64,000 nucleotides of DNA from Hirudinaria manillensis (taxonomy: Eukaryota; Annelida; Clitellata; Hirudinida; Hirudinidae), in NCBI GenBank assembly GCA_034509925.1, contig CM067531.1, forward strand, positions 9,963,319-10,027,318. The letters are read 5' to 3'. The notes below the pieces were generated by a model. It ran no database searches and had not been told where the DNA came from. It saw only the letters and a program-made list of their open reading frames with translations. Numbering within the stretch: position 1 is the stretch's first letter; each line of letters begins with the position of its first letter. The position numbers and the translations under genes are program-made. Shown piece after piece: positions 1 to 64,000 of the stretch.

Positions 1-807
1 CCACATTCTTCGGAAAGTACTTGGATGAATTGCTGAGAGCACTGGTAGTGCTCAGCATTCATTCATCACCGGCTGTGAGACCGAGAAGAAGCAGGAAAAA
101 TGTGTATAATAATAATAATAAGATAGATTAAATAAGATTAAAACTGTTTATACCAATATTACTAGTTATAACTAGAGATTGAAAGCCTGCAAGGCCTGAT
201 GACCCAATAACATAATTTAGCATAAGCACATAATCGTGGTTCAGTATTCAAGATAGAGAAGTTTTTGAAAAATCTTTCGGATGAGATGAGTTGGATGGAG
301 ACGTACTTGTGTCAAGAGACTCTGATGTTTTCAAAAAGTGCCATTGAGTACATTGATAGTATCGAGTACCATCGATAGTATCGAGTATCATCGATAGTAT
401 CGAGTATCATCGATAGTATCGACCCTCGTGATGTGTGACGGCCGATTTTTTTTAAAAGTGCACCCAAAAGCAATCATTTTGAGTGGAAAATTTAAAAGTC
501 TGAGTGAAAATAGAATCTTGTTGTTCATTTAAATTTAAATTTAATTCTTTTATTTCGAGCAGCATTGTTGACAAAATGTGGACCTTTGCAGACTTGTAAT
601 GAATCCATTCAACTCAGTAATTAATATTAATTGACGTGTTGATTATGTCAGTATCAGGTCACGTAGGCTGGTCTTTCCTTTCTGTTTTCATTTTCTCTTA
701 TTAATCGTTAAATATTATCCAGTACTGAATTCTTTGATTAAAATTCAAACGTCAATTTAAATTATTAAAAATTTTAATTAAAATTAAAATCAGAACCTCA
801 TTTGCAG
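1..807. other. Intronic stretch upstream of the first visible RASA1 exon
   Basis: I see no supportable coding exon here. The stretch ends in a 3' splice site (AG at 806-807) that opens the first recognisable RASA1 exon, so most or all of it should be intron of that gene. It contains a 19-bp tandem repeat (listed separately), an AATAATAATAAT run near 107 and several AT-rich blocks. Earlier RASA1 exons (SH2, SH3, SH2 and most of the PH domain) must lie outside the window or be too divergent to see. Confidence 0.6.
351..422. repeat. 19-bp tandem repeat, about 3.5 copies
   Basis: Direct tandem copies of GATAGTATCGAGTATCATC with one substitution in the first copy. Each unit contains the palindromic core ATCGAT. 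It lies in the intron upstream of the first visible RASA1 exon. Confidence 0.85.
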
Positions 808-2993
808 GAATGGGTTCGCAGTCTCAAGTCCTTCTGCTGCAACACGCGAGGCGCACGCAACCTCGCACAGAACGTCCCCTCGACTCAGAACCCGCCCGTC
901 CTCACGGAGCTGAGGAGTCTCAGGGTGAAGGTCTTCGAGTTGAGTCAGCCTCTTCCCAAGCACTTCTCGCAGCCCTATTGCGTCGTGTCCCTGAACGAGT
1001 TCAAAGTTTGCAGGACGAGGGTCGCCAACGGGGAAAGTTGCTGCTGGGACGAGGAGTTTGTCATCGAGTGAGTCACAAGTTCCTCGGTTCCGGTCCGTCG
1101 AATTCGACGGTCGAGTCAGCTCGGACTGTCGTGCTCCGGTTGATTTGGATTTGGCTTGTGGTCGTGATGTGCCCTCGTTCAAAACCGAACTTGCACCTTT
1201 GCAAATGCTTTTTTTTTTTGGCTGTTAAATTTGATCTTTGAGTCAACACATGGAAAATTGTGTTCCTGTTGACAGTTATTGAAGTGCATTGCCCGAAATC
1301 CAGCTAGCATTGTTATGAATGCCCTTGTCATTCTCTAAGCTTTTATGATTTATTTCCTAACTAGTTAATCTACAATTAATTAATTAATTAATTAATTACA
1401 GGGACATACCAGCAGATATAAACAGCTTCAACATCTCCATTCACAACAAGGAATTAATCAAAGACAGAGAAATATGTGAGTTTATACAAGTGATGCCGTC
1501 AACGTAAAACAGACATTTCATATACTAGTTTAACAACTACATAATATAAGAATTATCCATTACTTAACATAGGAATGACTCATTACTTAACATAAGATTG
1601 ACTCATTACTTAACATAAGAATGACTCATTACCTAACATAAGAATTACTTATTACTTAACATAAGAATGACTCATTACTTAACATAATAATTGCTCATTA
1701 TTTGATTACTTAAGAATTACTAAACTAGTCGTTAAAATGGATTGTCAATCGTAAGTTTCAATTGCATCGCAGCCAGCTTAAAGTTTTCCATCTCCGAGGT
1801 CAACTCGGACAAGATGATCGAGGACAGGTTCGTTCTGCCGTCCAACAGTTCCACGTCGAAGGCCGACAGAGGAACGCTCAGGATCGGCTACCAGTACCTC
1901 CACGAGAAAATCATGTCCCTGCGAGAATATGCAAAACTCAAAGACGTAGGTTTTGTCTTAATGTTGTTCCTTTGTTTGTTTGTTTTGGTTATGTTTGCAT
2001 TAAATGAATTATTTCAATACTGGAAGAATCAAAATGGCTAATGATGTCATCATTTATGTCAACTAACAAGCAGAAAATGTTTGATTATAATAATAATACT
2101 AATGATGATAACTGAATAATATCGTTCACGAATAATTAATCAGCTGCTCCTGAAGAACAACATGGAGTACGTGTTGGCCCTGACTTCCACCTGTGACGAC
2201 TACCACGAACGAGCCTCCCTCTCCACCTCCCTGCTCCACCTCTTCAGACACGAGAAGCAGGAAAAACTCCTCCTCATCAAATTCCTCGAGATGGACCTGG
2301 AGATGGAAGGTCGAACTTTTGCGACTTTTTTTTGCGTCGTCAGTCGATAAAATTAGAGATAAATGTAATTAGTTAAACAATAAATATAATTAATAAATAT
2401 AATTAGTTAAATAATAAATATAATTAATTAGTGGCTTAATCGATCGTTCGATTGGCAATTTATTATCGCTTCGATGTTTGTATCAATGCTTGTGTCCAAA
2501 ACCCAACTTGCATCGTTGCAAATATTTTGCTGTTAAAATTTTACTTTTGAGTCGGTGCTTGGAAATCTGCATTCCTGCCGACAGTTATGAAGCACATCGC
2601 CCAAAATCTAGCTAGCTGGAATCGAGAAAGAGATTATTACTTAACGAAGCAGTTAATGCTAACGAACTGATGTGGTACAATTTGCAGAAGGAAAAGAAAA
2701 GTTGTTCAGAGGCGAAACATTTGGAACGACGATGATGGATCAATACATGAAGATGGTTTCCACCACCTTCCTGCAACATGCACTCCAGGATACCATCAAC
2801 AAGATACTCAAACAGATGTCTGAGGTATTTTTTTGAGGACTTAATGTTGTTTTTAGTTGTTGCTACTACTGTTGTTGTTGTTGTTGCATTGAAAGTTTGT
2901 GGATGAGTTGTTTTCTAAATTTAAGATTGGAGTGGTCGTGCAGCTCTCTGGTTGCATCGTGGGGTTGTTGAATTATTTGCATAAGATATGTGA

Positions 2994-3029
<36 letters not shown>

Positions 3030-5800
3030 TATTAGACATAATAAGATATTCCTTTATTGAATATGTTTGTACATGTTTACAACAACCCATCATTCGAACT
3101 TCAAATGTTTGCAGACGAATTCATCGGAAGCTGACCTCAACTCCAAGTGCATCGTGTCGCATCTGACGGACGTCGTGAACAACATCTCGTCGTCAGTCAA
3201 CTACGTTCCGACGTCAGTCGAATTCGTTCATTTAATTCGTTCCTTGTTTTTTTTTAGATATTAGTTATTATATTATTGTTTATTAGTTATTATATGCCAA
3301 TATGTTATTATATGAAAGTTGATGGGATTTGAAAAGTTAATTTGCATTATTTTTATTTAGGGTCCTGAGACACGTCTGCAACTTCCTGCAGAAGAAAGTG
3401 TCCGAGAAATGGCCAAATGACATACTGGTCAGAACCAGGGTCATCAGGTGCAAGAGATTGTTATTGTTGTGCTAAACATTGTTGTTGTTGTTATTATTAT
3501 TATTATTATTATTATTTTTAATTAAATTGAGTTAATCAAATTAACTTTCGCAATGCCGATCAGACTTCTTAAATGCATGCACATTTCCCAGATAGGACTT
3601 TAATTATGACTTTCATACTTAGCTCAAAAGCCAGCTTAATCAATTATTTAAGGTAGTAATAAAAGTAATAAAAAATAATTAATTATTAATAGAATTTATT
3701 AATTGGCCATAATTAAGAAATAATCTAATTTGAAACTAATTAGATAATCGACCACTTCTGTTTCAGTGCTTTCCTATTCCTACGACTGATCTGCCCTGCC
3801 ATGATCAATCCGAGACAATTCAACCTCATCACCGGTCAGGATCTGAGATTATTTCGTTCAACATTTCATTGAATATTCTGATTTATTATAATATTTCCTT
3901 TCAAACAATTTGTATTACTTATTAATATTTATTTATTTGGTTAATTATTTAATTAATTTATTTATTTGGTTAATTATTTAATTAATTTATTTATTTGTTG
4001 TTATGTATTTAAAGGGTACTGAAGATGTAAACTTTAATGCTGTAGGCTCAGATATTGTTCTGCATCATGTATTCCATGATATCATTGAAACTGACTTTAT
4101 ATACTTATACAATGTACTTCTTAATTATAATTAGATACACAAATCTCACAAACGTGTTAGAAGCAACTCGAGGTTTGCATCTTTGTTAGTTAAGCTCATC
4201 TGATATCAGAGCCTGCCATTATCTCCTGAATATCTTCTTAAATCGAGTTATTGTCGTCCTGAGTTTCTTCGTTTAATTGCGCAATGCAATAATTATCAAT
4301 TAACTATATTCGTATTTTCTCATGCCGACATGAATATTCATGTCATTTAATTGCCATGCTCTCATTTGTCTCGTGATTGGTTCTTCGCAATACTTAATAC
4401 GATGAGCAATCCAATCAAATGTACGAGCTGCCCAGTCAGCTGCATATTGATCGGTCTTGCATAATTAGTCTTTATTGATTTACTAACGATTTGTTCAAAT
4501 TCTATTTATTATTCAACGATATTTTATTCCTCCTTCTTCGTCCTCAGAGACTCCGTCGCAAATGGCCGTGAAAACTCTGAAACAAGTTGCCAAGTGCCTC
4601 ATTAAGCTTGCAAACCTCACAGACTGCAAGGTTTTTTTTTTATTTTTTTTTTAAATTTTATTTCTGACAACTCTTGCTACTGCGTCATGTCACAGTGGAG
4701 ATGCTCATCCGTGGTTATTTAAGTCTTGTTGTTGTTGTTGTTGCCCTCGTTAAGATGTTGTTTTGTTGTTGAATATGATCATTTAACGACTGGCATTAAG
4801 AATGTTGTTGGTACTTTCATTGCATCAAACGTTGTCTGGAAGCCAAGCTCTTATAGGATGTAGACTCTAAGAATAATAATTTGAGAAAGAAAGAAAAACA
4901 TATTAACAATAATAATAATAGTAGTAATAATAATAATAATTAGCAAATATTTATTACTTATTAAAGTTAATTTAATTCTCAGGAGGCTGGCATGGAGAGC
5001 GTCAATCAATTCATCAATGAGAACAAGAAGATCATCGTTTCCTTCACCGACGGAGTATCGGTCGGTTGCATTGATCAAGTGATCAATAGAATTATTGATT
5101 ATTGCATTAGTTTAATCAATCGGTTACATTGATTATGCAACCAATCACATTCATCATACAATAAATTGATCAATTACATTGATTTTGTGATTATTATAAT
5201 TATTTTAATCGTGAGATTAATAATTCCCCCAATGTTATAAGCCGGTTGTTTCAGTAGGGTTAGTTTTGTGACGAGTAATCCGATTATTCGACAGAGCGTC
5301 CCAAACTCTTCAAACTTGTCCCCTCCGTGCACCATGGATGTCTCCAGGTGCCTCGCTTCCATCCATCGCTTCTGCAACTCGCACCTGGAAAAGCTGAAGA
5401 AGTTGAGCCAAACTAAGGTGGAAATTTACCTGTTTATTATTACCTGAAGTTTTCCCAACCTAAGACGATGCTGCACGTCAGCAGAAGTTTTTGAGGTCGC
5501 GTGTTGTTGACCTCGGAGAGGCATTTGGGGCATGCGATGGAGTTGGACGTTTATAAATGTCAACTCTTGATCATCCGGTGTTGCATAGTTACATTGTAAT
5601 TACGTGAGCAGCGCATGATCTTCCGATTATTATTATTATTATTATTATTTGTAATCAATTGAAAACATTTAAATTTATTTTTAATCCATTTAAATTCATT
5701 CCCTCCCCTCAACCTCTTCTTCCAGCCTTCCGTTGCAAACCTCGTGACCGTCACCGAGACCCTGACCTCTCGCAAGAGGCAGAACATGAAGAAGGAGTGA
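808..5800 (+). CDS. RASA1: Ras GTPase-activating protein 1 (C2 + RasGAP part, 5'-truncated)
   Basis: p120-RasGAP accelerates GTP hydrolysis on Ras at the plasma membrane. Twelve exons join in phase: 808-1067, 1402-1475, 1773-1945, 2144-2309, 2688-2824, 3115-3212, 3361-3447, 3767-3834, 4548-4630, 4983-5054, 5295-5417, 5726-5800, giving 471 residues in the window. The order is the end of the PH region, a C2 domain (LRVKVFEL, then PYCVVSLNEF), then RasGAP. The arginine finger sits in EKLFRGETF (Arg codon 2708-2710), and the GAP signature FLRLICPAMINPR is in exon 8. The C-terminus (ETLTSRKRQNMKKE) ends close to where vertebrate RASA1 ends. The first exon opens at a 3' splice site in phase 0, so the SH2-SH3-SH2 part is missing only because of the window edge. 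RASAL or NF1-type GAPs fit less well, because the C2 sequence aligns with RASA1. Confidence 0.92.
1548..1712. repeat. Degenerate about 23-bp tandem repeat in a RASA1 intron
   Basis: Six or more imperfect copies of ACTCATTACTTAACATAAG followed by a variable AATG or ATTG lie in the intron between the second and third visible exons. Confidence 0.8.
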
Positions 5801-6390
5801 AGGACGACAGAAAATTTTCATCTCCTTGAAGATTGATTGCTCTCTCTCTCTCTCTCTCTCTTTATCTTCTTTTTTTTTAATTTTTATCATTTTAATATCG
5901 TGAAAACATTGAAATGTTTCGATCACGTGCACACCTGCGAACGTTCGTTGCTCCTTCCGTTCATCACGTTCTGTCGTTCCTATTGAGAAGCGGAAGAATG
6001 TATTTATACACACGGACGATTGTATTTATACAAAGACGACGTATTTTTGTATCGAGCGCAGGTATTGTCTTTCCGTGTACATTGTGGTTCTTTTTCCATA
6101 TTTCTATGGCTTCTATCACGTTCTGAGCTACACTAAGACTACTACTACCACCACTACTAATCATCATCGTCGTCGTCATCATCGACGCCGACATCATTAC
6201 TACCGATGTTGTTGCGTGTTACGTAATCATCGTCGTCGTCGTCACCACCACCATGATCAATGTCGTTTCTCATCTATTTCTGAAATTTATTCGCATTGTA
6301 TTCACCTCTGTCTCGCTGATGAGGACGATGACGAGGCCATGTTTGTTGATTGCATAGGAAAAATATACCGATACTACAACAACAACAACA
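5801..6390 (+). other. RASA1 3' UTR and downstream flank
   Basis: The region follows the RASA1 stop codon. It contains a (CT)n run at about 5840-5862, a long T run, and a degenerate CAT/CGT-rich stretch at about 6130-6260. No AATAAA was found close downstream of the stop, so the 3' end is not resolved. The open frames here (105-121 codons) are low-complexity and I do not accept them as genes. Confidence 0.5.
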
Positions 6391-6450
6391 AGATAGACAT
6401 TGGCATAGGCACAGTACAACCACAAATGAGTAGCAAGTGAGTGGGGCTCT
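6391..6450 (+). repeat. Left arm of the inverted repeat
   Basis: Pairs with 7285-7344. The three differences are C/T, G/A and G/C. Confidence 0.85.
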
Positions 6451-7284
6451 AAGAGGAGATACTGTTGTAGGAATTGCTTTGATGTTTTGAGTGGCTTGGA
6501 AGTTGGAGGTGGCTTGAGGTAAGAGCTACTGCTAAGATGGAATCGGATAAAATCAAACTACTTCCTAAGTGGAAGACGATTGGTTAGGATTAATACTTTA
6601 AGTTGAGAACTTTGATTCATCTGTCATTTGATCCAAGGGGATGTGCGTTGAGATGGAAATTCATGTGGGTTGCCCTGGGGATTGACCTCAGTCCTAGGCA
6701 GGAGCGGGTTGCTGACACGCTAGGGTTTGAGTCGTTACGTTGCTAAAGTTGGATAAAATTTGAACTATGCTTTTCTGATGTAACATTTAGAAAAATGATC
6801 ATTGATGATGTTGATTTATGTTAGTCTGAAAAGAGATTTTGGTGGTTAATGGTTATAGGGCTAACCAAATTCAGTGTTTCAGGTTTCTAAGAAATTAATG
6901 CGAATCACATCAAGTAAATATGAGCTCTGCGTTATTTTCGTTCCTTTAAGGGATTGAGGCGAACCAACCCTCTGACAGCCTGATGAATTTGCTTTTTTTT
7001 TTAAATCAGTACACAGGGGTTCAACAGCCACCCAGGGGAGTTGCCTTCCTCTTCTACCCTAACCTCACTTACTCGAATTACGTTCCTTAATATATCACAT
7101 AGCTAGATGGTTAGGATTTCCCGAGAAGATTCGAACCACCTGTACTGCCACAGGGAGAGGAACGGAAGACCTTAGAGATAGATTCTTTAAATATAGTCCC
7201 AATTTGTTAATACTTAGCATGAACCACAGTTCCCATCAGAAACTAATTTATACGATGCAATTTACATCACGTTAACTGTTAATT

Positions 7285-7344
7285 AGAGCGCCACTCATTT
7301 GCTACTCATTTGTAGTTGTACTGTGCCTATGCCAATGTCTATCT
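7285..7344 (-). repeat. Right arm of the inverted repeat
   Basis: Reverse complement of the left arm at 6391-6450. It is immediately followed by a T run. Confidence 0.85.
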
Positions 7345-9789
7345 TTTTTTAAACGAATTATATTCGTCAGATCAGCAATTGCTGGAAATTTTGTTATCGG
7401 ACTGCAATCTCCGGCGTTATTTTTAGAAAGGGTCAACTTGATGTATTTCTCGAGTGGCAGGCTCTTTATTTATAAGTGTCTTAATTTAACCACCAACGGA
7501 GACCCAAAGATCCACGACGTCCATCAAAAATTTCATTCTTTTGTTTCCACGAGGAATCATAGCTGTAGGTTATTTGAGTTTATTTTTGTTAGTGGTTATC
7601 GTGGCATTTATCTCTTTTTTTTTATATTTCTATTTAAATGTCGAAATTATTTTCCGTCTTTGCAAAAAGGAAAAAACTTCGTTGATTTCATACTTTCCCC
7701 TCAAGCCGACAGCAACGCCCGTTGACAACCCGAGGCCACGGAATGACAGGCTTTGTGAGCTCCAAATCCAAGGAACTGTAAGGCATTGACCGTGCGTCAT
7801 GCCGACCTGATTCTCTCGTCGAGAACATACGCCGTCTTGGAGAATCACAGAGCCATTATGTGCGCTCGAAATGGACAAAAAAGTATTAGCGCCGAATAGC
7901 ACATAATGGCCTTGCGATGTAACAATATATGACCAGAAAACGGAAACGCAGGACCACCGCCGATGCTAATCTTCGCTGCTCATTGATTCGTGAACTCGAT
8001 GTCTCGTGCATTCATTCAACTACGACTGCGACTGGAAGATGATGGACTGGAAGACGTTGGTTGAGTGATTGAGTGATTGAGGGAAAAGTTGAGAAACTAC
8101 TGAATGTCGGTTTTTGTCTTAGGTGGGTTTGAGTGTTCTCAGTGGAATGTTTCAGAGGATCGAAATATAAAGATGGGAACGATTGGAAAGTTGAATAAAA
8201 GGATGAACGGTTGGATGGACGGACGAATTGATGGACGGATGGATGGATGGATGGATGGCATGAAGGGCCGATGAAGGAGCTGATGAATGATGGAGCTCTG
8301 GAGATGGAGAAATGAAAGAAAAGGAGAGTGACATGTGAGTTGTTGCGATGCAAATCAGGTCTGTTATTGCAGGTTGAGATTAATAAAGACCACTCTCATA
8401 CTGAGTGCGCGTGACGTCACCACACCACGTGGTCTCGATCTATTGAATGTTCTCTTGCAACCTTGCCTCATTTGAGGGCCAATAGGCCATCTATTCATAG
8501 AAGTCCTGCATTGATCGAGATTATCAACACGTGGAATCTCGTCCATCCGTCCGTCCGCTCAGTATGGCGTTCGTTCATTCATTCATTCACTCATTCATCC
8601 GCTCCTTTATTCAGTCGTTCATTCATTCGATCGTCCATTTGCGTCTGCACTTGTTCTCTCGGTGCGTGGACAGTAATGGCTCTGCAAATCAGGACAATGG
8701 ACCACGAATGTGCAACTCCATTAAACAAGAAATTCTTGGAATTTTGGGTTAAATCCTTAAAAATCGCCTCGAAAGTGTCGTTGTTGTTGTTGCTATTGAT
8801 GCTATTGTCGTCGTTGTTACCGACAGAAAATGTTCTCGTTTTTAAAGAAGCACAAATGGCGAACACAAATGTAAATTGAATACTTTTGAATAATGTTAAT
8901 AATGGCGTTTGTATTTGGGCTTATAGTTATATTGAATTAGGTGGAACATGCGCCACCTAGCGGATCTAGGGAGGAAGGCCCCCATGAATCAGCAGTAGAC
9001 ATTGAGTCTGGTAAGTGGGGAAAGAGAGCGAGGCGGATTTAGATTTAATATTATTTAATTAATTAATTTAATTAAATAATTAATTAATTAACATACATTT
9101 TTCTCTTGGACTTTGTTAAAAATTCTAAGTTCTTATGTGTGCCAAAGTGTTTCGTAGGTCAGCCAACGTGCACCATCGAATGTCCACCAAGGTTGACATT
9201 GTTTGTTTGTTTTGTAGAAACAAAATCATTTAAAATAAAATAAAACAAAATAAAATCTATCATTTTGAGAATTAATAAAAAAAATAATTTCAGAATAAAT
9301 TGCAAATCTGTAATAAAAAGAGGAATAGTGAGTCTCGGAGAGTCCTCAAAAAAACTTTAAAATCAATCAAATAATATAGGAAGTCTTTGAAATGTTGGAA
9401 CGGATTTTGCAATCCGGCGGAAGTATTTACAAACACGAATCCTTGAATCTGGAAAGGTCGAAATTCATCCAGTTCCTGAATCCAGCAATAAAGCATAATC
9501 ATCAGCATCACCATCCACGCCATCAACATCGTTGTCATCATCATCATCATCATCATTATCATCATCATCATCGTCGTCATCGTCAACAATTTCAGCATTT
9601 CAGAAAAAAACCTCGAAGTCTTAGAAGGGAAACTCCAGCAGATTGGATCGAAAGTGGGTTCTTTTTAAGTTGAGGCCTTATGAACGTCTGATGACGACGA
9701 CGAAGATGACGATGACGACGATGACGACGACGATGATGATGACGACGACGACGACGGTGGCGGCGACGATCGAAAGCCTTTTCTCGGGT
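7345..9789. other. Intergenic region between the RASA1 flank and the ETS terminal exon
   Basis: I found no gene I can support. Contents are a hydrophobic open frame at 7541-7789 with no recognisable family, GGAT/GGAC repeats at about 8200-8260, an ATTC-rich stretch at about 8565-8640, TTAA runs at 9045-9095, CAT runs at 9500-9575 and GAC/GAT runs at 9690-9765. The part next to 9790 should include the 3' UTR of the minus-strand ETS gene. No minus-strand AATAAA was seen close to its stop. Confidence 0.5.
8412..8431. promoter_or_regulatory. Palindromic CRE next to a CACGTG E-box
   Basis: TGACGTCA at 8412-8419 is a perfect cAMP-response element palindrome. CACGTG at 8426-8431 is a canonical E-box seven bases further on. 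No gene start is visible nearby, so function is unproven. Confidence 0.35.
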
Positions 9790-10352
9790 TCACGCGTACG
9801 GAATGTACGCCGCTTGTTGGTTCTGGATAGATGTTTGTGACGAGAAATTGTAGTAAAATGAAGGGGGCGGGGCCGGCGGCCCCGACGACCAATAGGGATG
9901 TGAAGCGTGGCCGAAGAGATGAGGGGACTGATTAGAGGACATGACCTGACGATGGCTGCTCGTCTTGAGGAAGTTTATGTGGCGGTTGGATGAGCCGGCG
10001 TGGTAGCCAGAGAAGAGAAAGTCATTCTGTCTCTGGTACTTTTGGGCGGCCGATGACTCGATGGAATTCGGTTGCATAGCTTGAGCGAGACCCACGAAGT
10101 CGAATTTGTAGGCGTACCTCTTACCGTGGACCTTGGTCATGATGTTCTTGTCGTAATAGTACCTCAGGGCACGACTGAGCTTGTCGTAGTTCATGTTAGG
10201 TTTGCTCTTCCTCTCGCCCCAGCGTCTGGCGACCTCGTCCGGATCGACCAGCTTGAATTCTCCGTTCGTTCCCTCCCAGGATATGCAGCTGATGTTCTCC
10301 TGGTTCGACAGCAACTCCAGCAGGAACTGCCACAACTGGATTTGACCGCTTC
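9790..10352 (-). CDS. ERG/FLI-type ETS transcription factor, terminal exon
   Basis: This exon encodes the complete ETS DNA-binding domain and the C-terminus. It opens at a minus-strand 3' splice site (AG at 10354-10353) with a split glycine codon, then [42 protein letters not shown] and [20 protein letters not shown], and ends with AYIPYA and a stop at 9792-9790. The start [10 protein letters not shown] and the sequence after the domain ([16 protein letters not shown]) point to the ERG/FLI1 branch; FEV is less likely (KNIMTKVH instead of KNILSKVH). The two DNA-contacting arginines of helix 3 are present in LSRALRYYY. The tail is rich in Ser, Pro and aromatics. The upstream exons (PNT/SAM domain and linkers) were not found on this strand up to 18.8 kb. 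Family assignment is secure; the exact paralogue is not. Confidence 0.9.
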
Positions 10353-10961
10353 CTGCAATTTGCATGTAATTGCATGTTGCATTTCATTGGGAGAAATCGT
10401 CGCAAATGAAATGCGTGTCAATCGCAGTAGCTTCGTTCATGGAAAGGTTAGAAAATGATTGTTCCCAATCACAGGTTAAAGCAAAGAGTCTTTCAAACCC
10501 TGTACTATATGCCCATAAAAATCTTCAAGCCATTGCAAGAGCACGAGTCCAAAAGGACACTTTGTGTAAAATATAGACATAATATGAACACAAAGATAAG
10601 CTATACCATGGGACGTAACCAATGACAAGAATATTAGCCTCTTTTCAGTCAAGTCATTTTGACTTGTTCCAAAGATGAAACTTACATACTAATACGAACT
10701 CTTTTTTTTTCTCACCATCTCTCCCCAAAGCCACCCAAAGACATGGGCGGGAAACATAAATCGATGAGGAAAACATGAAGGGCATTACAACCCAATTCCC
10801 ACAAAAAATTTGACTTGAATATTTTAAAATTTAAAAAAAAAATTTAAAATAATTACTTAAACATGACTTTATTTAACTCAGAATTAGTGTTAATGAAGTT
10901 CCTAAAATGAGTGCAAGACGGAATTTTACGAATAAAACATTCATATTTTAACCATCATAAA

Positions 10962-11003
<42 letters not shown>

Positions 11004-13468
11004 TATTATTATTATTATTATTGGCTTTTTTTTTGTTAATTCGCGTCAAAGTCGACGCAGCTTAATTTTCGACTTGTTGGATTCCTTGTTTAGGATACAG
11101 AAGAAGGATGTCATGGTTGCTGTCGTATTAGCTTGACAAATGACATTCATCACGAGCCAGCCATCCGTGTGGATCCGCTGATCCGTTATGCCTTCCCCCA
11201 TCCGTCGCTTTACAACCATTACGATCATTATAGCATCACCATCATCGTCGCCATCGTCGTCGTCGTCATCGTCGACGACAGCCATCATCATCGTCGTCAT
11301 CATCATCATCATTATCATCATTATCTCCACCATCATCGTTATCAAGCGTTCTTTGATAATTTGAGAGTAGCGTCGAAAATTTCATAAAAACGAAGCCTCT
11401 AAACATCTTTCAGCTTCGTCTCCAATAACCGGACGAAGACCCGACCAACCGGACTGATGAATTTCAGGAATTAGACATTCAACGTTTGCGTGGAATTGAA
11501 ATCTTCTCTGACTACAAGCGAATTCTGTTGTTGTTGCTACGAGATGCTGTTGTTGTTATTGTTGTTACTTGAATTATCAGATGTTTAATGAATTGTCTCT
11601 TTATAGGAACAATACAATGCATCACAATATCATGCATCTCTCTCTCTCTCTCTTTTTCGGTCCGTACATGGAGCGCCATCTGTAATTTTGAAATGATGCA
11701 TGTTGGACACTCAAAGGAAACAATACATCACACCGGACCGGTGGAAATCGTGGCACGGGTCTGAATTTTCACCGTGGAAATCAACAGGCCTAACAGGTAG
11801 ATTAGGCCTAACCCGTCTATGATTCATTGAACAGGAGCAACAGACGGACTGCATTTTTGAGTTTTTATGGAGGTTTATTTTTTATAAATAACCACAAATA
11901 GCTTTAATTACTAGGCAATTGTGAAATGTCGTGCCATTTGTTTAACGGCAAGCCCTTATTATATTATATTATAGCTTGTAATAAATTTAAATATTATGAA
12001 TAATTAATAAGGTTATTATTATTATTATTCATGCTTATAATATTTATGAATAATTAATAAGGTTATTATTATTCAAGCTAATGAATTCATGAAATATATA
12101 ACCTTGTGGTCTCCAATGACTGAAAGCGCTTTCGACGCTCGTTTTGCTGGAAGTTTGCAGTCGCTTCGCCAGGAATCCTTGTGGTTGAAAAGTGATTGAA
12201 ATGTTAATTTGATTGAAATTGTTATTTCAATCAATCAATTTTAAGTGAGAAGGGAATTTATTATTTTATTTAATATATTATAAATTAATTTCATAAATGT
12301 AATATATAACTTTTATATGAATAATAATCGACAATTTAGGGATAATATGTAATAATTAATGATAATTGGCTGACAAATAAATTCTAGGAGCACATCAATT
12401 GTTTTTATAAACACAAACGAACGTTGGTTACGATGTTCGACTTAATAATCATAAATCGCAAACACCAAGTGTACAGAGTTGGTTGGTCTTACGATCAAAT
12501 ACGATCTGCGCAACAGTAAATAATTGGACCGATAAAAGTACTGTCTTCGAATTACCGAGCCCGTCAAAACGATCCATCAATTCATTAGAGCCATGGCCTG
12601 ATTACACCTCGGTCTGAACGGTACACACCGTGTATTGGATGTACCGTGTATTGGATACACCGTGTATTGTGTCACTGTCCACTGCACATTGGTGGAATTC
12701 AATATAAAACGTGAAGACGTCAATTTTGAGGCATGGGGGAGAAGGGAAGACCGCCCCCTCAACCCGTGGTTTCTGTTACCATACCTCTTCTGATTCTTCT
12801 CGTTAGAGAGTTTTTTTAATTTAAGCTTCTAATTTAGAATTTTTGGGGGCAAAAAAATAGACTTCAATTCAATTCAAAGTTATTGAGTTTAGAAAAGGTT
12901 TTAGTTTTTCGTAATGGAATTGGCTGAAATTTGACGAAGAGAATTTTAGAAAATATTCAATGACTATCGCCCTGTTGGCATAGAGTTCAATTCATTCAGT
13001 TCTTTAATGGTGCTACTTCGCTGGCTTGACACGAGATGTTTTGTAATGTGATGGTTTGGAGCCTAAAATGTTACCTCGTGAAAGTGGTCAGCTCAAAATG
13101 GAGAAGAATCAGAACTTTGAAAGAATAAAAAGAAAAATAAGTTTTGTTCTGAGATGATCATTCCGTTTCCTTATGCTGCAGTGGTTTGTAGTGGCTCATG
13201 GTACTAGAGTCAGTCAAAGGTTTGAATGAACTTTGATTGTGGGTTTGGATGGTACTCTGGTCAGGGCCATGGATCTGAGAATGATGATGATATTCGGGCA
13301 AAAGTCTGAGGATTAAGAAAATATTGCATAAAGTTTTTGTTGTTGATTTGTTTTGTACTTAAAAGGAGTCCGTCTGTTTTGTTTAGCCTCGTGATGGAAT
13401 TGATGTTACACTGTTGTTGTTGTTGTTGGTTAGTTATTGTTGTTAGTTGTTGTTGTTGTTACCTTCAG
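10353..13468. other. Region upstream of the ETS exon, no gene resolved
   Basis: This may be ETS-gene intron (minus strand) and 5' flank of the plus-strand gene at 13469. It contains (ATT)n at 10960-11020, a CAT/CGT-rich block at 11220-11345, (CT)n at 11640-11655, a tandem duplication of an AATTAATAAGGTTATTATT-containing segment at 11990-12075, and a short repeat around GTATTGGATGTACCGTGTATTGGAT at 12628-12668. I searched for a PNT-domain exon on the minus strand and did not recognise one. Confidence 0.45.
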
Positions 13469-16400
13469 ATGTACAACTGGCGTGAGGACTCCAAGCTGTT
13501 CTCGGATATGACTCTAGAAATTGAAAAAGTAAAAACAATTATTGAACTTGGAATGTTTTAAAATTATTTCAAGGTAAAATCATTAAATTGATTAAACTAG
13601 ATTATTAGAAACGAAATTTGAAAACATGAAAGTTCAGTCGGAAAAGTATTTGAGCTTCAAATGGTCACAATATTTTGGAAACATGCCAATTATATAACAA
13701 TTTAACAATTACAATGTAGAAATAACATTTAATAAGTTGAATTTCAAATCCATTTTAAGTTATGCAGCATCCATAACTAACCTGGAGTGAACATGAAACC
13801 TGAGAGATGGAGTGAGTTTTTGTGGATGTCGCTCGGGTAACTGCTCTTAGAGACGATGCTTCCAATGGAAGGGTACTTAGATGCACACTTCCAATCCATT
13901 GCAAGACTCGACGCGAGACGCTATCATTTCATTTCATATCGTCATATCGTTTCGGTCCGGGTTCGAAACTCGTCTTGGCTCGCTACGATTCAGGTTAGAG
14001 GCAGTGAGTTATTTTTTACACAATTTAATTTCTGTCCCTTTCAGCTTGTTTACGACTGCCGAGCGGGAATGAGTGAAAAGGAAATCAGAAAAATGTCTCA
14101 AAAAGCTAACGAGCAGCACTATGAATCACTGGGAACATTTCGAGATTTCCTGATGTTTAGCTTCCAGCGGCTCCGAGCGACTCCGTATCGCATTTTAATG
14201 AACCTTCATTTTCCAGACAGCCTATCAGGATTTCCTCTTCCTGCAATCTTGTTGCTTCATTTGCGAGCTGCCACGTTGCAGGGCATCTTGTCTCTCTGCG
14301 AACAATTCTCTCCTTTCACTCCGTGCACTCCTCGGTCGGATTCACATCCTCGTTCGGGGTGTGAGACATGTTCCGTTTTCAAATTATCCACTAATCGCCG
14401 TCAGCCTCTCTTTTCCACTCCGCCTACTCTGCTTCCTGCTATCCAATAGCGAGCTTCGTAACAAAGAGGACTGGCTTCACTGGATGACACCTCCTGGTCA
14501 TCCATGTGTCCGGGAGGCGGTGCCTGTGGAAAGGGAAAGGTGAGTAAGTTAAAAACAGCATTACGGACGTGTCCATTAGAAGTAATTGTTCTGCGTCCTT
14601 GATTGACACAAGATTTTCTGCTTTTCTGTACGCTCCACACACACATCACTCCACATTAAAGACGGGTGAAGTAAGGGCTGGCCCTTGCATGTCCCTCCTA
14701 GACGTATTTACGAAGCCCCTTATCAAGGTTTATGACGAGAAAATGTTTATCGAAATCGCTGTCCTGGCGTGTCACAGAAATTGCTTCCGTATCTGAATCC
14801 AGCGACCTGTCTTTGTCTTGCTTCTGCGCACGTCAATCCGTTGGTATATCGTTTACATTTTCTCCTTTTACTAAAGAAACACAGTAGTGGATGAGTACGT
14901 GGTTCGTTCTGAAGTTTTTAATCTTGAAACGTTGTTCCTTTGAAAGAGAACATTTTTAAAAGATCACTTTGAAGACATTTTCCCGACATTTTTGTCATCC
15001 TGAGATCTCAAAGAAGATGATACAAGTGAGGCTTTAAAAATATTATTAGACTCGAACTTTTTAAAGTTAATACTAACAATTTTAGTAACTAACAATACTT
15101 AACAAGCTTAGTAAATCCTAGAATCTAATTTATATCCTATAATTAATAACCTGTTCCATTAATTTCACACATTCGTTATTGCTGTATCTCAGTTTGACGC
15201 ATCAAATTGGCATGTATTTTATTTTTACTGAATCTTTATCAAATGTTTTAATTTAAAAATAAAATGCATAATTCCTGTATAATAATAATAATAATAATTA
15301 AATAATTCTGAATTATTGCAGTATTTGAAATGGATGACGAACGAGATTGAAGGTTGAATTGATTGTATTTTGAGCCCGTAAAACAGCAAAGGATTCTTTG
15401 AATTGCAATAGCAATCATAACCAAAAAAAGATGCACGGATACTGTTGGAACGGCCTTATTTTTTATTTAAAAAAAAAAGAAAGAAATTATAAGCACATGG
15501 CATTGCCTGATTGAGGTTGCAAAGATTGATTGAAAGATCGATTGACCAGATCAGTTATTCATCAACCATTTGAAATGTATTGGAAAACATAGGAAATGCT
15601 TCGATAACTTCTTTGGCATGACCTCTCGTGGTGTTAGCAGAATTTCCATATGTTCATTTTGTTCACAATTTATTTTTCTAAATATAATTTTTCAAAACTT
15701 CTAAAAAAAAATTTTAAATTGTTTCAAAGCCCCAAGACGATGCTCCATCAAAACGTTTGACTCAAAGTGTCCAAACATGTAGGTTTTGAAGTTTGTCCAA
15801 ATTCATTCCTACCAGTTTAATCCCAGCAAACCACAATTTAATTTATTGTAAATGATCAGAAGAGATACCGCCATATTTTGAACGGTAAGAGAAACTTTGA
15901 TTTCTAAGTTCTTTTGCGTAGTCCTTGCATTTACTTGCATTTTTCTTTAAAATTCACGATTAAATATCATACAAACGGTTGATTTTTATTCTGCTTATCA
16001 CGCCAAAAATCAGTCACTCAGGAGCCATACTGAGAGTACTCGGTTTACGTGATTCCTGGTGTTGTTGCTGTTGTTCTGTGAGGAACCTTTCAAAGTGTGA
16101 GTCCATTTCATGATTAAGAATTTATAATTAATAAATTATTAATCACAATTATTAGAATTAAGAATTTATAATTAATAAGTTATTAATCACAATTAATAAA
16201 TTTTTATTGTAAAGGAATAATAAATTATTAAATTATTGTTATAAAGGAATATGTCTGAAAAGGGGACCTTGGGGTACAATGGGGAACCCCATCACGTGAT
16301 CAAAGGATCACGTGACCTTAACCATTCGTGTCCTACGTTGTCATCAGAAACAAGCACACCTGATTGGTCCTGAACTTCTAGAAATGCTAGGAAAGCCACA

Positions 16401-16888
16401 GGGATTATTGAATTTAATTTTAATAATACTAATTCAATTAATTAATTTATCTATTAATTTATTCTATTTTTGTTGTCTTAACGAAAAGTTATTAATATCG
16501 ACGTAATTACCATTTAATATATGTTTATGTTTATAATTTAATGTTTTTATGTAGGGAGGATGGAGCTATTAAAAAGAAAATCATTGCTTTAATAATTGTA
16601 TAAATTTATTAATGACATTACTAACCAATAAAAACAGGTTATTAAGCTATAAATAACCCTTAGCACCAGAATAACACGAAAGGAATCTAAAATATGAATA
16701 TTATGACTACAAAGCCAGTTTCATTTTTCCACAGAATCACCAACCCATTCCATTCCGAAGTGGTGGATCAACCTTTAGTGGATCAATGCCTTCCCTCTTC
16801 CGTCTTAATGGAAATCGTTTCTAATCCTTCCATCCTTCCAAGTCGCTGGACACAGCAGGAGACTCTGCTAACGTTTGAAGTTGCTTGA
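13469..16888 (+). CDS. Unrecognised 137-residue protein, four exons
   Basis: I do not recognise this protein. Exons 13469-13528, 14045-14154, 14450-14539 and 16735-16888 join in phases 0, 2 and 2 to one open frame of 137 codons plus TGA. Each acceptor has a clear tract or CAG/TAG (TTACCTTCAG, TTTCTGTCCCTTTCAG, TGCTATCCAATAG, CATTTTTCCACAG). The third donor is strong (AAAG|GTGAGT) and the second weak (TGAT|GTTTAG). An AATAAA lies 54 bases after the stop. The protein starts MYNWREDSKLFSDM, has a charged helical first half (LVYDCRAGMSEKEIRKMSQK; FRDFLIELRNKEDWLHWM), then TPPGHP, and ends in a hydrophobic-polar tail (WTQQETLLTFEVA). There is no signal peptide or membrane segment. The first exon begins exactly at ATG after a 3' splice site, so a 5' UTR intron or further upstream coding exons are both possible. 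Confidence 0.6.
16292..16315. promoter_or_regulatory. Two TCACGTGA E-boxes, 16 bp apart
   Basis: TCACGTGA occurs at 16292-16299 and again at 16308-16315, inside the last intron of the unrecognised four-exon gene. This is the core bound by MiT/TFE and USF-type bHLH-zip factors. Function is inferred from sequence only. Confidence 0.3.
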
Positions 16889-16941
16889 AAATGGAGGATG
16901 ATGTTTCACCAGAGGGAGCAAGAAACGCTCTGAAATAATTG

Positions 16942-16947
16942 AATAAA
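16942..16947 (+). terminator. Poly(A) signal AATAAA of the four-exon gene
   Basis: Canonical hexamer 54 bases after the stop at 16888. It supports 16735-16888 as a genuine terminal exon. Confidence 0.55.
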
Positions 16948-18839
16948 TAGTTTTTTAATTGAATAAGCTCATAAAAAAAACTTAAAAAAACAATTAATTA
17001 TAATAATAATAACTTTTTATTGTCTCAAATTATTAAGAAATTATTAATAAGAAGAGATGTTGTTACTTAATAGCTAACTCGACAGTTTAAACGTCTATTC
17101 ATTGCTGAGAACGGTCATTTAAAACCTATAACCTTCAGCGCTTTTTTTGTAAAGGATTCTCCAACTTCGATTATGGCCAATATACAGAAAAGAAGGAAAA
17201 ATAAAATAGCTTATGAAAAAATGGACCTCTTATTTAGGGAAACATGGTGAAGAAAAGTAATTCCTATGGAGGTCAATGCTGGAATCCCTCTTAGGGTCCG
17301 GCCAAATGGCCCTCAAATTGTCCTCCTTTCCTTCCACTCCAGAGGCCCACACCAATTCAAATCAGACTCCGAAAAAATATAACCAAAACGATCGTCAGAT
17401 GGCTTCCACGTTGAGTCCTAATTGAGGAGATATACTCCGCATAAGTTGCGTAACTCAAAATTGCGTTAACTTAATGAGGTTGGGTTTTATTGATTTGCTC
17501 ATAATATCACGGAGCCATTTAAAAATGACGATAAATGAAAAATAACACTAAAAATGCACCAAAATTGTATTTAGGGTTACGACACTGTGAGCATATAAAT
17601 AGCCCACTACTGCCCTATTTTTGATTAAGGCTTGGAATTACAACTTTTCTGCTTTAAAACTCTTCTTACGATTTTTACAATTGTCGTTGTCACAATTTGA
17701 GCTACAATTTATCTACGATTTATTTATTTTCTTGTCTCTAAAATTGTTAAATGAATAATTTTAAGGCTTTTAAGGTTTAATTTTTAATTTCAAGAGTAAA
17801 CATTGGGTTTCCGTAAGTTGTCCTGTAAGTTGTGTCGTAGTGGACTTTGTTCACAATTAAACACGCAATTAAATGTTCAATCATTGACAGCGTTAGCATT
17901 AGCACTTGTAAACATTCTTATAAAATCAGAAAAAGTATAAAACAAAGCTATGGATTATTTCCCCGTCACTCATAGGTTTGATTCATTATCTTTGGTTTTA
18001 GGCCGTCATAGAAGGGACTTCCGCTATTCATTACTCTTAGTTAATAAAGTAGCTTCAGTACGTCTGAGGTTATATTTATTACTGAGGTGTTTCCTTCAAG
18101 CAACAGGGGGTGAATTCAATGTTGGAAAAACCTTAGAAAAATGACCGTGGTATCTAATTGAGCGGGTGAAACCCTACCCTCGGGTTAGTTCCCGGTGACA
18201 AATGTATGTGTAAATCATTGGGACAATCTAAACTACGGAAAAAAGTTGTCCATGGATATCCAGAAGGTGAGGTTAGGGATAGGGATGTGCCAAATCAACG
18301 CTGTGAGTTGGCCTATCACAAGGCTAACATTTGAATTTCCCTAAAATTAAACTATCCGGTCTAAAATTTTAGCTAGTACATTAAATATATTGCTTAATGA
18401 CATTTGAATAAAATTAATCTGGTCTAGCGATCGAGTGTGTCTCTTCACATCGAAATTAACGATTTCGTTAATTTTATAAAATATTTATAGATATCAATCC
18501 AATTTAACAGCCATTGCGGTCCCAAAATAAATAAAATAAGTGAAATATTTAAGCATTGCAACTTTGTAAATGTAATTGTCGCCAGAGTTTAAACATTAGG
18601 TAGTTTTATATTTTAAAATCTCTTGATGTTTAAAACAAAATTCAATTTTCAAGATATTAATTTTACTTTTGTGCTAAGCTTTGTATTCAGAGAACTGAAA
18701 CATAAATCACTTTAATTCATTTAATAAATTCACAACAATACTATTTTCAAAAAAATGCAAAAAATGTAAAATAGCAGAATTATATTAATTTATAAATTTA
18801 CATTTTTAATGTTGGCAACATTCGTATGTACCATTGTTT
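16948..18839. other. Intergenic, AT-rich, no gene seen
   Basis: I see no supportable exon, RNA gene or mobile element. Short open frames, such as one at 17950-18144, lack splice sites and family similarity. The right end is the eIF5A promoter. Confidence 0.5.
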
Positions 18840-18889
18840 CCGGAACAAGCGCAGTAGTTGTTCTTTTGGCTGTAGTTGGGACGTCGCAC
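18840..18889 (+). promoter_or_regulatory. eIF5A promoter-proximal region and 5' UTR exon
   Basis: An ETS-type CCGGAA and a GCGCA (NRF-1-like half site) are followed by a short pyrimidine run, then a CRE-like GACGTC. The inferred donor CGCAC|GTGAGT ends the non-coding exon at 18889. It splices to 19244 (acceptor ACTTGCAG), nine bases before the ATG. The transcription start is not determined. Confidence 0.45.
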
Positions 18890-19252
18890 GTGAGTTCAGA
18901 GTGAGTTCTAATATATTCTCGAGATTTTCCAGTTTTTGTGAATATTAACGATAGACTGGTTTTTATATATTGGTCTGGCTACTTTGTTTCCAATTGTTGC
19001 TTTTTGTGTCGTGAGCTTTTCGGCATAAACGTTATCTGCCATTTTAGTTCACATAGGCTCTGGCCGAGCTCGTTTAGCTGTAGCGTAAAGATTTAGGAGC
19101 GTTGGTTTTACAACTATCTGTATAATTTAGTGTTTATTTCGCACCCACGCGTCTGCATTGGTGACGTAGGCTCGTCCAGGGTCGGCTTTAAGCCCGGCAT
19201 AAGTAATGTTTTGACTGACTGCTAAATTGCTCGGTACTTGCAGACATAGAAA

Positions 19253-19992
19253 ATGGCCGATGCTGATCATGAATTCGAGAGTGCCACCTCTGGTGCTTCT
19301 GATACCTACCCCATGCAGTGCTCTGCATTGAGGAAGAACGGATTCGTCGTCCTCAAGGGAAAGCCATGCAAAATTGTAGACATGACAACCTCCAAGACTG
19401 GAAAGCATGGTCATGCTAAAGTAACTATCACCTGGCATTCATGGCGTTAACTCGAGAAAAGTTCTGACGAGCGGTTGTTTTTAGGTTCACTTGGTTGGTC
19501 TTGACATCTTCTCTGGCAAGAAGTGCGAAGATATCTGCCCATCAACCCACAACATGCAAGTCCCCAATGTCTCTAGGAAAGAGTATGAAGTAAGTGTTGT
19601 TGAGTCTGAAGCATTTAAGGCAGGGTTCGAGGGTTAACTTGTGATTGAACTTTCATTGTTCAGGTCATTGATATCTCTGAGGACAACTTCTTCAGTCTGC
19701 TGAGTGAGGATGGTGACACCAGGGATGACCTGAAGCTCACAGACAACTGCACACCAAACACATCAGAAGCTATCCTAGAAATGATTGCATCTGCAGAAGC
19801 CAGTGGTGAAAGAGTTATTGTAAGTAAATGGCATTTGTTGAGGCTATTTTTTCTAGTCAATATTATTTTGACTGCTTTATGTTGCATCGTGTGAAACTAA
19901 TAAGCAATCGATACGCTTCTCTACAGGCTACAGTCTGGAAGGCCATGAGTGAGGAGGTCGTCAAGGACCTGAAGATTGGAAAGGCCAATTAG
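19253..19992 (+). CDS. EIF5A: Eukaryotic translation initiation factor 5A
   Basis: eIF5A binds the ribosomal E site and relieves stalling, especially at polyproline, and promotes termination. It is the only protein carrying hypusine. Exons 19253-19420, 19485-19589, 19664-19819 and 19927-19992 give 164 residues, slightly longer than the about 154-160 usual in animals. The hypusination loop [11 protein letters not shown] is intact, with the modified lysine at residue 51. The N-terminal SH3-like domain is followed by the C-terminal OB fold ([19 protein letters not shown]). The introns are only 64-107 bp, the shortest in the window. The start is fixed by the acidic N-terminus MADADHEF typical of the family. 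Confidence 0.97.
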
Positions 19993-20032
19993 AACACTAT
20001 TGCTCCATTGACACTTGTTGTTTGGAAATTGA

Positions 20033-20038
20033 AATAAA
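20033..20038 (+). terminator. eIF5A poly(A) signal
   Basis: AATAAA 41 bases after the stop codon, followed by another A-rich stretch. Confidence 0.75.
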
Positions 20039-21257
20039 ATAAAAGTTAACCTATACATATATCTCATAAGCACATTTATCTCTTTACCCACATTTAGGAT
20101 TTGCATATTTTGACCTATTTGCAATAGATGGCTAGCTTTTCCTATGGAAATGTGAAGTGCTGTCACATTCCTCATCCTTTTGCTGCTTTGATAAAATGTC
20201 AAGGACAAATTGTTGATCCTAGGTTTTCCCTTTGCTTCTTGAGTGAGTCATTTGCTTTGAGACTGGGAGCTGTACTTGGATGATGGAGATATCTAGTTGA
20301 AATTAAAAAGTGATTGCCTTCACATGCTGAGGGTTTTGGAAATTTTTTTGTTTGGCTGTCCTCTGTGGTGGATAGTTGCGTTGTGTTGTGTCAGGGCTGT
20401 TTGAATTTGGTATAAGGCTTGCCAGCTAGCACATTGGTTTGTATGGTTTTTCTAGTTTGGGTTGGGTTAATCTTACTTTGCTTGTCCACCGTTGTGATGC
20501 GATGAGTGGAGATGATTGCTTTGATAATTGACTGGCGGTATAGAGAGTTATCTTAAGTTAAGAGGTTCTCGCTTACCGCTATTTCCAATATTGTTGCGTT
20601 AGTGCACTGGAGACTAGCTCTGACTAAATGCTTCTAAGAGGGGAATATGTTCAGTGTATCCTTAAAGACAGTTTATAAGATTGCTGGAGTAAGTCTGAAA
20701 GATGACCCAGATTTGGTCTCCAGTGATCGATAAAGGCCGGGTTAACTGTCGTTTTCGCAATCCGATTTGCTTAGTCACAACATTTGGGGCGGTGTTATAT
20801 AAATCTAAGCGTTCCTCATACTATTTGCTGTTGTAATGTTTTAAAATTACAAATTATACATAGGATAATCCAAATTATTTATAAAGATGCTTTTTGGCTA
20901 CCTGAAATGTTAGCCATGATGCAGCATTTATATTTATTTTTTTTTATTATCAATGACCGTTGTTGAAATTTGCCTCGTCTTGATATTTCTTAAAGTTATT
21001 TCACTAGAAATAAAAAAACTATGTATTTAAATTAAATTAAAATTCATTTCGAATTTATTTGATTCGGAGTTTTCAGTAAATTAACGATATCCATTGAAAC
21101 GGTGTGTCAAAATATTGACAATCCTTCACCGTGTTCTTAGTAGTAATATCGCTGGGTTCTGGGCGTTTGCAAGCATTCTCACACAGTTGAGTGATAATAG
21201 CTTATACCAAGTTTTAGGATTACCTTTGTTAAACCTAGTAAGTTTCAAATCGTTGAA
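20039..21257. other. Intergenic between eIF5A and the next gene
   Basis: No coding exon or RNA gene can be supported. The right end should hold the promoter and 5' UTR of the gene starting at 21258. I looked for C/D-box snoRNA-like boxes in the GATGA-rich stretch near 20495-20530 and found no convincing C/D pair. Confidence 0.5.
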
Positions 21258-23587
21258 ATGGAAGGGAATGACAGTTCTCAACGAGAAATTGCGACCGTTT
21301 CTTGTCAGTCTTCGGTCGGAGGACAATTCCTTGTTACGTATGACGCTCCAAAGCGCCTCGTGAGAGAGGAAAACTCAGCTTCTTGCTTGAAAATGTCTTC
21401 CAGAAGTTTGCAAAGAAATTGCAAGAGTTTTGCGGATAAGAACAAGCAGTCGCTGGAGCAGTCCCTGCTCTTCCAAACAAGTTCTAGCTGCCTACAAGAC
21501 ATAGCAGACGATTCTTTGGAGAATTCTGTCAACGTGGAAAGTGACACAGAAGATCAGCATGCATTCAGTGACGAGCGGCAGAGCAACAACAAGAGTTTTT
21601 CAATTTTCAAGACACCGTCCAAAACCTCTACTCCCATTAAAGGTTGTCAAACTTCCGCAAGGGACCCTGTGATCTCGAAGAGATTGTTTGACAGTATCCG
21701 CAAAAAATTCGAGAAAGCCACGAAATCTGACGTGCCTGCCGCCAAAATTCCAAAGCTGACAAGAAACACTGCTCCACTTCTCAAGACATTCCAGAGTCTT
21801 CCGAGATTAGACAAGGAACTGGGAAATGCACAACCGAAGAAGACGGCAATGGTAACCGGCAAGCGATTGGCAGAAGTGAAGCCCCTTAAGAGGCCCCCGA
21901 TCAAATTAACCCCAGCAATAACTAATTTGAAGCCAAAGATTCTAACAAAATCGAATCAACTGGAAAGGAAAACACCTGTAACTGCCAAGGTCTTACCCAG
22001 AACTCCGCTGATCAAAAGTGATGCTAAGAAACCAATCTCGGCCAGAATTTCTTCGACACTCAACAGACCGACTACCCTGACGAAAGATCGTTCCAGATCG
22101 ACCTCGATGAAAGTTATTAAAAAGGTTTGTCTCTGTTAACGATGTTAATTTACAGTTAGGAAATAATAACGTTTAATTAGCCTCATGGAGGCCATTTCTA
22201 ATTGGTGTAAAATGGCAAACCAATTTTTGCACTTCCAGGGATTTTAACCAACGATAAAACTAAAAAACGATTAAAACTAATGACCTGGTTTTCAAATGGG
22301 CAAAACATTAACTTGACCCAAATTAACCAAATTAGCCCATAGGATCATCACAAGGCTTTAAATATTTAGGTCTGCTTGCTAATTAGTAAAGTCAAGAGCA
22401 CCAAAGGAGCGATAACCTGCACTTTGCTATTGGCATTGCTTTATGAAATGCGAATCACATGATAACCGTTGCTGAATAATCTGGCTACGCTTTGTTGGCT
22501 AATTAATTTAAAATTGTGATTATAAAGCTATTACAATAAAGTTTAAAGTAGTTATAATTTAAATTGAATTTTAGGTTAAATTAATATTTATTCATGTAGG
22601 AAAGTGACTCTTCACCGCCGCCAGAGAAGTCTCCTTTATCACCAGACAGCATCATCTTGCAGTCTCTGAGCGAGAGGAAGAAATGGACACAGAGTTCTGT
22701 AAGTTGGAATCGAATCTTTCAACATATGGCTATCTTATTTAGCTTAGGAATAGTAAGAAGTGCCCTTCAATATCTTTGTATAAATCTAAACTTCATAAAT
22801 ACTTTATAAAGATATATATATCTATTTCGTAACTCCGTCATCTTTAAATGTTTATCCATAACCAAAAATTAAGACTTGATTGTATTAAGTTTTTTTTATT
22901 ATTCCTCTATTTCACATTAAATGGTTTTTAATTTAATTTAAAGGATGTGAAACATCTATCGGCCTTCACGCTGTATCAGTTGTCCACGGAAATCCGAAAC
23001 AAAACTCAGGAATTACTTCGTGCGCTGGGGTGAGTAAAAGTCTCTCATAACTTGTCACGAGCTGTCGTGATTTTATTTCAGGGGAGAGAAGGGACAGCCA
23101 CTTAGGGGGTCTCTATCTCCCTAAATTGCATTTTCGGTCCCCGTATTCTGATGAGATCCAACTGTTGCTTTAAATGTAAAGAAAAATGTTCATTTAACAG
23201 AATAGAACAGCATCAGGAAGTTGACAGAATGGCACCTCAGATTCCAGTTTTCAAAAGTTCTGATCCTTACACCTCCGCCACTCTTAGGAGATTGGGACAG
23301 ACCAACATCAACCTACAAGGTAGTTTATGAACTTTATTCCTTCCTCAGAAAGAGTCAGGCTCTCAAATAAATTCTTGTGGTTATGTTTAAAATGAATATT
23401 TGAAACAATTATCAAAGTTACTCATCAATCGTTTAAGGATGTTTTTGTCAAAAAATTACTTAATGACACTGCGTGAAATTTATGATCTGCATAATGGATT
23501 CCAATTATATTCTTTTCAGTTCTGGAGACTTTGCTCGTCAGACAAGATCTAAGCGAAGTCAGGAGAGAAGCCTGTGTCCGACTTTAG
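21258..23587 (+). CDS. Unrecognised basic Ser/Pro-rich protein, 412 residues, five exons
   Basis: I do not recognise this protein. Exons 21258-22124, 22600-22698, 22944-23029, 23201-23319 and 23520-23587 join in phases 0, 0, 2 and 1 to 412 codons plus TAG. The N-terminal 290 residues are low-complexity, Ser/Lys/Pro/Thr-rich and strongly basic, with several TP and SP sites (FKTPSKTSTPIK, PRTPLIKS), like disordered microtubule- or chromatin-binding proteins. The C-terminal 120 residues look folded: an SPPPEKSPLSPDS linker, then FTLYQLSTEIRNKTQELLRAL, VDRMAPQIPVFKSSDPY, and a final helix VLETLLVRQDLSEVRREA. There is no signal peptide or membrane segment. It lies 735 bp upstream of KIF3B on the same strand. 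A spindle, kinetochore or centrosome role would be a guess from composition only. Confidence 0.75.
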
Positions 23588-24322
23588 TCTTTTTGATGTT
23601 TTTGACTCGATATTCACCATTCACTTGTTCGATCCCTTTTAGTCCCTTTCGACATGAAATTAGCTTTTAGCAGATTGTCGCACATAGTTTGTTGGACGTT
23701 GATGGGTTCTAGTATGACTTTTTCGTAAACTTATACTTGTATTTATTACAACTTTGCTTTATTTATAATTTTGCAATGGGAACACGTTTATGGCATTTAT
23801 TTAATTTGAATGCAATCACCTTCACTACCCATCGAAGCATTGTATCGTTGCTAGGGACATTCTTGTGCAACGATCTCATATAAATCGTTACCGTACCTTT
23901 GGTTTTAGCTGATTCGGGTTATAAAATTCTAAGTTGAGAAATTGTGTTTTAAACGATTGCGAAACGATTTCGACTGTGCTTATCCGTCTTAACAGGAGTT
24001 AACTTTAAACGTTTTGAGCAAAATTGAATTCGGATAAAACAGATTCGGAGTCATTATTTAATAAAGATTTCATTCAGTGGAAAATTGTCGGTCCGTTGGA
24101 GTTTGTTTGTTGTTGCTAAGATTTTCGAGTCTGCTGTTCGGCCGGTTGTTCAGTTGCCGGTAAGCCTTTGTTGTTAGCTATTCCGAGATCTGAGTACATC
24201 GCAGCCTCGAATTAAAGTGATGAGGATCTGACCAACTATTGCCGTTGAACCTTTGTAAATTTAAAGCAAGAAATAAGTTTAAGCGATCAACTACCGACGT
24301 CGATACGAAAATTTTGAATACG
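23588..24322 (+). other. 3' flank of the 412-residue gene and KIF3B promoter/5' UTR
   Basis: AATAAA at 24060-24065 could end the upstream transcript. A possible KIF3B 5' UTR donor, TTGCCG|GTAAGC, lies near 24160. GTTGCTAGGGAC near 23849 is an imperfect RFX X-box (no central spacer). The TTG-initiated frame extending upstream of 24323 has no support as coding sequence. Confidence 0.4.
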
Positions 24323-26758
24323 ATGACACCCAAGTTGCCTTCGAAAACTGAAAGTGTCAGAGTGGTTGTCAGATGCAGACCTCTCGATGCAAAAGAAAAG
24401 GGTGCAGGACACAAAAGTGTGGTTGAAATGGATCAACAACAGGGATTGGTGGAAGTGAGCTTGGATGATGGAAACACAAAATCATTTTCATTTGATTCTG
24501 TCTATGGTCCTGGTTCAAGACAGAAAGATATCTACGATGAAACCTTTCGAGAGCTTGTACAAGCCGTTTTAGAAGGCTTCAATGGAACCATATTCGCCTA
24601 TGGTCAGACTGGGACAGGAAAAACATTTACCATGCAAGGCATCAAAGGAGATCCAGAATTGAAAGGTGTTATTCCAAATTCTTTTCACCACATATATGAC
24701 CACATATCTCAATCAAAGGACCAACAATATTTAGTCAGAGCCTCATATTTAGAAATTTACATGGAGGAGATAAGAGATTTATTACAGAAAGATCAGACAA
24801 AAAGATTGGAATTGAAAGAAAAGCCAGATGTGGGTGTTTATGTCAAGGAGCTGACATCCTATGTCACAAAGGATCTTTGCGAAATAGAAGGCCTTATGGA
24901 TCTCGGCAATCGCAACAGGTCGGTCGGAGCGACTAACATGAACGAACAGTCTTCAAGATCTCATGCCATTTTCATCATCACTGTTGAATGTGGCGAGATT
25001 GGACTGGACAATGACAAACATTACAGGGTGGGGAAATTGAACCTGGTGGATCTTGCAGGAAGTGAAAGACAAAGCAAGACAGGTGCTGAAGGAGACCGAT
25101 TAAAAGAAGCTACAAAAATCAACCTGAGTCTATCTGCACTTGGAAATGTGATATCTGCCTTGGTCGACGGAAAGAGTTCTCACATACCCTACAGAGATTC
25201 AAAACTCACGAGACTTCTCCAAGATTCACTCGGGGGAAACGCAAAGACCGTCATGGTGGCAAACATCGGACCTGCGAATTATAACGTCGATGAGACCTTG
25301 ACAACGCTAAGATATGCCAGTAGAGCTAAGAACATCAAAAATAAACCTAAGATAAATGAGGATCCCAAAGATGCATTGCTGAGGAAATACCAGGAGGAGT
25401 TGTGCAATCTAAAGAAAGCTCTTGCTAACAGTGGTGTCAGATTGAAGAATAGACTAGACAAAGCAGAGGATGATGATGAAGACGAGAATGATGAAGATTG
25501 TGAAGATGAAAGCACGGTTTTGATGAAGGAAAAGGAAAAATTGGAGCAGGAAAAGCAGCAAATATTGAACAATAACTCCCTGATTGCAGAAGAGAAGCAG
25601 AAACTTCTCGTGAATTTGACAGAAAAGGAGAAAGCCCTGCAAAAAGAAAGAGAGACTCAAAAGGCTCTCATTGAAGCCATTCAGAAGAGGGAGAGCAAGC
25701 TGCTGACTGGGGACAAAGGAATTGTTGATCACACAAACGAACAGCAGAAGGCACTCGAATTGAGACGGAAGGAGATTGCAGAAGAGAAGAAAAGAGAACG
25801 AGAGATCAAACAAAAGTTGGAGGAACAAGAAGAAACGGCTCTCAATCTTACAGAAACTTTTAATTCCTCCCAGCAAGAGGCAGAGGTGAAGACAAAGAAG
25901 TTGAAAAAACTGTTTGCCAAGTTGCAATCGACCAGAACAGAAATTCAAGACATCCAAGAGGTTAATAGAAAGGAGAGACAGGAACTCGAGAAGACCCTGA
26001 ACGAACTCGTCAGAGAGCTTAAACTAAAGTCCCTCATTATCGACAATTTCATTCCGCCAGAGGAAAAGACGAAGATCATGTCCAGGGCTTACTACGACGA
26101 GAACAACGATGCCTGGAAGTTGAAGCCTTCCTCAAAGCAAGTAACGGACACCGTGCTCAGACGTCCTCAATGTTTCTCCAGCAACATGTCGTCCTCTGCC
26201 AACAAAATGGATCCTCTGAGCAATCTTCACAAAATTTGCTTTGGAAACTTCTTACAAGTATGTATGAACTAAGTCTGTTATGTAAACATCATATTCATTA
26301 CGATTCGTTTGGCTTGCCACAACTGAATAGCTTGGAAGAGAGAGTTTCACTTTTGCTACCACATTAAGATTTGTTTTTTTAGTTTTACGTCACCATGTTT
26401 TTGCAAATTTGCTCCTTTTTTTTTCTCATGTCCAATGCATCTCATGATTCTCTTTCTGAAATCTAATTTCTAATGGTTTCCACTTATTATGTATATTATT
26501 AAATATTTTCATTGTTTAAAGGTTGAGTTGGATCTCCCTGCAAGAACAACTCAGGATTACGAAGAACCGGCCGTCGCTCCAAAAATCCAGGCGATCCTGA
26601 ATGCTGCTCTCGTGGACGAAGGAGACATTGACATCAATACAAACGACCACTCAAACAAAACCAAAGCAAAGACCAACACCAAACCATCACACATCAAAAA
26701 ACCTCAAAAACATTCGGACTCCAACTATCCAAAATCTCGTGGGCTGGTGTACAAGTGA
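24323..26758 (+). CDS. KIF3B: Kinesin-II motor subunit KIF3B
   Basis: KIF3B pairs with KIF3A and KAP3 as heterotrimeric kinesin-II, the plus-end motor of anterograde intraflagellar transport and some axonal cargo. Exons 24323-26257 and 26522-26758 give 723 residues (human about 747). The ATG at 24323 gives [20 protein letters not shown], matching the KIF3B start. The motor domain covers residues 11-345, with P-loop GQTGTGKT at 94-101, switch [10 protein letters not shown] and switch II DLAGSER. An acidic [10 protein letters not shown] patch follows the neck, then coiled coil to about residue 595 with [13 protein letters not shown], and the globular tail [20 protein letters not shown]. The final [10 protein letters not shown] is the KIF3B C-terminus and excludes KIF3A. 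The only coding intron separates the tail, so motor and stalk are one 1.9-kb exon. It is convergent with LCLAT1. Confidence 0.96.
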
Positions 26759-26925
26759 CAAATGCTCATTATTATCACCTCATAGCATTTAAACTGTCTC
26801 TCATTTTCTTTGGCACGACATTCTATGCATGCAAACATCTGGTCCTCCGTCTCACCAGTACTTGAAGCGATTAACGTTCAAGTCACGTCAAAACAAATGT
26901 CACGACGATCGTATCGATGGGATCC

Positions 26926-26946
26926 TTTATTTCGTACGTCAATAAA
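26926..26946. terminator. Opposed poly(A) signals of KIF3B and LCLAT1
   Basis: AATAAA on the plus strand at 26941-26946 is the first canonical signal after the KIF3B stop, and it overlaps the LCLAT1 stop codon. TTTATT at 26926-26931 is AATAAA on the minus strand, eight bases after the LCLAT1 stop. Used together they would give antisense-overlapping 3' ends. Confidence 0.5.
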
Positions 26947-28733
26947 ATATCGATGTTTTGCAGTTCGCCGTCAGGAATTCCAGTCCGCCGAGTTTTGTAA
27001 ATAAAACGTAGGCAAAGCAGGAGACGAGAACGAAGAATTGGACGTAAATTGAAGAACAGCAGACGTAAAAGGAGATCGCGATGAACAACAACCACGAAAA
27101 AATGGTGACGTAAAGCAGGAGTCGAAAGAGGACGGAATCTCGTCGCAAGTTTTGCGGATGGTCTTTGCTTTCGTAAAGGTCTTTTAGGCGAGCCTCTTTC
27201 TCGACCCAGAGTCGTTGGCACCACTTCGCGAGCGCTTCTTTGGACTGAGGCAGTTCTGAGGAGTTGTATTTCTTAATGTGAAAGAACACCTTCTTTGGGA
27301 GGATACCCTTGATGATTTCTCTCTCGTTCTGAGGAGGTGTTGAGTCGAAGGAGATTGTAACGTCGTAGATTGCAACATCGCTCCACGCTATAAATGAATT
27401 AAAGTCAATACTTGATATCTCTTTTCTATGATGTATCTTATCTATCATATTTCTTAGTTTCTATTGTTGTTGCTGCCATGGTTATGATTAATAATGTAAT
27501 CATAAAATGATGAAAATCCCACATCATTGCGCTAATATAGCCATTAGGTTCATTGGCTTTTAACTATTGCAATTTAATCTTAGATTTATGTATCTATGAT
27601 TTTTTTTATTTAAGTATGCATACATTCTTCAATTGATTGGCTAAACATGTCCCTCACTCTTATAAAGTGTTGGTACGCACCATTTTGTTAGTTTAAAAAA
27701 ATGGTAGAACAATGCAACAACCTTTCTGCAAAGCACTTGTGATGTGAACAAAGCCAGTTGTTCTTGGATGGAGTACATAGTTGTAAATTGGTAGATTGTT
27801 TTCTTCAGCATAAAGTTTACTCCTTTGAGATGTCTTTTCATTCAAATCAGTGCCCTCAGGAAAAATTAATATCTGAAATATATGGAAGCATCTCTTGTGA
27901 GAATATGTAAATGCTGTCTTGGGTCATTGTGCATTGTGGGCTAATGGTCACACTTTGCATTTTCTTGACAGCATTTTGACTTGCTAACCCATTGCTAAGA
28001 CATTCGCATTTTGCTTATCATCATCTTCATAATAATCACAATAAACTAAACTTTGAAGACTAAAATAAACTCAAACATTATCCAAAGTAAATAAATTAAT
28101 TAAACAGAACTTACGTGTGATTTGTAATCCAATGATTTAAAATAACTGAGAATAACATCTAAATAGGCTTCATCATGTTCCCATTTTCTCTCCAGAAAAA
28201 GGAAGCTGGCTCCCTGCATTGCCCAGCCTGCCACCATTAATAATTAATTGAAATGCTACATCAAAGAATGGCTAAGTCTACTTTTGCTCACCAGCTCCTG
28301 GTACACTTTTTAAAGAAGACTTTAACACAATCTTCTCTCTGCGCACCTTTGTCTGCCTTATCAAAACACTCCAAAAATACATCCAGTCAAAACATGTTCT
28401 ATGGTTCATCAAAATCAAGCTCTGCTCATCTGCATCGATGACATCTCCTGTGGCAATCACTTCCACTGACAGGAATTTTTCTAATAAAGCCTAAAATTAA
28501 TAATGCCTTAATGCTTAATCAAATCAATGTTTGATCCGTTAACATCATCTAATGTTACTTACTGCCGCGAGCCATTCCCATGCACCGATGGCATGGTCGT
28601 AAAGAAATCGGTACCATGCAGGTTTAACAATATACGATACAACACAAGCGGAACCAAGAAATATAGAACCAAAAAAACTTGATAAAAATAGTATCAGGAA
28701 GTAAATATAAACTTTAAGCTGCTCTAAAGTCAT
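26939..28733 (-). CDS. LCLAT1: Lysocardiolipin acyltransferase 1-type 1-acylglycerol-phosphate acyltransferase
   Basis: This is a membrane acyltransferase of the PlsC/AGPAT family. LCLAT1 enzymes re-acylate lysocardiolipin and lysophosphatidylinositol at the ER and mitochondria-associated membrane. Five minus-strand exons (28733-28563, 28490-28292, 28227-28115, 27872-27722, 27387-26939) give 360 residues, against 376 or 414 for human isoforms. Residues 8-36 form an N-terminal membrane segment. The catalytic motif is NHRTCFDW (His87, Asp92), the substrate motif is FPEGTDL (165-171), and LHPRTTGF follows. Near residues 300-345 lie further hydrophobic segments. AGPAT3/4/5 share motifs, but SLKSVPGAGWAMQ and YNYVLHPRTTGFV fit LCLAT1 best. 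The donor after exon 4 is GTTGTT, off consensus but kept by phase. Confidence 0.9.
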
Positions 28734-29633
28734 TGTAGGATATCGATCACGAAGAATTCACAATAACGGAGGTCAAAAAACAGCTGAGACAGCTTAGCAA
28801 TAAAAGCAAAGATTCATATATTGGCACTTGATCGCCTTTTGTTACACAAAGGCTTTATGAGGACGAGGACATTTTTAGACACATGGCATTTTAAGGCTAT
28901 TAGTTATTCATAATAACTCCCGACCTGACACCACCTTATAGCCTGATATGACTATGTTATCAATTCAGATACGCATTTTCCACGTCAGTAGGCACTTATT
29001 TTATTTCTGGCTCATATATGAAGTTCATATCGAATTCTAAACCGCTAAACGTTAATATTAAAATATCGTTCATGTCATATTCACTGACTTTGTCGATTAC
29101 TTAATTTCCCCAAAAGCAATTTAATGCTCAAGAACTCCTGCAACCAATCGAACTAACTACCATCAGCGAGCATTCTGGCAGAATTAATTATCCAACCTGG
29201 AAATTGTTATTTGAAATGAAAAAAGTGCTGACGATAGTAGTTTATTTGGCGCTTCTATTGCTCACATCCTTTGGTCGTCTCGAGTGATTAAAATAAATAC
29301 TGCAACACATTTGATATTTATTCAATAATCCCCTACTATAATACATTTTAGAGGCAAATCCACAACAAACTCATCATGCATTCACTAAACATATATCAGA
29401 CCATTGCACAAACCCATTACAACATAAAATACGGCTCACAACATCGTTCCTAATTTATTTCATGCATTCATTAATTGATTATAAGACAATTTTGTGATTA
29501 TTGACTAATAAACAAATAAAATGTTAGCAAAAATATCTAAAATAATAAAGCTTTTGTTATTACTTTTTCCTAAGATACTAATATGAATTCAAATTCCCCA
29601 GACAGCAGTCAGTAATTAGCATTGCTGACCTCA
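28734..29633 (-). other. Between the PDZD8 stop and the LCLAT1 start
   Basis: Expected to hold the PDZD8 3' UTR and the LCLAT1 promoter. TTTATT at 29454-29459 is AATAAA on the minus strand, about 175 bases after the PDZD8 stop. No other gene is seen. Confidence 0.5.
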
Positions 29634-32600
29634 TTATAATTCAAATCTAACTTTTCCTTCACCTTCGTCATGTTCAGACTTTACATCCTTCTTTTTATCA
29701 TCTGAAGCGTTGAGATCAAAACTGATTTTGTTGGATTCATCATCAAAACACCCCTCTAGGACCAAACCACTGGGAGACTCGTGCAAGACATCGTCCACCT
29801 TCAAGATCGGGCAACTGCTCAAGTCTATCAATTCTCCAAAAGAGTCGGGGAGATATTCATCTTCCGGGGATGTGTCTGCTTCTATGCTCTTCTGACTAGA
29901 CGTTTCACTGGACTGATGCGATCGCAGCAGGGCTTGAACCTCAAGGAGTTCGGACTCTGATCTCAAGTCATCTTCGTCCTTCAGGAAACTGTTGACCAGT
30001 TGATGCTTCACCAGTTCTGACGAACTCTCCCCTCCTGCCAAATAATCCTCCACTTGAGTTTCTCCTATTTTGTCACTTTCCTCAAAGTCACAAGTGTCCG
30101 TTCCTTTGACCTCTGAATCATCAGGCAAACTGATTTCAACGTGCGGATCTACAGAAGCAACCTCAGAAGTTGGAAGATCGTTGAGGACCAGATTTTCAGT
30201 TTCCATTTGCAATGCCTTCCTCTGCCTCAGAGATTCCTCTTCATCCAAGCAGTGTTGCAGGCCAGCACAGTACTGTAGCATGAGGATTTTTAGAGATTTC
30301 AGCTTTTCCTCGCTGTTCTTGACCTTATCTTTTAGGGCCAACTTCATTTTTTTGTCAAGACTTTTCTTCTCCAAGACACGGAGATCGGTTTGGTGCTTGT
30401 TTTCCCTTTCTATTTCAGTCTGTGTTGTCAGTATCTTCAAAGATTAATTGCAAAAACAGTTACTGCATTATTACAATAGTAGAATTATAATAGTAGAATC
30501 TATAACAACGATGTTATAAGATTGCCAAAACTAATTATAAAAATGATAAATTGTTAAATAACTAAAAAAAAAAAGAAGAGCCATTGAAGTTAATTAAAAT
30601 TCTTCTGCTTTGAGCTGGTCAAAGAAATCAAAAACTAACAACTTCATCAAACTTTTCCTTCCTGAGTTCAAGGTCAAGGTCATTGTAGAGTTGCTTCCCA
30701 ATAGACTTGGCAGCCGTGACAATCTTCTCGTCTGCGTTCTCCTCTCCGTTGTTTTTCCAGTATTGATTTGACTTCTTCTTGCAGACGGTCGGAGGCTCGC
30801 CACTGTCGGTCTGCGACGTTATTTTGTCAATATTATTTATAATAGTTGTTAATAAATTGTTATAATATATAGTATAACAATTTGTCAAATTGTTATAATA
30901 TATATTATAACCATTAATATTTGGCAATATTAATCGTTAATATAATTAGTTAATAATATCAATAGTTAGTATTATTAGTCAATAATATTTGGGTAATTGA
31001 TCAGTGGAGGAGGAGTCATTGCGCTACGTTTGGTTTGTAGATTTCAACAACATTTGAAGTAGACTTCAAAATATTTCAAATATAAATTCAGATGTTTGGT
31101 TTGTAATGCATTATCGAAGCTAAAAACATCAGAGAAAACAAATTTTTTTGTTGTTGCAAAGCAAAAGTGCTTGGAGTGATAATCAGTGGAAACTGTTTTG
31201 ATAGAATCCAAAGACACACACCGGTGCTTCGGCAGCAGAGAGATCCTTGAGGGAGGAGGAAGAGGATTTCCTGTTGAGGTCGTTGGGTTGAGGAGGAAGG
31301 GGTTGCTGGACGACCTCGGGTGCTTTCTTCTGATCGTCAGGGGCCGATTTGTGGCGCTTCCTTTCACTTCCAACTAGTGTTGGGGATTAAAAAATATAAA
31401 AGAATTAATTGATTAAATGCCATTTTTTTCTGGCAGGATAATCTAAAATCCAATGGGTGGTTCATTTCTTTCAGATTCAGTCGTGAAAGTGTTTGGCATT
31501 TAGAAATGAAATTAAAAAACAAAAAAAAACCCAGCAAAATAAACAATATGCAATATAAACATTCTCACATTCATTTTCATCCACTTCATTATTTCCTGAT
31601 GAGAAAATTTTAAATTTAAAAATCTTTGCATTTGTACATCATGAATTTGATTAGCTGAAAATATAGATATGATATATATTGCATGTTTACATCAATCGAT
31701 CATTCAAAAATTATGAAGTCTGTTTGCATATTGAGCTGAACAAAATATCTTGAATCAAACATTCAATGTTGACTGTGCAACAACAATGATGTACAATCAT
31801 GCCGCAACAATAGCATACAATCACAACAACAGTGATACATAACCATACAACAATAATGGCATACAATCACACAATAACAATTTTGTACAATCATACATCA
31901 ACAATGGCTTACAATCACACATCAACAACGATGATATACAACCATGCAACAACAACAACAACAACAACAACTCCAGTGCATACCTCCCCCGACATCCGAT
32001 GCTTTCTGCAACGGCACACATGTCGTCTGCTGCTGACACTTGTCGATGCACTTCTTGTGACAAACCATGTTGCAAAGGGAACACATGAATGCAGACTTGA
32101 ACCAAATCTGTACCAAGCAAATGCCATTAATTAATTAATAGGGTTATTAATAATTAGGGTTAGGTTAATTAATTAATAATAAGTAATAATAAATTAATTA
32201 ATTAATTAAAAAGAGATAAAATGCCATTAATTAATTAATTAATTAGGGTTAGGTTAATTAATTAATTAAAAATAAATACAAAAGGACATAAAGCAAACGG
32301 AAAAGCAATAGACAAACGAAACCTTCTTGGAGCAGAACTTGCAATGGACCGCGGACTGGAACTGAACTGGTTGGAAGTTATGCAACTTGTCAGAGGACTT
32401 CCTGAACGTTCCAACGACGATGAAGAAAGTTAAACGAGTTAATCGATAAATAAATAAATTAATTAATAAATTAATAATTTCCAAATCGACTCTCTCACTC
32501 GGTCCTGGACTGGGTCATGGAGTTCACATTCTCTAAGTGAAAGCTGTCAAAAATGTCAAAGTTGTTGTCAAAAGCATCATCTTCTCTCGAGTAGTGGAAT

Positions 32601-34636
32601 CTCAGGAGAATGTCTCCGTGGCAGAGTCGGTCCTCGAAGCCCGAATGGGTGGAGATGGCCGCATACTGCTGTCGTCTTTGGGGAGTCAAAAAACATTTTT
32701 TAAATTATTTAAATTAATTTTTAATTAAAATTAATTAATTTTTTTAATTATTTAAAAAATCATTTAAAAAATCTTAAAATAGAGATTTTAAATGGTCACT
32801 GCAACATATTTAAATGCTCATCATCATCATCCGATGCCAACCAATAGGGTACCATGAAAATGTAAACATGTTTATGTTAATAGCGAACTTACCCCATGCC
32901 GATCTTGGACTGGGAGGGAACCAAGTTGAAGGAGTTGGTGAAGTCGCCCTGGAGAGTTGTCGAGCATTCCAGGGCCACGTCCATCAAGGAGATGCTCACC
33001 TAAAGAATCAATGAAATTAAAATCAATTGAAGAATTTAAATCAATCCATCAAGTAATCAATCATAATTGATTGAATTGATTAAATTATATTTAATTACAT
33101 GCATCTAAATTAAAATGAAATTATATCAATTATATTTAAAATGAAAATATATCAAAATAATCAATAATTGATTAACTTGATTAAATAAATTATAATTTAT
33201 TAACTTGGTTATTATAAATTATAAATCACAATCAATTAACTGCTGCATCCAAGTTATGACTAACCATCATCTCGTTAATATGTAAAGTAATACGGCCATA
33301 ATAAAAAGCACCAATCTCCGGTCTCCACTTACATGACCCAGTAGAGAGTCCTTCTCGACCTTGGTGACCTTGAGCTGCTTGTCGACCTTTTCGACCTCTC
33401 GACACCAGACGCAGATGTTCAGGTAGTTGTGGTGTTCCTTCACGTCGAATTTGAACCTTTGGTTGAAGACCGGATTCTGAAGAGGAACGAGAGAACGGAA
33501 CTCGATCAGACGGATGAGTGAAAAAGATGAATAAATAATGTGTAAATCAATGATTTGAATAATAAATATTAAATACATTTGAGAAAGGGAGTGAATGTTT
33601 TGCAACACCCGAGACCATAATTGATGTGAAATATTTTTAAAAATAAATGAAATTAAAATTATTTAAAATAGTTTTAATGTTTGCACCAATTAATCTATAA
33701 TAAAGAATTTGTTTTTTAAATTCCCAAAGAGCCTGCATTTCTCGATCACATTCTCTGATTAAATGTAAATAACAAGAAATCAGTAATAAAAAAATAATAA
33801 CGTTTTCAAAAAGTCCTCAAATAATTAAATAACTAATTAATTAATTAATTAATTAATTAAGGAGCTTCATGGAAAAACAAATGGAAGACCTCAGCAACAA
33901 CCAACCTGACAAGACATGAAAGGTCTCGTCTTCTTCAGAACGGACTCCCCGTTGGTAGGTTCGCCGATGTTCAAATCCTCGCTTTTCGTCGGATTCTGAA
34001 AACAGAAAAACAATTTTTAAAACTAAAGACTGAAAATCAGCGTTTGAAAAACAACAGCAACAACAACGACAGCATCAACAACAATAACAACATCAACAAC
34101 AGCGCAACTGCCTGAACTTTGCACAGTCGAATTATCGAATCAAATTTATCGATCCATCGATGAAAATAATTTCCAAACATTCACGAGATATCAAGAATGC
34201 ACAGTCACGAGCTCAAATATTTAACAATATTTGCCTACGGTCTGCGTTTAAAAAGATTTTAAAAATAAATAACAAAAAATACTCGTAAACATTGCCGAAT
34301 AATTACATAAGCCAGAAGGTTCTCCACGAAGGCCTCTTCTGACTTTCCATTCGCCAACGAAGCAGACGTCGACTCCTTGTCCTTTCCTTCGAGCGTCTGC
34401 GCCGACCCCGTGCTCCTCAACTGCGACCCCTCCGAGTGACCCGGGGACCCTTCGACGTGGTTCGCGACGGACAGGGACTCCTGAGACCCTTTCGAGAGGG
34501 TGGCATCCTTCCTGTCGAGTTCCTTGGTCAGAGCTGCCAAAGAATCCATGCTCGGAACCTGTGGAGGGAATTTTGATAAAAAAAGTTGACTTCATTTTGC
34601 AAGTAAATGCCTTAATAAGTAAAACATTTTCACTGT

Positions 34637-34676
<40 letters not shown>

Positions 34677-37600
34677 GATTACCACTTAATTAATGTGTGA
34701 TGATTAATTGTGTTTCATATGATATCTTCTCATACACATTCAGAATAACAACAACAACTTATTATTTCAATACAAGCACAGGCCACTAGATGTACATAAA
34801 TAGTAAATCATGTCCATTTAAGAGACAAATATTTCTTTTTGTTATAAAAAAAATGGTGGATTAATTAACAATGCTCAGTTATTCTGTGATGAGTGAAGTC
34901 ATCTAGCACAACTAATTGAGCACAAATCCTGGCCTCACGATTTATTCACATTTTGGACTTTGCACATCAATTTGGGTCACAGTATCACCTGATAAAGACT
35001 GTCTCTCAATCAATCAACCAGTTGATCAATCAATCAATCAATTGATCAATCAATTGATCAATCAATCAATCACTTAATCACTTAATTGTTGATTACTCAG
35101 AAGATGAAAATTGAAGTTTTAAAAAATAAATTATTATTTAAACACCTTTTTCATCTGCTTCTGTTGAGCCATTTGAGAGACTTCTGGATTGGCAGATACG
35201 TCTCTCTCGACTCTAATTAGGGCTCTGAAATTAGAACCAGTTGTTAATGACTGTGTGTAATTCTAGTGTGTGCCTGTTTGGACTCAAAGATATTTTCATG
35301 AGCACGTGACACTGAAATGCCAACTTAGTACAAGAACTTGCAAATGCTTTTTGTTTGCTTATTTACAACTAGTGGTGCCCAGCCACGCGTTGCTGTGGCT
35401 TGGTCTAATTAATTTTATAAGAAAGAAATTTTCAAATATGTTTATTTTTACAATTTCACCAATTTGCTTGAGGGTTACGATAGTTTGAGCTTTTTAATGT
35501 CTCTCGAAAGTTTATTTACATAGATCAGGCCGTGACGTCGTCGTGGCAAGATGGCCGGATTTTCGAAAAAAGCGTATTTTTACATGATGTAGTTGTGGCA
35601 CATGTATGAAACCTATATAAAAACACTCCTCTAATCGAGCACTATGTTGTGTCAAAATTTCAAAGCAATTGGTTAAGTACTTTCAGAGAACATTTGCATG
35701 TTACAAACACACATTGCATTTTTATTTATATAGGTTAAACAAAAAAAATACTCAAAAAAAAAAACAAATTACATGAAGGTTAGTCAGAAATTAACAATTA
35801 ACATTTATTAACATAATGAGATGAATTTCTGACAATGACCAATTACATCATCACCACAACACAAGACTGTTGTTTTCAAGTTTTGTTTCATACAAACTTA
35901 ATGGCACATAATACTTCAAGTATTAATAATTAAACAATTGATACTGATAATAACTGCTGATAATAACTGATAACAACACACTTCAAACTGCTTACTTCTC
36001 AGGGGACTGTTTTATCATCCGAAAGGCCTGCTTCGAAGAGGCCACCTTGGTCCCGTTGATACTCACAATCACGTCGTTCTGATTAAGATGAACGAAATCA
36101 ATGTACTGACGATGCTGATGACGAAGATGATGAGGAGGAGGAATATGATGATGGCTTTCGAGGAGACTGGGATGATGCTGCTGCTAAATGTTTGTCATAC
36201 TGAGGGCAGTGATGGCGATGATCATAATGATGATGACATAGACAATGATGATGATAATGATGGTGATGTTGACGGTGATGATGACGATGACGGCCATGAT
36301 GATGATGACAGTAAGTATGCTGAATACCAGCCTTGTGCAAGCCAGCTTTGTGGGCAGGCGATCCAGTGGATATGGAAGTCACGACCACCACTTCTTCAAA
36401 CTTTTCTACGGAAAATTCCTGAGGAGACGTTAATTGATGATGACTTAATGGATGATGATGATGATGATTCTTTGCAATCACTTAAATGATTTAATGTGCT
36501 TAATCATTTTTAAACTATTTTAGCTTAAAACCATTAATAATGAAGATAGAAATAACACTAATGATGGTATTAATAATTATAATTATTTAAATAATAATAA
36601 CAATAATAATAATAGAAATAGTGAGAGCAACACAATAATAGACAATATGGCAATCTATAATAATAAACTTCAAAGCATAATGAGAATTAGACGGATTTGC
36701 TAACAATAGAATATTGTTATTATTATTTTTATTATTATTATTATTATTATTACTAACACCTTAATAAAACCATTGTCTTCAAGTGCAAAATATTATAATC
36801 AATAAATTATCAATAACGTAGTAAAACCAACATCTGCAAATGTGATATTATAAACTTATTATATTTATATTATCACATTATATTATTATATTGATATTAT
36901 ATTGCAGGTTTAACCAAAACATTCCAATGTTCCAATGTTGTAATACTATCATCAATATCACATTATAACAATAAAACCAATGTCTTTAAGAATAATATTA
37001 TTACTAATTGCTAATAAATTATTAACACAATTAATTGCTAATAAATAATTTATTAGAAATAATTTATAAGAAAACCAACGTCTTCGAAAACCAGTCCGAG
37101 TTGAGGCGATGACTTGACAAGTTCACACTCGAAATGGGAACACGACTTCTTTTTCATTTCCATGAGTTCACACCAAGGCATTGAATCTGTAAGATGTTTA
37201 GAAACAATTTCAATCTTTTTACTAACTGTTTTATTAAATTGGTTTAATTATTTATTAATTAATTATAAAATGATTATCTTTCATCATATATGAATAAATT
37301 GATATTTGTCGTGCAAGTCGGCGGAACCGCATTTTAGGTTGAGGCAACAGTTGTTATGTGCTTTGTTTGATGTCCAGCCCTTGGTTAGGGGCATTACATT
37401 ATATGATTAACAGTGTGCCTTCATATCCTGTTATGATAATAGGATAATGCTCTAAAGACTCAATAAATACATGAACATATACTTATGAAATGAAATAATG
37501 CAACAAAAAGGGACAGACAACTACAGCTCATCAGTGGAGCTTTTTTTGACATTATATCATAATCCTCTCTGTCACAATATTAAAACATTTTGGCAAACAA

Positions 37601-39442
37601 ATGCTTCTTATTGGCATCGGCATTTGTAATTTGAAATGCAATCCACACAAGACTTAATAAACGATTAATTACTTTCTAACCAGTGAAATTGTAATAAATT
37701 AAAATTAAACCAATTTAATGAAATGTACAGTATTACTGAGCAAGAATCAGATCCAAAACAAATTACTGACAAATACAAAGCAATCAGACAAAACCAACCA
37801 ATGGCAAGAGAGCAGAAGATATAAGACCCAGGGGGCGTGGCCAGGAGCCTCGTGCAGCCAACCACGACCACATTCATCTGTCCGATGCTCAACTTCATGT
37901 TCCTATAAAAGACATCCTTTGGCTCCACTTTCTGAGTTGGCATGACGAAGAAAGGTTTGTAGCGAATCTTGTAATTTGGAAGCGTGTGCTTCTTTCGAAC
38001 TTGTCTCTTGATCTGCAGATGATGTTCTAATTGGTCAGTCTAACGTTCCAAAATTAAATTTAAGATTTTGTTGAATATGAATTATTATTATATTATTATA
38101 AATCTTTGAATGTATATATAATCCCATTTTGTAAATGATTGAAATTGTCAAATAGATTGCCATTTTGTTTCTCTGTATAGCAGAAGCCAACCTGATTGGT
38201 TATGATGGAAGCCAATTGAGCGATTGGTCTACCTTCGAAATGGGAATCCACTTCAAATTCAAGTATAGGATCCTGACAAACAAGGTAAGCCATAAAGCAT
38301 CAATTAAAATTATTATTATTTGTTACCAATTGTTATAATTGGCATAAATTTGCATTAATGAATAGCTAATGTCTAACATCCTGTTTGATATGTCTGATAT
38401 CTCACCAATTGTGTGATGATAATGAATATTAAAATGGCATATAATTAACAATATAAATCCAAATATAAATCTCTTCTCAATGGCAACACAAAACAATACA
38501 AAGACAAACCACCTTTGTGAATGCAAAGGACCAATGCCTGTAAGGAACTGTTGAGAACTGGAGTCTGGCAGTCCCTTGCAGTTTGGTTACCGTCACCGAA
38601 AGATAAGCAGACTTTCCGAAAACCATGCCAACGTCGACAGCCAATTGAAAGCGACCGTTGTAGGTCAGGTCGAGAAGTATGGCGACCTCGTCTATGACGT
38701 GGTCTTCGCTGACCGAGATGTTGGATAAGGAGACGTTTTTGATGATGGGAAACGTCCTCCCAAGGTTGAAACCTCGGATGCGGATTTCATCGAGTAGTTT
38801 TCCAGTTGTTGATTGCAGAAGCTCAGAGAATTCAATTTTAAGCTTTTTCATGGCCCATCTAAATTTTCATTGTATTTTTAATAATTATTTGGATGAGGTT
38901 TATTTATTAATGATAATGCTAGAATGTTGGAAATACAATATTTAAAATTATTTCGTGTGAATGAATGAGTATTTGCATCATCAAAGTCATTATTAACTTG
39001 CTGAATATAAAGAGTCAGAATTTAGAAAATGCTAGAGAACAGAGTACAGATTATAGAGTAACAAGCAACAATATAATTTCCCACAATTAACAGGATTTAT
39101 TCAAATTGACTCACTTTCTCACACGGTCAGCATCCTTCAATTCTTGAAAGAGAAATTGGAAGATAAAGTTTAAACTTTTATAAGATTCCTTCTCATCCTG
39201 AACATTCAAGTTTTCAAAAATATTTAAAAGCTCCTGGAATTAAAAATTTCAGTAACAGCATTCAAGGGCTATTTTCCCAACAAAAACCAATACACCTGTG
39301 GCAGAACAAATGGATCAGATTGTGATTTCCACTTGTCAGTGACAATGGGGAGAGACTTGAACCAATACCGAAAAAATACATACTGAACAAGCAACGTTAA
39401 GATGATTCCAAAAAATATGCTCAGCAAAATGACTCCAATCAT
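29634..39442 (-). CDS. PDZD8: PDZ domain-containing protein 8 (ER contact-site lipid transfer protein)
   Basis: PDZD8 is an ER-anchored SMP-domain lipid transfer protein at ER-endosome/lysosome and ER-mitochondria contacts. Nineteen exons, 5' to 3' on the minus strand: 39442-39296, 39233-39115, 38858-38513, 38272-38192, 38012-37799, 37186-37080, 36418-36332, 36078-35996, 35224-35146, 34558-34307, 33995-33906, 33476-33333, 32999-32893, 32675-32499, 32401-32323, 32107-31984, 31373-31222, 30810-30643, 30434-29634. They sum to 1118 residues (human 1154). Order: N-terminal membrane anchor (2-24), SMP (about 88-260: ELLQSTTGKLL, VFGKSAYL, HFEGRPIAQL), PDZ (about 328-405), C2-like (about 520-670), C1 zinc finger (about 684-735, from HNFQ to CQQQTTC), coiled coil (about 830-910) and an acidic tail. 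Met at 39442 is chosen because TTTTGCAG just upstream looks like the acceptor of a 5' UTR intron. The exon 7 donor is read as AAG|GC, because only that gives a PDZ of normal length. Confidence 0.95.
32120..32280. repeat. TTAA-rich simple repeat in a PDZD8 intron
   Basis: Repeated TTAATTAATTAA runs interrupted by TAGGGTTAGGTTAA, present twice (near 32150 and 32243). It lies between the two exons encoding the C1 zinc finger. Confidence 0.7.
34635..34676. repeat. (AATC)n microsatellite
   Basis: About ten uninterrupted AATC units in PDZD8 intron 9. A looser related block follows at 34995-35090. Confidence 0.85.
35370..35739 (-). mobile_element. Interspersed-repeat remnant in a PDZD8 intron
   Basis: Read on the minus strand it begins CCTATATAAATAAAAATGCA and ends GCAACGCGTGGCTGGGCACC followed by ACTAGT. 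This arrangement is familiar from widespread invertebrate repeats whose one end is an ATATAAATAAAAATG stretch and whose other end carries a GCAACGCGTGGC-type block. I cannot assign the class (3' end of a LINE, Helitron or MITE), and no coding frame remains. Confidence 0.5.
36098..36330. repeat. CAT/ATG-rich simple repeat filling PDZD8 intron 7
   Basis: Degenerate (ATG)n on the plus strand. On the minus strand it stays open in the exon 7 frame and would read His/Ser-rich, but it sits between a GC donor (36331-36330) and the exon 8 acceptor and is most simply intronic. Confidence 0.7.
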
Positions 39443-41237
39443 TGCAAAATGCTGCAAAACCAATGTTTTTCATAGAATAGAGTCAACGATTAACATCAGT
39501 CTCAAAAATAGTAATAAAAAACCTTCAAAAAGTTAAATGAAGAATGCGATCTTGGATCATGTCATGTGTAGTCAGATTGTTCCCGTAAGTTTAATGAAAC
39601 GTAATATGTTTTTCATCCAAACTGGCTATATTATCCTAGCGAGTAAATAAGGATAACTTATCATACAACTAAATTAAACATTTTAAAGAAAGAAAGCGTT
39701 ATATAACAATAAAGCAATTGCAAGTCCACAAAACAATGGTCATGCTTATTTTTATTTTTATTTAAGCAAACACGTCAGTCAAGAGTGAAACCCCACCTTT
39801 AATTTAAAATTACTAGTAATTTGAGGTGTGTAAACAACGATAGTTTTGTTTAAACACCACGATAATAACGGCTTTAAAATAATGTTATTTTATGTAGCTT
39901 TAAAAACGGATTCATCTTGCAATCCTTCTACTAAATCTAACACGTAACTTTTCAAATTAGGACTTAAAATAAAATTCGCACCTTACTCAAAGGTACAAGA
40001 GATCTTAATGTTATTTATTCAAATGTTGCGTTACTATCTATCAGCGACATAAGTGTTGTTGGCTTGGATTTTGTTATTTGTGAGATTGTCATGTAACAAG
40101 TTAAAGAAATTTAGGCAACACCTCTTCTCACATTGACATGTTTTCGCTTGCTTCAATGAGCTAAGAAAGGCCTTTAGGTATGGAAAACAACGGGCTACCT
40201 CATTGACGAGATACAGTTCGGAGATTTCAATAACGATTTAGAGAGGATACGATTATATTATATTATTATAAATTTCTTTTGAAGATTCCGAGTGAGAATC
40301 AGGCGCTTCTTCCACAAATTGAAGCTGCACAACCAATTATTCCCGCGCCAGTCCTTTGATCTCCACCTGGAAATACCGACTTCCGTCTAACAGCAGCAAA
40401 AAGTTTCATTTTCCAATCCTTTTGTAAACTGTTTCTTTATTTAGAAGATATAAGGTAAATAACTAAAACCAATATCTTCCAGCTTCGTTTTAATCTCAGC
40501 CCTTCTATAGTTGATGATGTCATAAAATTGAATTAAAAATTATGTATTGAAACAAAAGGAGAAATATAAGAATGGACATAAACGAAAAACTAACGAGATA
40601 TGATAAAACAAGAGCAAATTAAAAATAAAGCATAAACGACATAAATATTAAAATGACAGATAATTGTGACAACAAACAAAATACAACCAGTTCATGGCTT
40701 GGAGGTTAAAAAGTTTGAGTGGAGTTAGCGAACGACCTCAAATCAAATCAATGAATCAATACTGAACCACGGTTGACTAGCTGGTGACGTGTTGCAAAAA
40801 GTATAAAATCATCTTGCAGAATAAATACACTCAGAATGAAAACAATGACGACAGAACAAAACAAAAAACAAAAAAACTCAATCGCATCAGCGCTCGGCAG
40901 CCGTCGAAAAGGGGTCCTCGAGACCGCCACGTAAGCAGAAAAAAATTAAAAAAAATAACACAAACATTGACGACAATGATACAGTTGAGCCGATACCGGT
41001 AGCCATAGAAACGCACTTCCCTTAGCAGACCTAGGACTGAGCGAACCCTATAGATGAACCTACAATAGTAGAAGCTTATCGTCGCAGGATGTCAAAAGTT
41101 GATAAAAAAAAAAATTAAAAAAGTTTTGTCGTCAAAGCTTTCGAGATCCTACGTTCACCGATCGACTCGTTTTTGTATGCATTTTGTATTTGTTTCGTAT
41201 TCCTTTACGAGAAGAAGAAGAAGTTGCGACTGGTCTC
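39443..41237. other. PDZD8 promoter/5' UTR and 3' flank of the nucleosidase gene
   Basis: No coding exon was found. The stretch at 40332-40352 holds a CCAAT and TTCCCGCGCC (E2F-like) and could be part of the PDZD8 promoter. The rest is AT-rich. An A-rich minus-strand flank near 41095-41125 could mark the end of the nucleosidase transcript, but no canonical signal was identified. Confidence 0.4.
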
Positions 41238-43821
41238 TCAATCCTGGGGCTTCTTCAAGGTCTCGAGCACGGACTTCATGAAAGCCGCGGCCGCCAGGGC
41301 TGCGTACGGCTGCCACTCGACGTTCTTGGTGCCGTCCACGTAGTCCGCGACGCCCCTGATGATCAGGAAGCTCTCCTTTCGACTGCCTACTATGGACTCC
41401 AATACCTGAACGAATGTCAACTTATTTAAATTTCATGTTTTCATTCGTGACTTCTTTAATCAAATATCTTGTGATTTCTTGGAACTAACTCAATAATTAC
41501 CTCTTAGTAATTTAATTAAATTAAAGATTTAATCCAAATTTGCATCAAATTCACCTGATCAAATTCACTGTCCAGTCCGATGCAGTGATATTTGGAAGCA
41601 AATTCCAGCCTGGTCTGGTCGTTGTGGACTATGGGCTTTCCAGATCCTATGCTACCGAAGTGGATGGCTGGAAAGCCTGGCTTGCTGGATGGTTCTCTGT
41701 TGTCGTCTGGTTTTGTAGGATGCCCAACCTGTATGTGCATCAAAGAGAGAAGTTATGAGTGTAGAACAGGCTAGGATTTCAAATTGTTGTTTTTAACTCA
41801 TCAACAGATTTTTTATGGTTTGTCATAATTAAAACACTCCTGTATTTTAATTTAATTCAAATATAAGAGAACTTTATTATACTTATATAATCTGTATCAT
41901 GTATGTAAACTTGTCTTAATTAAACCCCTATAATTTGATTATGGATGGATGGAGGGGTGGATGGATGAATGGGTGGATGGAGAGAGAATGGGGAGGTAGA
42001 TGAGTAACAATTCATTTGATATAACGACCAACCAAACAACTACCTCTATGACATCGTTTCCTCCTACGTTCATGAACAACCTGTCAGTCTCAGCAGGTGG
42101 TCTGGAGAAGGCGACCTCCTGACCTTCCAGGGCCTTCTGACCCTCGACGATGTAACGCTCCCAGACCTGGAGGTCACCTTCTCCGTGCTGGAACTTGAAG
42201 CTGCCCTCCTTGAGTTGCCTGGAAAGATCGAGAAGCGTGGAGTCTTTGGCTTTCCAACCTTTGACAGAAAACTTCGTAGTGTTCAGATTCTCGTCCGTCG
42301 TATCTTCCTTGACGGTCTTGTCGCAGTAAATGTAGTAACTGTCAGACGTCAGGTTGCCGCTGGAGACGAGGATGTCACCCAGTCTGACGTGTTTATAAAA
42401 GTCAGCGTAGTGGGGCACGCCTCCGCAAACTCCTACCAGCAAGACGTGGTCTATCTCTCCGAAAGTGCCTGTAATAAGGTGTAATATAAACAGTACTATA
42501 ACATGGTTGTTAACAAGGTGGTAGTCAAAATAACTGCCAGGGTATTAACAAACGAAAATAATTACAAAAAATTAATGAGTACGATGATGATGATGATAAT
42601 AATAATAATAATAATAATAATAATATTAATAATTAATGAATTTAATAAAGACGCATGAAGCATGATAGCTGGACTCTCAACTGAAAGTAGTTCCAAAATA
42701 ATCACAAACAAAACACCACAAAGTAATATTTCATAGCAAAGAATATAAGCCTTTAAATCATACAAGAGTTAAAAAGCATTTTAATGACTTTGGTGCATTA
42801 CAAGACAAAACAGAAGAGTTTCTCGTGATTTCTTGTAACTCCAATAATTACCTCGTATTAATTAAATCAAATTAAATTAAATTAAAGATTTAATCCAAAC
42901 TTTGATCAAACACCTCTCAGGAGGACCCCAACATATCTCTCAGCTCCAGGCAGGCAGAATAAATCAAAAGAACTCACCGAGGAGTCTGGTTGTGGTGTTG
43001 CCCGAGGATATTTGGGCGGCCATTTGTCTGCCGATGGCTGGAAGTTTGGTCGAGACGACTTTGAGGGATCCTATGTACCCGATGGTGTAAACATTTGATT
43101 CCCCTGCAAACAAATTTTCCAACTTATAATGCAATGCAAAATAGATTGGTTTGTGACTGACATGTGCATGTTTGTTAAATGTATTTAAACTAAAGTATTA
43201 TTATTATTATTAAATGTATTTAAAATTTATAAGTTAATAATTGTTTGTAAAATTATTTATATACTATAAATTATTTATATTATTTATTAAGTAAGTATTA
43301 TTAAAGATTATTATAAGTATTATATTCATTAAAATATTTAAACTAAAGTATTATTATAATTAAATGTATTTAAAACTTATAAATTAAATGAGATTGACCG
43401 TGCCAAGGATATTATTTATATCAAATGCAAATAAAACCCAAAATGGACTTGAGTCACCTTCGGTCTTGTACTTGACAAAAGTGGTTTTGTTTTCCATCAT
43501 GGCATCGACTGCCAATTTCTCATAATACTTGGATGTTACGATGGCCACCGATGGTTTTGTGCCATCTATCTGTGATGGAATGTTCTTCACTATCTTCAGC
43601 TCTGCATAAATAATTTGTGATGACTTAATTATTATTATTATTATTATTGTTATTATTATTATTATTATTATTAATTGACAGTTTTTGTTTACACTACTAT
43701 ATAATACACTACTATGTAATAAGCCCATAAGTGGGAGTGTATCCCTCCTGGATATCTCTAATTTAGTCCTTTTGTTTAGTTTTTTTTTGGCAAATAAATT
43801 TGTGTTACACTTTGAATGAAC

Positions 43822-43857
<36 letters not shown>

Positions 43858-46800
43858 GCTTACTAATGGCTTACTTAAGCATTCAATTGGTTCAACCAAT
43901 GACAAAGTTATTGGTATAATGAGAGTTGAGTGCAGAAGTTGTGATCAAAGTGAATGACTGTATTTGTAAACCGATGTAAGCCATATTTGTTTTTTTATTC
44001 TGGTTGCTCTTATTAGCAGAAGTTAAAATAAAACTCTTTAATTATGAAATAAATAAATAAATAAATAAATATAGCAAATATAATAAATTAATAGTAAGTA
44101 TAACAATATCTTAAAACCCATAAAACCAAGTAGATACTGAATGAGCTAATCATTTAATTCAGAAGATTAATTTGTTGCTCACATTTGTTATGCAATCAAC
44201 ACTTAGTATACAATCAATATTCAATACAATCAATACTCAATATGCAATCAATATTCAATACAATCAACATTCAATATGCCTCATCAATTGATTTCTACCC
44301 CTACTGACCTGACTTCCTGTCCAGCACCTTCCTGACCCACCTCCCAGGTTCAAGTTCCTTGATGAGGTTCCTTTCTGATAAAATTCTCAACTGCTCCTGA
44401 AGAGTGGCATGGTCTGTCTTGAGCATCCTATAATATATATATATATATATATTATAAATATAAATATATATTATAAATATAAATATATATTATAAATATA
44501 AATATATATATTATAAATATAAATATATATATATTATAAATATAAATATATATATATTATAAATATAAATATATATATTATAAATATAAATATTATGATG
44601 TGATATTTATGCATCCATCCATCCACCCATCCATCCACCCACCCATCCAACACCCATCCATCCACCCACCCATATGTATATATGTGATAATAGAAAAGCT
44701 GATCCATGGTGATGTAAGATGGTTGTAATCATGGTGACGTGAGGTGATCTATGGATTGATAATTGTATTATTGCCATATTATAATTGTATTATTGCCATG
44801 CCAAAGACAGAAAGAAAAATTTCAGAACATCTAGTTCCACTAGCCACGAGATGAACTCAATCACCCCTAAAAAGTTATCAGCCTTTCAAGAGAAGGAGAG
44901 AGTGATAATAAAAGATGAGAGATTGCGATGGTGTGAAAGTTCAAAAAGATTATCAGCTCTTGTTTATTTCAATCGCTGCTTAACACGATCCAAACGATCA
45001 AGGCAGGCGATAATGATAAGAACGTTGATGAGCACGGAGATTGATGTGTGCCGTGATGATGACGATGCAGACCGTGACGAGTCTCTGAGGTCTCTCCTGA
45101 TAATGATTAGGCTGGATTAATGCCATTTAAATCGAAGCAGGTAGCTCCAACCCCATGAGATTGTTTGCGGAATCCAAAAATTTGCCGATAAAAGCTTCAC
45201 AAATTTGACTAAAAGCTTACTCGGCTCATTTGTCCTTTTGAATTGACGATCGTACGCGGTGATAACGGAAGAATATGTGATAAGAGTTACAAACATTAAT
45301 ATTAATAATGGCAATCAATTTTACGTTTATTTATGCTTATCTACACATAAAAAAATGGCATCAGCTGAAATGAAGCTGGCATAGAGTTATTGTGGGACTG
45401 AACACCGCTGAACCGATAACCCCTCGAGATCAGTCAGTTCAGCCTTCGTCCTCATCATCACAACCATCACTATCATCATCATCATCATTTGACCAAAAGA
45501 CAGTCGTCGTGGTTGCTGTTGTTGCTATTACTTTTTCAAAGTCACTAAAACTACTTCGTCCAGGTGTTTGTTTTCAGGAGTTTACCTGCTCAACTCAGAA
45601 TAAACGTTTCAACACCTCGTGATTGATTGCAATCCACTGTACTTAAAGGGTCACCAACCAGACAAGCGGAATCAACTTCATTGAGTAGCCAAAGAAATGG
45701 ATCTACATAATGGATCTGTATAACTGATATGTTATACCATACGTATTACTTATAATACATTATATCATACGCCCCATATGTATCATTCACAACATATTGT
45801 ACCGTATGTGATATACTGGATCTACCATATAATGGATCAACCATGTATAATATGTTATACCATACGTATCACTTATAATACATTATATCATATGCCCCAT
45901 ATGTATCATTTCATAACATCATCAACGCTGCGTCATCATCATCATCATCACCGCCATCATCATTATCATCATCCATATGTGATATACTGGACCATATGTA
46001 CTATATGAACCATAAATACGTCAGGGACCAATATATGGCGTTGGTCTTAATTAATTAACTTTACATATGTAACTAGAAGCCAGTGAAAATCAATCTCAAT
46101 ACTCAAACATCTGATCTCCAAATTGTTCAATCCTTTGTTTTTATTGATGATGTACTTCAAAATAACGATCGATTGAACGTATCAATGTAGCCACACATTC
46201 AATGCAGCCACTCACAGCACAACTTCCACCTCTAAAGATCATTCTTCATGCTTAGAAACCTGAGTACAGGCAGAACTTTGTGTACCACGTGCGTGTTACA
46301 AACGATTCAGAGTTGCATTAACTAATTAGATCGTAGCCATCATCAACGCTGCGTCATCATCATCATCATCACCACCGCCATCATCATCATCACCACCACC
46401 ACCATCATCATCATCAACGACAACATCATTATCATCATCATCCATGAATGCTACTCATGAATGTCAGCGTTTCCGAGCGAGGCAAATCATGACAAAACAA
46501 ACACAAGTCCCACGGAACGAGGGATTTCCATTTCCATGTTTGCAAATCACTTGGAGATTCCTCCAATTGTTTTACCGTTAGCTTATTAATACTTCTGATG
46601 CCATGAAAGAACTTCCATCGATAACATATTCCGGTTTCCATGGCAACATAATATTAATTCAGATCCTTATTTATGATTGAAAATTACTCTCTACGACAGT
46701 GGAAAGATGAATGGATGGAAGGAAGGAAGGATGGATGGATGGATGGATGGATGGATGGATGGATGGATGGATGGATGGATGGATGGATGGATGGATGGAT

Positions 46801-49800
46801 GGATGGATGGATGGATGGATGGATGGATGGATGGATGGATGGATGGATGGATGGATGGATGGATGAGAGGATGGTATCAAAGAAGGAGCAGCAGGTGGTG
46901 ACTCACTCTAGTAGGTCATCAGTGGGGAGTATGTTTGGGTAGGCAGACTCCAAATAGTGGAGCAGTTGTTCTTGAACAATCATCTCCTTCGGTCTCTTAT
47001 CTTCCCTGTTGAGACCTGGAAAGATGGAATCTCACTCTGCATTCGTTTAATTAATATTTACTAATTTATATATTAATAAATAATAATTTTATTATTATTA
47101 TATAATATATAATAGTAATAAAATACAATTATAATATTATTTAATATGTACTAAAATACAATTAAAATATTTGATATAATATTGAACATTACTATAACTT
47201 CGATTAAACACTAAATGCCTGACTATATGAGCACCATATGGATAATATTGAGATTGTAATGCAGACGTAATTGGATACAAACACGAGATGACTGACGTAA
47301 TAATGTTTGTAACGTGGATCTCTCTTAAGGTGCAGTTCTTATGGAACAGAACATGGATGTGATGATGTAACTCCAACAATCAATGATTTTACATCCATTT
47401 TAAGTCCATCAGATTACCAATCAGATGTGAGTTCAATACACCAACGACAGTATAGTACCACCAACAACAACAACATCAACATTGTGAAAATCAATCAATA
47501 ATCAATCACCTTGGGCGATTGAGGAGATTAATTTACCTAATTATTTCTTATAAATAAAGTGCTGATAATATACTAATACCAATATACTATAATATATAAT
47601 TATATATAATATAATGTATTATACTAATAAAACCATCCCCTATAAGATAAGAACATGAAATGGAACAATCCAATACCACTTACCACTGCCTTCGCACAGG
47701 GAGACTGAAAAACGAAAAATTAAGAATTGTATAAATAAATATTAATATTAATTAATTATTAATGTTGCATCTATAGTAGGATTATAATAACGTCAAATAT
47801 TGATGCAGTATTGATAAATTGGTCCCCTTTGGGTGACATTTTCGACTGAAGGCATCCCCGAGGTATAAGGTATTTGATGGCCTCGTGGACCTCTGGACAA
47901 TAGCACTAATGTGATGGTGTCCACTTAACCTCGCCATGGAGGACCATCCTACACCCCTTGGGGACCATTGTATGCCCCGTGGGGAGAGGAGGGTGTTGGC
48001 AAATGCAATTAAATGGCATTAATTGTTAGCATGTGTTTTAAATTCAAATACGCAATGCCTGCGACCTATACATACACTCACATACATACAAACTGACACT
48101 CACACACATGCACACACACACATGAGAAAGTTAGCATGTCAAGGTCATTTGAATACTTCCAATTAGAGATAACAGTAAACCAATGGATGTCAGTAAACCA
48201 AAAAACAAGTTAATTATTTGTTACAACTTGTCCATCACAATTGTTAGTAATTTCAGTAAAACCATCGACACAACCGCCTATCATTTGCACAAACATTTGA
48301 ACAAGTAAATTATTAAAGACAATGCAATGGTATTACATACTGTGTAATACAATATACACACAATGTACATACCATGTACACTAGGGTGCCAATTAAAAAT
48401 GTTTTTTTTCGAAATTGTTAATTCCCGTTCCAGAAATTTGTTCATTTTACATTTCTAAGGCTATACACAAAATATTAGGTAAATCAAACGTCATTTAGAA
48501 CTATCTTTAGCATCTTGAATATCCCAAAGTACTTAAACATTGGGTATAATAGCGGAAATTACATGTTGCGCACATTTTATATGGTTAATTTCGATAGCAA
48601 GAAATATTTTAGGTTTTTTTTAATAAATCTGTTTAATTTCGAAAATTTTTTTTTTAATTGGCACCCTAATGTACACACAATGTAATACAATGTACACGCA
48701 ATGTAATACAATGTACACAAAATGTAATACAATATACACACGCAATGTAATACGATGTACACACAATGTAATACAATGTACACACAATGTAATACAATGT
48801 ACATACAATGTACACACAATGTAATACAACGTACACACAATGTACATTGTCTAACAACAAACGATTCCTAATCGAACGATCGTAGAAGAATGGAAATCCT
48901 GAGTAACCAACCGCATGCCATGCAGTCGCTTTAAGTGGAGTAAAAAAAGGTTCTTTTCGCTGAAGTATTAAGTATCATTATCATCATCAACCTACACGAA
49001 CGTTGTCGACAACGTAACCGTGGAAATTGGATGCTGACTCAACATCATCATCAACACCATCGTAATCATCATCAGCAGCAGCATCATTGCTACATGCAGT
49101 CGTCTTAAATGGGAAATAAGTTCTTTTCACTTATAGACTATCATCAACTTGCATCATCGTCGTCATCATCATCATCATCAGCACCACCACCACCACCATC
49201 ATCATCATCACGGTCCTGTCATCACATCCATCATCAGCATCGAGTGAGCTATTTTAATCGTTAATTAGAAGACTATCTCGGAGCATTAAGAATTTCGACA
49301 TCACTACAACCATCATCGTCATCGTCGTCATCACCACCATCATCCATATGACCCCTATATGGAAAACAACCCCCAAGGTCTGATTCCCACGGGCAGGTAG
49401 ACAAAAAGTCACAACAAAGTGATAGAAGTTCAACTAGGAATCGTTTATTTTTGCAGTGAAATTTCAACACCGCCAACCCAACATTCTTTGAGAATTTATG
49501 TTTTAAGAAAGTAAAGCAAGAAAAAGAAAATAAAAACAATTTAAATATTCACGAGTTAGTCGTACGTGGCAACAAAGCATGCCAAACAACAACAACAATA
49601 ACAACAACAACAACAACAACAACAACAGTAACATTAACAACAACAACAGCAGCAATAACAACAACAACAACAACAGCAACATTAACAACAGCAACAACAA
49701 CAGCAACAACAACAGTAACATTAACAACAGCAACAACAACAGCAACAATAACAACAACAACAGTAACATTAACAACAGCAACAATAACAACAACAACAAC

Positions 49801-52352
49801 AAATAACGAAATTAGCATAAAAAAACATTGTCCGTTAGTTCACAATCGCCAATCAAATCTGAGACTCTCGAGCCACGACGACTCATCGAATCAAAACATA
49901 CCATAGACTTTGTTCGTGTATCTTCTCTCAGGAACGTTTTCTGATAAGTGTCAGAAACAATCGGTCATAATCAACTGCTAATAGGCCCCTATTACGACCT
50001 CTACATCGTCGTCATCATCGTAATTATCATGCTCTCCATCGACACAATCACAATCATCATCGAGTGCGCCCTATTCATCATCATCATCACCACCATCATC
50101 ATCATCATCGTCGTCGTCATCGTCATCACCACCACCATCATCATCATCATCGTCGTCGTCATCATCATCATTATCCGAGAGGTCCGGGATCAGCGGACAA
50201 CACAAAGATTAGTAAGGCAATCTCCATTCCACCATCATAACCATCACGTCATCACCAATCACCATCATTATCATGATCATCACATCATCATCGTAACGAT
50301 CCTCATCATCAGCATGCATCCTCTGTCGCAAACAGCGCCACCGGAAGAAAACAGGATGCGTCCGAAAATCAGAAATTTTTCCACCAAGGCTCCACGGATT
50401 CCATCCAACAAAAACTCCAGAGTTAGATAATCGTGTAATACCTTCGAAGGTATGCATTGTACGCTTGTTCAATCCAAGTCTAGTACTATCGTGGAAATCA
50501 TTTGGATGTGCACGGATGGAGTGAATGAATGGCAGAAGTAAGCATTCAAGTGACAAGAATATTTATATACATATTTATTTATTTATTTATTCCATTATTT
50601 ATATACATATTTATTTATTTATTCCATTATTTATATACATATTTATTTATTTATTCCATTATTTACACACATATTTATTTATTTATTCCAATTTTATTTA
50701 TTTATTTTCGTAATCAGTCAATCAAGAATAAAATGATCCATAAGATAAACATCCACAACATGTCGATGCATCTCCGCTCCCGGTTGCCATGGTAACCTGC
50801 ATCCATCAATCTCCATCAATCTTCGGTAACTACAAAGTCGACACTCCCGACGAATATCATCATCATCATCATCACCATGGCAACAACATCCGATCAACAT
50901 CGTCATCATGACTGGCTTTAATTATTGTTGTTGTTTTTTTCTGGCAACAAGTTCTTCTTATCAGCCAGTGGTGGAATGAAAAGCAAGCTGCCAAGTTTTA
51001 TCATGGAACATCCGATGATTTCACAGCCAACTTGGAACAACTTAGAACAACTTACATTTGTAAATCAGTCAACTTTTGAGATAAAACTAGCTGATGATAT
51101 GTGAATAGAAAGTAACTCAGTGCTAAATCTAACTAACGAATCGCTATCGGCGATAATGATGATGATGATGATCATACCAATGGGTTTTTACGTAATCAGA
51201 ATTGCCACAAAATGCACCAACAGAGCTTTAATATGTTGATAGTTTAAAGAAACTATACTAGCTTATTTGCATTCTCAGAGAATACTCTATGAAAACATTA
51301 TTTAGGTGGTGGATCTAAACTGCCACTTGAAAACTAAGAAATACCACATCATTATCATCATCACCAAATCAATAACAATTTCATCGTAAACATCACCATC
51401 GTCATACGCGATGATGACCATCGTCGTCATCGTCATCATCAAATCAATGTCATCATCATCATCAAAGTTCAAAGTTCCTCATTTTCTTCTGTTTTCATTG
51501 ATATCCTATTAATTTTTAAAACCACCTCCTTTATTACAAAGTGTAATACCTTTGTTTAATGTGCTTCTTCACCACTAAGCTGATATGATTATCATCAAAG
51601 CCATTGCTACTGCCATTACCATAACCATCATCATCATCATCATCATCGTCAGCATCATCATTATCAAAATCATCTCCATTAGACATTATTAATATAATAA
51701 CGTGTTTAATTATTGAAATGAAATCAGATAAAGCATTATAATCACAAACTGGCAGCTTTCAAGCAGCTGTGGCCATCACCACGCCATCACCATACCATCA
51801 CCACGCCATCACCACGCCATCACCAAGCCATCACCTGCCATCATAGGATATGAAAAGACTTCTGATAATTATGATCAACACAAGTTCCATGGAGCTTTCA
51901 TTTGATGATTAATTAATTTAAATAACAAAGCAATTTAATTTCAATTAAAAAAACATAAATTCAAACAAAGCATTCATTAATGTGAAATAATGAAAGCATG
52001 GATATGAATTAAATTAAAATTAAAAATGCAAAAAAAGTATAATAACAAATTAAAATTTCATTTAATAATAATAATAATAATAATAATAGTAATAATAATA
52101 ATAATACTGATGATGATAATGATAATAATAATAATGATAATAATAATAATAACAATAATAATATTAATAATAATAATTAATATTTAAAAAAACCCAACCT
52201 TGAGACTGTGTTTCCTCCTGATTGAGTTGCCTGAGATTGGCTTCAATGCGCTTCACGATGTCATATTTTGGTGATTGGAGTTGCTTCATCATCTTCTTTA
52301 TGAAACCAACATAGTCTGATGGAGCAGGCAACAAAGCCAGTAAGGATCAACA

Positions 52353-52387
<35 letters not shown>

Positions 52388-53851
52388 CCATCCTCCTCCT
52401 CCTCATCATCATCACCATCATCATTATCATCATCATCAAAGAACATGATTGTTAAGAAGGGCACTTCAGAATTACTAATGGTTTTCTTGTTTGATAATTT
52501 TCATGAACATTTACAGATCTACATTTAAATCCAGATTTTTGTATTTAATAAAATTAAACCTCATCGAGTAATTTTGCAAAGTTGTTTCTACTTTTATGAA
52601 AATAAAGTTACAAATACAGCAAAGGAATATGATTTGCACAAAGTTAACAACGTTTTTAAAGGCCGCACTTATTAATTATAAATAATTAATTACAAATTAA
52701 ATTATAATTAATTATAATTATAAATCAAATCAATTATAATTATAAATCAAATTAATTATAATTATAAATCAAATTAATTATAAATTAAATTAATTATAAA
52801 TAATTAATCAGTAACATCATGAAAGTTTATCAAGGATTATTAACTGAAACTGCTTTCACATGATTATCATTAGAACATCAAAGGCATCGGAACCTCTCGG
52901 AAACTGCTCCGGTCTGACCAGCTCCCTGAAGAAGTCGTAGGCACTCGTCACTCTGTCCAAATAGTCAGTGTCGGCTGCAAACCAAAATTTCAGGATCCTG
53001 TTTTCCTGGCATTTGGGAATGTAGAAGGAAAAAGTTTATCCAAATATTCAAATATTAATCAAATTATTTAATATTTTTTATCATAATATCCTGATGCTAA
53101 AGCTCACAGTACTTTCAAATAAATCTATTATTATTATTATTGCTGAATATTTGAGTTTTTGCAATAAAAGACTTAACAGTTACATTGATCAGATATCATG
53201 TAACAATCACAAAATGTTTAATTATTTTTGGCTAAAAGAAAGAAACAAATCCCTCCAAAAATAGATTAAAAATCTCGATTTCAAAATAAACCTACAGCAA
53301 TGTGTTTATCGGATTTCTGATCAACGAGAAAACACTTAAATTCAAGTAAGAGGTGAGGAACACTGTCTTCATCGTTTTGACCTATAAACACGAAAACGAT
53401 CTGATTTAATCCTTAAAAAACAAACACATCAGATATTTTTATAACCACAAATGATACTAAAGTTCTTGTAATGCAGAAACAGAATGATGTAATGCTTTGT
53501 ACTAAATTCTTTGCAATAAACATATCAAGATGGTTTCTTTAAAACAAAAACTTCATTTAAATTGACCAAGTCAAACATTATTAATAAAGCTGATTCAATG
53601 AATCACATCATTGAGTCCCTTAAACAAAAATAATAAAAATGAAATAAAGTGAAAAATCATTTTCAAATCTTATACAATGAATCACAAATGCACCAACATG
53701 TCTGCTGTTTATTGACCACAAGTCCACTGTGCTGTCCACCTGCCACATGGGCAACCTTGGATTCGTCTAGTTGCGTTTTCTTAACTTTTTCAATGGTGAT
53801 GATAGTCGTGTCCCCTTTCTTGGAGGGGGTCATCACGATCCCTGTCAGCAT
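41238..53851 (-). CDS. Winged-helix plus PNP_UDP-family nucleosidase/phosphorylase protein
   Basis: Twelve minus-strand exons join in phase to 584 residues: 53851-53698, 53381-53296, 53005-52894, 52315-52199, 47704-47684, 47015-46907, 44427-44309, 43601-43458, 43103-42978, 42468-42044, 41728-41555, 41405-41238. Residues 240-584 form a nucleoside phosphorylase/nucleosidase domain: LLVGVCGGV (339-347), RLGDILVSS (358-366), [14 protein letters not shown] (495-508), LDSEFDQV (Glu526, at the ribose-binding Glu position) and [11 protein letters not shown] with [15 protein letters not shown] (Asp550 or Asp553 at the catalytic acid position). Residues 164-239 resemble a winged helix ([20 protein letters not shown]). 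Residues 1-163 are unrecognised. There is no signal peptide or membrane segment. Substrate is not predictable from sequence. The closest motif resemblance I know is to PNP domains of fungal NLRs and immune ATP nucleosidases, not to metabolic PNP or MTAP. The start ATG follows an in-frame TAA, but TGACAG just after it could also be an acceptor, leaving the first residues uncertain. Confidence 0.85.
42582..42625. repeat. GAT/AAT microsatellite
   Basis: GATGATGATGATAAT followed by about eight AAT units, in an intron of the nucleosidase gene. Confidence 0.8.
43630..43675. repeat. (ATT)n microsatellite
   Basis: Two runs of ATT separated by GTT, upstream of exon 8 of the nucleosidase gene on the minus strand. 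Confidence 0.8.
43824..43858. repeat. (GAT)n microsatellite
   Basis: Eleven perfect GAT units. Confidence 0.85.
44431..44596. repeat. AT-rich minisatellite next to a splice site
   Basis: Tandem copies of ATTATAAATATAAATATAT, starting immediately upstream (minus strand) of the acceptor of exon 7 of the nucleosidase gene, whose polypyrimidine tract is therefore replaced by TATATATA. Confidence 0.85.
44610..44672. repeat. CATC/CACC simple repeat
   Basis: Alternating CATC and CACC units, interrupted once. Confidence 0.8.
46634..46647. promoter_or_regulatory. RFX X-box-like motif
   Basis: GTTTCCATGGCAAC fits RYYNYY-AT-RRNRAC, the X-box bound by RFX factors. It is intronic in the nucleosidase gene. 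Confidence 0.35.
46723..46866. repeat. Long pure (GGAT)n microsatellite
   Basis: About 34 uninterrupted GGAT units after a GGAA-type start, 40 bases downstream (minus strand) of exon 6 of the nucleosidase gene. It gives spurious open frames on both strands. Confidence 0.95.
48320..48845. repeat. Minisatellite of ACAATGTAATACAATGTACAC-type units, split by a MITE
   Basis: Repeats of ACAATGTAATACAATGTAC with ACAC spacers run from about 48345 to 48383 and resume at 48667-48845. The MITE at 48384-48666 interrupts them. Confidence 0.8.
48384..48666. mobile_element. MITE with TA target-site duplication
   Basis: The ends are GGGTGCCAATTAAAAA on the left and its complement TTTTTAATTGGCACCC on the right. 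Similarity extends about 34 bp to CGAAATT on both arms. The element is bounded by TA at 48382-48383 and TA at 48667-48668, the duplication expected for Tc1/mariner-type insertion. There is no coding capacity (283 bp). Confidence 0.85.
49585..49804. repeat. (AAC)n-rich trinucleotide tract
   Basis: About 220 bp of AAC units with AGC, ATA and AGT interruptions. It reads as poly-Asn on + and poly-Leu or poly-Val on -, and is rejected as coding. Confidence 0.9.
50555..50705. repeat. About 34-bp tandem repeat
   Basis: Four copies of ATATTTATTTATTTATTCCA followed by TTATTTATATAC, the last with ACACAC. Confidence 0.85.
50783..50884. promoter_or_regulatory. Two RFX X-box-like motifs
   Basis: GTTGCCATGGTAAC at 50783-50796 is a near-palindromic X-box. 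ATCACCATGGCAAC at 50871-50884 also fits RYYNYY-AT-RRNRAC. Both lie in the large intron of the nucleosidase gene. Confidence 0.4.
52063..52180. repeat. (AAT)n-rich tract
   Basis: AAT runs with GAT and AAC interruptions, directly downstream (minus strand) of exon 4 of the nucleosidase gene. Confidence 0.85.
52344..52440. repeat. (CAT)n tract
   Basis: Twelve or more CAT units, a CCT run, then more CAT, just upstream (minus strand) of exon 4 of the nucleosidase gene. Confidence 0.85.
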
Positions 53852-55369
53852 TTACATATTTCAATTAGGTTTTTAATTTGTTCACCGAATTCTACTTTTC
53901 GTGAAATGTTTTAATATATAAATCAATTCAAACCCTCATCCATGGCGGTATACAAAAAATCGAAAGCGTTAAAGAAACTCGAGAGTTATCCGAGACAGGT
54001 CCCAATGTCTCCAAAGCGGCGGGAGGGTATAAAATCTACTTAATGTCTATATCCACGAATAACGAAAAGATTTAATAATTAGAGGCTACAAGTTTATTTT
54101 ATTTAAATAATTTATCTAGGTATCCATGCAGCAGACGCCTTTCCAAGCGACATGCGGGAGTGCAGGTTCCCTGCCCAGCCGAAAAATATAACAGCACAGA
54201 TGCAATTCCAGCCGGCGGAAACCATGGAATGAATGGGTGGCTGCGTTTTCCACATGCAAAAAATGAATTCTAAAACTCTCCTCTTCTCTTTGGTTGTTAA
54301 TATCAGTGTCAAACCTAAGTTTCTTCAATCTAAATCACTCGAATTTTAAAATATAAGTTTTATTCCAAAAACGTTTAATTTCAGATGTAAGTAACGAAAT
54401 GAAGCGATGCCCTCGAAATAAAATCTGAATAATGATTTGAATAAGTCGTTAAGAAAGCGTGCATCATATTTGATAATATGGCGCGAAATTAATATATTAA
54501 CCATATTCTTTACATGCTCAAAGCCAAGTTGACGCTTTTTTTTTTTTCAGCATCATTTAGTTTGGTTCGGTTAAATTTTCGTCTGGTAGCAATAACAAGA
54601 ACATTCAAAGTTAACTTTTTTCAAGAAAAACATAGTAAATATTAATATACTTTAATATAAGTATGGATAAATATTTCAATAAAATATAAAAAAAAAACAT
54701 TGCTGCTATTATTCATTCTCTAGTTAGGTTTTTGACAAAATGTGGCCATAAGCTTATATAATCGATATATTGAAATACTGAATATTATTTAACCAAAGAG
54801 GTAACAAAGTTCAAAATTAAAAGAATGGCGACGTTTCTTAAGGATGATAAAGACAAGGCAGTCAAGAGTCGAGAGTTTTTTTGCTCTGAAAATCAAAATT
54901 TAAAAAAAATATGATTTTCGTTTCCTAAAGATATCTATCATCCACAAAACAGCCCAGTCCTTTTCACAATTAAGCAGTCAATTAATTTTACACCGAGGCA
55001 TCCACCGACGAATACAAAATTAATGTTTTTCGTGGCAAAAGCTTATAGGTTAAATCTTTAAAATTCAATATTAGTTTTCGTTGGATGGTAGCTTCGAATT
55101 ATTTTACATGCAATAATTATTTATGTTAATTCTAGGCTTATTGCTATGAATTTAAAAAAAAAGCTAATTAGGATAATTAACGTCCCATATGTTCATTGTG
55201 CGCTTAGCTTTACATATAACAATTTATGATAATTTGAAAGTGTATCATTTTTTCCTGATTTTTAGATTTTTATTAATAACGGCGTTGAATAAATTTAGAA
55301 TTAAATTACAAAATATTCGTTTACATCTGCTTTTTATTGCCATTTTAATTTGTCAGCTGGTCGTACGTG
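53852..55369. other. Divergent intergenic region between the nucleosidase gene and STIM
   Basis: AT-rich, with no supportable exon. It must hold the nucleosidase promoter (minus strand) on its left and the STIM promoter on its right. Confidence 0.5.
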
Positions 55370-55385
55370 TATAAAAACCCGCCCT
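55370..55385 (+). promoter_or_regulatory. STIM core promoter: TATA box and GC-rich element
   Basis: TATAAAAA at 55370-55377 is followed by CCCGCCC, 122 bases before the STIM start codon. Transcription would be expected to begin near 55400. Confidence 0.55.
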
Positions 55386-55491
55386 GTTTTGTCTTACATG
55401 TTCAAGAGATTAGAGATCGGTGGATGTTGTCACCCTGCGAGGAACATAAACATGCCATTATTCTCAAACTGATTCATTTCCTCTTAAAGAC

Positions 55492-58400
55492 ATGTCAAAT
55501 AGTTATGATAAATGCCTGGTTATTATTCTCATGCTGGCACTTCAATGTTGTTTATTAGAAGCAGCTAATGAGTTTGCAGTTAATAAGCTTAATAAAGTAA
55601 AGGACAGACATGGCTCCGATGTACCTTCAGTAGGTTCTTTTCAAGTGCATAAAGGTTGGTCTTTGTACTTTTGGCTTCATTACATTTTACAAGCTCATTT
55701 TGAGAACTTTAGCATTTATTGGTTGAAATCATTAGTAAAACAGATATTGATATAAAGTGTGAAACATTTGAATTATTATTTTGTAAAAGATGCTGTTCAC
55801 GTTAAAACATGACATTAAAGTTTCAAAAAATTATAAACCTGATTTTGCCATGAAATTTATGATCACTTTTAATGAAATAAATCAGTCAAATCAATCTTCT
55901 AAATGTCAATTCTCTCCACATTGGGGTTTCCCTTCCAAGATTTTAGGTGGACCAAGATTCAGATCATTAATAAAATTTATTTTTTCTATTATTCATTTCA
56001 AAATTTCAACTTAACCAGTTTTTATTGTTGTATTTTTCAATGTCCTCTTGAGGAAGTGCTTAACACCTCATGAAGTAAACATTAATAATTGCCATTGATA
56101 ATTATTATTTATTTATTTATTAGAAACAACTCATTCATATATTCATTAGTACTTTATATTATAATGTAAATCAAGATTTATTTCAATTTATTTACATCAA
56201 CACTTGACACTTTTAGCAAATTGTGTCTTCATGGATTTTTCTTCTTAATATGAAACTTTCAGAACAACTTATCACTTTAATTAGGTCTGATGGTTTCTTG
56301 GGTTTTTTTTCTAGACAATTTATGCCTCATTTACTTGACATAAATTGATGTCAATTATTTAAATACAAGATTCTATTGGTTATTAAGTTCATAATAATAT
56401 GTTTAGCAAGCCAAAAAAATGCTTCCTGGTTAGTCAATGCAGATTATTGGTTTGTGTTATTGTTTGTCCCATGTTGTTTGATGGTTTCATATATTTGTTT
56501 ATGCGATGTTGATACAGAAAGTGTAATTAAGCAAGTTTAAGCAGTTTTTGTTATGATATTTGCATGATCTTGATTTGCTAAATGCAAAGTTTAAGGACAC
56601 AAACACTGACTAAACATACATTTTTAAAATTTCTGTGTCACCGCATTGTTATGTCAGTTAAGGGAGGTTAATTAGATCCATGGCATTTGGAAATGGATTT
56701 AGTCATCCAAATTAGACTATGGTTACACTAATACTTGGATTTCATTTTCCTAAAAATACTAAAAATCCACTAGAACCTGAAGAACTTTCAATATCAAATT
56801 GCAAATAGCAAACATTCAAATGTTCAATTTCCTCGGTGTCAATGGCTGTCCTCCTTTGTCAAAGTTGTCAGTCGACTCTCCAAATTCATTTGGAGGAGTC
56901 ATCGACTATAAAAACGGGTCTCACTCTTGGTACAAATTGCAAACATTTAATAAGTGCTTGTCAACTCAACTTGCAAGTGTTAACTCAAGAACATTCTACA
57001 GAGTATCAATCACAAAACGAAAACAGCCACCATGAAAATATGAAAATACGAAATATGTAATACGAGCTCGACATCAATGAGCCGGTCTGGCATTTTTTAT
57101 TTTTAGAGACAAAATTGATTTAAAGCTTCTTCTTTTTTTAAGCCCCTGGTTTCAGCTGTGTACGTACACTTCAATGTTGTGGTAGTTGACTGACGACGTG
57201 GTTGTTGTTGTTGCACATTTGCAACATTTGTATGAACTTTTGTATGAACATTTGTATAGACATTTGTATGAACATTTGTATGAACTTTTGTATGAACTTT
57301 TGTATGGACATTTGTATGAACGTTTGTATGGACATTTGTATGAACGTTTGTATGCTCACTTAACTCTTGATATCTGGTTTATTTTATTTTTAATCCAAAT
57401 ATTATCTGTGTCACGCTTGAGAATGACCCTATGCAAAAGTGTCATGTAAGCTCTCTTATATATTTTCCCCTTTGAGCTACTTTTAGAGGTGCTTCATTAT
57501 TATTATTATTATTTTTTGAACCAACATTTCGTTCTTGTATCTCAAGATACCTACTTTTGTATGTCCAAAATTTATTTTCAAATCAGTCAAAGTTATGAAC
57601 TTATTAAAGTTATTATATTTTCTTTGTTATTAAGAATAAATATATGAAATAAAATAAAAAAAAATAATTTGGAAACTGAAAGATTTGCTCTTATTGTTTG
57701 CTAATATTAAAGAGTACAGCCTGTAATTAATAACTGAATGTTTGTTCACGTGGGTCACATCATTGTTCTTATTTTTTGCCAATATTAAAGATTACAGAGT
57801 ATATCAAAGTAATATTAATTAATTAAATTAAATATTAGAGTAATATTAATGAGTACAGCCTGTAATTAATAACTGAATATTTATTCAAGTGGTTCACATC
57901 ATCGTTTCACCTCTTCTTTGATTTAATTTTCTTTCATCTCATGTTTTAAGGAAATTTATATTCATATGTAAAACTGTGAAACTGCAAAACTTGGAGACTG
58001 TAAGAAACATCTCAACATCTGAGATGGTAGTGGTGGTGGTGGTGGTAGTGATCCTGAAAGCAAGAATTATGATTAGAATATATTTTTATTTGTCATTAAC
58101 CCACCTGTAATGTGGTATCAAATTCATGATGAGGGATGCTTTAGAGTCCACATTTCGTACTTGTTTTCCTTGCAAGAATTTTGATCTTAAGAACTTTATA
58201 CGTTTGATATTGCCGATGATGTTGAGATTTTGTTTTGTTTTGTTTATGAAAACATGTGTAATTCTTGTTAGCTTATGCCATGACATTTGAGATATTTTAT
58301 ATTATTTGCAGAAGCATTCATTAAGTAATATTATGAAAAACTGGGTTTTAAACCTTAAATTATTGATATTTCAGTTAAGTGAATAGAATAATCAGTGAAT

Positions 58401-61400
58401 GAATTAATCTTGTTCACAAAAAGACTTTAACCTAATGCCAAGGTGCACTTGACTTGAAATTGATTGCAGTTTGTGCAAGAAATGAATTGAAAGGTTGCAG
58501 CGAGGACCAATTGGGTTTTGAGGCCATTTCCATGCTTCATTCGCAGATAGATGACGACCAGAATGGAAATCTCGACAGATCTGAAAGCCACGACGTAGGC
58601 GGAGCTTATTTTGTTTGTTGCCATTTTTAGAATTTGTTTGTAAACACTTTTCGTGAGAGTACGAAGAGATATTCTATCTAAAATGATTAAGTAAAGTCTT
58701 GTTAATCAACTGTATTATCAATTACTGGCTAATGCAATATCAATCATGTCATGCAATATCAATCATATCATGCAATATCAATCATGTCAATCATATCATA
58801 CAATATCAATCAAGACATGATGCAGCTGTCCAAAAGTTTGCTTAATTATCTTTAAGACCGAGACTTATAAACTTACAAAAATTAATCAAATGTGCACTCA
58901 TACGTTCATAATTTATTAACGAACATTGCAATATCACTTGACACATTTCGTTAATATTTGACATGATTCTTATTTTAAATCATGTCCTTTACATCCTGAC
59001 TAGTTGTGAGGGCAATGGCATGGATGCCTGGTCCTTAAACAGGGGGGCACCAAAGAAGAAATAAGTTATAAAACTTGTCATATAAGTATTGATTAATTAA
59101 TTAATTAAAATCAGATTAGATTAATTAATTAATTAATTAATTAATTAATCTAATCTGATTTTGTTTCCTGATCAGTTTTTCAAGGAGGACTTGAAGAAGG
59201 ATTCCTTCTCTTACGAGTCACATTACCACACGAAGGACGATGACCTCATTAGCGTCCATGACCTTTGGCATTTCTGGGTTCTGAGCGAAGGTAACGATGC
59301 TTTCAAGTTCAAGTTGATGATGATGTAAAATAAAATAATCAGTTTAACAACTTCTAACAAGTTTTAAGGCAGAAAAAAAAATTGTTGCTTTGGAAATTCT
59401 TATTCCATGAAAATTAAATAAATTTGATTTAATTAAATTTAATTAAGTTTAATATTCATAATTTATTTCTCTAAAATTCCTTTCTAAAATTCTGTCTCTG
59501 TTGAATCATGAAAGTGGCATTCTAAGGACGTTTTGTATTTTTGGATATAATTTTTAAATTATTGAACAAAATTTCAATTTTTCAATTTTTGTTTTCAATA
59601 ATAGCATCAGCAATGACAAAATAGCAACAGCTAGTAAAATTCATCATCCTAACAATTACTATTGTTATTACAATCATTATTATCACTATCATTGTTATTA
59701 TATTAATAATAATATTATTATTACATAATAATAATTATATAATATGTTGTTGTTCTTGTTATTATCATTATCACAACAGAAATCTCCCTTGTCTGGGTTT
59801 GATTAAAATTATTAGGAGCATCAATTCATTTAGTTGTCAGTCAGTACATCTCAAATTAGTTGTTGTAATCTGATGAGATTTATTCGTGTTGATTTTAATC
59901 CAATAAATTCAAATAAATAAATAAATTTCCATTATCATATTGTTACTATCACCTCATACATCACCCCATACATCATCCTATATACATCACGTTCATTTAT
60001 TTTTAAGAACATTCAAACCTAATATCGATCAAATCCTGAATGTCTAAGCCCTTCTGATGGTTGATCAAATGAAAATCATCACCCGTCATCATCACCACCG
60101 TCGTAGTTATCATCATCATCATCACCTCATTAATAATTTGAATAATAATTAATTAATAATAATATCAGTGCACAACTGGACAGTAGAGGATGTCATATTG
60201 TGGTTGGATCTCCACGTGGAACTTGGACAATATGCGGAACAATTCAGGAGGCAGGAGATAGATGGCAGTCTCTTGCCGAGGTTTGACTTTTCGTGGTTTA
60301 TAATATAATTTCATTTCATTTCATAATTTTTGTTTCATTCATAATAATCATAAAAATATTCTTTATTTTTATATCTTTTCTTTATTTTTCTGTATGATGA
60401 CAAATGTGATGCACTGACATTCACTGATATGAATGACTTCTTTTGTGGTTGCCATTAGTTGCATGAATAAATAAACAACAATAAGATAAATTATCATTTT
60501 ATCACTTTCCTCTCAAAAATAAATTTTTATTTAAAAATAAACCTCTTTAAATTTAATTTAAACTTAATTCTAAGTTATAAATTAATTCCTAAAAAAGTCT
60601 GACTACTTTGCAATTTATAAATTATTTCATAGACTGGCATGTTCCATCCACAATCCACTGTACAGTATCTTGGGAATCAAAAATGTCAAACACAGACAGA
60701 AGATCTCATTGAAAGCCACTGACATAGTTTTGTTTGGCATTCCAAAAAGTGGGTCACCGATGTTAAATTCTGTTCTTCAGTTCACAGTAGTGTTGAATTA
60801 GGAAATTATTTGTGTCATGAGACCAGTTCACAATTGATTAATTAAATTAAATTAACAAAAAAAAATTATTTTAAACGTTGAAATTCATTTACAAAAACAC
60901 AAATCGCGACCTCCTTCGCGTTCAATTTTTAAAATTCCGCCTCAAAACTCCAGGCCAGCGAAGCATGTTTTCCGACACCCTGTTCTTCTTTTCCATCCTC
61001 CTGGCTTTGGGAGGCTGTGGCCTAGGTTACAGGCAGCACAAACTCGCAAAACTTCAACTCCAAATACTTGCCAACGATCTTAGGAATCTTCAGTCCGCAG
61101 AGGAATCTCTGAAGAAGTTCAAGGCTCAGTAAGATTAATTGTTCTACTCAGTTTGTAGAGGCTCATTATCATAATTAATTAATTTATTTATTTATTAACA
61201 TTAATAACAATTATGATGTCCTATAGTAGTAATTAGAATAAATCAATTGATAATAATGGCACACTAAACCATGACAGCACGGATGTAACGATCTCTACAT
61301 CTAAAATCCTTCCCATCACCGATGACGGCAAATCAAATTATAAAATTAATAATTAATCGAGGTCGATGAATATTCAAATCACGACGTCGATACGTCACTT

Positions 61401-63935
61401 CCCGAGCTCGGAACGGATGTGGAATTTTTAACGAAAGCAAAAACCTAAGTGCAACCCGGCAATTAGCATCGGATGCCTAACTCCTGCCCGTGGGTCTGTA
61501 ATTGGATTAATAGGGTTTATTAGTGGTTGTGATCGTGAATTATGGCTACCTGTCTCGGAATGAGGTCTCCGAGCGAGGACTGAATGGTTGAGTTCTGACT
61601 GTTGCCACCGACTGAAGCTACAAGTCATCGGCGTTGTCTTCCTCGTCCTGGAAGCTTTTGACCGACTGTGGTGGATGCATTTTAATGGAAAAGAGGGGGA
61701 AAAAATCATGGTTTCATGACTGCATTGAGACATTAGAATTACTTTGGTTTTGGCATTGATTTGCATGAAATTAAACATTTTATGTTTTCAAATAATAATA
61801 ATAATATTAATATAATAATAATATTATTATTATTATTACTATGATTATTAATATTAATAACAATATTAGTAGGCCTCATATTATGATTATTAATAAATTT
61901 ATAAACAGCACTGTTTCGTAACTTTATTTTTTATTTTCATTAAATTCTTTTTTAAAATTTCTTTTAATTTTCTTTTTATTTACTCGAAGACTTGAAGAAT
62001 CGCAAAGGAAGCAGAGAGAAGAGGAAGATAGGAGGGATGAATTGAAGAGGATGCTGGTGAATAAGGAGTTCAAGGTCAGCGTTTATTAATGAGGCCTCTT
62101 AAATATTCATGAGCTTCTTTTGAAAAATGCCTTTGATCATTTGTTCTTTATTATAGGAAGTAGTAGTGGAAGTGGCAGGAGGTGTAGGTGTGACAATTTG
62201 TGACATTAGCATATTTAATGATGTGTGTAATTATCATAAGATGATAATTTGCATAAATTAGCATAGGATGTAATTACAATGACGATTATCTCAATTTAAG
62301 ATAAATTGAAGCTCTCGCCTGCTGTGCTTGTTTGCAATCAGGGGGCGTCTCAAAGATTTTAACGTTGCAGATGTACAACCTTTTGCACCCAACTTAACTC
62401 AGCGTAGTATCTTCGTGTTGTTACATAAGTTAACCGTGGCATTACAATATCACTGTGTTGTGGTATGGCATGGTATTGTAGTGTTGTGGTAGGGTATTGA
62501 GTGTTGTGGTATTGCAGTGAGTGTGGCATGGTATTGTAGTCAACTCATATAATTTATAATCAACTCATCATTGCAGAGTTTATTCTGTGTAAATTATGAA
62601 TTTTCTGGAGCAAGTTGTGGAAGTGATTCTATATTAATCGAGCATCCTTTCGGGCCGGGTCGGGTCATTTGAAATAATGCGATAATAAGACGATGTTTTC
62701 AGTAACCATCGCTTCAAATTTATTTTTACAATTTTTTTTTAACTGCTATTTAAAAATATTCATTTTTTTTATTGTTGTAAAAGATCATTTAGAATTAAAA
62801 ATAAATATCAGTTAACCATTTAAAATAATAAAAAAAACCAACAACAATTACTAATTACTAAAGTTCTGTTCAATGCCACAATAAATAAGAAAGATTTTAC
62901 AGAGGACGTTAAAGACTTTTCCTTTACTTCTCAGGTTGGAGGATGCGAAGATGATGAAGATGAAGACGATGTTGGTGACCTGAAGATTAAGAACTTACAA
63001 GAAGAATTGGCACAGGTACGATTTAGGCCAGTTTGATTTGTTTTGCAACTTTAATGACTTTTGCAGTTTGTTGATGTTTTCGCAACTCCATCTGTTAAGC
63101 CGTACTAGTACTATCACTACCATCACCACCACCACCACTACCACCATCACTACTGTCAGTTAAAGGAAGTTCATGTTTTTTGTCTTTAAACCAAATTAGT
63201 TTCAGACAGGCTATGTTGTGGATGTGGGTGGTTGTTGGTTGTTAGTGTTGATTATTCAACCTGGCAATCATTAATGTTCATGAACAGGACTTAACTTCTA
63301 GGAAGTTTAAACCACAAAATCACTCTCAGACTTTCAAGTGTTGACATGTTTTGATGTCAAACTTTGCCAAAGTTTCCTCGAATTGTTTTTTTTTTTTTTT
63401 AATTCAAGATTTCTTTGAAGTATATTTTTAAATATACAAAGCATTGATTAGATACGAGATGCTTGTTCGTCTTTATTTGTTGGCTGACCTGTTTATTTTT
63501 AAAAGGAATACAATAAGATAATGCAAAAACACTTCTTAATGAATTTGTCACGTTTGCAATGCAAGATCATTTTGAATTTCAATATGAATTATGTGCAATT
63601 ATAATTATATTTATAATTATGCCAATTTGGCACGTATGCAGGCAGAGCAATAATTACGAACATTAAAACTCGCTTATCGATAATTAAATTTAATTACTGG
63701 AATATCCATTTAAATGAATATATTTTATTCAGGAAAAAATAAAAATAAAATAAAAAATTTTGTCAAAAAGTGTCGCTTGGAGCTCATGGAGGCCGAATTC
63801 CGCCTGGAAGAATGCAGGCGAGCATCGATTCCTGACCTCCAACAGTGGCTCCAGTTGACCTATGAGGTCGAGTCGAAGTACATTGAGGAACGAGGAAATC
63901 AGGTCTTCAAGAGGCTTCAGGAGGCGAAGAAGATG
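55492..63935 (+). CDS. STIM: Stromal interaction molecule (ER calcium sensor), 5' part
   Basis: STIM senses ER luminal calcium and opens Orai channels at ER-plasma membrane contacts. Nine exons join in phase: 55492-55654, 58470-58594, 59176-59290, 60169-60280, 60633-60748, 60954-61128, 61990-62074, 62935-63015 and 63771-63935 (379 residues). The gene continues beyond the window. Residues 1-25 form a signal peptide (LVIILMLALQCCLLEA). Two luminal cysteines, 56 and 64, correspond to human Cys49 and Cys56. The canonical EF-hand loop is DDDQNGNLDRSE (82-93). The hidden EF-hand ends in DLISVHDLWHFW, and the SAM domain covers about 133-205 (VHNWTVEDVILWLDL). The single membrane helix is at 218-236. 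CC1 covers about 237-335, and the SOAR/CAD begins at PDLQQWLQLTYEVE (345-358). The exon 9 acceptor (GTCAAAAAG) has a weak tract and its donor (GTTCGT) is inferred from family alignment. Confidence 0.94.
55655..58469 (+). other. STIM intron 1
   Basis: A 2.8-kb intron between the signal-peptide exon and the EF-hand exon. Phase is preserved without any additional exon. It includes a 12-bp tandem repeat and two overlapping open frames near 56800-57060 that I do not accept as exons. Confidence 0.6.
57224..57353. repeat. 12-bp tandem repeat, about 11 copies
   Basis: Units of ACATTTGTATGA with A/C, G/A and TT/CA changes. As the period is a multiple of three, it reads open on both strands. Confidence 0.9.
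59107..59162. repeat. Perfect 56-bp palindrome in STIM intron 2
   Basis: AAAATCAGATTAGA, a TTAA core and TCTAATCTGATTTT form a perfect inverted repeat with no spacer. It ends 13 bases before the first base of exon 3. Confidence 0.95.
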
Positions 63936-64000
63936 GTTCGTGACCTTTGATTGACCTCAAATGTTAACAACCAATTAATGTGAGTAATTAATATTCTAAT

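Follow-up and report, generated by a model that had tools for sequence, protein, structure and literature searches.

A winged helix and a nucleosidase-like domain meet in one gene of the annelid Hirudinaria manillensis, which raises the question of whether its product is a conflict effector, a metabolic enzyme, or a regulator. Cleaving nucleotides through effector proteins has been reported as a means of defense in bacteria, and the same has been proposed for fungi and for some animals. The window is herein the whole stretch of DNA analyzed, 64,000 nucleotides of contig CM067531.1. The original prediction, in which one protein combines a winged-helix-like region with an effector-type PNP_UDP domain, is supported by the comparisons described below.

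Architecture of the gene

The gene occupies the minus strand and consists of 12 GT-AG exons (41238..53841) that encode an open protein of 564 residues in the paralog-guided model. All six motifs quoted in the original prediction fall within one phase-consistent, 12-exon minus-strand model ending at 41238. Its length of 584 residues was not recovered: a first independent model gave 561 residues, and guidance by the paralog C10 gave 564. The exons in coding order are as follows.

53740..53841, minus strand: exon 1 (the first one found), with its acceptor at 53841 and a probable ATG start at 53833, both of them shared with C10
53296..53381, minus strand: exon 2, N-terminal region; donor shifted to 53296 after the C10 paralog
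52894..53005, minus strand: exon 3, N-terminal region (with a 19-residue segment); acceptor shifted to 53005
52199..52315, minus strand: exon 4, N-terminal region (with a 14-residue segment)
47684..47704, minus strand: exon 5, uncertain 21-nt microexon; it has no counterpart in the C10 model, and its omission keeps the reading frame
46907..47015, minus strand: exon 6, N-terminal half of HTH_69 (Pfam winged helix)
44309..44427, minus strand: exon 7, C-terminal half of HTH_69 (Pfam winged helix)
43458..43601, minus strand: exon 8, where the PNP_UDP domain begins, with E247 at the MTAN E12 position
42978..43103, minus strand: exon 9, PNP_UDP domain
42044..42468, minus strand: exon 10, an 18-residue segment and most of the long insert (with a 12-residue segment)
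41555..41728, minus strand: exon 11, an 11-residue segment and E506 (MTAN E174 position)
41238..41405, minus strand: exon 12, catalytic D530, K536 (Asp+6), W540 (MTAN F207 position), and the stop codon

The junction between exons 2 and 3 was reset (53296 to 53005) on the segment E-N/S-RILKFWF, which is conserved between the window gene and C10. In both genes, an AG acceptor stands 8 nt ahead of a shared ATG (53833 in the window). Hence, the ATG at 53851, formerly taken as the start codon, is probably intronic, and coding begins either at 53833 or in an exon further upstream; no upstream coding exon common to the two genes was found at E up to 0.01. The long insert of exon 10 is absent from the bacterial enzymes in the alignment. 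The introns are long and rich in simple repeats.

Domains of the protein

The protein is composed of three regions: an unrecognized N terminus (residues 1–134), an HTH_69 winged helix (155–213), and the PNP_UDP domain (235–564). The N-terminal region, already described as unrecognized, matches no Pfam family in the first model (E up to 10), and PDB searches with its 134 residues and with the full protein returned nothing convincing (best N-terminal match, E 0.19). A PDB match to SLD5 (E 0.00055 in the first search) weakened to 0.04 with a two-gene profile and was discarded. The predicted winged helix is borne out by HTH_69 (PF22979), with 35 bits in the window protein and 38.6 bits in C10, compared with a Pfam cut-off of 27. 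For the nucleosidase domain, the PNP_UDP_1 profile (PF01048) yields 17.5 bits in the window protein and 19.9 in C10, below the curated cut-off of 25.1; what stands of this assignment is superfamily membership by homology (phmmer, 18 references, 3e-14 to an Agrobacterium PNP protein) and by the catalytic positions found by alignment. No Pfam family beyond these two was detected in the corrected 564 residues (E up to 10).

Paralogs in the same genome

Contig C10 has a second, full-length gene (here itself called C10), whose product aligns with the window protein over 550 residues, 345 of them identical (63%). The differences amount to a proportion of 0.80 at synonymous and 0.24 at nonsynonymous sites, with silent changes predominating over the whole length, including the N-terminal region, and with the PNP core as the most constrained part (pN 0.118). 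Nine of the ten introns, the microexon being counted as lying inside one intron, occur at the same place and phase in C10, and the tenth (exon 10/11) is displaced by 17 nt. A full-length paralog with shared introns excludes chance, and the comparison identifies a real, conserved animal gene, to which the N-terminal exons, conserved with the same introns, belong as originally modeled.

A third, diverged copy on C2 has lost both the Glu at the E174 position and the Asp+6 Lys, and no HTH_69 was found in the C2 fragment. At least three gene copies thus exist; a large, immune-like expansion was not seen. An exon-by-exon search of the genome did not show HTH_69, because an intron splits the domain.

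Active site

Aligned to Escherichia coli MTAN, the catalytic positions E12, E174, and D197 are kept in the window protein as E247, E506, and D530. The active-site residues originally numbered Glu526 and Asp550/553 are present, as E506 and D530/D533 in the corrected numbering. C10 retains the same three positions, and both proteins have the Lys at K536. The phosphorylases udp and deoD have an Arg at the E12 position; the window protein has Glu there and so lacks the replacement typical of uridine and purine nucleoside phosphorylases. With the catalytic Glu and Asp kept and the phosphorylase Arg absent, the enzyme is likely a hydrolase.

K536 lies six residues after the catalytic Asp, in the loop that borders the substrate's 5′ end in the MTAN structure. 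The window protein and C10 have a Lys at this position, as do 18 of the 21 accessory nucleosidases compared from bacteria (three rows lack it); these 21 rows are not independent (seven are Detocs-type, and most of the set was recruited with one bait). None of 12 MTANs has it; Rhiz_PNP, whose Lys was seen by eye, had been left out of the count beforehand. The residue is common to the window family and to Detocs-type and Cap17-type enzymes. As a sign of ATP nucleosidase activity, it is only suggestive.

Bacterial relatives and phylogenetic placement

The window domain matches seven proteins in 7 of 398 Pseudomonadota genomes, all of them multidomain: two HNH_2 plus EAD7 proteins, three with bDLD3, one TPR protein with HTH_upst_double_PIN, and one with AAA_16 below the cut-off. 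Five of the seven thus contain a conflict-system module (EAD7 or bDLD3), and two are without a clear one. The C10 domain finds five proteins in four of the 398 genomes, namely four of the same seven and one Detocs-type effector (597 bits to PDC-M60C). Similarity is weak, at best 26% over 143 residues, and mostly limited to the last 90 to 140 residues. A plasmid search for relatives gave 14 records, all from Agrobacterium; phages and viral contigs gave none; and genome contigs gave no locus with a single-protein query and two with a two-row alignment. Judged by sequence, the nearest bacterial relatives found are defense-type proteins rather than everyday metabolic enzymes, most of them with conflict-system modules. 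The PADLOC "Effector PN-superfamily" and PDC-M60C profiles were set aside as proof of the effector type: MTANs of E. coli and Cetobacterium match them too, and E. coli MTAN outscores both the window protein and C10 on both.

In three trees, the 12 MTAN rows form their own clade, with support of 100/100 and without animal genes, which agrees with the original prediction, although a sistership of animal genes and MTAN is not firmly rejected (AU p 0.076, 0.048, 0.377, and 0.149). In the first tree, with long rows, the split from MTAN and phosphorylases is weak (49/93). A grouping of animal genes with phosphorylases is not rejected (AU p 0.45). Groupings with the HNH-EAD7/SAVED rows (AU p 0.094 and 0.043) and with the bDLD3/TPR rows (AU p 0.059) are not favored. 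Detocs-type rows lie closest to the animal genes in three of the four trees, though full support is never reached (51/86, 69/79, and 88/81), among sequences that include no fungal or named-animal representatives. A pairing of the animal genes with the bacterial PNP-AAA protein G150 (97/95) was dismissed as two long branches meeting.

These data bear on an ordinary metabolic animal nucleosidase, hydrolyzing MTA/SAH, adenosine, or inosine, with the winged helix as an oligomerization or regulatory add-on. Such an enzyme would keep all three catalytic positions of MTAN and occur in few copies, as is found here, and the AU tests leave room for it. It is nevertheless somewhat unlikely: the MTAN clade excludes the animal genes, the MTAN equivalog (NCBIfam PRK05584) scores 18.1 bits compared with a cut-off of 169, and the Asp+6 Lys is missing from every MTAN row. 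Moreover, no single-domain MTAN appears among the window- or C10-domain matches in the 398 genomes, though PF01048 has at least 188 matches in a 100-genome subset and is present in 96 of the 100, and separate metabolic genes, which we take from sequence features to be PNP and MTAP, lie on C4 and C5.

Comparison with known systems

The best bacterial match, with 26% identity over 143 residues, is to HNH-PNP-EAD7 proteins (of Rhizobiaceae, L006 and L051, and of another genome, G036 and L057), which share the catalytic positions, the Asp+6 Lys, and the W-Q-x-Y-A-A end. However, they contain HNH and EAD7 where the window protein has the winged helix, and they lack the long insert. The Detocs-type response-regulator PNP effectors (L015, L018, L022, L024, and L054; labeled here by operon layout and by the PDC-M60C scores of L015 and L054) likewise combine a PNP_UDP domain having the E12, E174, and D197 positions with the Asp+6 Lys. 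ATP cleavage is reported for Detocs PNP (PMC11249213). Detocs is a three-gene two-component operon, whereas the window holds an animal gene without such parts, and Pfam detects no response-regulator domain in its protein. The Cap17-like CBASS nucleosidase L017 shares the PNP_UDP domain and the Lys, but contains a Cap17 N-terminal domain (Pfam "ATP nucleosidase Cap17-like, N-terminal"), neighbors a CBASS cyclase, and forms a separate branch in the trees. E. coli MTAN (mtn) shares the three catalytic positions; in contrast, it is a single domain without the Asp+6 Lys, and BLASTP does not align it with the window protein (E up to 10).

Among eukaryotes, PNP_UDP is reported as the N-terminal effector of fungal NLRs and of NLRs of the coral A. 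digitifera (PMC4986451). Compared by description only, these also place PNP_UDP within a multidomain protein; in the window protein, however, the domain is C-terminal, and the 564 residues give no Pfam match to NACHT, NB-ARC, or AAA (E up to 10), an unseen upstream exon being possible. Metazoan TRADD-N proteins with a PNPase effector domain are reported from Amphimedon (PMC8195603). The Amphimedon protein is likewise from an animal, with a C-terminal PNP-type effector domain, but Pfam detects no TRADD-N or death-like domain in the window protein. PNP_UDP effectors in animals are already published, and a literature search found no paper that describes the present winged-helix and PNP_UDP architecture.

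Proposed function

The protein is tentatively interpreted as a conflict-effector-type N-ribosyl hydrolase of animals that belongs to the PNP_UDP superfamily and is controlled by its own N-terminal region, a reading that we give close to an even chance. Such an enzyme would use water to cut the base off a purine nucleoside or nucleotide, and the Asp+6 Lys in the 5′-end loop would favor a 5′-phosphorylated substrate, e.g., ATP. A trigger, either a nucleic acid or a partner, would be recognized by the winged helix together with the N-terminal region; the enzyme, once released by them, would deplete nucleotides in the stressed or infected cell.

It is unlikely that the protein is a winged-helix regulator in which the nucleosidase-like domain only holds its ligand, a nucleoside or nucleotide, and has lost turnover; the DNA-binding type of fold of HTH_69, the weak Pfam match, and the two residues lost in the C2 paralog would suit it, whereas the retention of E247, E506, D530, and K536 in both full-length proteins and the constraint on the PNP core, the highest in the protein, speak against it. 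That the model joins two neighboring genes or represents a decayed copy is hardly credible, given the exon order, introns, and 63% identity shared with C10 and the mostly silent changes, even though the repeat-filled introns and the uncertain microexon would suit such an error.

Within the interpretation as an effector-type hydrolase, a more specific proposal, quite unlikely in its full form, is an animal nucleosidase for ATP (or dATP) that acts on its own, detecting nucleic acids through its winged helix and requiring neither an NLR nor a two-component partner. Herein, the window gene (C6) and C10 would form the active pair, with the catalytically dead C2 paralog as a possible regulator, and the enzyme would be a metazoan counterpart, within one polypeptide, of bacterial nucleotide-depletion defense. 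A conserved animal family with this enzyme attached to a winged helix, outside any NLR, would offer a simple single-protein system for studying whether ATP depletion is an immune act in animals and which trigger the winged helix detects. The Asp+6 Lys provides a one-residue test of nucleotide versus nucleoside preference.

Gene model and paralogs

Judged by its sequence, the minus-strand gene at 41238-53841 of the window is a genuine animal gene under constraint, and its nucleosidase domain is of the effector type; that its product is an immune ATP nucleosidase is a plausible reading. Rebuilt from the raw sequence, it consists of 12 exons with GT-AG introns in consistent phase, and all motifs quoted in the original prediction fall within this single set. 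The first version encoded 561 residues; comparison with a paralog, C10 (named after its contig in the leech's own genome), corrected the protein to 564. Herein, the end of exon 2 moves to 53296 and the start of exon 3 to 53005, which gains a conserved E-N/S-RILKFWF stretch. An acceptor AG common to both genes lies 8 nt 5' of a shared ATG; hence, the start proposed originally, ATG 53851, is probably intronic. No further upstream coding exon was found at E values up to 0.01.

Two relatives lie in the own genome, at C10:476295-482228 and on contig C2, where clear matches run from 1658598 to about 1660509; this count is a lower bound because the queries were exon 10 and exons 11-12 only. The C10 model has 551 residues and 13 coding exons. 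Nine of ten window introns recur there in identical position and phase (the microexon being counted inside one intron), and the intron between exons 10 and 11 is shifted by 17 nt. Exon 5 (21 nt) is without counterpart in C10, which carries two additional introns within the counterpart of window exon 10.

Between the two proteins, 345 of 550 aligned residues are identical, with pS near saturation (0.797) and few nonsynonymous differences (pN 0.24). By region, pN is 0.118 in the PNP core, 0.166 in the winged helix, 0.215 in the C terminus, and 0.255 in the N-terminal region; the insert is least constrained (0.364). Since constraint extends through the N-terminal region, the N-terminal exons belong to the same gene, as had been proposed.

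Domains and active site

In Pfam, HTH_69 matches residues 155-213 (35 bits; cut-off 27) and PNP_UDP_1 weakly matches residues 262-353 (17.5 bits; cut-off 25.1). Residues 1-134 gave no Pfam match and nothing below E 0.19 in the PDB. The positions of E12, E174, and D197 in the metabolic nucleosidase MTAN, which we take to have roles in catalysis, align with E247, E506, and D530, so that the predicted catalytic Glu and Asp are present; in Escherichia coli udp and deoD, the E12 position is occupied by Arg. A Lys six residues after the catalytic Asp occurs in the window protein, C10, and 18 of 21 rows of accessory bacterial nucleosidases, which are not independent (seven Detocs-type, three with bDLD3), and in none of 12 MTAN rows (seven of the 12 MTAN-like survey proteins plus five others); the bacterial reference Rhiz_PNP was excluded beforehand. 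The C2 paralog (loci L040 and L047) keeps the E12 and D197 positions and has Gly at E174 and Val for this Lys; hence, it may be a dead enzyme. Its translation consists of exon pieces with provisional joins, and the pieces tried gave no HTH_69 match.

According to PMC4986451, PNP_UDP is common among the N-terminal effectors of fungal NLRs and is also reported in coral NLRs, and a section of PMC8195603 states that a PNPase domain may form the end of sponge TRADD-N proteins. The literature searched yielded no account of an animal protein that joins HTH_69 to PNP; as HTH_69 is already in Pfam, curators may be aware of the family.

Bacterial relatives

The window protein gave BLASTP E values of 3e-11 with an Agrobacterium HNH-PNP protein and 3e-8 with a Detocs-type effector of Klebsiella; E. 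coli mtn and deoD gave no match, and udp and amn only chance-level ones. The accessory references were collected with the Agrobacterium protein as bait and, taken alone, form a biased set. In a less biased test, the window domain was searched against 398 genomes of the same phylum (Pseudomonadota). It matched one protein in each of seven genomes, all multidomain:

HNH_2-PNP-EAD7, two proteins
PNP-bDLD3, three proteins
PNP-TPR, one protein (2065 residues, with HTH_upst_double_PIN)
PNP with AAA_16 under its cut-off, one protein

EAD7 and bDLD3 are among the modules of bacterial conflict systems in part of PMC8195603; thus, five of the seven are clearly of that type. In a 100-genome subset, PF01048 occurs in 96 genomes (at least 188 matches, summed from the table) and the window domain matches in three. 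The C10 domain retrieved five proteins from four of the 398 genomes, namely four of these seven and one Detocs-type effector.

The Agrobacterium HNH-PNP gene is matched in two pieces on pTiLBA1191 (L005, 3356-4412), where it looks broken, and in one piece in 13 other Agrobacterium records. The bacterial PNP protein encoded at G150:C406 (L064, 2-2830) matches AAA_16 weakly.

Phylogenetic placement

In a 25-row tree, the animal genes (window gene, C10, and C2) group together as one clade (99/99), weakly split from MTAN and the phosphorylases (49/93). With long rows dropped and references added (32 rows), the 12 MTANs form a separate clade (100/100), which leaves the window gene outside it, as anticipated; this clade stays apart without G150 and without G150 and three others. 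The animal genes lie among accessory enzymes in every tree and adjoin the Detocs-type group in three (51/86, 69/79, 88/81). In one tree, G150 groups with the animal pair (97/95); both branches are long, and the grouping may be long-branch attraction. In AU tests, sistership to MTAN is not firmly rejected (p 0.076, 0.048, 0.377, 0.149), nor is grouping with phosphorylases rejected (p 0.45); placing the animal genes with the HNH-EAD7/SAVED rows (p 0.094, 0.043) is no better supported, and the same applies to the bDLD3/TPR rows (p 0.059). On these alignments, the window gene is thus placed outside the MTAN clade.

Genomic setting

The neighbours of the window gene look animal, and its introns are dense with simple repeats (51 tandem-repeat rows in 41200-53900).

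9793-10383, Ets domain
26942-27460, acyltransferase C terminus
38477-38866, minus strand, SMP-like lipid-transfer exon (MMM1 match just under cut-off), presumably of a TEX2-like gene
46706-46874, 49585-49802, and 52063-52182, intronic simple repeats (GATG, AAC, and TAA arrays)
63714-63947, STIM SOAR region

PNP and MTAP genes, so named from their sequence features, are present separately in the own genome; hence, salvage is without need of an additional hydrolase. Intron 4 contains an element of ~300 bases (48366-48684) with inverted ends of 34 bases. At least 39 further genomic copies (about 250 bases, 89-93% identity) exist, and ten opposite-strand pairs lie ~950 bases apart, as if each pair formed the long inverted termini of a transposon of 1.2 kb.
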